Below are positions 1-64,000 of a stretch of 64,000 bases of DNA, piece after piece. The position numbers and the translations under genes were made by a program. Source of the DNA: Onchidella celtica (lineage: Eukaryota > Mollusca > Gastropoda > Systellommatophora > Onchidiidae); the NCBI GenBank assembly GCA_963931925.1, contig OZ007575.1:40657846-40721845 (forward strand), given 5' to 3'. Positions within the stretch are counted from its first letter, which is position 1. Each line of letters begins with the position of its first letter. The notes under the pieces were generated by a model. That model made no database searches. It saw only the letters and a list, made by a program, of their open reading frames with translations, and had not been told where the DNA came from.

Positions 1-1252
1 ATGGCAAATAAAAAAAATTAAAAAGTCACTAATCATCCTGCAAGGAAAAGCAAATACGGCAATGCGATCACACAGCTAGTGCTAACCAAGCAAGGCTCTT
101 CATAATTTAATATACAAAAAATTTTACCTCAACAAATTGTTTTCATTTGGAAAAAATCTGGCAAAAATTTATGTTGTAAGTGAAACTGCTTTAAAAGAAT
201 CAGAATCACAGGAAACATTGATAAGTGACTTACAAGTCAATGAAATGAAAAAATCATTTGATCAACAACAAAAAAAAATAATGAAAATAAAAAACCAGGG
301 CTATTTAAACAAGTCTTCCTTGGACATTTCGCAGATTGTATTATACTTTTATCAGACCACGAATCCAGTGATGTGAAGTTCAACTACACTCCTGTAGTGA
401 AGCCTGGGTGGCTCCCCTTCATCTTAAACAAATACATTAACTTCTATCAGTCAAGGCAGACCTGTCAAATGTGGCATCCTGCTACCAGATTGGACTTATG
501 CAACTTAGTGATACATTTATAAACCACTATATGACATACTAAACCATCCCTACAGCCCCCCCCCCCCCCCCCCCCATAACAGACTTGCCAACCCCCAATT
601 GTTCTTTTGCTTATTTTCCGTCACAGAAACTGATATTTTTGCTAATTTTCTGGGAAAAAACGTTTATTTCATGACCGGAAACAACATAGGTCTAATGGCA
701 GAATTTTACATTGGACAAGTGAATAAACTTAAACTGATAAAGAGCCTCTTTCTCTACTGATTCCATCATAGATGCCTCGTGATTTTTCATAAATTTATCC
801 ACTGCCCCTGACCGAGCATTAGATCTAGTTTTCATTTCCTCAAGCTTGCTGTGCTTTGCCCCACTCTGATGTCTTTATATCTCGTGAGCCCAATGTTCCA
901 ATATAAAAGTCACTGTTGCAGCATAGGCAGTGTGCAAAATATTGAGAGTTGCTCTTTTTTCATGTGTATTCCTTGATGAATGGGAACGTCATCTTGTAGG
1001 AGTTGAGGAAGACTCGCATGGCTACGTGTCGCATAATGGTTCATACATTGTCCAAAAATGTGTACTGGCGCTATTTGCTGCGTATTTGTGTCACTTTTGT
1101 GTATCAAAATATGCAATTGCATACAGGTTGGCAAGTCTGCCATAATAAGTAACACCCATGCGGCAGTGGTACAATTGAGGAACTACAAGAAAATCAGGTT
1201 TATTATAATCATCCACTTTTATAGAATAACTCAACAATTGAGAAAGTTTCAC
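1..1252. other. Presumed SNRPA intron (left edge), no gene seen
   Basis: AT-rich sequence downstream of the last SNRPA exon found. Both strands were read for RRM2 motifs and none was seen. It contains a 20-base poly-C tract at 556-575. Confidence 0.5.
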
Positions 1253-1377
1253 CTTGACTTCTTCTTGCGCTTTCCTCCTTCATCATCGTGTTTTTCTCTG
1301 GGTCTCTTGGGCTGTTCAACGTAAGTACCTTTCAGTTTTGCTATCACTTCTGAGTCTTTCTTTGCAAACTGAATTCT
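1253..1377 (-). CDS. SNRPA: SNRPA coding exon 3
   Basis: Encodes [20 protein letters not shown], the end of RRM1, then a basic linker. Acceptor TTTTACAG|AG. I place the end at AAG|GTGAAA; reading through it meets an in-frame TGA at 1251-1249, which would give a protein of about 120 aa with a single RRM. The donor reading is preferred because all U1A/SNF proteins known to me have two RRMs. Confidence 0.82.
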
Positions 1378-3514
1378 CTGTAAAATAAACATACATGTAA
1401 AAAGAAAAAAAACATTATATTTGTTCAGTGATTTACATTTTCTACATTATGAAACAACATTTATCTCCCCAAATTTTAGACAGATAAATGCAGAAATTAT
1501 CTGTAACAATATAAAGTCCTTTTCCCCTCTCCAACATAACAAAAGCCGCCAGCAAAGATGATCTTATTCCATCAATCAATCTGTAAATCCCACTTTTCAT
1601 CCCCTTCAAAACATTAATGCAACGAAACTTGGTTATAATGAATTCCTATGTTCTGATAAAGATTTCTGTTTTAACTCACTCGCTGCCGGACCCGAAAAGG
1701 TTGGAAAAATTTCGTTGAGCTGAAAAATGGGCAGCAGCGAGTGAGTTAAGCCAAGGTCTTGTAGATGTAATTCCAATAGAAAGGGCAAATAACACAGTAA
1801 AGAATAAATCCAGTTTTTCTCTTCCTTTTTGTGGTTGCTTTTCTTGGTAACAAATGTACATAAACTGGGGTTACAGGAGATATTTCCATTTTTGGCATTC
1901 ACAGCTGTAATGATGGCTGTGCCCACTATCGATACCGAAGGGAGAAGAGGGTTGAAGATTTCCAGTTTGGTCTGCTACCAACTGGGTTGATGTGAAGGCA
2001 AGTGCGGTGACTTGCCGCTCGCTCTTCCTCCACTCAAATTTGACTCTTTTGTCCTTGACAATTAGTAATGATTTTGACACTTACCATTGGTTTTTCATAA
2101 AAAGGAAACCCCTGCATTGATCGCAAGGCATTGGCAGCACTGTTAATCTCCTTGAAGATGACAAATGCCTGGCCTCGCATCTTCAGAGTTTTCAGGGCCA
2201 CTATGTCTAAAATTTGTCCAAACTGTGAGAAGATTGCATATAATGATTTCTTCAGCTCTGAAAAATGGGATAGAAAAAAAAAAATTTAAGAAATTGCTGA
2301 TGGGAAGAAAAAGAAACAAGATCCATTTTGTCTTCCAAATGTACTAACTGTCAACAACAACTTTACACACTGATTCTTCTAGCTTAAACAGGAGTAGAGC
2401 ATTTTAATTTATTGACTGGGAAAAAGCAATTTGAAATTTCCACTTTACACATACATGCAGCATAAAACAAGTCATTATTTATTTTTTCTCGGCTGACCCG
2501 TTTTACATATGACACTATCATTTAAAGTCACCCCAGTCATGTAACAGATGATGCAATATACTTGATCAGCAGAAAGGAGCAAACTAATCTTTAGGCTAAG
2601 AACTGGACATAACAGATTCTAGCAGCATCTTTACAAAAAAATTCAGGGTTGGAGAAACTGAGACATGCCCATGTGGAAATTCCCCAGAGAATGCAGAACA
2701 TGTCCTCCAACAATGCCCCCAATACAGACAACAGAGGGAAGACAGCTGGCCCCGAGGTGCGGCGGGCCCGATGTGCGGCACTACACACTAAGCTATTATA
2801 TGGTACAGCAGAGGATCTCAGGAGCACAGCATCCTTCACAAAGGCTACCGGCCTCCTGATATAAACAGTCTGACACGAAGAACACAGAAAAAGAACACTA
2901 CTTTTTGTTGATACATTGCCCTAACAGTTCCATTAAATAATGATGTTCTCCCTTCTTGCCTTCCATGCCATGGGAGAAAAGAATGGCTGAAGAAAAAACA
3001 GCAACCACCCAAAAAAAAAAAAAAGCCTGATCCTTAAGAAAAGAAGACCTGAATATTTCCAACTCTTGAGTAGGATGTGGAAAAACCTTCACATCAGTCT
3101 TAACAGCTGGTACATGATGGTGGTACAGTATGCAAGCATAGATGTTACTCAGTTAAAACCTCTGAGTCCTAAAATTTATAATCCAAGATTTTGCCAAATT
3201 CACTGTAAGTTCCAGCCGAAAGCACAAAATTATAATCGTTCACAATATTTTGTTATAAATGTGACAAAAAGAAACTAAAAATATATAGTTGTCTCAAATA
3301 GAAACCACAATCATTCAGTTTTCTTTCATGGGGGGGGGGGGGGGGGGGGGGGGGGGGAGTTTGTCGTCACTGACTGACTCACATGCCTGAAGAATGTTCC
3401 ATGGGAAGTCAGGACAAGAAAAGCAAGTGAAATATTTTCTGTGAACCTACCATCTTTTTTTATCTTCTCATTGAGGTTGTTGATGTAGATTGTGTGATTT
3501 GGATGTATAGACAT
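1253..3514 (-). CDS. SNRPA: U1A/U2B''-family spliceosomal RNA-binding protein, N-terminal part (3 exons, runs off left edge)
   Basis: Codes for the U1A/U2B''/SNF protein, which binds a stem-loop of U1 snRNA (and U2 snRNA in its B'' role) in the nucleus. Exons on the minus strand are 3514-3451, 2257-2085 and 1377-1253; splice phases 1 and 0 join without a break. RRM1 fills residues of about 5-85: RNP2 TIYINNL at about 8-14 and RNP1 RGQAFVIF at about 49-56, both invariant in this family. [20 protein letters not shown] and [12 protein letters not shown] are near-identical to animal U1A. The third exon ends in a Lys/Arg-rich linker (KRKKKS) and a GTGAAA donor. The usual second RRM (motif LFLTNLPEETNE) is absent and presumably lies left of the window. 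The start ATG matches the family N-terminus. U1A and U2B'' cannot be separated here; most invertebrates have one gene for both. Confidence 0.92.
1671..1749. mobile_element. 79-bp TTAA-ended inverted-repeat element (tiny MITE)
   Basis: Sits in SNRPA intron 2. The first and last 16 bases are perfect inverted repeats (TTAACTCACTCGCTGC and its complement) and both ends are TTAA, the target site of piggyBac-type transposons. The interior is 47 bp and non-coding. It may instead be a simple hairpin-forming repeat. Confidence 0.55.
2085..2257 (-). CDS. SNRPA: SNRPA coding exon 2
   Basis: Encodes residues 22-79, the core of RRM1 with RNP1 (RGQAFVIF). Acceptor TTTTTCAG|AG, donor ATG|GTAAGT. Enters in phase 1 and leaves in phase 0. 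Confidence 0.94.
2575..2864 (+). mobile_element. Non-LTR retrotransposon fragment (C-terminal, RNase H-distal region), frameshifted
   Basis: Degenerate pieces in two frames. The first reads [11 protein letters not shown] second frame gives [20 protein letters not shown] followed by HVLQQCP, a Cys/His knuckle typical of the end of jockey/I-like ORF2 proteins. The first frame then resumes with [20 protein letters not shown] and a stop. At least two frameshifts and one stop make it dead. It lies in SNRPA intron 1, antisense to that gene. Confidence 0.75.
3330..3357. repeat. 28-base poly-G tract
   Basis: Uninterrupted G28 on the plus strand (C28 in the SNRPA pre-mRNA), about 95 bp inside SNRPA intron 1 from its donor. 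Length is probably polymorphic and may carry assembly error. Confidence 0.9.
3451..3514 (-). CDS. SNRPA: SNRPA coding exon 1
   Basis: Encodes residues 1-21 plus one base ([20 protein letters not shown], then D). Donor G|GTAGGT. A possible 5'UTR acceptor (TTTATTCAG) lies about 35 bp upstream of the ATG, so an untranslated leader exon may exist further right. Confidence 0.92.
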
Positions 3515-4233
3515 GGTGATGGAGATCCAGATTCAGCACCTGCTGAATAAATGCACAAATACTGAAATAGTCAAGAGTGAAATACAGATGATTATAAGAC
3601 ATAACGACAAATGCTTAACTTTCACTTCAGTGTGAACACAATATAACAATCATTCAAAAATTAATTTACAATCAATTTAACATTAAGAGAGTAAGGACAA
3701 TACACATACAATTCTGACACAGTCAAATCAATGATACAGTGATACTGATAGGATGACTGCAATATATGGGATGTCTTTGTAATTCGAAAATATATAGGAA
3801 CGAGTTCGCTCTCAAGGGAACCTAATTTGCAAATATCAATGAATTTTATTACTGTATTGGTGACTAGATCCAACCTGTTTCGGCATAATTTTAGACTGTT
3901 ATAAAAAGTGTTTCACTGTCCCAAACTTTTAACCCTCGCCCCATGCTGAGTATCTTATCCACGTAACACCTCGTTTGGGGATAGCCAGTGGCTAGTCAGC
4001 TGATTGCTCACATGTTGTTGCTAACCTCAGCGGTCAGGTCATTTTGAACATGTTTCGTATTTACTTTAGCACGCAATAACAAAAATATGCGGGATAAATC
4101 ATAAATGACCCCTACGATATTTGGATGGGGCACTTCTGATGAGACACAATAACTTTTATTGTAAATAGAAGGCTCAAAATAAAGAATGTTAGAGTGCAGA
4201 ACTGCATAAATTTATATTGTAGCAAGACCAGAC

Positions 4234-5423
4234 TGTCACGAGTGGAGTGAGTGCAATTAAGGGGATTGCTACAGAGCGGGTGTAGAGTAAGAAGGACTCA
4301 CAGTAGACAGCAAGTTAAGCGTGCTGTTGTGAGTAGTGGGAGGGGGTCTGAATGGGGCGAAAGCGCTGTATAACTATCACTGCAAGTTAGAAGGTCCGAT
4401 GGAGCGGACCTGTGAATAAGAGCCCAGCGGGCGGACATAAGTGAAAGCAGTCGGGAGACGGATGAGTGTTGTTCCAGTAATGACTGGTATGTAGAACGTT
4501 GATTGATTATTATGATTGATGTATTATATTATATTCGTCTATTACCATGATGTGAATAAGTATATGTGAGGAATGTGGAGGTCCTTGATATTGGATAGAG
4601 CAATGTGCGCCACGAGCGATAGATGAAAGTGAGTTCATGGATTTGTAGCGCGAGTGAGTAGTGTGTACTCCGATGGAGGTGTGTTACCGTAAGATGTGTG
4701 GTGAGTGAAAGGTGAACTAGTGTGTGTACGTTTCATGGGTTGTAAGGAGAGGTGGAGTGAATAGAAATGGTAGGGTATTATACCATTGTAATGTTATTCT
4801 TGTAGGTGTCGGGGACGGGCCGCAGAGCCACCTCGATGAGCACAGGGGATAGGCCAGCATAGGGCCGGAGGCCACACATAGGCCAGAAGTGAGGCTGTCA
4901 GTGTAGGACAGTGGAGGCACATAAAGTCGTGGCAGTCAGGCCACGGACAGGGACGTAGATATGAGAGTGACTGAGATACTATATTGTTGCCATGTTGATA
5001 GGCTAGTGAACTGATACTATGTTGTTGCCATGTTGATGGCTATGGAAATAATAATGTGTTATTGCCCTGCTGAGGTGCTAGGGGAGTGCTAAGGTGTATG
5101 ACAATAGGAAGGTGATATTGAGAGACTGCGGTGCCAGTGAATCATTAATGTACTATTAAGACCCTGAGGGGAGAGGCTGAGGCCGAAGTGCCTTTAGGAG
5201 TAACTACCGGATTGTGGATCCGAGGGAGAGTGTGTGTGAGAATAAGGCCGTTGTACGGCAGTTCGTTTCAATAATATAATGTATGTAATTGCGCTATTAT
5301 ATGTATAATTATGTTTAATAAATGTGTGAGTCTGATGGGTTGTTTTGTTAAGTGTTAACTTGTTTGTTCGTGATTGTCGTCCTGTCATAAACTATTACAT
5401 CTCCCAGTCTGGGATTTGTGACA
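4234..5423. mobile_element. Solo LTR of an LTR retrotransposon, 1,190 bp
   Basis: Begins TGTCAC and ends GTGACA, perfect terminal inverted hexamers of the TG...CA type. It is flanked on both sides by the 5-bp direct repeat CAGAC (4229-4233 and 5424-5428), a target-site duplication. A plus-strand AATAAA lies at 5317-5322, so the LTR probably reads on the plus strand. It contains an imperfect tandem repeat (GATACTAT.TTGTTGCCATG, about 4974-5040). No gag/pol sequence is adjacent, so recombination between two LTRs presumably removed the body. A 5-bp duplication fits BEL/Pao, Gypsy or Copia; the family is not resolved. It stands about 0.7 kb upstream of the SNRPA start codon. Confidence 0.85.
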
Positions 5424-5428
5424 CAGAC

Positions 5429-6091
5429 CATTTTTACAATGCCTCTGAACCTCTTGGATTTTGCTCCCATGTTAAAGAGTTTAATATTTCAAGAATTTTG
5501 GTATTTGAATGACCAAAATCGGATGAAAAATAAAAAAGTTATGAAATTTTGAACATTGGAAATTTAACATTTTTGTAGGTAATTATTTACAAAGGAATAT
5601 AAACGTTTAAACGGCACTGAATTTTAGGCAATTAACAGTGTTTCGTTGATAAAACTATTATTTAGTTACCAAATTTCATGAGACTTCCCATACTTATGTT
5701 TTAAGACATGCCGAGTGCGTCTGCGATGATCATTTTCTGAACGGGAGACAACTAAGGGAGATAATTAAGGGAATTAGGCTAGGACGACTCGGCACAAGCA
5801 GATTAAAACTGTTATTTTGTTAATAAATCCATTCTGCTTCATCCAAATGTGATGAAACTTTTCATAATTATGTTTAGGAATACAACGAACACATTCACAC
5901 AGCTTGTGCTTCTGTAAAAATCAAGGGGAGATAACTTATCAATAAGTATTTTTCCAGCAAAAAAAAAGTTAAAAAAAATAATAAAGTGACACAACGCTTG
6001 ACTTCTCTCATCATAAAGTGTATTTCAAAGAAAATAGTCCTAACTTCCAATGAATAAAATTGCACTGTTTTAAAAAAATCTTGATGAAAAG
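5429..6091. other. AT-rich intergenic stretch
   Basis: No coding similarity or recognisable element on either strand. Confidence 0.4.
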
Positions 6092-6303
6092 CTATTGAAA
6101 AGAAAATCCAGTCCTTTTGTGTTTCTGACAGGCCAGGTTGGTCCAGTTGATGTATATGTCAACATTTACGGACAAGAGAAATTTCTTCTCTACAATCTGG
6201 CGATCTTTTCCTGCTGGCTTTTTGAACTCGCATTTTGATTGTCCAACCCTTTGACAATGGTCAACCTCAAAAGAATGATCACTGATGATGCGAGTCACGA
6301 TCC
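6092..6303 (-). CDS. Hypothetical terminal exon, weak
   Basis: An open frame opens right after a good acceptor (TTTTTGTTTTCAG|GG) and runs 70 codons to a stop: GIVTRIISDHSFEVDHCQRV onward, Lys-rich, ending GFSFQ. It enters in phase 1, matching the phase left by the open stretch at 7105-7009. The junction would read QSLRG/IVTR, which recalls the RGVVTR start of the N-terminal region of MOV10L1-type helicases, but nothing beyond that short stretch agrees. I do not recognise the protein. An internal donor (GTCC|GTAAAT) could also end the exon earlier. Confidence 0.25.
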
Positions 6304-6799
6304 CTGAAAACAAAAAATTATGGTTAACAGTTAAGCTGAAATTTTCAGGACTTTCATGTTCATCTAACAGATATCAAGGGATAAGACATTGGTTTTTTTT
6401 TTTTGCTTGAAGGATATTTTGGATCAACAGGGGTTCTGCTTAAACCATCTGGAAGCAGGCCTGTAACCAGAAATTTGAGAACTCCATACCCGAAGATAAA
6501 TGTCATGTGATAAGAACACAACATTGAAGATCTGGTATCCATGTCTGGTAAATCAGAAAATGAACTATTTTCTTCTTTGTTCATTTATATTTCTTATCTA
6601 GTTAAATGAAAGAAAATCCTCCCATTAGATCTAAGTCTGGAATTTTCAATAGCAACAAATAAGAGAGCGTGATACCTAAACCTCCCGATAATTTGAAATC
6701 ATTAGATCTAGCCAAAGGCACGGTAAGACTACTAAGAGCAGTAGCAGCACATTCCAGGATAACCTCCAGGAATAGTAACAACACGAAATAACCCATGCC

Positions 6800-6930
6800 A
6801 TGTAGCCAATGGCGTGCCTGCATTTTATACTCAAGGTGACGTCACAGCTTCCACTCGGACTAGTGCGGGATCCTAGGTTCCCCGCTCGAGCCGCGCGTCG
6901 GGCGAGGATAAACATCGTCGATAACGTTGT
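6800..6930. promoter_or_regulatory. CpG-rich promoter-like patch with CCAAT box and perfect CRE
   Basis: Contains CCAAT (6805-6809), a TATA-like TTTTATAC, the perfect palindromic cAMP-response element TGACGTCA (6837-6844) and a run of CpGs (CTCGAGCCGCGCGTCGGGCG), in a genome otherwise CpG-poor and AT-rich. Such a patch often marks a transcription start. Which gene it serves is unclear: the weak minus-strand exons to its left, or a distant leader exon of VPS26 to its right. Confidence 0.35.
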
Positions 6931-7008
6931 ATCCAAGAGACAAAAGAAAGCACTTACACATGTTTTTATCAATAAAAAACCACACAACAACAAAGTTTAA
7001 CTTACCCC

Positions 7009-7105
7009 TCAAGCTTTGTTTGAACACTTTATGGCTTCCCGTTCCGAAGAAAGAATCCCAACTTTTCTCGTTGATAGCTCGGAAACCAATTACGGGAAAC
7101 AAAAT
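7009..7105 (-). CDS. Hypothetical upstream exon, weak
   Basis: Open minus-strand frame reading FPVIGFRAINEKSWDSFFGT, then GSHKVFKQSLRG, ending at a consensus donor (G|GTAAGT). Joined in phase to the exon at 6303-6092 it stays open, but the combined frame has no Met and an upstream stop near 7110. A further 5' exon would be needed, or the stretch is untranslated. Kept only because the splice sites and phases agree. Confidence 0.22.
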
Positions 7106-7479
7106 TGTAAAAGCTCAAAAGGAAGAGCAAGGTCTCCTCTGATTGGATGTAAAATTTCGTGTCTGTACGGTGATATTTCATTGGTCAGACGAAACGAAAG
7201 TGACGCGGGTAACAAAATTCGACGCCTCTCGGCAGTTTCCGTTTCGTTCGACGACCGGTCGTCTTTACTCGCTCATAACCCGAGTTCTACCGAAGATAAA
7301 CGAACACTTTTTTCACCACTGGAAAGTTCATTCATTCCCCGACGTTAGGTATGCGACTCGAGGCACTTAGTTGTCGTTGACCGATCGATAATTCTTCGGA
7401 ACTCGAAGCACCCTCTAGTTTTCCGCTGACCGGCTCGCCAACTACGCTCTGGCCCACGGAAATCGGTCTTGCTATATAT

Positions 7480-7590
7480 TGTTTAAACAGAGGTCTGTGC
7501 TTTTTTGTCCCTAAGTTGGTTGAGTGCAGAACTGCATAAATTTCACATTCTGTTTAAAACAGAGGTCTGTGCTTTTTTGTCCCTAATTTG
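7480..7590. repeat. Short direct repeat (about 33 bp, two copies)
   Basis: The unit CAGAGGTCTGTGCTTTTTTG with its flanks (GTTTAAA before, TCCCTAA after) occurs at about 7480-7514 and 7552-7588. The spacer holds GAGTGCAGAACTGCATAAAT, which recurs at about 4193-4213, next to the solo LTR's left target site. Confidence 0.6.
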
Positions 7591-8324
7591 GCCATAAGGT
7601 GAACAAATTATTTTTTAAACCAGGCAGTACTAACTACATTTATCACAACAATGCCTTCAGCCTCCTCCACTGATTTAAGGCCCAATCCCTATTAATTTTG
7701 TTTTCTAATTTCAATCTTCTGTGACTGGTAAGATATTTTATTTCCCTCGTGCAGTACGGACATACTTTAAAGTTGTGTAACCAGGCAACAGAAAAGATAA
7801 TTACAACACCAAATGAAGACTATGACCGACAACAAAGTCGATAATTTTGTCTGATGAAATCTTACTGACAGACACCCATATGCAGCATTCACCCAACTCT
7901 CCCAAGTAATTACAATGGAATTTATAATTACACATAGAACAGCTTCTCAAATTTAAGCCGATGATGACCAGTTTCTTATCATATCGCATGTAAATGACAA
8001 CCAGCATCAAACGATTCAAAGTAAAAATTTTCCCCATTTCAAATTGTCAGAACTATTACTATTAGGCTCTAGTGTAGTATTACAAAAATACGTAGCCTAA
8101 TCGGAAGATGCCATTTTGTTAGATATAAATTTTAATATAATATAGGCCTAGATAAACAAGGGGAATTATCACCAAAAAAATCCCTCCAAAAATGGCCAAA
8201 CTTAGAAAGAAGCAGAAGAAACTAGTTTTGCTCCAGACTAAGACTAGGACAGTAGGAGTAAGAGATGGACCTGACTGCTCTCTCATCTTTATGAAGTTGA
8301 AAAGTGATTTTGCTCCACTTAGAG

Positions 8325-8957
8325 CTAGATCTAGATTCTAGATCTAGATATCTAGATTTTCTAGATCTCGTTGAAGATATATTCTACATGTTTGCATTTT
8401 TGAATGTTTCGAGGTAGACTAGATTATGAATGTTCAATGCTTTAATTTAATTACACTTTTACAGCTCGACTGACGTATCAATCACACTAAAGCCTGCTCA
8501 CAAAATCTGCACAATTTTTTATATTTTTTTTTATCATCTGCGGGAAGGAGTTCCGTACTCGAGCGCCAAAGACCAGAAACTAACTAAAACTAAGAGATGA
8601 TACATAGCTACCCTGGGGGCTTTCCCTGATATGTCAATCTGACTACTGCCCAGACGAACATCGGCCTACGGCCTCGATGATACAAACTGACTAGATCTAG
8701 ATCTAGAGTCTAGATCTAGACCCTCACGTCGTTACTTATCAATCTGACAAAGTGGCGCTCGAGTAAGGTAGGCTACTCCTCCCGTATTATCTATCTTCTG
8801 GCATTATTTTTTATTGTCTGTTTCGTGACAATCTTGTATTCGGCTCACAAGCGCTGCTTTCCGTTCAGATTATCTAGATCTAGTCTAGATCTAGATCTAG
8901 ACCTAGAAAGAGTCAAAACTAAAATAAAATTGAGAAAAAAAATCTAGACTCTAGATC
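8325..8957. repeat. Clusters of AGATCT/TCTAGA palindromic repeat
   Basis: Four clusters (8325-8368, 8691-8720, 8871-8906, 8941-8957) made almost wholly of the self-complementary hexamer CTAGAT/TCTAGA. Each can fold on itself and pair with the others. No coding content. Confidence 0.75.
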
Positions 8958-9163
8958 AGATAACAAGAATAAGAGATTAATTATGCATGCAAATTTAATA
9001 CGAAAATAGAGAAATACAGAAACAGATGTAGTGGGGCCCTACCTGTATTTAATTAGAAATCGTCCTATTGTTTTAGAATCTATATAATATTCGGCCTGCA
9101 CTTTTCCGATTTTTGTCACACCGTGTGCTTCTATGAACGTACTAACGCCGAATTCGGAGGGCG

Positions 9164-9177
9164 ACTTCCGCTTCCGG
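9164..9177. promoter_or_regulatory. Tandem ETS/GABP-type sites in a small CpG patch
   Basis: ACTTCCGCTTCCGG holds two adjacent ETS cores (GGAAG on the minus strand) within a locally CpG-rich stretch (about 9100-9240). Double ETS sites are common in housekeeping promoters. A link to VPS26 is only inferred from position and strand. Confidence 0.3.
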
Positions 9178-9846
9178 AGGCTTACAAATACCCATACGAA
9201 ATCCGGCCACAGACTGTGGTCACAGTCACGGGACAAAAATAATCAGCTTACACCATAACCACTATGTAGCAATTGGGTTCCCAGCAGGGCTTGGCACACA
9301 GTTAAAATGTGGCAAAAAAGAAGAAAAAGTTGCATTACACAAAGCCCTGGTTAGGAACAGAGCAATGCAACACCAGTGTGTCAAGCAAGCAAATCATTAA
9401 AACAACTGCAACAACAACACAAAATTCTGTGGTATCACAGTATAGTTTGGCATAAAGCTATACTGTGACAAAAATATAGTAAACATTACTTCAGAATCGC
9501 AAATGACCTGAACGATACATAGAGAAAAATTGCTCCTCCTTCGCAAGAGATCCGGAAATTTAGCAATATTACATTGTCATTTAGAACGTTTACATAAAGA
9601 TAGTCCAAAATTGGAATACGAAAAAAAAAGCTAAAGCTGCAAATACTTAAATAAGAAAGATTATCAGGATTGGGTATTAATATTTTATTGCCATTTCTGG
9701 AAGGCAAAATTTCACTTGCTTCTTTTAAAGTTCGAAACTAAATTACTACTAACTTTTCACGGCTCATAGATTTCAAGTCTCGTCCAAGACGAGATAAAAG
9801 TTAGACATTAATTCTCGACGGTCTCGGAGTAGGAGGACCCAACAAA

Positions 9847-9849
9847 ATG
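9847..9849 (+). other. Candidate initiator ATG exon end for VPS26 (alternative at 14369-14371)
   Basis: VPS26 proteins start M-SFFGFGQ-like, and the first exon found here begins exactly at the Ser codon in phase 0, so the missing exon should end ATG|GT. Two places upstream fit: ACAAAATG|GTAGGC here, with A at -3 and G at +4, and GTGTATG|GTAACA at 14369. Sequence alone does not decide between them. Confidence 0.22.
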
Positions 9850-10253
9850 GTAGGCTGCAGGATCCTTACTAAATTTTCAGCATTATTTGTGTAATGTGCA
9901 TATTACCCTTGCGATAAGATCTCGAATAAGTGCACATCAAAACAGTATTGCCGTGCATAGTCATGAATAAACGATTTACTAACAGAAAACATTTTGTCGT
10001 TCGAACGCAGAAAAGGGGGTGGACGGAAAAACGAAAAACAAATGTTTTGACTCTCGTTGATCATGTGACACAACGAAGACAAACAACCACAAAAATTATT
10101 TAGCTTTGTTTTACGTTGCTTGTTCATTGTGGCAAATAGGAATAAGTGGTACGTTATGCCAGGCTTTACGGAGTCAGAAGCAAATTCTAAACTTGTCCCA
10201 TGCAGTGGTTTTTGCTTTGAAAAGCATTGATTTGCATATAGCCCACACGTCAA

Positions 10254-11525
10254 TTGTCATTGATAAAGTAGACTAGAGTCTACCAGGGAAAAAAATCAGA
10301 GCCAAGCCTTTTCAAAAAAGGAGAAATAATATGAGTTTGTACCATGACATTTTATAGGTGTCACTCAGATACCGAGTAGGCCCATCCTTTTGAAAAGTTT
10401 TGGTAGGTGAAGATAGATCTATAGATGCACTAGGTGCGGTCACCAGACAGGAAATAGTAACTGCCTCAGCCTGGAAGTAAACTAAGTTTAGCAAGCTTCT
10501 GACCGGCTAATTTTAATCAGTGAACTCAGGGCTTGTTGATGAACACTTAAATATTGTCTCCCAGTTAACGTGATGGTCAGAACACTTTTCATCTGTTAGT
10601 TAGCATCAACTGCATGTCTGTGCAGTCACTGCAGTGCATGTTGGTGTGGTCACAAGTTGTTGTTCATGGAGTCACCCGCATGTAAGTGCCATCTATGCAT
10701 CTGTGCAATCATTAGGCCTATCAAAATAGATCTGATAATCAACGTTCCCATCCTCTTTTTTTCCAATTTTCCCACTCTTCATGCTGGTATTTTGCCCTAT
10801 TTTTGTGGGCTGCTCTTCACCACCACACCACACCATGCACTTCTTCTTTTTACCTTCCCTAACTCCATCTTTCTTTACCACTCCTCCTGTACTTTTTGTA
10901 TCTTCTTTGTCTATTTTCTTTCCTGTTTTAAAAGAAGGGAGAACTGTTCTCATACAATTTAAGTCACTGAATTTACTAGACCTAGCCTTTGATCAAGTTG
11001 CAAAATGCCTTGAAATATAGCCTATGAATTTGGATGTTGCCACAATATTATTCTTTGTTTCTCATTAAATTCAGTTGTTTACTATTAGCTGGTGTGCACT
11101 GGCTCTTTGGAACCCTTGTTTTGAATACATCATGTAATCATGTTAATAATAAATAATAATGCTGTTGTGATCCCAGTAGATGCACACACAACATTGATGT
11201 CACAGTGCAATTAGATTACCAGTGACTTCACCTCATGCTGGGTGTCAAATGAATGCATGTCAGTGCAGTCAGCACAATATATGCGCATAATTTTTTTAAG
11301 ATTCACACTCATATTACATAATGCCCAGAAAACATATTTTCAATGAAAATCCACTTAAAGTAGAGTGTCCAGAGCACTTCTGTGAGCTTTCACCAGACCA
11401 CTAAATGGAGAAAACTGTTGGGTCACATATTTACCTTTGAACTCAAGAAGTTGCGGGGACACAAAACTTGGAAAGGGTATTGAAGGCAAAATACAAGCTT
11501 AGCCAGTCATATGCGATGTGATGTC
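10254..11525. other. Intergenic or VPS26 first-intron sequence
   Basis: AT-rich. Short open frames on both strands lack domain similarity or convincing splice context. No element recognised. Confidence 0.4.
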
Positions 11526-12316
11526 TTAACGATCACCCTGCGAGCTACCCGTAAAGCCTGCTGTCCGGTCAGTGACTTTACTCACGGAGAATCTTATCTG
11601 GGGTCACTGACCCGAGCCGCTATATGGTGACCACATACACTGTCCACGTGGTTCGGTTTTTATTGATCATTATGAAAACATTCACTGCTATGCCTTATCA
11701 CGCTTGATAATGAATTTACCAGCAATACCTTAGTCTGTCAGTCTCTAATCAATGATCTGACTTGTGATTCCAAACTGGCAGCTGTAGTTTTCATGAGAAC
11801 GAAGCATAATAACTAGCCACGCCCTCCCAAGCCTTACACAAATGGTTTCATCCTGATTGACACATGTATTAATAATAAACCAATGTGGGCATTTGGGGCA
11901 AAGATTATTTCAGAGCTTGTTTCTGATTGGTTCTTAGATACAGACAACTCCAGATGGTGGTCAGCTTGTGAGAAAATGAGATAATATTGCAAATTTGTTG
12001 AGCAACAGTTCGCATGTCGATGTTACATCTTTTGAAAGTGTGGGGAGAGCCTTTGAAAGCTTAGTATAGTCTTTGTGATTCCGACCAGTGGGTCACTGGT
12101 TAACTTGTCCATACCACAATGCCTTTGATTTAGAAGAGATGTTCAGTGAACAATAAGACGGTGGTTATGTCTCAAAAAGGTCGGGGACCCGATGCGTGAA
12201 AATACGGCTTGCGCGTGGCGCGGTCAGCTTGACCTTGCCGACTTTTGCCGCCCATGCGGTGTGAGTGCTTGGGAGTCAATACCGACATTTGTCGCCCTGC
12301 GCAGGGTGAGGGTTAA
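11526..12316 (-). mobile_element. TTAA-flanked MITE (piggyBac-type), copy 1
   Basis: About 790 bp bounded by TTAA on both sides, with imperfect terminal inverted repeats (TTAA-C-(G/C)-ATCACCCTGCG... and ...CGCAGGGTGAGGG-TTAA). It aligns along its length, in inverse orientation, with copy 3 at 31156-31942: for example CACTGGTTAAC near one third and GGCGTGGCTAGT in the middle. No transposase frame, so non-autonomous. Confidence 0.78.
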
Positions 12317-12959
12317 CAAAACATGGATTGGTCACAAAAACACCGGTAAATGAAATTGTATGGAAAAACAAAATACAAATATTGACCGCATCGACATGCT
12401 GGCTGCACATAGTGCATTGACAGTATCTGTAGGGAGTAAAAGTAGGAAGTAATTATTATTGTTGTTGGACCTTGTTGTGTGATAGTGATTATATCTGCAC
12501 AATTTTGGTAAGAAAACATTACTGCAACTTAAGAGAATTGATAAGGTAAGCAAATCAGTGGAGGTGTGTATGATTATGAAGATGGGGCTTCACAACAAAG
12601 CTAATTGGTCTTTGCGGAATTTGACAATTTCTGCTTTGCACTGTACTACTTCACAGCGCTGGGCAAAAAGGGACTGCAAATTAAATGGAAGAAATTCATT
12701 GTCAATAATAAAAGACTCGAGCTGAGACTAAATTGTTACATTAAGATAAAGGGATGTTACTCATATAACTGGAGAGTATTTAATGTGTGATCCTCCTTCT
12801 ATGAGTCACGAATTACAGCTTGCCATGAGCCTGTCAATTTCATGAGCGCATGGCATGTTACAGGTCTTGGCCCGTTGAATCCACAGGCCGGGGCAGTGAA
12901 TGGGCGAAGCATCGAAATACAGCATCAACTTTCCAGGCGTTCATTCTGCATGGGCGTAT

Positions 12960-13696
12960 CAATATGGCAAAGTCAAGCTGCCTGCGCTGTGCGCAAGCCG
13001 TATTTTCACTCATCAGGTCTCTGTCCTCTTTGAGACACAACTACCGTCTTATAAGTCACTGTATCTCTTCTAAATCAAAGGCATTGTGACAAGGACATGT
13101 TAACCAGTGAACCACTGGTCAGAAGCACAAAGATTAAGCTTTCAAACTAAGCTTCTCACACTATCAAAAGGTGTAACATCGACATGTGAACTGTTGCTCA
13201 ACAAATTTGCAGTATTAACTATTATCTCATTTTCTCACAAGCTGACCATCATCTAGAGTAGTCTGTATCTAAGAACAAATCAGAATCAAGCTCAGAATGA
13301 TCTTTGCTCCAAATGCCGACATTAGTTCATTAGTATACAGTGTCAATTTGGATGAAACCATTTGTTTAGGGCTTGGGGGGGGGGGGGGCGTGGCTAGTTG
13401 TCATGCTTCGTTCTCACGAAAATTACAGCTGTCAGTTTGGTATCATAAGTCAGATCATTGGTTAGAGACTTCTATTTAAGAGACAAAGGTTTTGCTGGTT
13501 AATTCATTAATTATCAAGCGTGACGAGGCCTAGCAGCGAACGTTTTCAGACTGATCAAATAAAAACCAAACACGTGGACAGCGCTAGTGTGGTCATCACA
13601 TACGGCAAGGGTCAGTGCGACCCAGATAGAGTCCCCTTGAGTAAGGTCACTGACCGGACAGCGGGCTTTATAGGTAGCGCGCTGGGTGGGGTTTAA
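12960..13696 (+). mobile_element. TTAA-flanked MITE (piggyBac-type), copy 2, left end degraded
   Basis: Same orientation as the 31156 copy. Homology is clear from about 12968 (GTCAAGCTG.CTGCGC) to the right terminus GCGCGCTGGGTGGGG-TTTAA at 13696. The left terminus is too diverged to place. A poly-G tract (about 13375-13388) has expanded where the other copies have only GGGAGGGCG, and part of the element is recast around it. Confidence 0.7.
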
Positions 13697-15540
13697 TAAG
13701 ATATATACTCGTGACTTAATGTAATAGTTCAAGGGTATGTGGTGGAGAGCATTTTTTGGGAGGAATATCAAGGTATACAACTTTAGTCTTCCACCTATTT
13801 CATGTTGTGTGCGTTAATTGCCAAGCCCCGCATCCACCAAGAGGACTAACTTGCCGGGGGGGGGGGGGCGCCCCTGCTACCCCCTGCACACAAGACACTC
13901 CTAAACATTAAAGTCACGTCCCTGTAATATCGCTCTTAACTCAAATGGAATCCTCCCGCATTTTTGGATCCCAAACATTTTATTCCTCCCTCAAGACAAG
14001 CCTCAACATATATTTATTCTTTTGTCATAAGATTTCAGTACATTCTCTATAGAGCCATCTTCATCCTGCTCCTTGTCTTGTTTTCAAATGATGGGCCAGT
14101 GCATTTTCATTGTAGTTCCTGTTCTGTTTTTGTTACACTCTCCCATCATAAATCTTTCACCGCTGCTCTTTCTCTGACAGAGTTCAGTATTATGGAAAAC
14201 AATTACAAATTGAAAATGAATGTCAGTTAACGAAGCTGGTCTGAAATCAGACGGCAGCAGACAAGACTTTTGGCTCATCGCGGGTGACCTTTCGTGTAAC
14301 ATGTATGACATCGGAGAGACAACACGATGTACTAGCGACTGCGGACAGCCTATTTCATGGCATCGTGTATGGTAACAGTAACAAGATCAGCAGGACGGTG
14401 GTTCTGTACTATCCATCCACACTCATGTCTCTCTACTCTTGAGTGTTAGTCCACATTCACCCGCATATCCATTCTCCGTGTGTCCTTAGGCTGAGCAATC
14501 GCCCGTCCTCATTATCAGTCAAAAACACACAGCGACAGAGGACGTATTGAGTCTTTTTTGTTTACGCACTTTCTTGACTTGTCCTCTTCGATAGTGATTT
14601 GGGCTACTTCTCTTGAAACTGGCATTTTTCAAGCCTCCTATTGGTAAACCGAAACTCTTTCTAAACTGAAGAAGAAAAAAACGTGGTCCCGCCGATTTCG
14701 GTTTAACCGTTTTTTGCTGTACTATCATGAATCATAACAATGAGAACATCTAGCATTACATTCAGTTAGGCAGTTGTGGTAACCGATAACTTTAGAAGTT
14801 GGAACAGATGCATGATGGGGGTAGCAGAAAAGAAGAGCACATAATTCTTTAAAACCACATGCTCTGAGAAGGAAAAATTTCAATTCAAGACATGATATTG
14901 ATATCATTCATGTGCGCGGTGCATTTTGGATCAGAAGCAACATATGGCTACTGCGTCTTGTGGCTTGTTTGTTTTTTTAGGTAGATCCAGTTGATTCGTT
15001 TCAAAGTATACAGTAATGTGGGCCATTGGATGATACCAACGTGCCACAGGTGCACATTCCAAAATAGTCTTAGAAACGAAAGCTTTGTCAGTCACATGCA
15101 TTTCCTCCGCTGGAAAACAAAAAAGAAAAACAGTCTGTATCTCTGTGGCTTCAATATGAATAGTATTATCCTTCAATAATGTCACCCAAAAAAACTGCCA
15201 TTTAAGACTCTTATTTACCTAACAACCATGCTGGACCTCAGTTGTATTTACTTCTACCAGACTATCACATAAAGTTGCTATGGTGCTGAGCATTAAATAA
15301 ATTGTTTTCATGCTAAACCAATCCTTCATGTCTCTATTTTTTTTTTTTTAGCAATTTGTAAAATTAGGTTGAGAGATGTAGTTTGGCTCTTACTCTTACA
15401 GAATGTAAAGAATTTGAACAGGAAGGAACATACTTTGACTTTGCCAGTAGAATGAAATGTAATGTCCTTTACTCAGTTGACAAATACAAAGCGATATATT
15501 GGAAAATATCAACTTTTACTTATTAATTTTTATTTTTCAG
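13697..15540. other. Presumed VPS26 intron or upstream sequence
   Basis: No coding exon recognised. It contains a poly-G tract at about 13856-13868 and a moderately CpG-rich part (14230-14700) with the alternative ATG|GTAACA candidate at 14369. Confidence 0.4.
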
Positions 15541-15684
15541 AGCTTTTTTGGCTTTGGGCAGAGTGCGGAGGTAGACATTGTCTTAGACGGACAAGAAAAT
15601 CGCAGAACAGCAGAGATCAAAACAGAAGATGGTAAAAGAGAGAAATACTTCCTCTATTTTGATGGTGAAACAGTTTCTGGAAAG
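15541..15684 (+). CDS. VPS26: VPS26 exon 2
   Basis: Residues 2-49 (SFFGFGQSAEVDIVLDGQEN to DGETVSGK). Acceptor TTTTTATTTTTCAG|AGC, donor AAG|GTATGC, phase 0 at both ends. The frame has no ATG next to the acceptor, so the Met must come from an upstream exon. Confidence 0.95.
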
Positions 15685-18600
15685 GTATGCGGCCCAAAAT
15701 TTGAAAGGAAGAATAACAGATTTTAGCTGATGTTATGTGGCAGTGTTGTCTAATACTAATATCCCTGTAATGATTTATTGAGAAAATGATTCAAGTTTAG
15801 TTTAATAAATGTGGTTTGCAATTTTGAAAATTGTGAGTATGATTTTGTAACATAACAAATGTGACATGGTGAATACATGAAGGGGGCTTGTTCCCCTGTC
15901 CCTAGCAGTTGGGGCACTGGTTTGTCTAATTATTCCCAAGATTTGCTTTGATATGTGTTGCCAATGGAACTCAAAGAATAATTAGGCCCCTATTAATGTT
16001 ACAAAGCCTTTGGACTTGGTTATGTTCTATTCAGTGGACTTCCAAGGAAAAATATAAATGTATTTCCTGCTCTTTCAGTTGTGTTAACAGAAACAGTAGT
16101 GCTTCTAGTCAGTTATTATCTTATTATTCAGCATGTTACAGTTTTAATAACGTTTTTAGAAATATCTGGCCAGAAATACTGTCACCCCAGTCAGAAAACA
16201 TTCCTCACCTCAGTTACTGAGTTAGGGAGTGCAATAACCATTGTCAGTCATTCTGCTGCCGAAACCCATCATCATCATTGCCTTTCTCACCCTGGATCAG
16301 GGTATAGGCCACCAACAAACACTTTCCATCCCTCTCTATCATGGGCCAGTCTCTTTACATTATTCCAAGTCTTTCCGCTTTGTTGCACATCATTTTCTCT
16401 GGCTCTTCTCCACGTTCCGCGCGGCCTTCCTCTTGATCTCTTGCCCTGGGGATTCCAATCCAATACCTTCTTCGTGATGCTGTTTCCTGGCCTCCTGAGA
16501 GTGTGGCCGATCCATCTCCATCGCCTCCTACCAATTTCCTCTCTGACTGGGCTCTGTCTTGTTCTTTTCCATACAATTTCATTGCTGACCTTGTCTGTCC
16601 ATCTGATCTTAAGTAGCTTCCTCAAACATCTGTTGATGAAAACTTGGATTCTCTTTATGCAGGCCTGGGATGCATTCCAAGTCTCACATCCATACAACAG
16701 GACTGACTTCACATTCGAGTTGAATATCCTCAGCTTGCCGAAACCCACCTGCCTTTAAATTCAATTGCAATACTGTCTGCAACTTGGATTGAATGCTAAA
16801 GATATAAATAGCAGCAGTTTGGGCATCATATTTCTTTTTTCAGTTCTGAGTTCTTGTAAACATTGCGGGGCTGTGCAACATACAACCTTTTCTTTTTCCC
16901 CAATTTTGACTTTGCTTATAGCCCTGCTGCGACCCCACAGTTTTTCTGTGGTTTTTATGCTATTTTGTAAATTAATATGACATGCCAGTAAATATGTCTA
17001 CAAAAATTCAGTCATTTTCTTAGATTGCTTTCTGGTTTTAAAAATATCATTTCATATAAAAAATTTATTTTCAACTCTTGCGTTATTAATACCATTTCTT
17101 CACACTGTAGTACAGTTTCATATGTTTCTCCACTTATGTACTTTGAAGCATACATTATGGTTTATAGCATACATTATGGGCCATGTAATAATATCAGTGG
17201 AATGTTAAGTAGATGAAAGGTTTACTTTATTTTACTTTACTTTACTTTACTTTCTCAAGATATGCAACAAGAGGATAAAGAAATCTGCAGTTGAAATAAT
17301 GCTGAAAAATATTTATATCTGACGGTGACAATAAGAATTTGAAAACTGTACCCACATTTTCATTTCGCTGTTTATATAAAAATGTAAAGTTACATTACAA
17401 AATCTGTGGAAGATTTTTCCTGATGAGTTTTTGAAAGAGTGGATTATATATGGCTACAGTGTTAATTTGGATATTCATTTTGTTTTCCAAAACGCTGACG
17501 TTGCAAAAGTGTCCACACATAATTTTGTCATTCCTTTCCTTTCTGTGGGTTACTAGTAACTAGTTAGGGTCATGGTTTAATTTCTACTCTTATTTTGTAC
17601 CAACCGTTGGTTAGAAATTATTTGTTACTGTTACTGCAATGTTTGTTTTTCAGGTGAATATAACTTTGAAGAAAAGTGGAAGCAAATTAGAACATCAGGG
17701 AATCAAAATAGAGTTCATAGGCCAAATAGGTGAGTTTTTCCCATTTTTAATTGACATTTACTGACACTAGAGGGGTAAATGTAGCAGTTGTTGAGTTTTG
17801 AAGGAGAGATTTTTTTTTAAAATGCCAGAGATAAAAATTGTAGCCTGAATGTTTGTCAGCAGATGTTAAAAAATTATGTGGAGATGTTGCAGTTGTATTT
17901 TTTGTTTTGTTTTTAGATTTGTAGAACAATATTGACTTACTTATTGTGTCAGCCCTATTTGGGAGGTTGTTTTAATTAACAGAAGATAGACTGGTGAATG
18001 ACACACTGGACAGACAAAGTTCACTGGATAAGTGGTTCAGATTTGCAGAGAATTGAATTATTATGTACAATTTCTTTCTTTATTAAAGTATGCAAGGGGC
18101 GTCCCTGCACCACGTGTCTTCAAGTTGCTGTGCGGGTTCTTTGTTTCAACCACTTTTGGGCATTTGATCTTGTAGTAAATCCTTTGTAAATATTGACAGC
18201 GTTTTGTGACATTGTGTGGAAGTATAGTGTAATGTGAGAAGGCTGATTCTAATTCTATTACTTTTGTTGACCAGATCAATTTGCAGAGGAAGCAAAGGAG
18301 GGTAGATGAAATTTTTCTTGGATTGGTTACAATTGGTCTTGTGTATGTTTCTCACAGAATTGTACTATGACAGAGGCAACCATCATGAATTCACATCACT
18401 GGTCAAAGAGCTTGCAAGACCAGGAGAGCTCACCCAGAATGTCAGTTACAATTTTGAGTTTTCACAAGTGGAAAAACCCTATGAATCTTATACAGGAGCA
18501 AATGTTAGGTTACGGTAAGATGATTAGTACATACTATTGGGCTGTTTAGACAAGGTGGTCTAGAGGCAAGATGCTCGCCTCTCATGCCAAAGGTACCGAG

Positions 18601-21600
18601 TTCAAAACCCGGCCGGTGCAGGGATGTTGGAATTTTGGGATTTTTCTCATATTTTCGTGTCCCTGATCCTTTTGGGGGGGGGGGGGGGTGTAGGATCAAG
18701 TACCTAGTCTTCTCGGATAAGGACGACAAAATTGGGAGGACCCGTGTGCACATCGCGCACGTTAAAGATACCTTGGCAGTTGGAAATCAAAAAGAGCAGG
18801 CCAAAGAGGCCGCTGCCCAGGCAAAATCAATAAAAATTCATCCCTCCCACACACACCTTTAAAAAAAAAACCGCCAACCGGCGCGACACTGACGATGCGC
18901 CTGCACCAGTTGTAACTGGGTGCAATGGCACAAAGGCAAATTTCCCAAATGGGATTAAAGTAGTATACAAATACAAATATTGTGAAATTTTTATTTTATA
19001 ATGTGAATTAACAGTATGACATTTATTATCGTCATATTAGCATATGAAGTTTATCCTGTCAGTTTCTTCCAAATACACTGTATGTTGTTGTAGTGAAGTC
19101 TGTATTACTTGCCTTATGCTGGATGGAGAAGTGAAAGAATGAGAACTTGGACACGTAACCAATAGCAGATTGTGGAGTTTTCATAAATAATAAATTGCAT
19201 TTTGAATTTTTTTGCTTGTGTTTGATATTGTGCATTTTCTTTATACCAATACTGATTACCTTGTATTTCATCTCATTAGGTACTTTTTGCGTGTGACAAT
19301 TGTCAAACGCATCTCTGACACCGTGAAAGAGTTAGATATCGTTGTCCACACATTGTCACAGTATCCAGAGATGAATTCAAGCATCAAGATGGAAGTTGGA
19401 ATTGAAGACTGTCTACATATTGAATTTGAGTACAACAAATCCAAGTGAGTGTAGTGTGTATAATGTCAGAATATAATTGTCAACAGAATAAATGAAGTCA
19501 TTCTCAGTTTAAATTGGTGTCACACAAGGATAGTATTATATATAATAACAATTGTAAAATGATGATGAATTATGATTTGCTGTCTGCGCAGTGACATCAG
19601 TAGAAACCAGGATTGAAGATGAGTATAGAATTCAAATGATTTGTTATAGTGTATTGGTTAAATTTCCAATCTTTTTCATTTGAGCCTACAGAAAAGTGAA
19701 ATTTTTAACTTCTCAATAACATAATTTCTATCAGATAGTTTACCCATGTTCACATACAATCGTATTTTGTCATCATAACACTGCTGCTGTTCAAGATACC
19801 ACTTGAAAGATGTGATAGTTGGTAAGATCTATTTTCTCCTGGTGAGAATCAAAATTCGATATATGGAGCTTGCGATAGTGCGGAGAGAAACCACAGGGGC
19901 AGGTAACCAAGAATGCTTACATATGACAGAGAATATATTTTTATGGAATGTAATCATTCATTGTATAGATGTGCTATTAATAGGTGTCTTTCAATATTAG
20001 TTCCATAGCTTTTCTTGTTCACAGTTTATAGTCTATTTATGTGATGTGTAGCTTTTTCATGTCCTGTTTTTTCATAAGAAAGGATCTCCCTGTTAGAGGA
20101 AAGCAGTAGCTTTTTACTTCTAAAATAGTGGATTATGTGCCTTCAGTCCGTATATTAGTGAGAATAACATATCTGGACATGTTGGAACACTAAGCATGAG
20201 TAGAAATTCCTTATTCAGGTTTATCATTATCTGTTTCTGCATAGATTTGTGATTCTCATTCAGACAATTAGAACAATGCGAAGAATACAAATTTGTTGAC
20301 ATTGCTATCTCAGATATTATCTGTGATGGAGCTTAATTTGATGCTGTTGGTTGCAACAAGCCTATCATAAAATTCATTGATAGGTTGTCACCTAATTTAT
20401 ATTTTCACATGAAAGAAAGATTGTAACTAATTTCATTCTTATGCGAGATGTGTATTAATTTATTCTTGAGATTTTCAGAGTCGATCTCATTTGATGCACA
20501 ACCATTTGGCATCGTGTTGTATACACCTTTGTTGTATACACCTTCATTCATTTGGTCAGACTTAAATAATTATTAACAGACACTTCTTTAAAAATTTGAC
20601 TCTTTGATGGCCAGATTGCCTGACATTGGTGAAAGTGTGCAACAGATAACATGAATCAGTATTTTGCACAGGCAGAGTAGTCTAAATTAAACATACATTG
20701 GGACAAAAGACTGATTATAAGTTCACAAAGTGTGAGTGTAATAATTAAGAAAACGAGGCAAACATGATCTCAGTCGTTTTTCCATTATGGTAGATAATAT
20801 ACCCAACAATTTACTGTGATTCATCCATGTATGTAGCACTAATGTGATAAATATAAAAAACATCAATGCACTGCTATTTCAAACAAGTCATTAGAAGGGT
20901 GAAGCTTCTGCTCCATGATCATCAGTTTGTGACCTACAGTACACAGATTAGAAACAAATTATGAAGAGTAAATGAAAGTAGAGAGATTTCCTCACAACCT
21001 TACCAAGCATGATTTCTAAAATTGTTTGAATTCATCTGTGTTTCTGGAGTACGGTACCATTATCACATTTATTTTTATTGCCTTGGGTTATATATAAAAA
21101 CAATGCTTTTTTATTATTGCTGTTCCAAGTATGCCTGTTTCACTTCTGATTTCCGTGAAAACATGCACACAAGCAATAGCTGGCAAATAGAATTATACAA
21201 GTTTGGAAAGTTGAGAAGTTTGGAAATTTCTGAAACACCGATGTACAATCACATTTTGCATTTCCTCTTTTAGAACATGCCATAATCTTCATGTGACTGG
21301 AAGTGTTTAGATCTTTCCCATATGAATTTTGTATATATATGTATTATTTGCAGCATTAATGCATTGGTCAAAGAGAAATTGATCTAACATTCTTATTTGG
21401 CAGCAGTTACTTTCTTCTTCTGTCACTGATGATATCAAAAATGAAAAAAGAGTTTTCATACCAAAATTCTGGGTGAGTTGTTACGGGCATTAAACTGATA
21501 GTTGTTATGTGACGCAGGACAAAGGGTTCCAATGAGGTAATTTGTGAATATTCTCATTGCTCCATAAAATCTTCACTTGTTTGTTTTACTGTCAGTTCAG

Positions 21601-24600
21601 CTTATTTATACTCTAAACATTTGAATTCAAACAGTGCATTCCACATACCACTGAAGCTTTCTTTGCGCCCCTTTTTGGTATAGTTTGATATGATCAGTGA
21701 TAGATTTTAGTATTTAAATGTTGAGATTTGTGTTAGTTGGTACTGTTATGAGCTTTTCCTTTTCTTTCTTTTGTCATTTTCCGTTGGCCCACAGACCTAT
21801 GTTACTTCTGTTTTGGTTTCCAGATATCATTTAAAAGATGTGATAGTGGGTAAAATTTACTTCTTGCTGGTGAGAATCAAAATCAAGCACATGGAACTCC
21901 AGGTGATCAAACGAGAGACCACAGGCACAGGTACTTTTGCACTAACAGGTACAAAGGCAATGACATGTACATACACACACATGCAGACAGAACTGGTATG
22001 GAGACTATTATTTCCTCTGGATTTGGGGCTATGAACAGCTATTTGGTTTGTTGCTTTCAGTTTTTACTGCATAAAGATTTTACTTTTTCCTGTATTTGTG
22101 CCATAGAGAACCCCTCTTTCTTTTTTTAAGCTGTTGGACTTTATTAGGCATTATGATGATTTATCTTGGGTTTTGCAGCTTTTCCATGTTACTGAATGGA
22201 AGAATATATATATAAACAATTCTAGAATCTATAAGAACAACTGATTTTTTTCACGTCTCTGACTGAAGACTTCAGAACGTTCAGAATGCAAATGAGAGTG
22301 AAGTGCACATTGAATTTAGGCTTTCCACTTTGTAATCTTAATTGTTATCTTTGAAAGTAAAGTGGCTTTATCAGTTACGCCTCATGTCTCACAGGACTAT
22401 ATAGACGACAGCGACATGGTAAATAATTTCATTGTTTCATCATTGTTCAGATTTGAAGTTGTTCATTTGATTTGAACTCTTATACAAAAGAGTTGAGTAG
22501 TTAAAATACAGAAGTGAAGTTATTAAAATTAATGAGTTAAAAAGTCAGTAACTTGCACAATGCAGACTTTATAGTTGTCAAAGAGAACATGAATCAGATC
22601 AGCTGAACTAGAATTAATGAATTTAATGTACGACTATACTAATCTGCTTATAATAACAGTTTTTGATAGGTAAACAGAAATCCACAGACAGCAACATGGG
22701 GATCTTGTATTGTATTTCCAAGACCCATTGTGATTGTTTGTAGAGCTTATTAAACAGTGACTAATGGTGCAAAAAAAAAGAGGGAAAAAAGGGAACATGA
22801 TACATTCATATCCTGCATTAAAATTGTATCTTGGTGCGTTGTTGTACCCTTTTCCTTGATTGCAAACCTATTGTATTTCTTTTTATTTCTTTTTTTCTTT
22901 TTGTTTTATTTTGGTGATGCAGTCATTTGTTTGATTCACTGCATGATTTGAGTGTCTTTTTTCATCTATTTTTCTCTCACACCTGTTACTGTTTGATGTA
23001 TCAGATGACATCTGATTATATTTTTGTTCAATTAATGTTGTGCTATCAGTGTCTATGACACACATCAGCTGTGGTTTTAGAACAGGTATGGTTAATGTGA
23101 AACTGGATATTTGCAGCACATTTCTGGTAACCGTTGGAACTTTGGGGGTGATTCTGTTATGATAGGTTAATTTCATTTCGTGTCATATTATCTCACCCTG
23201 GATTCCTTAAAGAAATTTGAATGCAGAATATTTTCTGTCAGAGGGAAGGCTCAATAATAGATCTAATTGCAAATATGCCCACAGCCTGTTAAGGTCAGAC
23301 TAGACAAATCTGTTGAGGTTATTATTTCTATGGTGTTCAGATCATTGAAACAGTTTCATCATGTTTTGTTACCATCAGTATTGATCTCTCTTTAAAACCA
23401 GAGTTGTCTCCTTGCATCATGATTAATAAAATAGTAATTAAGTAAAAGTTGTTTCGAAGTGTTCTTTGAAACATCCAGAATTCTTGTTAAACATTAAAAC
23501 ATTAAGGCTGTTTCTATTCCTTTTGCGTTTGCTAGTTGGGAATAATGTTAATGAGAAGCATGCATGCAGGGAATCAGATCCAACGCCATTTTTTTTTAAT
23601 GACTTTCCAGCTTGCTTTTTTTTAAACTGGGGTGTAAGTTGGACTTGATAATATATATTTATGCAAATGCAGTAATATGGTGCACTCATTGCTGTTACTT
23701 TACTTCAGTATTCTTTTAAAATTGCCTGACTGTATCAAGAAGTTTAACTTTAATCAGAGCCATTTATAAAACATTTAATATCTGCAGGACCAAACACATT
23801 CAACGAGAATGAAACAATTGCCAAGTATGAAATCATGGATGGTGCGCCAGTCAGAGGTAAGTGTGATGAGTACGTCTAGGAACTGAAATGTTGAATTGGC
23901 ATGATGACAGGGTGATCTATGTCAACCGCTAATTGAAAGTGCTGATTTAATAATAATACTCATTTTTCAAGACACTTAACAGACTTGACACCTGAGAGGG
24001 TGCCTTCTGGTTGTCTTGGAAGTCACAGCATGTTTGAGATTATTTGCAGAAAAAGAATAAGGTGAACCAAAATTTATTGGCGACGTCTGCGCGGACATTT
24101 CAACAGTTCTAGTGTTTCTGCCAGTAGACAAAAACTTCTTCAGTGCACCAAACTAAATCTAATTTTTCAAGAAGCCACCAGTATTCTCAGTGTCGTATAA
24201 ATGCATTAGAATATCATTCAACAAAATAATTCCTATCCCCTTGCAAAACTGTCAGGGTAAGCTCACATCATCCTTGAAGAGGGATTAGTAGTTCATGTCG
24301 TAGAGATCGTTCAGTCTTGAAATAATACTCTTTGTCTGTGATTTTGGTTGTTAGACGTATGAGATTGACAAATTATATCCTAATCAACTTTGTAGTAGGA
24401 ACATGGGACAGCTTTTTGCAAAAATTCATTAGTTTCTTAGATATAAAAACGTATATTTACTTTAGCATATCTATGCTTATTTTTATGCTGTGGGGCAATT
24501 AAATTCTCATTGTCAATGAAGAATTTAGGCACTTCGATATTGAAGAATGCTATCTGTCGCACGCAGGAGAGTCGATACCTATACGATTGTTCTTGAGTGG

Positions 24601-25701
24601 CTATGAGCTCACCCCAACCATGAGAGACATCAACAAAAAGTTCTCTGTTCGGTACTACCTGAACTTGGTGTTGGTGGATGAAGAGGAGAGACGATACTTT
24701 AAACAGCAGGTCAGTCATACATTCACACAAGGTCATTCACGGTGTATTTGGGTACACATTCTTTATTTATGTTTCTTATTCAATTCAGAGTTTTTAAGTT
24801 TAACAGAATTAAGTGCATTCATATAATTTTATCAAAAATTGTTTTGTACACAAGTATAAAGGTTATTAAATCAAGTTGGAGATCTTAGCCTCTCTCAGAA
24901 AGGACAGGATGCGTTGCAGGTCCACATCAGAAAATAATTCTTTCGTGGATCCGCAGGCATAGTACCTTCTTCGGATATGCATGAAATTTACAAATTCACT
25001 TAAAATATGTTTTATTGATAGTTGCCAATTGCATGTCACACATTCGGGGGGATGTCCCCCCCCCCCCCCCCCCCCCCCCTCAGTAAAAAACTGTAAGGTT
25101 GGTATGACCCAGACAGAGTCTACTAAGGACAATTTCATCTCTCTGATTTTGTTGAGAGGCATGAGTCCTCTGGGTTGTATGCAATCCCACATTAGCCCAA
25201 CCTGTTCAGGACCTGATCATTTTGGTCTTGGAGTCATTCTTTATGATTTAGATGATGACAAGGCTAATAGAGTTTCAGCGTCATCCTGTTTCAGTTATTA
25301 CCATTAAATTTTGATCAAATTTCCCAGTTGTTGAGTTGCTAATAGGTAGCGTTTAACATTGATGAAATATTTGAACTTCAGTATGAATTTTATAAATCCT
25401 TTTTATTTCATGATTGGAATGAAAATTTAACTGTAGGCCTACTGTTTATAACTTGCAGGAAATCACCATCTTCAGAAGAGCAGACAAGATCCGGAAGAAC
25501 TACCAGGCTGCCCTGTCTCACCACAACCCGTCATTACTTTCAGACTGTAGTGGGACCAGTAAGTACAATACCCAGCAGCAGCAGCAACAACAGCAGAAGG
25601 AGAAAGAGGAGGAGGATGGTGACAAGGAAGAAGAAGAAGAAGAAGAAGAGGAGGAGGAGGCGGCGGAAGAGGATAATGAGAAAGTGGATGGGGAAAAATG
25701 A
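15541..25701 (+). CDS. VPS26: VPS26, retromer subunit (first, ATG-bearing exon not located)
   Basis: VPS26 is the arrestin-like subunit of the retromer (with VPS35 and VPS29), which recycles membrane cargo from endosomes to the Golgi and cell surface. Exons: 15541-15684, 17654-17729, 18358-18514, 19280-19444, one of 19796-19902 or 21824-21930, 23788-23856, 24567-24709, 25459-25701; all phases agree. With one initiator Met this gives 368 aa, against roughly 330 in vertebrates. Hallmarks: [115 protein letters not shown]. The YELTPTMRDINKKFS wording resembles vertebrate VPS26B more than VPS26A. Unusual: the duplicated sixth exon and a long Gln/Glu-rich C-terminus. Introns hold a SINE (sense) and two antisense LINE fragments. 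Confidence 0.95.
16260..16750 (-). mobile_element. Non-LTR retrotransposon 3' fragment (reverse transcriptase C-terminus, RTE/CR1-like)
   Basis: One intact minus-strand frame (16748-16287) reads NSNVKSVLLYGCETW, then INRCLRKLLKIRWTDKVSN, RRRWRWIGHTLRR and GKRSRGRPRGTWRR. This is the standard C-terminal block of molluscan endonuclease/reverse-transcriptase elements. The 3' end runs into an ATGATGATG tail. The 5' part is missing (5'-truncated insertion). Lies in VPS26 intron 2, antisense to the gene. Confidence 0.85.
17221..17255. repeat. TTTAC microsatellite
   Basis: About six imperfect TTTAC/TTTAT units in VPS26 intron 2. Confidence 0.8.
17654..17729 (+). CDS. VPS26: VPS26 exon 3
   Basis: Residues 50-75 (VNITLKKSGSKLEHQGIKIE, then FIGQI). 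Acceptor TTTTTCAG|GTG, donor ATAG|GTGAGT, leaving phase 1. Confidence 0.95.
18358..18514 (+). CDS. VPS26: VPS26 exon 4
   Basis: Residues 75-127 (ELYYDRGNHHEFTSLVKELA ... [15 protein letters not shown]). Acceptor TTTCTCACAG|AA, donor ACG|GTAAGA, leaving phase 2. Confidence 0.95.
18549..18985 (+). mobile_element. tRNA-like SINE, copy 1 (full length)
   Basis: Head resembles a tRNA gene with pol III promoter boxes: box A-like GTGGTCTAGAGGC and box B-like GAGTTCAAAACCC. Body includes AGTACCTAGTCTTCTCGGAT and GTGCACATCGCGCACGTTAA; tail includes CAAATTTCCCAAATGGGATT and ends AT-rich. A poly-G tract at about 18675-18689 breaks the ATTGG..TAGGATC stretch. In VPS26 intron 4, 35 bp after the exon 4 donor, in the sense orientation. 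Confidence 0.8.
19280..19444 (+). CDS. VPS26: VPS26 exon 5
   Basis: Residues 127-182 (YFLRVTIVKRISDTVKELDI ... [14 protein letters not shown]). Acceptor CTCATTAG|G, donor CCAA|GTGAGT, leaving phase 2. It can join either copy of the next exon in frame. Confidence 0.95.
19796..19902 (+). CDS. VPS26: VPS26 exon 6a, alternative (mutually exclusive) exon
   Basis: Encodes [20 protein letters not shown] followed by RYMELAIVRRETTGAG: residues 182-218 in an alternative version. It is 107 nt long, the same as exon 6b, with the same entry and exit phases (2 to 1), an acceptor (CTGCTGTTCAAG|AT) and a donor (GGCAG|GTAACC). It is intact and differs from 6b at about 31 of 107 bases; the ten differences in the first 62 bases are all synonymous, which points to selection on the protein. 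Using both copies would shift the frame, so they should be spliced one at a time. The AIV.RRETTG part resembles the usual invertebrate form (AI.KRETTG). Confidence 0.85.
20000..21823. other. VPS26 intron between the two exon 6 copies
   Basis: AT-rich, with no recognised element apart from a small duplication (GTTGTATACACCTT twice, near 20520). It may hold signals controlling the exon choice, but none can be named by eye. Confidence 0.45.
21824..21930 (+). CDS. VPS26: VPS26 exon 6b
   Basis: Encodes the same first 20 residues as 6a, then KHMELQVIKRETTGTG. Strong acceptor (TGTTTTGGTTTCCAG|AT) and donor (CACAG|GTACTT). The HMELQ.IK wording is close to vertebrate VPS26A here, although the rest of the protein is VPS26B-like. 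The stronger splice sites suggest this is the default copy. Confidence 0.93.
23788..23856 (+). CDS. VPS26: VPS26 exon 7
   Basis: Residues 218-241 ([20 protein letters not shown], then VR). Acceptor TATCTGCAG|GA, donor AGAG|GTAAGT, phase 1 to 1. Confidence 0.95.
24567..24709 (+). CDS. VPS26: VPS26 exon 8
   Basis: Residues 241-288 (ESIPIRLFLSGYELTPTMRD ... DEEERRYFKQQ). Acceptor GCACGCAG|GA, donor CAG|GTCAGT, leaving phase 0. This part of the family carries the loop that contacts VPS35. Confidence 0.95.
24866..25310 (-). mobile_element. Non-LTR retrotransposon fragment (RNase H-like C-terminus) split by a poly-C/G tract
   Basis: Minus-strand frame reads GLMPLNKIREMKLSLVDSVW, then PPECVTCNWQLSIKHILSEF, VNFMHIRRRYY and LQRILSFLREAKI. 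This is the CxxC...KHIL signature common at the ends of LINE RNase H domains, with a stop close after. A 24-base C tract (25056-25079) lies inside it and codes for a Gly run. In VPS26 intron 8, antisense to the gene. Confidence 0.8.
25459..25701 (+). CDS. VPS26: VPS26 exon 9, terminal, with Gln/Glu-rich tail
   Basis: Residues 289-368 and the TGA stop. It starts EITIFRRADKIRKNYQAAL, the family's last conserved helix, and then leaves the alignment: a run of eight Gln (CAG/CAA), an acidic Lys/Glu stretch and eleven consecutive Glu (GAA/GAG), ending EKVDGEK. Acceptor AACTTGCAG|GAA. The tail makes the protein about 35 residues longer than vertebrate forms and is built from triplet repeats, so its length may vary between individuals. 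Confidence 0.93.
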   Translation, partial: EITIFRRADKIRKNYQAALSHHNPSLLSDCSGTSKYNTQQQQQQQQKEKEEEDGDKEEEEEEEEEEEAAEEDNEKVDGEK

Positions 25702-26276
25702 TATCACCCAAGTTGAATGATGTGTCAAGTTTTGTTTCTTTGGATTGTTTGCAAGCTCAAGAGATTTCCTCATTGGCAATGAAACAGTGGCATTGGGTGT
25801 GACAAGGGTCATGCTCTGGTCATAATGTGAAACAAGTTTCTTCAGTTGGTCCCCATACCATGAGTTGCCATTTTTATACACAGTTCATGAGGAGGTGGAT
25901 GGATGGAATGATAGTAAAATTTTGCCTATAACTTATCATTATGTCTTAGGTTGAATCTTGATTGTGATTGTGATCAAAACCCAGCATATGTATGGATTCC
26001 ATTATCTTGATTCATTAAATCATTTTCTGTGTATCAGGTTCTGTTGAAAGTGTGGTATCAACATGTTGCAAAGTTGTTCTTGTGATTGTTGACGTATGTA
26101 GAACTAGAGGAAGGATTTACAGTAAGGCATGATATACATGATGGCCTATATCTATGCAGAGGAGGGTAGCCATAGATCCATCGAAAGGAAAAAGAACAAA
26201 AATTAACTTGACTCTGTTTGTGCATGTTAATACGTTTTAGGATCGAATATGAATATTTTCCGTTTTGACTTTGATA

Positions 26277-26282
26277 AATAAA
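26277..26282 (+). terminator. Proximal poly(A) signal candidate for VPS26
   Basis: AATAAA about 575 bp after the stop codon. It would give a short 3'UTR. Confidence 0.4.
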
Positions 26283-29200
26283 AGTTTTGTTGATTGCAGC
26301 AAAAGAATATTGGCAGGACTGATCATACAGAATGTCTTAAATGGTATCTTGTAAGAAAATGAACATTGGATGTGCTGAATTTGTCATTAGGTGGTGTTGT
26401 CACTTGTCTTCAAAATGGTAAACATTATTTAAGGGGTAGGACTAAGTTTTTGTTTAGTTTGCATGCTGTGTTCTGTTCTCATTTTGTTTTAAAAAATTAT
26501 GTTATTAAACAATGCCGTCTTCTTCAGTATCAGTCAGGATTATTATTATTTTTTGAATTTCTTGAAATATTTTTTTATTTCAAACATTAAGCTGAGTAGC
26601 AGAAAGTTGTGGCTGAAAAGTGACCTGAGCTTAAAATGCCTTGCCTTCATCATGTATTACCATTGCACTTGTAAGTTTGTGGTAAAATGCCATAGAATCA
26701 CACTGCTGGTGTTTAGATGTTGAAAGAAGTAACATTTGTTGTTTTTGTTTTTTTTAAACAAAGAAATGTATTACAGATCATTTTGATTTGTTATCCGTTA
26801 TCAGCTGTGGACGGGGGGGTGATCTCTTAAACTTTGACCTGTGAACTTGCACTACATGGTTAGATATTTTATTCAGGTACTTACTCAGTCTTTAATATAG
26901 ATTTAATTTTCATGAAAGTAATTGTCTCTGATATTTAAGAGCTTAATTTCTTCCAGTTCTTGTGAAAGGTAATCATTTGCATACATTTGCCCACATGAAG
27001 TCTGCAGCTTAACTGTACATCAGAGTGACAGGATGCAGCACACTCATTAAAAAAAAATTTGTGTGTGTATAGTGAAGTCTGGTCACTTTCAATAATACCT
27101 GTATTACGTAGTTTTGTGGATGTCATGTAGACTTTGCCAAGGGGATTACCCAGCTGTAATGGGAGAGCACAACTAGTCAGTGTGGTGTTCGTGGTCACGT
27201 AGGAAACTGGATTCCAGTCAGAATGGCTGTCATTTACAATATGTCCAGCTTTTTTACAAAACAATATACTAATGTTGACTTCTTATTTGAGTATTATGGG
27301 GCTGCAAACATAGTTAAATAACTCCAGAATAATGGACACAAAAGCAAAATGGATAAGTATCTTGGGTTCATTTCCGTTTTGCATTAGTGGGATTTAGGCT
27401 GCGTACTGAAACCCGTTCAGTCTCTTAAAGGTGCTGTATATTTGCAAATGCTGGTATTTAATATGACCTCCTGTCTAATGGCTTATGGCATTCTGTAAAT
27501 CCTTCATTAGCATAGATTTGATATGGTGGAAAAATGTTAGATAACTATAAGTTTGTGGTCATATGGTTTCAGTCGACTTTTTTTTCTTTCAGTAAATGTT
27601 TTGCTTTCTGTTTGGAAAATCATTGTCAGTTTACAGGTTAAAATATTTGTCTAGCTTGTGTTAAAATCTAAGTTGGCTGAATGTCCTTGTCAGACTTTGC
27701 ATCTTCAAACTAGATCACCGGCACTTTTGTGATTGTTTTTGTGATTTTGAACTGTTTAGGGTGATTGATTTCTGCATTCAGTTTTTAATACCATGCTTAT
27801 TTCAACGTTGAGGTTAACCCCACCGTTGCTTTTTAATTGAAAGGATATGTTTTTCCATATGTAAATAGTGCTGAAATGTTTTATTGTAAAGGACTTTTTT
27901 TTTTTTTTTTTATTGCGTCACAGGATATATGATTATTATTGAAGGGTCGAAAATCACGTTTATGATACACTCCCAGCCCAAATCTGTAGCATATGAAAAG
28001 AATGAAGATGAAGAAAAGTGGCATGAGAAGACTTTAAATTGAATGTAAATCATGGGGTTTGAGTGAGTGCTTTCCTGAATGTGTTCCTTTCGCATTATAT
28101 TTGTTGTAATTTCCTTATTCTCAGATTTATGAATATAATTTATGATTTTTAATTTGAATCAGGATGTGCGAGCTTGTGAAATGCTGACTTATGCAGTGTG
28201 CAGCAAGGTAGCTAACTTTGTGATATATGAGACAATGCACACTTTGAATTTTGAATGTCGGCAAATCATGGCATAGACTGAATTTATCCCATTAGTTGTC
28301 ATTGGACACAGAATCAACACTGACAAGAAAGATGTGAATCTGTGGATGTCACAAATGTTTTTTTTTCTCGTAGATTCATTCATTATGAAATATAACAATA
28401 GGCTGACACGCAAACGGCACAGATATAAAATGGATAAGACTGAGGTTTGGAACTTAATTTCCATTAGTTTCATCAGTGTATGAAATATACCAATGTTTCC
28501 AAGAAGCCTCACCAAATTAGATCATTGATTTAATTTCATTTGACACCACAGAAAGCCACCAGCTGATAGTGACTTGTAAAGAATTAAGTATAGACTAAGT
28601 GCAGGTATTTTCCATCAGTTAGAGCATGTGGTCTTTTTACCACAATTTTGTCCATTTGACCTATATTTTTTTGCTCACACTAATACTCACTGTTTATGTT
28701 TGATGTCAAGTCAGTTTTGTGGGTTGGAGATCAAAATAATGTGACTTATCATACTGATGAAGAGTCACTTTGCTCTTGCTTTGCTTAGGTACACAGGATT
28801 TTGTCCATTGATCAGTGGATTTGGATATTTGCATGCCTGAACCTGGGTTAGACAATGGGAAGCCGATGTGATTGTTCAAAATTTTTTCCATTCCATCTAT
28901 CAGATGTTCATGTTTTGCTGTATATGTACATAAAATGGTATGAGTACATGTGTTTGTGTGATTCAGGTGAATAAATTGAGCAAGGAGGAGGAACGAATTC
29001 CACCTCCATTTAATATGATAAATGTATTGTAAGTTGAGTCACTCATTGTCATTTGAGTTTGTAAGTGATGAGAGGAGTGAATCTGTTGCCTTTCTGGAAA
29101 GTGTTATCATTTCCGCATCCCATAAGTATTAGAGGTTCGCCAGTGGAGAAATTTCACTGAGACCAAGGGAAGAAAAATTGATTCTTAAAAGATTAACAAC

Positions 29201-30940
29201 AACAACCAGGAAGTGTTTAGTACATGCAGGATCGCAGGACTCAGAAGCTAGCAGTGTTGTCATATTGATTTCTAGATTCCAGGATCATTTGTTGTAAATA
29301 TGATAGTGAGATTGCCCTGTCCAGTATTCGGCGGTGAAAAATATGTAGCAGTGAAGAGGTTAGTCTAATAATTTTCTTAACTGAAAAATGAGCCACTGGT
29401 GGACATGCTTGGTGGTATAGTTCTTGGCCATTCATCTTTGGGATGGGAAATGACAACCTTTTAATGTAAATTCAGAGAGATTGAACTTTGAAGAAATGTC
29501 ATATGTGTTCTCTGTTCATGAAACTTGCCTTGTTTCATCATTTTTCCTTCTGTGTGGTATGAACTGAACCCTGCATGGCCATTCTGTAACCACCAATGGA
29601 GAAAGTAATGACTTAGATGTTTTATTCTTATTTTGTTTTTTTCTTTTTGTTGAGGGGGTGACCAGAAGGCTACTGTTTTTTCCAATTACTGACCAACAGT
29701 ATACAATGAGTGTGGGGTCAAGTCAAAGTTTATTCATATATTTTTGTTTTGTTTTGATCTATATCAAGAGTTTTTTGTTGCCAAGCTTTTCAGAATAATA
29801 CAGATGGCATGGAAGAAAATTTGTCTTGTGTTCCTCCCATAGACTAGGGTGCTGTTTGTTTGGGGACTCATATTTCTGTTTATAGTATCTGGTTTTGTTC
29901 ATGTTGCTTTTTGAGGCAGGGGTGGTGCTTTGTTTCATTTTTTGTTTTCTGTGTCATCTTCAAATGCTATGTTTAGTTACTTAGGAATCATGTACAAAAC
30001 TCCCTGGATTTTTCACCCATTATAATACCCCACATTTACCCAGTTCCCTCTACTTGTTAGCTCATCAACCCCTATGATTTGTCTTTGTTGCTGTCATTAT
30101 TGTGTAACAAGGATTGAATGCATTGTACTGAGGGTTCAAACACAGTCATCACCATTTCATGATTTCCTCAAGAACTAGAAATACCTTGTTGCTCAGAGTT
30201 AGAATGACACTGCCAATGATGGCACTTCTTGGTTTCCTTCAAACACCAGCTACAGTGTCTTTATTTACAAAGCAGGGGCATGTTTCTTATTATGGAACAA
30301 AGAGACTGATATTGAGTGGTTGGCCTGTGTTTGAAGACCTGCAAACAAGTCAGTTTTATCACATCCTGAGTCATTCTTTAACATGAGACCACTCTTCCTT
30401 GTTTTCCCTCTCTGTTTGTAGCGGTTTAATGTACATCACTGTAGTTTCGATTGACTCCATGAAAATGAAATGGCTTTAGCCTCTTTTCATCTTGTCTTTG
30501 AAAGTGTGAAGAAAAAGCTTTACACCGAAATTGAAAATACTGGATTTCAATTATTTTCCTGCATATTTTCAGTTGTCAGGGGAGAATACAGTAAAAAATA
30601 TATGAAATGAACTAATTCCGAGACCATGTGTGTTTCTTTATCCCAAAATGACAGTCATGAACTTAACTGATAACTATCTAGGGGCTTAAAAGAACAGCAA
30701 CAAATCTGTTGATTTCAAAAAGCAACAACAACAAAAATACTCTAACCTGCTGTCTTGTGATCCCGAGGAGCTGACCCATGTTGTATAAAGTCATGTTGTA
30801 TGTGACAGATTAGCAAGGAAACACTGTGAGTGGGTGCTGATGATGATTATGCTGAAGGTGAATGAAATGTGCAGCCCCTTCCCTTTTGTCTTATGTTCAC
30901 TCATATGAACACACAGAAGTATGTATGAACTGTTCTGTGC
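26283..30940. other. Possible long VPS26 3'UTR or intergenic sequence
   Basis: T-rich on the plus strand, free of recognised mobile elements and of coding similarity. That is unlike the surrounding sequence and fits a long 3'UTR reaching the AATAAA at 30941. Confidence 0.35.
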
Positions 30941-30946
30941 AATAAA
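30941..30946 (+). terminator. Distal poly(A) signal candidate for VPS26
   Basis: AATAAA followed within 30 bp by a T-rich downstream stretch (TTTTTTGGCAAG then T10), a better poly(A) context than the proximal one. Confidence 0.35.
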
Positions 30947-31155
30947 GTTATAAATTGATTTTTTGGCAAGTTTTTTTTTTCTATTCTTGGTATTAATTGC
31001 TGTGAATGAGTGTTTTGTGATTCATTCTCGATTCACAAATAGCTGGAATGCTTGGAGTTTTTCAAGATGGACTGATTCCATTTTGTAGATCACAGACGGT
31101 TTTATTTTATGAAAGAAAAAAAAAGGAAAATTTGAAATTCCTCTAGTATCTAATG

Positions 31156-31942
31156 TTAACCCTCACCCTGCGCGGGGCGCCGGCAATAGTCGGTATTGGC
31201 TTGCAAGCGCTCACGCCGCACAGGCGGCAAAAGTCGCCCACGTCAAGCTGACTGCGCCACGCGCAAGGCCTATTTTCAGGCGTCGGGTCACTGACCTTTT
31301 TGAGACGTAACCACCGTCTTATTGTTCACTGTATCTCTTCTAAATCAAACGCATTGTGACATGGACATGTTAACCAGTGAACCACTGGTCGGAATCACAA
31401 AGACTAAGCTTTCAAAGGCTCTCCCTACACTTTCAAAAGATGTAACATCGACATGCGAACTGTTGCTCAACAAATTTGCAATATTATCTCATTTTCTCAC
31501 AAGCTGACCACCATCTGGAGTTGTCTGTATCTAAGAACCAATCAGAAACAAGGTCTGAAATAATCTTTGCCCCAAATGCCCACATTGGTTTATTAGTATG
31601 TGTCAATCAGGATGAAACCATTTGTGTAGGGCTTGGGAGGGCGTGGCTAGTTACCGTGCTTCGTTCTCACGAAAACTACAGCTGTCAGTTTGGAATCATA
31701 AGTCAGATCATTGGTTGGGTTAGAGACTGACAGACTAAGGTTTTGCTGGTTAATTCATTATCAAGCCTGATAAGGCATAGCAGCGAATGTTTTCATACCG
31801 ATCAATAAAAACAGAACCACGTAGACAGCGTATGTGGTCATCGTCTAGCGGCACGGGTCAGTGACCCCAGATAAGATTCTCTGTGAGTAAGGTCACTGAC
31901 GGGGCAGCAGGCTTTACGGGTAGCGCGCGGGGTATGGGTTAA
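31156..31942 (+). mobile_element. TTAA-flanked MITE (piggyBac-type), copy 3, best preserved
   Basis: 787 bp from TTAA-CCCTCACCCTGCGCGG to CGCGCGGGGTATGGG-TTAA. The ends are imperfect inverted repeats starting CCC, as in piggyBac-type elements, and TTAA is the expected duplicated target. The inside has mirrored GTCACTGACC motifs near each end and no open frame. It matches 11526-12316 (inverted) and 12960-13696 (direct). Confidence 0.8.
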
Positions 31943-34900
31943 TGTATAGTCAAAAATCTTGAATCTTTGTCTTGACCTACAGGGAATATTGCACTGTGCT
32001 TTTTCAACTTGTGTTTCTGAGATAAGAGTCAGGTGTGGACAAAACATTATGGTAGTTTAGGGAGTGTAGATTGAATCTGACTTAACTGAAACATAATTTT
32101 GAGAAGGTTGGCTGGTAATGCGAAAGATGCAAGAACAGCTGTGAATATAGAGGTATGTCAGTTTTAACAACCAAATGATATTTGAGAATAACACTAAGAT
32201 TTCCCAACACTGTTTCTTGTAACAACAGGAACTCACATACGAAATGAAACAAAACATGAAATTAAAACCAAATGTATATATATACCCATTTTTAATATGC
32301 ACTACCCCCCATTTCATCAATTTTGGTGATAAAAACAAAATGTATGTATGTCGATAACAATTTCAGTGAATTATGAAGCATGGACAGATCATGCAAAACT
32401 TGAGTGCCAAAACAAAAACAAACGAAAAAATATTTTTAAAAAGCCTAACAGTAACATTAACATTAAAGTAAACACATGTATGTATTACATATATAACCAA
32501 AATAAATTTCTTTTCTCTCACTGGATAAAAATACAAGTTTCCTCTCATTACACTGACATGGTGAAAAAAATCGGCAAGAAGAAACCGAACTGTGTGCACC
32601 TGAGAGAAGAGACTTTGTGGAACATTGCATGAAATCGTTTGAATGCACAGATGCCTTCGTCAAAATATTATAATGTGTGTCCCAATCTTCTCAAGTAATT
32701 GACCCTAATTTTGTCTCTCTTCCATTTTCTGTTTTCATGAGTGTTTAAAACATTTGAGAAGCAAAGTTGGTAACCTGATGTTTCATGAATGTCAACAGCC
32801 TAAGTACTGACTGTGTAGTTGAGGTAAGGATTACATCTTCAGCTTCCTGAATTTTGCTGAAAACTCCTCTTAAGTACATGTACTAGGAAGCTTGTAAGTT
32901 TTAATTAATAAAGGCATTGTTCATCAAAGTAATTTACAATATTAATGGCGCATCAACTTAGGCACTGCAGGACATAATAGAAATTTTTTTGGTAGGTCAC
33001 TAAAAGGAGAATACTTGCATACAATTATGATAACCCCCTGATAAGTGCATGATTTTAACTGAATACAAATAACATTCAGATATAAATATTGGAAAACATT
33101 TTAATACAGGAATACTAGCCAAGGCATATATAGATGACAACTGTAGCACATGTACATCTATTTGCCCCTTCGTCATGAAACCGACGAAGTTGAGTCAGGG
33201 AAAAAAAATACATATAATCTGAATTTTTCTTTCCTTGTAACAACTCTGTAAAACCTGTACTTGCACCAGTCTAGTGTCTCCTCACTGCCTGGTCTAGTCT
33301 TTTCATTTCAAAATTTTGATATAAATTTCAGTCTGATCTCTGATGGACTGAATGTTACACAATTTTGTAGTTTGCAAATCATTTATAAATGTTTTTATGA
33401 GAAAAATATGATACCAAGCATCCATAAGCGCACTTTCTAAATTAAAGTTTCTTTCATGATATTTTGCGTACTTATTTCAGCCACATTTTTGCTGCCTGTA
33501 AATTTGGAATGTATGCACACAACTTGTGCTGAAATGTGAACATTTGTAATAGAGTTAGTGTCCCTAGAAATTTACAATGATCCACTTTGGCTGTCTAAAT
33601 GCCTTTGTAATGAACTCATTTGGGAAACATACTGAAAATTTGTCAAACCAACCCAGCAAAAGTAAAATCAGTTGAAATTTGAAATTTCCTCAAATGCTGA
33701 GTTATATTATATTCGATAATATTGCTGTCCACAGTTATCTGCAGGTCTAGTTCACAAAATAGTTTTTAAGTGTCAAGGTGATTTGAAAAAGAAAAAAAAA
33801 GACAGGCCTCGAAAGATCTGGGATAACTTTGTAGACCATGTGTCACTTCATCCCCTTAGAATGTCATGATTTTAACTCCCTTCCTTTGACTTTTGAGAGA
33901 TTGATGATTGAAGTTTGATGTTCTTACAGCTTTTGGGGATACAACCTTTTTTCTGTTTTACTAATGCATGTACTTACAAATGACACACCGAATCCGTTTG
34001 ATACTTTGACATACAATTGAAAAATCTTGTAGAAGTAGTGTGTAGTATGTAACTCAATTCAGCCAAAGAATGCAGACAGAACCTTGACAATTTAAGGGGG
34101 TAAGTTGTTCGGCCTCCCCCAGAAACATTACACATAAAAGTTGTATTACACCAGCATTTAGTCACACACAGGCCTGCTGGTGGCACAATGAGAGGATATG
34201 ACACCAACAAAAAATGTGGTCTTGGAGTCTTCTGTGTCAAGCAGGAATGATTTTCCTGGGTTTTTCCCTCAGCCAGCATCACCACCACCCAATGTGCTTG
34301 GAAAGTAAATTTATATCAATCTTAACACTTAAACAGCAATGCACTATCAGTCTTTGCTTAAATATACCATGAGAAGAGACTTTGTGTTTCATGTTTCCAG
34401 GTCTTTGCGGTCATGATGACCCTACCATATAATGGACATAAAATAATGGTCCCTCTGATATTGCTTTCTTTGGGGACTTTAAAAAATACAGCCTCACATT
34501 TTGTAGATCTGACCAATAACCATAAAATATAACCAACAAAATCAGTAGCGCTCGTGAACATACTCAGAATCTTATAAATTTGAGGTTAAATTTTAATTCT
34601 TGTATTTGCACAAAGAATGTAACAAGTTAGTCTTCATTGATTTATTAACATGCTGAATAATACTTACGAGTTCATCAGCTGATTGCAATTTGTGCATGTA
34701 TACTGATGTGTCACATCACTTCACACAGGAGTGTAAATAACACCTAATCTTTCTGCTGGGAAAAACAGTCCCATCTCTGACACTTTCTAAGATCCCATAT
34801 GCATACATTTCACAGGACTGAACATGTCCGTGACAATTCTGTAATAATCATAGTCCAGTTTCCACCAATTCCATCTACTTTGTCAGTCTCAATCATTTCA

Positions 34901-37235
34901 GATCAGTCACTGTGACATGATTTAAATTTGACTACAGAGAAACGCTCATCACAAAACATTGGAACTACTTGTAAAAGAACTTATGAGCTGGCTAGATTAA
35001 AAAACTAAAAACTGAGCCATGTCATTGTTACCATTGTAAAATAATATTTAGACTTTGGCACTACAGAAAAGTACATGATGCTATGGATGTATTATGTTTC
35101 AAGACTTGGGGCCCAGAAAGATTCCACAATGTGAAACAGTCAAAACTTTAAAAAAAAAAAAAAGATCTAATCTTGATCTGCCAAAGATGCTGCTTTCTGA
35201 ATAACACATTAACAGTCCAAATCAAACATTCAAAAAACAATCTTATTTCTCAGCTTCCACAGTAAGATTTTTCTTTTGCAATTTTCTAATCGTCCAATCT
35301 AGACTCCTTGAGAATAATCTGTAAATTTGTAGGTTATGAGAGATTTGAGACAGAAAACTAAATTACCTTTTTTTCTTTTTTGCTCAAAATCTGATTGAGT
35401 GTTAGACCCAACTACATATACTTTAAACAACAACAAGAAGAAAAAAAAACACAACAGATTGTCCAGGCAAGGATCTGTGAGCTAGGTTCTTCATGGCACT
35501 AAATCAGGTCAAATAAATACAATAAATATACAAAACAACCATCACCGTCACTAATAATGAGCGATCAATGTGATACATGTATAAGGCTATGAAATAAATT
35601 TGGTTATAAATGAAAATGCTTCCACATGTATCAAAGTAAAACAACAACATACTACGAGCAAAAAAGTTTCTTAAGCATGGTTCCAGTGTAAATTTTATTG
35701 TAAAGCTTGAAAGAAATTCATTTGCTTGCTGATGAAATAATACATGTAATTGAACAGAAATTACAAATTGATCCATCTGTAAATATTCACTCTTTTTTTT
35801 TCCGCCCTGAACTTGAAATTTCAGCTGATTAAGCTATGGAACAATAGGAGGAATGTTCCAAGATGATATTTTTTATGTAGTGTTTTCAGACCACATCACC
35901 ACTCAAGTTACCAAGCTGTGGCAAATTTCATGTCAGGTTGCCATATGGTGTGGTGAAACAGTATTAATATTTCAAACACCTGCAGAATATGTTTTCATTC
36001 TTATGCTTGAGGAAGGTCTTTGGTAACTGAAATCTTGCATTTTTTTCACTTCATTCTAATTATTTTTGTAATTTATTGTAACTTTTCTTTTGTTTATTTC
36101 CAACATGGGACTTTGCAACATACAATTTTTTTATTTGCCACATTTAAACTCCATGAGCATTGCTGTAGATCTCTTCAAATGTTAAAAAGAATGTGATTAC
36201 TCCAGCCAGCTGCATGAATTGAAGATTGAAACCATGCTTTTGAAAGAAATTACATATAGAGGATTTTAAATTATAGAGGCCCACCCACACACTGTGTTGC
36301 TGAATTCTTAATCTTAATCTTAAAAATATTTGAAAAAACATAGCATCTGTATTAGTACAACTGCTATCTTTGCAAAAATAAAATTTACAATTATCAATTT
36401 GTGAAATGCACCGTATGTCACTGATCAAAGATTTCCCTGCACAGTTGCAATAGTCATTTTATAATGATACCAATCAAGCTTGGACGTTGAAGAATATTAC
36501 TTTTAGCTGTCAAACAAAATTTGTTGTTCTCAGACACAGGCATATTTAACTTGTTGTTATTCAAAGTATTTTGTCATCACCTACAAACTGAAGTGCTAGA
36601 CATTAACAAATGTGTATCACTATCTTCATGTAATTCAACTGCATATCTTCACCGTTCCCTAAAACAGTACATGTAGTACATGTAATTGGTTTTGGCTACT
36701 TTTCAAGAGAAGCAAAAAAAAATGTTTTATTTTAGCACAACTGGTCAAGTTATGATAAACTTTTGAAAGTTTGCTATTAGATTATTTTTCGACTTAGGAT
36801 CTATAAACAAGTTCATTCAATGCCGCTTTGAAGCTACTTGAATATATAATATATATGTAAAACTGATTTTTTCAAGTTTTGAGTTTCTACAGTGCTAAGA
36901 ACAGTGATGATATATTTCTAATACATGTACTATTACAAGAAATCATGATTTTTACAATTTTTCACAGACTTCCACGGCTCTCCTTGGTGCTGCAAAGTGA
37001 AAATGTATGCGAGTACATTTCATCAGCTTCTCCTTTCACCATTGTACTCTGAAAGGAAGTCAAAGCGAATGGATTTTTCTTGTGGTTCAATGCAATATTA
37101 TATCAGAATAATAATGGTTGTGGTCAACAACACTTGATACAAATAACAATACTTGGGAAAGTAAAGATATGTTAATATGATACATGGCCTATGTCTCTAG
37201 CAAGAATGCTGCTATCTTCTTCTTTTTCTTCTTCT
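31943..37235. other. Intergenic stretch between convergent VPS26 and UAP1
   Basis: AT-rich with many short open frames on both strands but no recognised domain or clear exon. A candidate UAP1 poly(A) signal (AATAAA on the minus strand) lies just right of it at 37608-37603, so the UAP1 3'UTR probably ends near 37.6 kb. Confidence 0.4.
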
Positions 37236-37478
37236 TCAAGTGCCAGATCTGGAACAGATATCGACGATCATGGTTCGCCACTCATTCCTCTGCTCGGATG
37301 CTCTCAAAAAGCCCATATTGTCCTGGTTTTTCCCTGTTGCCCATCTGTTCAAACTCTTTAGATATGTTATTCTTTGTCTACCTCTGCTTTTTTTGCCCTC
37401 TATTTTACCAGTCAAAGCAAGGTGTTCAAGACCCTGGTGTCCATTCAGGTGTCCCATGAACAGCAGTTGTCTTACCAT
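37236..37478 (-). mobile_element. Non-LTR retrotransposon 3' fragment (reverse transcriptase C-terminus)
   Basis: Minus-strand frame reads GHLNGHQGLEHLALTGKIEG, KKSRGRQRITYLKSLNRW and EWRTMIVDICSRSGT. This is the same C-terminal block as the fragment at 49077-49420 ([20 protein letters not shown] and [11 protein letters not shown]), so both come from one family. The 3' tail is a GAA-rich simple repeat. Lies beyond the UAP1 stop codon. Confidence 0.82.
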
Positions 37479-38665
37479 GATAATTTTTTAAAAAATCATT
37501 TCATCTCCGACCAAAGAAAACTGATAAAACCCATCAAATATCAGTAAATCAGCCCAAAGTGCTGAAATTACAATATTGATGTTGAAAGTCATACATCAAG
37601 GCTTTATTTCTCCCCAAAAAACAGACAACTTCCCTTCCAAGAGAAATACAAATCACTTAGAAGTAAAAACTAAAGCTTATCACACAAAAACATGCCACAA
37701 TGTACATAGACACACAAAAACCCTACAACCGGTTGACAGTATCCATACTTTACCATGACTGACAAGACAACAAACTGTAGATAAATCAGCCCCCCCCCCC
37801 CCCACCCCCACCTTCTGGTTTACTTCATAATCATGTTCTGATATGCTCCAATCTTCTATCACAAAAATTTTTCCAAAGGCATGTAAAATCCTTTCACTAT
37901 GTGTAAACAGCTGTCTCAACATAATCGCAATAAAACAATACCGTTTATGTATTCTGGTCCAAGAATACCCTTCATTTTTACCTTGTGCACCCCCCACACA
38001 TACACAAAAGAAAGGGGGAAAAACCCCACCAAAGAACAGCTTAAAAAAATTCAACAGAAAATGGACTTGACTGCTAGAATAACTAAGTGACTCAGTGAAA
38101 AAAGTTATTTGTAAGTTAGACATAGCTGCCAATTTCAGTGTATGTGCGAAACTGGGACAATAAAGCACAGTAAATTTATAAATGAAACAACAGATCACAT
38201 CGTGTGTAAAACAGGGTCAAAGATGATGGAAGAACATCACTCTTTGCATTAAATCCTAACATTTGAAACTGTTCAACTTAACCCTCTCTCCAATCACATA
38301 CAATTTCAAAACAAAGCAAGGTTTAAAAAAGACCTCCAGGCCTGTAAGAACTAAAGAGGAGGCTTACGACTGTGACAGGACCACAGACTGTTTCTAAACA
38401 AAAGTAATACAAACTTTCTTAAAATATATGTACAAAAACATAGGGATGTATTAAGTTTGAAGATGTCAAGTAGAATCAACAGAATAAGGAAAAGCAAATA
38501 AATATTCAACAACGGCAATATCAAGTATCAAACAGCCATTTCTTTCAAACTGATTTTTTTTTTCTTGTTTATCACTGGTTGTCATTAATTGCATATATGA
38601 TGGGGAAGAATGCAATAAGCATTATGATTGGTTGCATAACTAAAGATCAAAACAGGCTAATGTTG

Positions 38666-38770
38666 TCATTGGTTGGTGCCTTGTTTGATAACTATACTTG
38701 TGTTGTCAGATCCAAGTTCAATCAGCACAGGTGGTCTGAAGTTTTTATTCTTCACCACATCCTCAAGACC
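38666..38770 (-). CDS. UAP1: UAP1 exon 10 (terminal)
   Basis: Residues 476-509 ([20 protein letters not shown] ... VIKQGTNQ) and TGA. Acceptor TTCTTTTCAG|GGT. The length from GLE to the stop is close to that of the vertebrate protein. Confidence 0.9.
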   Translation of the reverse strand, partial: GLEDVVKNKNFRPPVLIELGSDNTSIVIKQGTNQ

Positions 38771-41700
38771 CTGAAAAGAAGAGAGTGAAAAACAATGCAG
38801 CGTATGTACAATGTTCCTAGGATCACTGTTTGTGAAGTATAGTATCCAGATCTAAAGACAGTGAAAGCCTTACTTATTTCTTAGCCTTGAAAGAGCCGCA
38901 AAAAATCGGACACGTACATCATGGTGCAGAAAAGTAACTGGAAAGTGACATCTAATGGCAAATGAAAATTATCATTTTACAAGCAAAATAGTCCCATCTA
39001 CATTCAGGCTTACAAAAGTATACTTTCCCTGGGATTTTGATTTCTGTCACTTTATACATCGTGATAATAATATTGCACCAGAAAGTGCCACCAAACTACC
39101 AAAAGATGACACTGAAAAATGAAACCTGTTCACCTGACTAGGAAAAATCCAAGAATGTTAAGAATATAGAACGCAGCATGGAAAAGGTAGGGCCCAACTT
39201 TGAAATTTTCCACACCTAGTAAAACGTGAATATTTACCCACAGTTCCACATTCAGTAATTTAGTTGAAAAACAAGTGTTTGTAGATTTTGTGGTTGTTTC
39301 AGAGTTCTTGATGTAAGTTTTGCAAATCACTCTTATTTACCTGTACACAGACTTTGTTAATACATAGGCTTTGCTAGTGAAAGCCACAAATTTTGCATTA
39401 TTTTTGACAGAGATATATTTATCAATTAATTAAGGAACCAGCTGGCCACTGGAATAATTAGTAGGAAAACCCTCAAGTGGATCTTGGAGAGGGGAGAGGA
39501 GCACTTATGGGGATGCCCGGTGTCCTTGGATTCTGGTTCTTGTCATCAAATCAAATAAAAAATATTTATAAGATCTGTGAGCAGCAAAACCAGCCAAAGG
39601 TAAAGAAAGTAAAGGAAAGACTTAAAACAGGTCTTTACCTCTCCATCGTAAGAGACCAACGGGGAAATTTCACACACTATAGTGTCTTGTTCATCTTGGT
39701 CTTGTTGACTGTGGTAAAAAGAAAAAAATCCATGTTTTACTACTTTCTGCAAATGTTAGGTAATATTGAACACTTTCAAATCCTCTTTTAGTTTTCAGAA
39801 ATGATTTCAGGCTAACGTTTCAATGGTGTAAGTTTAGGTCATAGAATGTGGGTGAAGATAAATGGTGCCCATAACTTTCTCAATTTTTTTACAATCTTAA
39901 TTTACGTCACCTGTATGGACAGGGAATTCCTTGATCTAACTTTAAAAGTCATGGAAATGATTTAACTCCACAGTGGTTGGTTGAATTATATTATATTCAT
40001 GGTCATTCATAAAGTAATTACATTCAATTTTGGCAATTTCTGACCCCTTTTCTTTGTGTTCAAGAGTTTAACCTCGAGCGTCCCACACATGTAGGTCCGC
40101 CACTGAATATAGCATAATAATTTATATTCTATCATTCCTAAAAGAAGAATGTGAAGGCATCTCACCTCTGGTAGTAGACTTTAAATTTGTTAAAAAGTTG
40201 ATTTAACACTTTGTAAAACTTAACAAGCAATTTTCTCAAAATGCGTAATGTGGAAGTAGAAGAAAGTAGTGCAGGGGCGACCAAATGACAAAGAAATTAT
40301 TCCACAGACACAACAAGACAGACACTCACCCATTGTCACCATTTTTCTCATTGTTATTGTTTCTGAAGAGTCAAAACACAGAAAGATAGAGGACATCATG
40401 CGCATGCAACAACAGTGTGTCAGTACAACATCAATACAGGGGATATTTGCCAAACCGTTGTATGCCACATTTTGCTGATTTTAAGGTTTTGTCATGAAAA
40501 TGGTTCTCTCACTGACTTCATTAGTGTCAATCCAATCGGTTAAAAACTTAATGTTGTCCTCTGATTTTACACAACCCTCCAAACTTTCGATCCTCATTTT
40601 CTTGAAAAGACAAAAATGTACATGCAACGGTACGGAAAATATCCGACGAACAGTGCAAACACAGGAAAAAATAATGGCAGTGATAAGTGTTACTGTTAGT
40701 AAGGATGGATGAAAGGGAGACACAATTGCTCTCTGGTTTTAGATGTGAAAAGAGCTGCTCAGCTTGCAAATCTCAGACAGTAACAATGGATTTGGTGGTA
40801 GTTGTGTGTCATTTGTGATCTGATACTTTTGTACAGTATAGCAAAATATATTAGGCTTGCCACAAAGCAAATCTGTGTTGCTCATGCGACCATTTAAATG
40901 TAACAGGTAATAAAGCAACAAGGCCAATGATGAAAATAAATCACATAATTATATTAACCTCCAGTGTTTAAACCAATGCTATTTTGAAACATCTCCACTG
41001 TTTCACACACACACAAGAACCCCATAAAAACCACAACAAAACATCCCAAGCCATCTGTTGCTATATTACTCAGTATCAACTCTTTGTGTGCCATGAGTTT
41101 TTCCACGTTTGCCAATACAGGAAGAAAATAGTGAGGGGAGATGAATGAAGCCTAACTATAGCAACATCTGTTAATAGAAAGTCGATTTTCTTCTTCTCAA
41201 AATAAAATAGCCTAGCATTCTTGTGCACCGATATATCAGTAATTGGCACAAAGTTGGCTAGTGGAAGAACCAATATATCGGTGATTGGCACACAGAGTTA
41301 ACATAAATTTACCTCTTATTCAAAAGTGCATTTATTTATTAACATAAAAAGAACACGAAACAAAACAAACAAAAAAACAACGAATTTTCAAATAAAAAAA
41401 ACAAACAAACAATAAAATAGAAAAAGGCCATGCTGTCAGTTACATCGTTTCACTTTTTGGGTGGTACAAATATTTCACAACAAGAAAGCGACAATATAAT
41501 GTTAGCTCACACAATGAAATCAAACACAACATCAAGGAGTTATGTACTATAACGAAGTAGAAATATACTGCGCGACACCTAAGAATTATATAAAACCCTC
41601 ATCAATAAATTAATATGCCATTGAACAAATCCTTTCAATATGAATGGTTTTATATTATTTTCTTCTACAAAATCCTTTTTGGAATGATGGGATTCAGATC

Positions 41701-44700
41701 ACTACAACAAATTTAAATCTCCTACCACTTTGAATAACCTTGTCTCAAAACTCCCTCACCATATCGTCCCCTTAAAATGACAAGGTCCTGCCTCCACTTT
41801 TCAGCTGAACTGAGTTACAAATTAGGTACTATTTCCACTGCGTATCAAAGTATCAAATGGATTCAGTTTGTAATTTGTAAGTATTACAAAAAAGTCCTAT
41901 CTCAAAAATGTATGAGTGCATGAAACTTCAATCATAAATTTCTCAAAAGTTGATGGAAGGGAGTTAGAATCCTGTCATTCTACGGGTATGATTCTGCATA
42001 CTGTTTCTGACTCAGTCAACAATCTTCTACCTCAGATTGTCATAGTTCTAATTCTTTTGGAATTTCTCTGTGGTAAATTTCAAAGAACTCTTTGCAACCT
42101 CACTCAGACACTCTTAAATGTTGTAATTCCATGTATGAGTTTTCTGATCTAGAGTTGTACTGGTACATTTTGCACAGAATAATATCACTGGTCGACCACT
42201 GGAACCTGGTTAGAACTAAACTGAAAGGCTGCTAGCTGTTAGGGAAGGGTAGTATTTTGTATACTTCTTTCTCCCATTTGGGAAATTTGCCTTGGTGTCA
42301 TTGCAGCCCAGTTACAACTGGAGCAAACATGTCATCGCCGCAGTGCAGCGCCAGTTGGCGTTGGGGGGGGGGGGGGGGGGGGTGATAGATAATTTTTAAT
42401 TTTAATTTTGCCCGGGCAGTGCCCTGTTCGGCCTGTTCTTCTCAATTTCCAACTGCCAATGTATCTTTTAATGTGTGCAACATACACATGGGCCCTCCGA
42501 ATTTTTCGTCCTTATCCAAAAAGACTAGGCACTCGATCCTATCCACCAATAGGATCAGGGACAAGAAAATATGAGAAAAATCCCAAAAATTCCAACATGC
42601 CTGCGCCGACCGGGATTTGAACCCGGTACCCTTGGCATGAATTTTCTCTAGACAACCGTGTCCCCCAGAAATCACAGAAAGCTGGATTGAGTACCTAGTC
42701 TTCTTGGATAAGGACGAAAAAATTTGGAGGGCCCGTGTGCACGTTAAAGATACCTTAGCAGTTGCAAATCAAAAAGAGCAGATCAAACAGGCTGTTGCCC
42801 GGGCAAAAATCAAATAAAATTCATCCACTCCCTCCCCCTCCTCTACAAAAAAAAATTAAAAAATGACAGGCGCTGCACTGTGGCAACAACGTGCCTGCTC
42901 CAGTTGCAACGGTGCAATGGCACAAAGACAAATTTCCCAAATGGGATTAAAGTAGTATACAAATACAAATAGTTTTAGCGAGGTTCCAATAGCCAGCTGA
43001 CGATATGTGCTCATTTGCAAAATTTCTAGCAGTGACTGCAAGATGACAATGGCTTTCAGTAAAGTAGCTTTACCTCTGTATATCACTGTACGGTGTGCCG
43101 TCAGAGTGCACAAATGTTCCTCCAGCTGCCAGCAAAAATCTGTGATGCATGCTCATGAGGTCGTCTCGACATGTGGTGGGCGTGTCCTTCGGCTGCCCAT
43201 CCGCATTCTTCAAGGGCGAAAACTCATCCTCTCGGAGAACCTCCCAGACAGCAAAGTTCCTGACACATTTTAAAACACACGACCACAAACAAAACCCAGC
43301 ACGAAGACACATTGGTGAGCCAGGTAATGAGAGGTGGAGGGGGAGATAAGGCAAGGGTGATGCAAGGGAAGATAAGGCATCATGCAAAATGGTAAGGAAG
43401 ACATAAAGAAGTTGGTGAGAGAAAAGTGTAAAGTTGAAAGATTCAGTAATCAGTGTGGATGAATAATGTGATTGATTCAAGGCAAGATTAAGATTTTAAA
43501 GTTTTAAATTGAAGTAGGTCAGAAATAGAAATTAATTTTTAACAAAATAAAAAAGAAACGCCGATGAATTCATTCCCAAAAATTGGATGAAATGATTCAA
43601 TTTATCCAAATGATATTGCACAGGGAAATATGAGATAGAATTTGGCATAAAAGCATAAAAACAGTTAATGTTTGATTGATATGCATAATAAAACAAATAA
43701 AAAATAAAAAGTATGGAAGCAAATTTATAAAGCAGATACAAATTAAGCAATTAACAATACGCAGAGTAGAAAGCAATGCAAAGCAGAGGGTTTAAATGCA
43801 GTGCAAAACACACACACAAACAGACATATAATGGACAAGACAAGACAAAAGAGAAAAAAAAAAGAAAAAAAAGCACCATGAGATTAAATCATTGCCACCT
43901 CTTTGACAACGAGACCTGCTGAATGGGTCAAGGCCATCAAAAATATTACAGTGACAGGCCAGGAAATGTCACATGACTTCATTGCACTGAGACCTAAGAA
44001 CAATTTGCAATTTCTCAGCAACTAAACTGCATTCATTTTCTTCTTGCTTTTTTTAGGAATCAAATCTTATTGTGGTATATCACTGAATTTCACTGAGAAC
44101 AACTCAAAATATATTTAAGATTGACAGAAAACAATTCTTATGTATCAAAATGTTGCATAAAACACTCTTGCTATGGAATTGTTTATATCAGTTACTCACA
44201 GCTACATCTAAATATATGCAGTCTATGATGCCAACAGGCAAAATATCTAAGTTAACCCATTCAGCTTGTCTCAGTACCACTGTTATATTCAAGCATTACC
44301 TTTTCCATTCATCCACCCCTTCACTGTCAGAAGTTTCCATTACATGCAACTACATGTCTTAATGTCCTACAGTGTAAACTACATAACAATTTCATTAAAT
44401 GCATGATAAAAATGATTTAAGGCAATATGTATAATGAACACTTGAGTCGTATCAGATAATAAAAAATGGTGATGTACTAAAGATAAAATTCTATCAAAAG
44501 CTAAACAGAGTGTTAGTGATATAGAGATCTGCAACTGCAAGAAAGGAAAATGCTGACATGATTTAAATATTATATACATTTAAAGATATGGAATATTCCA
44601 CTGCAATAACTATTCACTTCTTCACCCTCTTCATTTTTTCCCCCTGATCTAGAGTGTACAGCAAGTTCATGCAAATCATATCTCTGTCATTTTCTAAGTG

Positions 44701-47700
44701 GTCTGAAATAAGCTGGCATAAACTGTTTGAAATTATTGACTGACTCAAATGGAACAGAACCATTTTAAAGAAATTCATTAAGCCCCAAAGTCCATGCCTT
44801 ACTTTAACATTTTTGGGCCAAGGAAAAGCAGTTCAAAGTTTTCACTTCTACTGAGTAGATGACCAGTTATTTCAAAACCACTTGGATGTGATTACTACAA
44901 CCCTTACAGAAAAGCAGCCCCCAAGTCAAATAAAGCTGTAAGTCTAACATTGAGATTTTTGTAACATACAAGTTGGGGGAGTGACAGCACTGAATCGGTA
45001 TTATGTTGCAGCCGCCCAAGTTGAGAAAATTCGGGAAAATGAAGGTGGGCATGAAACACAGAGCTTTTAATTTTTGCCAAATTAAGATTATTGTTTGCTA
45101 TCATTTACTATTAACAGAACGATAAATTTTTTTCCCAACCATCAATTTGTTTGATTTTCTCAACTTTGTTGGCTGCAACATATTATTGATGCTGTGCCCT
45201 CACATATATTTTCTATAAGTCCCGCGCTTAGTAAATCCAGCACTTCTAAAAATCAGTAATTGGCCGAAATGGCGAACTTCTAGAGGAATACGTATAAATA
45301 TAAATGTGTTAATAAAAAATGTTCGCTGCTGTGTATAACGATGCCATTAAAATGTGGAAGCATTCATATATTATTTGCTGAAATCCTCATCATCTAAGTA
45401 GACGCAGTTCACTAGGAGCTGACACCAGGACAGCATTGTGAACCAGATGAATGCTGTCTTTCATTAGTATTTATATTATCAGTGCCTACATTTTAACCAA
45501 GCCTGTTTCAAATCCCATCCACTCCTGAAACTACAGAACATGCAAATTCTACCAAAGCAGATTAATTTTGTGCTTTCAGCACCCAAATCTCCCTCAATTT
45601 ACCTAATCAAAATTTATACAACCATTTGAGTCATTAATGCTAACAAGCATAATTATTGTAGTAACGAATGCAACTCCTACCAGCTAAAGTATGAGAATAT
45701 TTGGATTCCTGTGTGTCACCAGAACACAAATTTCATGAAGGTCATGACATTTAGTATAGCTGTAAATTTGTCATAACAAATCAAGTCCATTAATCCAGCT
45801 GGCTTAAAACAAATTAACGGTGCAGAAATGGCTTCGGAAGCTGAGATTTGTTTTTACGGCAAATACAAGAGGAACTTTTGAAATCATTTTCAGTCCTATG
45901 AAACACAAGTCACCATATCGGTTACGATCTAATGCAAAAAAAAAAGGGGGGGGGGGGGGGGAGGAAGGTGTTTCTGACCTTTAAAATGGAACTTCTCTAC
46001 TTCTCTTGTTTTCAACCCCAAAAAAAAAATATTTCAGGACCTTAAGCTCCTTCCATACAATGAATTTTTTTTAAAAATCAGCAAGACTCAATGGACACCC
46101 TTCATAACTTCAACCAATTCTGCAGATTGTAACATGGCTTTGGTAAATGTAATTTATGGTATTATGCTATGCCGTAAATAGGTTATCCCACCAAAGAAAT
46201 TCCTTAAAAGATGATAAGACACGGCTCATACTTTCCATTATTTCTCTGAAAATTTCACTCTATAAGAACTACAGGAATCCTGTGACGAATCGGCTTCTAC
46301 ACGGTTCAGCTCAGCACAAGAATTCCAAGCTCTCCCATCAGCACTACAGTAATTCCTGATATTCCTGTTAATTGGTAAATTAATTCCTACTCACTACAGT
46401 AAATTTCTTACGCTGCCACAGACTTACTGAGCAAAGTGGAACACATCAAAGACAAACTTTTCCATTTTGATGCCGTTAGGAGAAGTGGGTTTATGTTGTT
46501 CGCCTTTGGCATCAACATATGGGATTTTCTTCTTGGCTACGTGGTGTTTTAGTTGTGCCTCATTTTCTTTCCTGCAATAAATGGTAAAGTTTGAGATCTC
46601 AGCAATGTGAGTTATGGGCCGATGAAAACAAATTATATCACTACTGAAATGACAGATTTTTTAGGCATCTAAATTGCAAAAGATAAAATAAAAACAAAGA
46701 AATTTAGAAAAAAGTCCACACATTTCATTGTGCGATTTTTTTTTTTTATTGTGGAACAGAAAAACCTCCAGTGACTGTGTAGGACAGAGTAACAAAGGTA
46801 TGTTTTTCTGATCTAGCTTTTACTTTACTTTTCTGATCCAGAAAGAAATCTTTATGAGTATTATAACTTTCTCCACATTTTTGGTGCTATCATGATTTGA
46901 CTCATCTGGTTGAGTACCATTGCGAGTAAAAAAATATTTACTTTGTTTAATTTTGAAAAAAATTGATTCTCCATCACAATGTTATAAAAACCACAGAAAA
47001 TCTATGAGGTCGCAGCAAGGCTTATGTATTATTTCTTACTAGATGCTTTGCTACATACAACTTTTTCATTTTGCCATATTGTAACTTTTCTCCATCACAA
47101 GCATTTCAATTACACTCGTTCTTTCAAGGCTTCATTTCACTTACCGGCACACATGTTGGAGAAAGCCAACGGTGAAGAAATGGTTACAGATGTTGCCTGC
47201 ATTGAACAAAAGTCGACCGTCATGAGTTCGTTTCTCAGCTGTCTTCAGGGTGATCTCACTGTACTCCACCACCTGGTATTTGCCGTTGACCTTACATACG
47301 ACACCTACTGCCTCCTTTGGCATTGTCTTCTCTACTACCTGCACACACAGAATGACATGCACATTTTAGTGGATATGTTTGTACAGCATGACAATTTATC
47401 TCATCTTATTTATAACACTGTGTGTATTGATAACATAGTATCTTTCATATTTCAAAACATTTTCAGATCCCAATCTATGGTAATATTTTTATTCTCTTTT
47501 GCTCTGGCTATTTGTCTTAGTTTCCATTTGTAGTTCATTGTAACCTACCAGTATCCACTATTTCTCTTATCTAATTTTATTATGTGACTGGTCTGATCTT
47601 AGTTGATATATAAATCTGCTCCACTGCCTTAAATGGAGCACTCTCCAGTTTAAAGGCTGATCTGCTTTTCAACTATGCTAAAAGAAGTACATGAATCCAA

Positions 47701-50700
47701 AAACTCCTACACGAGAGAAAACAAGAAAAATGTCATATCTTACCTTGGCACCACATTCAGCGTTCTTGTGCATGCAGAAACCAATAAAAACGGGATCTGC
47801 CATTTTGACAAGAATGTTGTCTACGCAGTACACATGGACATATTTGATTCCCCTTCTTGATAGATCATCTAGAACACCCTCATCTCTCAGTGCCTGGTAC
47901 AGCCCACCATTGCCAGCTTTGTGGACACAACAAACAAGTTTGATCAACACAGGTGATAAATGTCCAAGTTGAGTACGAAATTTGATGGCATTTTGGTTCA
48001 CAATTTTCAACATCTCAAGGCATGGTCGCCTAAACATCATAATGGGCCCCTGGGCAGATTCTTTTGTAATGTGCAATATTTTCTTCCCCGTTTCCAAAAC
48101 CAATCTACATTTGCATGCATGGGATCCCTAAACCCTTGGAGCCCCTGAGCAACTGCCTAGTGTGCATAAGCGTTAAGACAGCTCTGTCTCAAGTCTGCAT
48201 ATGAACAAGGTGGGAGTAAAAAAGTGTATGGATGGAACAGTTCGAGTTGTTAGACCGAACATAATAAAATGGACTGTACCTATAGATGGAACAGTTCAAA
48301 TTGTTAGATTGAACATAACAAAATGTACTGTAACTTATGGATGGAACAGTTTGCTGGTGGTTCTAGAAATTATATTGATCGCCTAACTTCAACCATCATC
48401 ATAACCCCTACACATGAATATAAAGTAAAATAAGTGCAACAGGATGACACAGGCAAAATAACCAGATACAGTTAAAAGGCCGGAAAAAAAACAACCAGTT
48501 AAATGATGAAAGAAGTTCTGTCAAAGATAACTATGCATGACAGACTGTGGACTCTCAAAACAAAAGTAATTGTATGCTGATGACACCTCATCATCTTTGC
48601 CTACATTGATAATGGAAAGGTATTGAACATTTTCAAATGTTTCTCTTGAACTTACAGCATGGTGATATACAATCTCATAAAAAGCATCTCTGATCGTAAT
48701 GATAAGTTATCTATTTGTTCATATGGAGACCAAGTTATTCCTACCCGGAGCCAAGGCCACTTTGGACGGAGATTCCAGAATGATTTTGCCCTCAAAATCA
48801 AAGCATGGGAGTAAACTTTGCTCAAACAGGACGACATTCTCTTTCTTCAGACCAAAAAAGTTGTGTTTCTGAAAGAAAGTGTTTGTGGCTCCTTTGGTGT
48901 GCTCACTGGTCATGATGTACCTGTAAAGAGTACATAGATAAACGGTGAGTAACAACAGGGCTTGGTACATTGTTCTAGTGAGGGCAAAAAATATGACATT
49001 GTGAAATAGGGTAGAAGATTTAAAAGGAAAAAAGAAATAACTACATATACAATATTCTGTCTCTTAAGAAGAAACACTAAGAAAACTGGAAGCAACAGAA
49101 ATGTGGTTTCTGAGAAGAATGCTTAAAATTCCATGGACTGCAAGGAAGACAAATGAAGAAGTGTTGAGACAAACAGATGAAAAGAGGACACCCCTAAACA
49201 AGGTCAGAAAAAGACAGGGAATATTCTTTGGACATGTAATGAGAAGACGAGGACTAGAACATTTAGTAACAACAGGGAAATTCAATGGAAGAAGAAGCCG
49301 GGGACGACAACGCATAAAGATGCAGGACGACCTAAAGTTTTGGCTGGGAATGCACACCACCAACGACGTCATCAGGGCTACGGAAGATCGCGAGAGATGG
49401 AGGGTCATAATGATGATTGTTGGTCGGCTCTTGGAATTTGTTATAACTAGCCTGTAAGATTGTTGTTGTTGTAAGGGGACAGTAGTATTTTATACAGAAA
49501 GAAGCTGTGTAAAACTTCAATATGTATACAGATAGTGTCACTGTAACTGCTGGAGGTCAGGGGTTGGTTTTTTTGGCAGGTTTTTGCACCCTAAGATGCC
49601 CAACAGATAGGTTGGGAGGCTCGACGTGGGGCAGTCTCAGTGTGCAATAATCAAATTTACAAACCCGTCCTTTTTTACTGCTAAATTCATTAAGGAGATT
49701 TTGCTCCCTTCGGATCATCTATTTGCTGATTACCTCCTCCTCTCTCTCCATGCCACTGCTGCACTTTGTCTCATTCAGTTAGGAGTTGGTTAGGACATTA
49801 ACAGAACTAACATAAACAGCCACTTTAGAGCGGACATCTGCAGTTTAAGACTTTTATCATTGTTGTGGCCTCAGGACTAACAATGAAGGCTTCTTTTGAT
49901 GAAGTGGGAAAGTGGGAAGAGTTCACCCTTAGGTTCTGTATAGACCAGGGGCAAGTAGAAAAGTAACAAACATTTTCAGTAACAGATTTCATTACCTCTT
50001 TGTTTTTCAAACAGCAACAAAAACATGAAAAATACAAAAAAGATGAACTAACAGGATGTCACAGTACTGACGGTATTGTCTAAACATATTCATATTTAAC
50101 AAGTTGGACTGACTCACTGAAGGGCTACAAAAAAAAAAAAAAGTATAGTGAGCTCGGGGGGGAAAAAATGTTTACATAGAAAGTTATAACTGACCAGTGA
50201 ACACAGCTCAGTATTTCCTCTATTTGGCTTTGTAATTAGAGACTACATTCCCCTTACAACAGCTTCAAAGACTAGTCTAGTTTTAATGAGGTTCCAAAAG
50301 CTGACGGATATGTTATATATATCAAAGGCGGACAAGGTGGTCTAGAGGCAAGATGCTCGCCTCTTATGCCAAGGGTATCGGGTTCAAAACTCGGCCAGTG
50401 CAGGCATGTTGGAAGTTTGGGATTTTTCTCATATTTTTGTGTCCCTGATCCTATTGGGGAGGTAGGATCGAATACCTAGTCTTCTCAGATAAGGACGAAA
50501 AAATTCGGAGGGCCCGTGTGCACGTTGCACACCTTAAAGATATCTTGGCAGTTGGAAATTGTACAAAGCAGGCTGAGCAGGCTGAACAGGCCGCTGCCCG
50601 GGCAAAATTATAATTAATAGATTAAATTTATCCATGCCACGCCCCCCCCCCCCAACAAAAATTTATTATTCATTAATAAATATATATTCAAATATTATTA

Positions 50701-53179
50701 TAATACTTTATAATACTTGTGAACTGTTGTGAGTTGTGGAACTGCGCCTAACAGGCTGCATTACAATTTGCTCTGAGATAGAGAGAGGTTAGAGAGAGAG
50801 GTAGAGAGAGAGGGAGAGAGAAAGAAAGAGAGAGGGAGAGATGCAAATCGAGAGAACAAGACTTTCTGTAAAGTGCCTAACGCGAACGTGTTTGGATTAG
50901 GCGCTATTATAAATGATCTCCATTATTATTATTATTATTATATATTACATGACACAGTCGATGTAATACCATGCACCTTAACATTCGCAAGATTTCAGTT
51001 GTAACTTGAACTTAACATAATATTCAATAGAGTACATACAAATAAATCCTGCAAAACCCACCATGGAATTTCACACTGATTGCCAGTGTTTTTTTCTGCC
51101 AGTCTCTGGAGTTTAAGGATTCTCTCTGCCTGTAGTTGGTACAATGTTTTGCCTGAAGGGAGACCAACATTGTACATCCCTTTGGGATACTGAACTCCCA
51201 GTCGAGTGCCCTGGCCCCCGGCCAGTAACAAGACAGCTACTTCACTTTTGCCCACAGCTGTTAAACCTGAGGAAAAACCACAGAAAATGTCAAAATTTGT
51301 GTTCATATATCATGGTTTGGCTAAACAGAAAAATAAAAATGATTACATACAATAAGATAAAATAAATCCACTTGCTCAAACTGGAAAGTCTACAATTGTT
51401 ACGGTGACTTAACATATAAACATGAAAATTTAAACACATAGAATAATATAGCATACATCAAAATTAAGACATTGTACGTACATTTAAGAAAATGAAAATA
51501 TGTTACAAGCATTATGTTGTTAGACCAAACTTTATGATGTCTCTTTAGTTATATGTAGAAACAAAGCAACCATGCAGCAAATTCACAAGACGAAAACAAT
51601 GAAAGAAGTACCACAATGTGAAATTAAATGTCATAAACAAAAACAGACGCACAGAAGAAAATATTCCCTCAAATTCTGATAACCCTTTTTTTTATCACCA
51701 TCAAATCTAAAATCAGTATCTAAAATCTGCTTTAACTGCAAGACTGATAAGAATGATATGGTTTGAAAATTTGAAAATGGTTTGAAATATCACTAACTTT
51801 TACAGAGGCTATATAAATAATGAACCATGCAAATCAACAACTAAAATGATGAAATCTTTAATCGTCTGAGGCAAACATCAGTAATCATTTCATTTTCTTA
51901 TCCAACGGTGCAGCTCAGATACTGGTAAATTAAAAGGTAAGGAAACAGTGAAAAGTTTTTGACATGGCTTCATAAAGTAATCTATTTCTAACCTATATTT
52001 CTCGACAAAATATTTTTTAAAAACACAAAAAAATCGATGGGGCTGCAGCATGGCTTACATCACTGGCGGATGAGGAGTGGCAACAGCCGCAGTTAAGTAA
52101 TAGAAGCTGGTCAGGTGATTTTTCATTTTCATAAATTTTTTTTCTTTATCTGAAGGGTTAAAGATGGGCAAGCGAAATTTTACTCTTCCATTTCTAGATT
52201 TTTGGAATTTATGGCAAAGCTTTATTTTTCGTTTGTTTCTAACATACGGCTTTGCGACATAGTTTTCTCTCTGTCTTATTTTCTTTTTTTGCCACATGAT
52301 AACTTACCTATATTTCTGTACTTCTGAATCAAGTCGTCAGAACTTCTGGCCACGCTTCCACATACGCTGTTCTCTAGAGGTTCAAGATGGTCATCTATCT
52401 TTTCACTGGCCTCTTTCAGTGACAAATCTGCCTGTCGGAAATACCCATTGGCTTCCTGGGGGAACAATTTATCACAGATTAACCAAGATCACAGTGACCA
52501 CAATGAGAAAGAGGTAGACAATATCACAATGACATGTATTAATTAAAGTTTCACTCTGGCCTATTATAATAACGGCTGGGTCGCACAGTAGGCAGTTCCC
52601 TAAACACTGTTCACTGGACCCAGATGCTCAGTAGATACTGCTGCCTGGCAAGTTATGTAATCCTTGTGTTTGGCTTAAAAAAACCAAAAGTGAACTCAGG
52701 GATGCACCAAGATGGTGAGCTTCATCCATCTCACCTGCCTACAACTGGAAGGGGTGGTCCTGCATGCCTAAATTTTTCTGTCATTCTATTCCACATTTAG
52801 ACATAATTCAAGATTCTGAAATATGCAATCATTTGAACTTTCACTAAAGTTCCAAATTTCAAACTTGTTTTTCTCAATTTAATGATTTTGGACATGAAAC
52901 ATTCTGGTTGCCAACTCTCGATATGTCCATATAAACCGTCTTATAACTAAAATGCAAAGTTTCCACTTGGAGGACTAATAAACCTACTACATGTAGTACT
53001 ATTCTGGATTTCCAAACACTTTGGTATGCACTGACCTTCAGATTGATGTGAGAAATCTCTGTGGCCAAGGCTTGCTGTTGGTCTGTGGTCAACTTCTCCC
53101 AGTACTGCAGGAGGTGACCTTGACCTGCTCCCTCACATGCCTGCCTCAAGCTGTTGATGTCCATTCTGATGTCTGTCAT
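38666..53179 (-). CDS. UAP1: UDP-N-acetylglucosamine pyrophosphorylase, complete, ten exons
   Basis: UAP1 makes UDP-GlcNAc (also UDP-GalNAc) from the sugar 1-phosphate and UTP in the cytosol; the product feeds chitin, N-glycan, O-GlcNAc and GPI synthesis. Exons (minus strand): 53179/53164-53036, 52455-52308, 51266-51062, 48920-48745, 47916-47744, 47338-47145, 46571-46428, 43259-43074, 39708-39639, 38770-38666; all phases agree. From the second ATG it is 509 aa, normal for the family (505-522 in human). Hallmarks: nucleotide-binding [18 protein letters not shown] (about 105-122), [72 protein letters not shown] and [17 protein letters not shown]. No break or missing motif was seen. Confidence 0.96.
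39639..39708 (-). CDS. UAP1: UAP1 exon 9
   Basis: Residues 452-475 ([23 protein letters not shown]). Acceptor TTTACCACAG|T, donor GAGAG|GTAAAG, phase 0 out. The Gln/Asp-rich start is not conserved in the family. Confidence 0.92.
41076..41301. mobile_element. Possible 226-bp TTAA-type MITE
   Basis: Left end TCAACTCTTTGTGTGCCA; right end complement TTAACTCTGTGTGCCA. These are near-perfect inverted ends, with TTAA kept only on the right. An internal imperfect repeat (CGATATATCAGTAATTGGCA) appears twice. In UAP1 intron 8. Confidence 0.4.
42251..42664 (-). mobile_element. tRNA-like SINE, copy 2
   Basis: Full-length on the minus strand: tail side TCCCATTTGGGAAATTTGCC, head side GGGATTTGAACCCGGTACCC (box B complement) and CTAGACAACCGTGTCCCC. 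A 20-base poly-G tract at 42362-42381 interrupts the tail half. Confidence 0.8.
42684..42972 (+). mobile_element. tRNA-like SINE, copy 3 (5'-truncated)
   Basis: Begins inside the body at GAGTACCTAGTCTTCTTGGA and runs to the tail TTCCCAAATGGGATTAAAGT. It lies 20 bp from copy 2 in the opposite orientation. In UAP1 intron 8. Confidence 0.78.
43074..43259 (-). CDS. UAP1: UAP1 exon 8
   Basis: Residues 390-452 ([47 protein letters not shown]). Acceptor TGTGTCAG|G, donor AGAG|GTAAAG. As I recall, the human AGX2 isoform has its extra 17 residues near residue 454, at or close to this junction. Confidence 0.95.
43260..46427. other. UAP1 intron 7
   Basis: AT-rich, with a poly-G tract near 45947-45961. 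No other element recognised. Confidence 0.6.
46428..46571 (-). CDS. UAP1: UAP1 exon 7
   Basis: Residues 342-390 ([36 protein letters not shown]). Acceptor TTATTGCAG|G, donor CTCA|GTAAGT. Its longest open frame is short, so it is easily missed. Confidence 0.94.
47145..47338 (-). CDS. UAP1: UAP1 exon 6
   Basis: Residues 278-342 ([47 protein letters not shown]). Acceptor GTGTGCAG|GTA, donor CCG|GTAAGT. Confidence 0.96.
47744..47916 (-). CDS. UAP1: UAP1 exon 5
   Basis: Residues 220-277 ([41 protein letters not shown]). Carries the GNGG and CVDNIL substrate-site motifs. Donor AAG|GTAAGA, phase 0. Confidence 0.96.
48228..48351. repeat. Minisatellite, about 54-55-bp unit, 2.3 copies
   Basis: Units beginning ATGGATGGAACAGTT start at 48228, 48282 and 48337, in UAP1 intron 4. 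Confidence 0.8.
48745..48920 (-). CDS. UAP1: UAP1 exon 4
   Basis: Residues 161-220 ([34 protein letters not shown]). Acceptor CTCTTTACAG|G, donor CCGG|GTAGGA. Confidence 0.95.
49077..49425 (+). mobile_element. Non-LTR retrotransposon 3' fragment (reverse transcriptase C-terminus)
   Basis: Plus-strand frame reads [45 protein letters not shown] and [11 protein letters not shown], and ends near an ATGATGAT tail. Frame intact, 5'-truncated. In UAP1 intron 3, antisense to the gene. Confidence 0.85.
50331..50654 (+). mobile_element. tRNA-like SINE, copy 4 (tail lost)
   Basis: Head GACAAGGTGGTCTAGAGGCA and box B-like GGGTTCAAAACTC match copy 1 closely. The body runs to about 50640 and then meets a poly-C tract in place of the usual tail. 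In UAP1 intron 3, antisense to the gene. Confidence 0.8.
50863..50942 (+). repeat. Short-element 3' end with (ATT)n tail, copy 1
   Basis: TTTCTGTAAAGTGCCTAACG ... GGCGCTATTATAAAT followed by (ATT)n. It shares this layout with 59073-59145. Probably the 3' end of a second SINE family; a GA-rich microsatellite (about 50770-50840) lies just upstream. Confidence 0.55.
51062..51266 (-). CDS. UAP1: UAP1 exon 3 (catalytic nucleotide-binding motif)
   Basis: Residues 93-161, holding [18 protein letters not shown] and [16 protein letters not shown]. Acceptor TTTCCTCAG|GT, donor CATG|GTGGGT, leaving phase 2 inside the Trp codon of EIPW. Confidence 0.96.
52308..52455 (-). CDS. UAP1: UAP1 exon 2
   Basis: Residues 44-93 ([20 protein letters not shown] ... 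[10 protein letters not shown]). The least conserved part of the protein. Acceptor TTCCCCCAG|GAA, donor ATAG|GTAAGT. Confidence 0.92.
53036..53179 (-). CDS. UAP1: UAP1 exon 1 with two in-frame ATGs
   Basis: Two ATGs, at 53179-53177 (MTDIR...) and 53164-53162 ([20 protein letters not shown]). The second aligns with the usual UAP1 start and has A at -3 and G at +4; the first has T at -3. The second is the likelier start, with the first perhaps used weakly. Donor AAG|GTCAGT, phase 0. Confidence 0.9.
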
Positions 53180-55980
53180 GAATGTTATAGCCAAACACCT
53201 TCTTCCCGCCTTTTACTTTACAACTTTGCACCAGTCAAACTCTCTCAAAGTTCTCAAGTAGTACTTCAATTGTATTGTGAGGCAGCAAATTCTTGTCCAC
53301 AACTTATAGCGAATGTAAATTTTGCTAATAAAAATTAGTAACTTGTTATGGAATGGACTCTCTACAAACTCTTCTGGAAACTGCTACAATTCTTGGCTTC
53401 TTGCAATCACTAGTCTTCAATATCTGCTACCTGTGAAGTAGAAAATGATATGTATATAAATATATTTATGTATTGTTGAGAGGAAATCAGCATGGCCTGA
53501 AGTGGTTGGTGTTACAGTAACATTGTGTAGGTTTGGAACAGAGGCAAAACGTTTTAGTCGACGTGATGTAAATCATACCTGCGTACTCCTATATGAAGAC
53601 CCAATGTGGGGTAAGAAGGCAATGGGATGAAAACTGTAGAGAGAAGGAAAACCCATCTGAAAAGCTGCTCTGGAATTGGGGAACCGACGAATGAGTTGAT
53701 GGCTGGGTTATGACATACTGTATAAATCATGGGGTCGGACTCCAAAGTTCGGCTGAGAGCAAGATTTCATTGCGTTGTGAATGTGAAAAGGACAAGACTT
53801 TACTTTTCCGATCCAGCAGTCTTCTGAGCTTGTGCCCTTCGACTAAAACGGACAAGACAAGGGCGGTTGCTCTTGGAAATAACTAGTAATGATACGACAA
53901 AATTGTTGCTTCATAGTCATAGGGCCTATTGAGATTCGATTCACGGATGTCCTCTAAAACAGACAAAAGGCCGAACTTAACTTTGCACACGTGAAGGGCT
54001 GACGTTGGTTATTCCAGAGCTGGAATGTTAGTTGAAAGAACAAGTTGTTCGTCTATGTGCAGGTACAAACTTAAGTTCTTACAACTGGCTTCACACGTTA
54101 GTGTTTTTGGCTATTTATTTGTGTGACTGTCTTTGTCATAATGTGGGTCACGTCAGCAGCATCAGCTCGGTTCGCGGCACAAATCGTTTGTTCCTGACTG
54201 CGCTTTGACCGCCGCCTCAGTTGGCAATGTTGATAGAAAATATGTCACTCGAATTACGATCGTGGATTTACTAGTGGGGGATCAATAAACTGGCTCAAAT
54301 TAGGTTAAACTGCCATAATCACACAATACTTCAGTCACATGACTTGAAAACAAGGGGAAAACAAAGGACAACAAAGAAAAGTTTCTCATGCATATTGACA
54401 ATATTTTTTTTATTATTAATTTTTGTTTTCTTGTTGTTTATTTTATCACACTGACTGACAGCTCTTCCCAGGAAGGATCAACATCTAATTTAAGTTAAAA
54501 ATTACATTATGTTTAAAATGGATGCTGTGGATGCTTTTCTGAAGCGGCTCCCTTATTTGATACCAGCCTTTCACATCTTAATTGATTCCAGCATAAAAAA
54601 TAAATACCGCATTAACTTCCGATAACACGGATAGTAAGGCAGTGTTTTACGATACTACTGTGCAAATGCGGACACTATTTTAATGTCCAAATGATATAAA
54701 TGCAGGATTAAATGTCTCAAGACACTTTAAGTACTTCTGGTGATTTTTTTTTTTAATCAATCCCTTGACTAGCACGACCAGCCATGAATTCTCAAGAGTG
54801 CACGAACTTTTCTGACGTCTCGACGAACTCTTAAAATTTCTAGTTTGGACACGCTCCGAGGAGAAAAATAAAAGATCTCAGATATGCAAAAAGTATGTCC
54901 CGCCGCTATTACTTTTCACTCCCTCTGCTTGACAACAATTATTGTTGTCCTATTATAGCAAGACCTAAAATTCTGGACCTTTTCGTGCATTTTAAGATGA
55001 CAGAACATAAATGCAGAGTGCATAAAATTTAACATTTCGCCATACTGACTAGAATACTGCAGATTTTCACATGTAAGTAATTTTAAAACTGGTTCACATT
55101 TGCAATCCGACGGTGTTTCACACACACATTTTCGAATGACTTGAGGTGAGTGGGCACTGTGGTAGGCGAGTTCAAAGTGCAGATTACGATTATATCTGTA
55201 GTCACATGTCTGATTTTTTTATGTCTGTATTATTTTGTGAAGTGATATGTTGTATGAGAAAATTAAGCAGTGCCTACCTAGTTGTTTGTTTGCTTTTTTT
55301 TTCTATCACACCCTTATGACACAGGTGCAGCAAAGGCCACTTATCACAACGTGCGATTAGAATATCCGAGGAGATAAATTCTGTTTGTTTTCTACCTGTT
55401 AGTGTCCAGTACTACATGATCACTGTGGTGCAGGTTAATGCTTCACACACGCCACTGATATAGTAGTCGCTTGGAGTCCCTGCACGATCCAAAACATTGT
55501 GTGAATAAACATACACATTAATGGCAGTTCATTTTCCGATCAGAAACTCATCCTTGCTATTTCAGCAGCTGTGCCTTCTTCCCCCCACCCCCTCCAATCA
55601 ATGGAATAATGTGCAGGAGCGTTGTCTTGAGGTGGTTGGGTAAGTTCATGAAGCGGACAGAGGGAAACAGGGAAATAAAGCAGTGGCAGCGGCGTTACCT
55701 CCAGGCGGGAAAAGGGGGGGGGGGAGCAGTTGCAAGGGCAAGGGATGAAGCCGTATGACATGGCTGACCGGCAGCGAGCTAAGAGTTAGATTCGGGAGGC
55801 TTGGTACAGACTATATATCCCTAATCAACGACCTGACCTCTAACACACAAGGCGTTGCTTCAAAACCAGGAATATTCCATGCATAATTACGCGTAATGCT
55901 CTCTGATGAGTGCTGGGGTAGAATTGAGGGGAATGGAAGAAGAAACCATTACCGTCAGACATTAGGTTAGACTTAAACTT
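53180..55980. other. UAP1 5' region and intergenic sequence
   Basis: No coding exon recognised. A small CpG-richer patch at about 54130-54260 is a possible UAP1 promoter; a 5'UTR intron ending near TTTTTATTAG (about 53325) is also possible. Both are weak inferences. Confidence 0.3.
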
Positions 55981-55993
55981 TCGCAGTATTCAA

Positions 55994-55994
<1 letters not shown>

Positions 55995-56058
<64 letters not shown>

Positions 56059-56081
56059 TACATACATACATACATACATAT
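55995..56081. repeat. Compound microsatellite (CT)n(CA)n(CATA)n
   Basis: About 22 CT, then about 10 CA, then about 5 CATA units. Confidence 0.9.
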
Positions 56082-57156
56082 ATTGGCGCTGACTCAGAAA
56101 ATTTCCACAAATCGGGTTCTGCTTCCGTAAATTGACCGATTTGTTGCTGTCTCGCTATGAATATCGTTCTGTCAAACTCGAGACATTCCTGTGATTTTTT
56201 TTTTCTCTCTCATCTGTACATTTAAACATCAATGGGCCTCGCTGCAATCTGCGGTTGTTGGGCAAATATTATTATCGGTTAGAAATACTTGATCAGCTTG
56301 CCCAGAGCTCGGTCATCTATCTTAACGTGCTGGAAATTGAAATCCACTCCCTTGCTTTGACAAAATCCCAAGTCCCTCCACCCCCCCCCTTTTTTTGTAA
56401 AAATCTTTGGAAAAAAAAAAAAAAACTTGGACCATAATTTGTGAATCCCGCCTTCATGAGAATGTTGCCCACACTGGCCATGACAGCTTGGACCAGAATT
56501 TATGAATCCCGTCTAAATACTATTATGTAAACAGTTCAAAGTGAACCGCAGACAGATAACAGTTTTATGGCATGTCCGTTCAGTAGTGTATATCTATGGG
56601 CATGTCAGGCATTCAGCCCATATTGACATTTCTTCTCGTAATCTCAAGTACTTGTACATAATTCTGTAGTGGTCTGAACTCATCGAGAATTTTCTCAGAG
56701 ACAGAAATATTGCAGGAAAACGGAAAGGCATCGACAGCCTGAGAATGGAAGCCCACCGCCCACTGAATACAACGATATGCTGATGTTTCACCCACTTCCA
56801 AGCAAGATGCCTGTAGTTTACAAAATGCCTCGACCCACAGGAGTGTTGTATATTATGGGTTATATTGATTCCTGAATGACAAAAGAAAATCGTTTCAAAA
56901 AGTGGGACCGGGAACGGGGCTGAGATCAATAAATGCTAATCCAATTCTAACACCATTTTGTATCTCTGAAAGCCAGTTGACACACTCAACTACGGCAGGT
57001 GCAACCGCTGTCACTTCTTCGAATTTTGCCAGTGTTCATCTGTCGCTTGCTGTTGTTTGTTGTTCAGGTGACATTTTCAGACCATTTTTTTTTTTTTTTG
57101 CTATCGACATTTTTCTTGCTGGGATGTCTGTCCTTTAAGTGTGTGCATGCAAACGA

Positions 57157-57241
57157 CAGACAGACAGCCAGCCAGCCAGACAGACAGACAGGTAGACAGA
57201 TAGATAGACAGGCAGGCAGACAGACAAACAGACAGACAGTC

Positions 57242-57328
<87 letters not shown>
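57157..57328. repeat. CAGA/GATA microsatellite
   Basis: Starts as imperfect CAGA, CAGC and CAGG tetramers and becomes a pure GATA array (57241-57328, about 22 units). The arrays give long Ser/Tyr/Leu/Ile open frames that are not genes. Confidence 0.92.
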
Positions 57329-57985
57329 CCCAAACTTCTTTCACTCAGAAGTTTTCCTCAAATTCCGGTCAAATAACCTACCAAACATATGCAAACTGGC
57401 ACAAACGTAATAATGATCAAACGCATTGTCGACAACCATGACTCTTTGGATTTGCTTAAATCCATGGCCCCAGTTTGACCTTGATCTTGAACCAGATGCC
57501 ATGAACTTAAGTGCAGACAAACTAGCCGTGAGAAGGTATGTTACGGCCCCCAAGGTTTATCTCTCTTCCCCAGGGAGGTCACACTTTTGACGTAATCACC
57601 CCTATATATACGGATATGATTCACTGTCTTCGCTTTCCAGTATGTTGTCTCGGGGTCTTAGCCTCTTTTCCCCTATCTTTGGAGCGGGATGACGTTATTT
57701 GTTTCTCACGGAACCCCGTCTATGGTTGCCCCCCCCCCCCGGCAAATTTTCTTGGGAGCTTCTTTATATTGTATAGAAATATGCTTATGCTTTGTCTACT
57801 GTCGTTAAAAGGAAGATGGGCCAAGCAGTGGCGGATCTACCATAAAACTAATGACGTTTAAAGCTTCAGGGCCCCAAATCCAGGAGGGGCGCTGAAGAAA
57901 CTAATGAGTGAATTTTGGGTGTTGACCTATTGTTGCTGGTTGCGAAGGGGCACCATAACAGTTCAAGCTTCAAGGTCCCCAAAAA

Positions 57986-58143
57986 TGGGATCCTACCCCC
58001 CCCCCCCCCAATAGGACCAGGGACTTGAAAATATGAGAAAAATCCAAAAATCCAATTTCCAACATGCCTGCACTGCCCGGGTTTAGAACCCGGGACCCTT
58101 GGCATGAGAGGCGAGCACCTTGCCTCTAGACCACCTTGTCCCC
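57986..58143 (-). mobile_element. tRNA-like SINE, copy 5 (head only)
   Basis: Complement of the SINE head: GGGTTTAGAACCCGGGACCC (box B), GAGGCGAGCACCTTGCCTCT and CCACCTTGTCCCC. Ends in a poly-C tract at the same internal place where copy 1 has poly-G. Confidence 0.78.
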
Positions 58144-59072
58144 GTAAAACTTGCCCTGTTTAATATTACTAGTTGGCCCGCTGACTCGGGGAATACACAG
58201 ATGTGATATGTGTAGCTGAGTTTGGATCACCAATGCGTAAACTGAGGCACAGAATGAACTTTCCTGTCATCACTGGAAGAAAATGCGTCTTTTTTTTTTT
58301 TTTTTCTCCAGCTCAAAATGTCGGAACACTTTCTTCTGTTCAACTCAGTTTGTAGCTCAAATCAACAAAAGTATAACTGAACTTCAAAACCTTTGAAATA
58401 TTATGCCCGCGTACACCTCCATGTTTTTCAGTGGTTAATATGATATTTTGTAGAAATTAAGGCTTGGCGGTTATAAAGCCTTTCATGATCACATTGGAGT
58501 CCTTACTTCCTTTGTACTATAATGTGATGATGCTCCTGATTTCTTTTATTCTTTGCTTTGTTTGGTTTCAGTCACTTTCTCTTACACCCCTTGACGCTTA
58601 TTGAACTCACTGTATGACCTCATTTTCTGTGGTTGTGTTAGTCTCGGGCCAGTTATTGACACGAGAGAGAGAAAGAGAGACACAGAGAGCGAGAGTGAGA
58701 AAGACTCTCCGACCTGAACCCATTTGAAGTAATTATAGTCACTGTCACATGACGTGAGTGTGTCACATGACTGTACTTGTACAATAATCTAGTACAACAG
58801 ATAAAACACGAATAATGCTGTATTCGTAAACCATGAAAAATGAATGGCGGAGCCCGGAGGGGGGGGGGGGGTACGAAACAGGAGATACTGCGTATCTAGG
58901 TGTTCTTACATTTGTACGAAACTAAATTTTCCTCGACTAAAGGTGAAATGAAGACTGTCCATACCCCTCGGCCCCAGTGGCAAACCTACAAGAGAGTGAG
59001 CGAGAGAAAGAAGCAGTGCAGTGTGTTGAGCGCTTCGCAGGCAGCTCCATTCTGCTCTGTGGTTGACATGTT

Positions 59073-59145
59073 GTTTCTGTAAAGCGCATAGAGCATTTTA
59101 AATGGATATGCGCTATATAAATGCTATACATTATTATTATTATTA
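59073..59145 (+). repeat. Short-element 3' end with (ATT)n tail, copy 2
   Basis: TTTCTGTAAAGCGCATAGAG ... ATATGCGCTATATAAAT, then (ATT)n. Matches the layout at 50863-50942. Confidence 0.6.
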
Positions 59146-59568
59146 AGTTGCGTCAGCGGGCACGCGCATTAATGAGAAGACGGAATCTTTGGAACATGGT
59201 ACATTTAACAGCAAGGAGGGAAAGAATGACAGAAAAGGGAAGAATTGACCACTAGGACCGGTCCTGACTGATTATAAATGTTTAAAAAAGTGTGTGTGCG
59301 CGCGTGTGTTGGGGGGGGGGGGAGAGTTGGAAGGACGGATGAGAGGACCGCTTAGAGATAGAAGAGACAGGTAGATAATGGTTAAAATACCATACACACC
59401 GAGGGGAACTAGGTGTGAGTTTGTATGCACGTGTGTGACTGACTGACTGACTGAGAGAGAGAGAGAGATAGAGTGACAGAGAGAGAGAGAGAAGGTACAT
59501 CTACTTGTCCATTTACCGCTACACAGAGAAAGTCAGAGAGCCAGAGAGAGGGTTTGGGTTCGATTTTG

Positions 59569-59702
59569 CAGAAAGCACGTCGACACGATAACAGTCACAC
59601 TGTGCTAGGAAAAACCAAAACGACAGACAGAAGACAGCTGAATGGTACAACAGAAGGAGATCCTACCAGAAGCGTCCACCAACCACCCGCACCAGAAAAG
59701 GG
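59569..59702 (+). repeat. Diverged dispersed repeat, copy A
   Basis: Shares with 62491-62620 the order GAAAG.ACGTCGA, ATAAC.GTCACA.TGTGCTA, AAC..CAGA, CCAGAAGCG and CCAACCACC.G..CAGAAAAG. Unknown family; flanked by GA-rich sequence. Confidence 0.65.
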
Positions 59703-60039
59703 GAAACAAAAACAGAGAGGTAACGCCTAGCGAGCAGTGCGTAGGAAGGCATGCACATATTGCACAGATCACCGGAGTCTCGAGACAGAGAACGGTGTCT
59801 CTGTCAGTGTCTTTATTTCTGTCTTTAAGCTGGTGAAGGAGCATAGCAAAGCTTGGCCAAATACAGCCAAGTTTGTTGAGCTGGTTGTGTTAATGAACCA
59901 GAGCAAAGCCAGGAATTGCGGAGGGCGAGATTTTGAGACAGCCAAAGGGCGAGAAAATACATTAGTGAGTACGAGAGAGAAAGAATGAGACGGCGCGGAA
60001 AAATAACGTGCAAACAGAGACAACACACACATACACACA

Positions 60040-60040
60040 T

Positions 60041-60126
<86 letters not shown>
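60040..60126. repeat. GA microsatellite
   Basis: About 43 GA units broken by one CG. It creates Arg/Glu and Ser/Leu open frames on the two strands that are not genes. Confidence 0.92.
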
Positions 60127-60128
<2 letters not shown>

Positions 60129-61600
60129 CTTCAAAATAATAAAAGATCTGCCCTGAGACGTCTTTCGGTCCATGACTTCCTTGCATTCTATGAGGGTCAG
60201 GCCACAATCAGACCACGTTAGAGTGTTCCCCTACTCCATTTGAGTGGTAGATGCATTCAACTCCCTGCGAATCTCTATAGATCCTCATGTTACCAACTCT
60301 ATCTATTTTTCATTTGCGTATGAAACCAATATTATCTGTTTGAACAAAATACCGTCGACTAGCCATTACATGTACAGAACAATGAAAATTCAATTCTAAA
60401 AAAGTGACAGAATGGACGCTTTTGTGAACGAATGAACGAATAAGTACTCGATAAATACATAAATAAATAAATAAATAAATAAACAATAGTAAGACAATGT
60501 ATAACAATATGGAGTATGAACGGAAAAATTGACAAATAAACGAGCTGAAAAAAAAAAAAATGAACAGAACTATTCCAGCATCTATGAAACATTAAGAAAT
60601 GAAAACAAGAATTCGTCATCCATCTCAAATACTGGCGTATCGATATTTTTTAGTTATGGCAGTCCTATCATTGCTCAGTCAGCTCCACGTTCTCACAAAG
60701 CGAGGGATCGAAATCTTTAATAGTTTTGAAGTTATAAGCAGAAAACGCTCTCGCCACACCAAAAAATAACAAAAGTGTCCAAAACTTTGAGACGCCCTCC
60801 TGTGAAATGAGTAAAAAGAAAATCGATATAATATATTCGCCAGTATTGTATGATGGGCGACGAATTGATATCTACCGTCAAAGACACTCCGCCAAAGAGT
60901 ACTCTTTCCTAACTGTCTCGATTTTCAACACCTGTAACTGTCTCAGGAACCGAGCTCAGATTGCGTTACGACCAGTACGGCTTCTGTACGCACACCAAGT
61001 TGGTATGAACAAGAGTAACGGATCGAGTAAAGGATGTTCAAATAAATACACTACAATACTGGTGTTATCTGTGACACGCACAATGGACTTCTCACACACG
61101 GCACTTACCTTAGATAAAGGGATTCATTATGCATACAGAAGAGTCTTTTTCTCAAATAGTCCCTGATAAGACAAAACGTGACTGGAAACACGCCACGTTT
61201 CTTGGAAGAGTTGATAAACAAACATGGGCAACTTTGAACATACTTTAGATATGAGAAAACAAAACTGCTGGGTGCAAACTAGGGGTGGGATTGGGGAGAC
61301 GGAACCACTACATCAAAATATGCCACTTTGACGACCAGTGACCAATAAAAGAACTCATAGTGATAGCGTACCCGAACAGGAAGTGTGGCAGCCAAGGTCA
61401 AAAAATTTCCATACACAGTAACTGATGTCCAAGATAACTTCCTTGGCATGACAAAATCAATCCAGGATGAAAATGAATAATCTCGATAACGGTGTAACAA
61501 ACTGCGCCCATGTGATATTTATAATAAATATATAATCGTAGCCATAATACGTACAACGCAGGTAGGGGGAAAAAAAAGCTCTCAATGAACTGGTATGGTT
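60127..61600. other. Non-coding stretch, no gene supported
   Basis: Contains a 119-codon plus-strand open frame (60807-61166) with no recognisable motif and no splice or family support; I do not call it. Confidence 0.4.
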
Positions 61601-61607
61601 CACCCAA

Positions 61608-61637
61608 GAAGAGAGAGAGAGAGAGACAGAAAGAGAC

Positions 61638-61672
<35 letters not shown>

Positions 61673-61700
61673 AAGAGACACAGAGAGAGAGAGAGAGAAA
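61608..61700. repeat. GA-rich microsatellite
   Basis: Imperfect GA/CAGA array. Confidence 0.9.
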
Positions 61701-62490
61701 AAAAAACACATTCGCCTAATAAATCAGCAGCCATGTCATACGGCTCCATCCCCAATCAACTTATCCAACGGACGCTTCTAGAAAATGCACACTCAAAGGT
61801 AGAGAAGTTACGATACATTCGCCCTACGTCCACAGTTAGCTTGGCTTGTTGGTAGTGCCAGATCAGCTATCAACATTAGGCGTTGGGTCATGCTGGCGCC
61901 AGAGTAAATGGTGAGGGTTCACTAAGTAGACACTTAAAAAACTACGGCAAGAAATGTATGGCTCTGCATGTCAATACTCAGCACAGCTCTAGAACGCACG
62001 CTACACCACTGTTGTTTCTCTGAGCTTGCTATAGAGCAACACTGTTTGTTTACTGCATCTGATCTATAGAGATGGACCCTGGTAATGTGATCTGGACAGA
62101 TGAAAGTGAAACCCTGTACACGTACCGTGACTACGTGATACAATCATACAGGAGCGTGATGACACCCCACCCCCCCCCCCCCCGACAAACCAGGACAAGG
62201 TTGGACCAGTGATTGCGTCGAACTATGACCTTGTACTCATGTATTACTTTACACAACACAGAGGTAAGGTTATCTAGTCTTTCAAGGGACAATCAGTGTC
62301 GTATGAAAACACACAGGAAATGTTAAGCCCTGCCATGAAAAAAAAAAAGAGATAATTTTTTTTAAAAATCAAATCAAAAAGGAAGGAAGAAAAAAAAAAA
62401 GAACAGTTGATTGCGTTAACAACAGGGAAAACGATAGAACAATCATACAAGCTGACGGGATGAAAAATGAATAGCGAAAAGACGAGTTTG

Positions 62491-62620
62491 GAGAAAGTAC
62501 GTCGATAACGGTCACATTGTGCTATGAAAAAGCAAGGCGATAGACAAAGTATAAAAGAATGATCAATAGAACAGCAGAGACTCTGCCAGAAGCGCAAACC
62601 AACCACCAGAGCAGAAAAGA
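62491..62620 (+). repeat. Diverged dispersed repeat, copy B
   Basis: Partner of 59569-59702, same orientation, about 2.9 kb to its right. Confidence 0.65.
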
Positions 62621-64000
62621 CCATAGGAGAAAGATCACTGAAAAATCAAAACAGATGGAACGCAACCGAGAAGAAGACGAAGTCGTTAATGAGTGACAAA
62701 TGCAAACACTTTGTGTCTATCACTACACTCGAATCTCCAGCTTCCCCCAGACCTGTTTATTATTTTTCTGATTGATTTTGTGTGAAGTTCTGTTTTTGTC
62801 ATTCTCCGGCTCCACATAAGCAAAGATAAAATCGTCTACACAACATATGCTGTCTCTGTGTATATATGGTATGTGTGTGCGTATGTGTATGTGCGTGCCT
62901 GTGAGAAAGATCGCAAGAGAGCGAGAGACACTGAGAGCAAGAAAGACAGACAAATAGACAAACACACACAAAGAGAGAGAGAGAGAGAGAGAAATAGAAA
63001 ATTCCAGTGGAACTGCCCATTGCGACGGCCTGGGAAACACATGCATACTAAAACTTCGGCCGGAAATTCTCGCGACTTTCTTTATTTTGATTGGATGAGC
63101 GAGATCTTTCTTTAACAACCTCCCCAAATAAACAACTCAAAGAGGAAACGATTAATGCTTTAAGTTTAACGTGGATTATAAACATTTCGTTCCCGGAAAT
63201 GGGGTCACAGTAAACTTAAACCGCACTCCGGGTGTCTGTCAATGGTTAATCCTTTACTTTACTTATCACAAGGGCGTCTGGAAACGCACAGCTTAACCCT
63301 CATAAGGTCCGGGTGTAGCATTAGTAATCTCTCCCCTTGTTCTACGCCAAACCTGGTAAGGTGTAAAGCAGTGATTTCGTACTCGGAAAAAGGAAGTGAT
63401 GTGTGCATCAGCATGTGCGTGTGGGTGAACGGGATTGCAGCTATGATGCACTTCATCCGTGGCTGACCAAACCATGCCTATAATATAATTAGAAGAAAAA
63501 AAAAAGGAAAAATAATGACTTTTGTTTATATTTATATCTCAACTGTTCTTTCCAGTCGGGTTTGACACAACCTTCCCTAGAGTATCCGCTTCACTGAGCT
63601 ATGAATCATGCTTGCGGGGATCGTGGTAAGTAGGCGTGGCTTCCGGGTTGATAAACATTCCGTTATATAATTGAAGTAAAAACAATCGCATTATCCATTG
63701 CATTGCATTGAGCCACCCCTTCGTTCATCACACGTAACTCCACTCACAATGTGTATGTATGTGTGTGTGTGTGTGGGGGGGGGCGCGTCCCTGCAATAAC
63801 GCAACACCTCGCCTTGAATCAGCACGACCCATGTATCTTATATAGGATTGTTGGTGTATAATATTTCGAGGTGCGCTATGATTTATTTACAACTCCGTTT
63901 CCTGAAAAGGTAAATCCGGAGGATTTCAAACTGACATTAAGGGTCAACGTTAAACTTCCCGTGCAAATTAACATTTTGAACGTCTACACTTGAAAGCCTA
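62621..64000. other. Right-edge non-coding stretch
   Basis: Holds GT- and GA-rich microsatellites (about 62860-62995 and 63753-63783) and no coding similarity. Confidence 0.4.

Follow-up and report, generated by a model that had tools for sequence, protein, structure and literature searches.

Introduction

The nearest known cases of mutually exclusive tandem exons appear to be those of human U2AF1 and mollusc coq-2, with which the VPS26 gene of Onchidella celtica can be compared. In human U2AF1 (PMC5224494), exons Ab and 3, which give rise to U2AF35a and U2AF35b, are neighbouring duplicates within a general-purpose gene; taking in both or leaving out both leads to stops and nonsense-mediated decay (NMD), and the swap amounts to just seven residue variants. 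The VPS26 exons are likewise neighbouring duplicates in such a gene, and their swap also comes to seven residues. The gene and protein are different, however, and whereas the splicing choice and the factors behind it have been measured for U2AF1, the VPS26 case is known from its anatomy alone. The a and e exons of coq-2 in helminths, annelids and molluscs form, like those of VPS26, a frame-locked homologous pair in a conserved gene. They are reported to be mutually exclusive in molluscs (PMC7434440), and their swap remodels the enzyme core and switches its substrate; the VPS26 swap is milder.

More widely, 236 events of tandem duplicated exon substitution in 214 human genes are counted in PMC9741552. 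As in VPS26, the exons of this class are homologous and differ mostly conservatively over one region, and they are mostly old and thought to fine-tune their proteins; the word 'vps26' is absent from the main text of that paper, and the VPS26 pair is a putative one in a mollusc. Splicing of a retromer core subunit also has a precedent in isoforms A, B and C of human VPS29, where it alters partner binding, but these isoforms (PMC12260524) arise by N-terminal additions rather than an exon swap, and in another subunit than VPS26.

Mutually exclusive tandem exons are thus a known kind of feature, but we found no report of them in VPS26 in the open-access literature, in agreement with the earlier note, which knew of no description. 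VPS26 did not co-occur there with 'mutually exclusive exon', and no such exon pair appears in the accessible text of PMC2515105, PMC12260524 and PMC8195618, which cover VPS26 and alternative splicing.

Results

Structure of the locus

The gene lies on the forward strand of the window, by which we mean the whole 64,000-nucleotide stretch of DNA analysed. Its first exon contributes only the ATG (9847..9849, followed by the donor GTAGGC), which joins exon 2 in phase 0 to give MSFF; it was placed from the sequence itself and is the least certain exon. Exons 2 (15541..15684), 3 (17654..17729), 4 (18358..18514), 5 (19280..19444), 7 (23788..23856) and 8 (24567..24709) follow from the gene model and alignment to VPS26 chains, and exon 9 (25459..25701, up to the stop codon), which encodes a polyQ stretch and an acidic tail, from the gene model. 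Between exons 5 and 7 lie two homologous exons, 6a (19796..19902; YHLKDVIVGKIYFLLVRIKIRYMELAIVRRETTGA) and 6b (21824..21930; YHLKDVIVGKIYFLLVRIKIKHMELQVIKRETTGT), separated by an intron of 1921 nt (19903..21823) and thus flanked by identical neighbours, such that the donor of exon 5 and the acceptor of exon 7 would be common to both isoforms. Each is 107 nt long, enters in phase 2 and leaves in phase 1, and has its own AG and GT sites: an AAG acceptor and GTAACC donor for 6a, and for 6b a CAG acceptor behind a pyrimidine-rich tract and a GTACTT donor.

All joins from exon 5 through either copy to exon 7 are in frame, and 6a alone or 6b alone yields an open VPS26 of 368 residues. Inclusion of both (1214 nt) or of neither (1000 nt) shifts the frame into stops. 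The exon coordinates, lengths, phases, splice dinucleotides and four junctions that had been proposed beforehand (19444-19796, 19902-23788, 19444-21824 and 21930-23788) were all confirmed, as was the argument that the frame forces a choice between the copies, one gene thereby encoding two isoforms.

Divergence and selection

The two copies differ at 31 of 107 nucleotides and 7 of 35 residues, with no residue difference among the first 20; the substitutions include H22Y, Q26A and T35A, numbered within the exon and read from 6b to 6a. The earlier note had described this first block as identical in protein with 10 differing bases; the identity holds, but the count is 11, since one leucine codon differs twice (CTC/TTG). 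When 31 changes were placed neutrally, none of 20000 trials had as few as seven residue changes, and 58% produced a stop; with the test confined to the diverged last 15 codons (20 changes, 7 residues), 0.4% reached a matching outcome. Silent sites are saturated (pS 0.84). Codon simulation fitted best at an omega of 0.05 when 2 or 3 changes were proposed per site (fits in 46% and 43% of the 300 runs, respectively), with lesser fits at 0.02, 0.1 and 0.2 (at best 22%, 25% and 8%); omegas of 0.5 and 1 gave a fit of 0.00 at all six times, a rounded figure that corresponds to at most 1 run in 300. Both copies are therefore under constraint at the protein level, as the neutral trials and simulation indicate, and a constraint this strong (omega near 0.05) over saturated silent sites argues that 6a has long been a functional coding exon and is not debris.

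These data bear on two alternatives. Exon 6a could be a dead or unused duplicate in which decay has not yet set in, and the A at position -3 of its acceptor, which the other eight acceptors of the gene lack, would suit this. Yet although silent sites are saturated, 6a contains neither a stop nor a frameshift, retains its two splice sites and agrees with 6b throughout the first 20 residues, and an omega of 0.5, approximately that expected with one copy free for most of the time, is among the values that failed to fit; we regard a dead exon as highly improbable. Alternatively, 6a could serve mainly as a poison exon, joined to 6b transcripts so that the shifted frame lowers VPS26 through decay, with the 6a protein mattering little. 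Joint inclusion does lead to an early stop, and human U2AF1 products with both exons or neither are lowered by NMD (PMC5224494). A poison exon, however, needs no conservation of its protein, whereas 28 of the 35 residues persist in 6a despite saturated silent sites, and we consider this role unlikely.

Searches of the exons against the window returned, besides self matches, the pairing of 6a with 6b (7.7e-17) as the sole significant match, all the remaining ones having an E of 0.24 or worse; these results come from eight of the nine exon queries, the low-complexity exon 9 having been filtered out. No significant similarity extended past the borders of 6a and 6b into their flanks, where the next best E was 0.041.

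Splice sites and possible regulation

The donor of 6a (CAG|GTAA) lacks a G at +5 but outscores that of 6b, as judged by a matrix which was not fitted to Onchidella celtica. The pyrimidine fraction before its acceptor is 0.64 nearby and 0.63 over 60 nt, above those of exons 7, 8 and 9, and apart from the A at -3, unique among the nine acceptors of the gene, acceptor measures do not distinguish 6a from the other exons. As a positive control we used the homologous coq-2 exon pair of the same genome, a single pair whose exons, of 131 and 134 nt, are both 2 mod 3 and have the derived copy upstream; they differ in length by one codon, whereas 6a and 6b are equal. With a score of 11.24, the donor of the canonical coq-2 copy is strong, and a weak donor in each copy is therefore no general mark of such pairs.

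The missing +5 G would also fit a reading in which 6a is an alternative last exon and read-through into the intron produces a truncated VPS26. Read-through from 6a would meet no stop for 32 codons, and ATTAAA occurs at 20686 and 21489; but read-through past 6b is equally open (34 codons), the intron after 6a contains no AATAAA, the 6a donor is the higher-scoring of the two and its phase fits exon 7 exactly, and we give this reading hardly any credence.

Exon choice by competing RNA pairing, of the docking/selector type, would call for strong pairing between the introns that surround the copies. Duplex folding of 120-nt tiles from these three introns (19445-19795, 19903-21823 and 21931-23787) gave best energies of which none fell below the range of minima from shuffled tiles: -48.3 kcal/mol for the first and second introns (shuffled -44.8 to -55.2, 10 shuffles), -54.9 for the first and third (-46.9 to -55.7, 10 shuffles) and -54.3 for the second and third (-54.8 to -56.2, 3 shuffles). 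The motif TGCATG was absent from the introns preceding 6a and between the copies; its two occurrences in the intron downstream of 6b are matched by two in intron 8, and it is uninformative.

Protein identity and comparison with VPS26A and VPS26B

Both isoforms exceed the Pfam PF03643 cut-off as full members of the family, with 457.8 and 459.0 bits over 325 residues (the low-complexity tail left off), and among solved structures VPS26B and VPS26A are closest to them. Single substitutions from 6b to 6a shift the score by at most 1.1 bits each, five downwards and two upwards. That the isoforms score alike makes fine-tuning likelier than a new activity. The L and R of exon 6 that are altered in the VPS26B chain 3lh8 relative to 2r51 are retained in both copies; we take these residues to concern VPS35 binding.

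A Pfam search of the animal's own genome, in which all 10 candidates were scored, turned up a single gene of the VPS26A/B type; the other match above threshold was VPS26C. Nor did these candidates include a VPS26 retrocopy from which spliced isoforms could be read. Prokaryote and viral contigs yielded no encoded relative, their 81 and 4 pattern matches, respectively, failing confirmation.

It had been suggested that the exon pair might give one gene a counterpart of the division of labour between vertebrate VPS26A and VPS26B (PDB 5f0m and 2r51, presumably the human and mouse proteins). Like 6a and 6b, these paralogs are two forms of the subunit, only one such gene was found here, and over exon 6 they too vary where the isoforms vary, with no differences among the first 20 residues and seven among the last 15; the pattern of 20 identical residues followed by variable ones is therefore a feature of the family. 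The residues themselves do not support the suggestion, as they show no split into A-like and B-like at the variable positions: of the seven, 6b matches VPS26A or VPS26B at six and 6a at one. Judged from these matches, 6b is the conserved form and 6a the derived one. Moreover, four of the seven variable positions coincide with those of the paralogs where a hand calculation expects about 3.3 by chance in the 15-residue variable block, and the swap spans just 7 of 368 residues, whereas the vertebrate proteins are encoded by two genes and differ along their entire length. A counterpart of this kind is very unlikely.

Discussion

We conclude that 6a and 6b are very probably mutually exclusive exons that arose by an old tandem duplication in a mollusc VPS26A/B-type gene, and that the gene very probably makes two slightly different forms of a core protein of endosomal sorting. 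Exclusive use of the exons we infer from the frame; the age of the pair and any tissue pattern are likewise inferred. Products with both exons or neither would be removed by nonsense-mediated decay, with the effect that the cell picks one copy. The canonical 6b may be the default form and the derived 6a perhaps a regulated one. Because both would keep the first half of the exon unvaried, with the L and R that are altered in VPS26B mutant structures, we propose that neither isoform should lose VPS35 binding or its place in retromer. Within the C-terminal arrestin domain, the swap would exchange seven residues, most of them conservatively, towards the end of the exon, and fine-tune cargo, adaptor or stability properties without creating a new activity; these changes could also have next to no functional effect.

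The core subunits of retromer are regarded as almost invariant, and its specificity is attributed to partners such as the sorting nexins. More tentatively, an old and regulated exon choice might provide molluscs, from their single VPS26 gene, with two kinds of retromer, for example in neurons and in other tissues, with different cargo or adaptor preferences; this possible, though doubtful, arrangement would have duplicated an exon where vertebrates duplicated the gene. A seven-residue swap retained over a long time in VPS26, within its C-terminal arrestin domain, would represent a natural experiment, indicating that this surface matters and offering both versions in one animal, and VPS26 would bring a membrane-traffic gene into the set of general-purpose genes with frame-locked duplicate exons.

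Results

The VPS26 gene was rebuilt on the window sequence by anchor-based joining of exons. Its coding part opens with exon 1, which supplies the ATG only (9847-9849), and runs through exons 2-5 to the two copies of exon 6, 6a (19796-19902) and 6b (21824-21930), and then through exons 7-9 to a stop at 25701. In agreement with the earlier note, the copies are equal in length (107 nt) with phase 2 in and 1 out, and all of the junctions it proposed were correct in the rebuilt model. A single copy, 6a or 6b, gives a coding sequence of 1107 nt (368 residues). Inclusion of both (1214 nt) shifts the frame, as had been claimed, and so does omission of both (1000 nt); in either case stops come soon after. 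The C-terminal tail (25570-25701) finishes with eight Q in a row and a long stretch rich in E, with simple repeats as the coding DNA.

The closest solved structures were those of VPS26B (2r51, E 1.4e-163) and VPS26A, and Pfam PF03643 scored 457.8 bits for the 6a isoform and 459.0 bits for the 6b isoform, with the low-complexity tail left out. A Pfam Vps26 search of the species' own 1.14-Gb assembly yielded seven matches, each above the cut-off. Six are exons of the window gene; the seventh, on another contig (C15; positions 5250-5381 of locus piece L035, minus strand), proved, when compared with solved structures (E 5.8e-19), to be an exon of the retriever subunit VPS26C. When the exon region was searched as protein, four places came up, three in the window gene and one on contig C17 that was not significant (E 0.22). 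No second VPS26A/B gene was therefore seen in this assembly among the best-scoring candidates of the Pfam and protein searches. The assembly also has 33 matches to the haemocyanin beta-sandwich family, a marker of molluscs, every one of them on contig C7, which supports a molluscan origin.

Elsewhere in the window, a UDP-sugar pyrophosphorylase exon lies at 50995-51309 on the minus strand (Pfam UDPGP, 38.1 bits), and putative exons for a small U1A/U2B''-like RNA-binding protein were recognised by eye upstream of VPS26, also on the minus strand (~1260-3520). Intron 1 of VPS26 holds a foldback element (11526-13697) with arms at 11534-12272 and 12933-13688, pieces of which are 76-92% complementary, and a single-armed relative lies past the stop codon (31181-31943), with pieces 85-98% complementary to the left arm. 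In intron 4, what appears by eye to be a short interspersed element (18540-18970) has tRNA-like box sequences at its start; ARAGORN found no tRNA gene in the window.

Between the two copies, 31 of 107 bases and 7 of 35 residues are different, with no residue change among the first 20, and the silent differences in that first block number 11 rather than the 10 counted previously. The proposed dN/dS comparison could be carried only as far as its proportions by the Nei-Gojobori method (pN 0.14, pS 0.84), as pS is beyond saturation and dS is undefined. When the 31 changes were placed neutrally, seven or fewer residue changes arose in 0 of 20000 trials and a stop was gained in 58%; the last 15 codons, the diverged part, were also constrained (0.4% in neutral placement). 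In forward simulation (300 runs per cell, six times and six omega values, matched on base and residue counts), the best fit came at omega 0.05, where 46% and 43% of runs matched at 2-3 proposed changes per site, with best values of 22% at omega 0.02, 25% at 0.1 and 8% at 0.2, and 0.00 at omega 0.5 and 1 (rounded, at most 1 in 300). Given that an omega of about 0.5 would be expected if one copy were free most of the time, selection has probably acted on the protein sequence of both copies. The saturation of silent sites also points to an old duplication. The flanks of 6a and 6b had no significant similarity outside the exon (next best E 0.041), and exon queries against the window gave, apart from themselves and the 6a/6b pair, no match better than E 0.24 (eight of nine queries, exon 9 being filtered out).

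At the seven differing positions, 6b agrees with vertebrate VPS26A or VPS26B at six and 6a at one; 6b has three differences to VPS26B and five to VPS26A, and 6a has seven and nine. This closeness to the vertebrate paralogs points to 6b as the canonical form and 6a as the derived one. The swaps are mostly conservative (BLOSUM62 2, 2, -1, 3, 3, 2, 0), and singly they shift the Pfam score by at most 1.1 bits, five down and two up (1.0 and 0.2). The 20 residues shared by the copies are identical in VPS26A and VPS26B too, and since these paralogs differ likewise over exon 6 (0/20, then 7/15 residues), the pattern of identity followed by divergence is the constraint profile of the VPS26 family itself.

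Discussion

The 6a/6b pair is real, and it is probably old and functional. Donors were scored with a general-purpose matrix, and those of 6a (7.22) and 6b (6.16) both fall within the lowest three of nine in the gene, the others scoring 6.57 (exon 1), 8.30, 10.55, 8.90, 8.79, 11.90 and 8.55; weak donors are often seen in regulated exons. At the acceptors, 6b has CAG and, over 60 nt, a larger share of pyrimidines (0.74) than any other in the gene, and the 6a acceptor is the sole one of nine with A at -3. As the pyrimidine share of 6a is nonetheless third highest (0.63), the acceptors give a faint hint that 6b may be the default copy. Intron pairing, as one means of enforcing a choice, was not found above shuffled controls, and steric blocking between the copies is unlikely because they lie 1921 nt apart. 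We infer instead that mutual exclusivity would come from the frame and decay, as in U2AF1, where having both exons in or both out is described as leading to stops and NMD, and whose alternative exons are given as differing by seven residues (PMC5224494).

As a positive control we considered coq-2, exons of which are described as mutually exclusive in helminths, annelids and molluscs, with a switch of Phe204-to-Leu and Ala243-to-Ser (PMC7434440). A Pfam UbiA search of the same genome returned 12 matches with an E of 1 or less, and self-comparison of translated frames revealed a homologous exon pair in the gene on contig C6, its members 131 and 134 nt long (each 2 mod 3) and 3700 nt apart; placed by hand on locus piece L033, the derived, upstream copy lies at 1535-1665 and the canonical, downstream copy at 5366-5499. 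The upstream copy has LTL and YSHQ versus FTF and YAHQ downstream, differences that, matched by eye, fit the switch. Within the 134-nt copy, again by eye, 39 residues separate the second F of FTF from the A of YAHQ, the same spacing as between 204 and 243. The anatomy is like that of the VPS26 pair, with the derived copy first in both. The coq-2 donors score 6.16 upstream and 11.24 downstream, so that weak donors in both copies, found in the VPS26 pair only, are no common mark. The genome thus carries homologous exon pairs of this kind, a single pair being a weak benchmark. The coq-2 locus also has two stretches 6033 bases apart (from ~3268 in piece L032; ~9301, into L033) whose translated pieces are 93-100% identical, and a piece of this repeated sequence was seen by eye in the window near 4810 (~4800-4850).

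Mutually exclusive tandem exons as a kind are well known, with 236 tandem duplicated exon substitution events listed in 214 human genes (PMC9741552). No paper in the open-access literature searched pairs VPS26 with a mutually exclusive exon, and among the matches listed in wider searches we found no such report; both isoforms may already be present in automatically annotated mollusc genomes.

By its place (Pfam positions ~175-216 of 275), exon 6 lies in the C-terminal arrestin domain. Relative to 2r51, the altered VPS26B chain 3lh8 carries two substitutions in the invariant block of this exon, L-to-S and R-to-E, reportedly designed as a test of VPS35 binding; both the L and the R are kept in 6a and 6b. 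In the metazoan SNX3 coat, VPS26 is described as forming homodimers through the beta7 strands of its N subdomains and contacting the membrane through loops 5, 6, 9 and 15 (PMC7990337). The domain that holds the swapped stretch places it outside the dimer strand, and the swap would most likely alter partner preference or stability to a modest degree.
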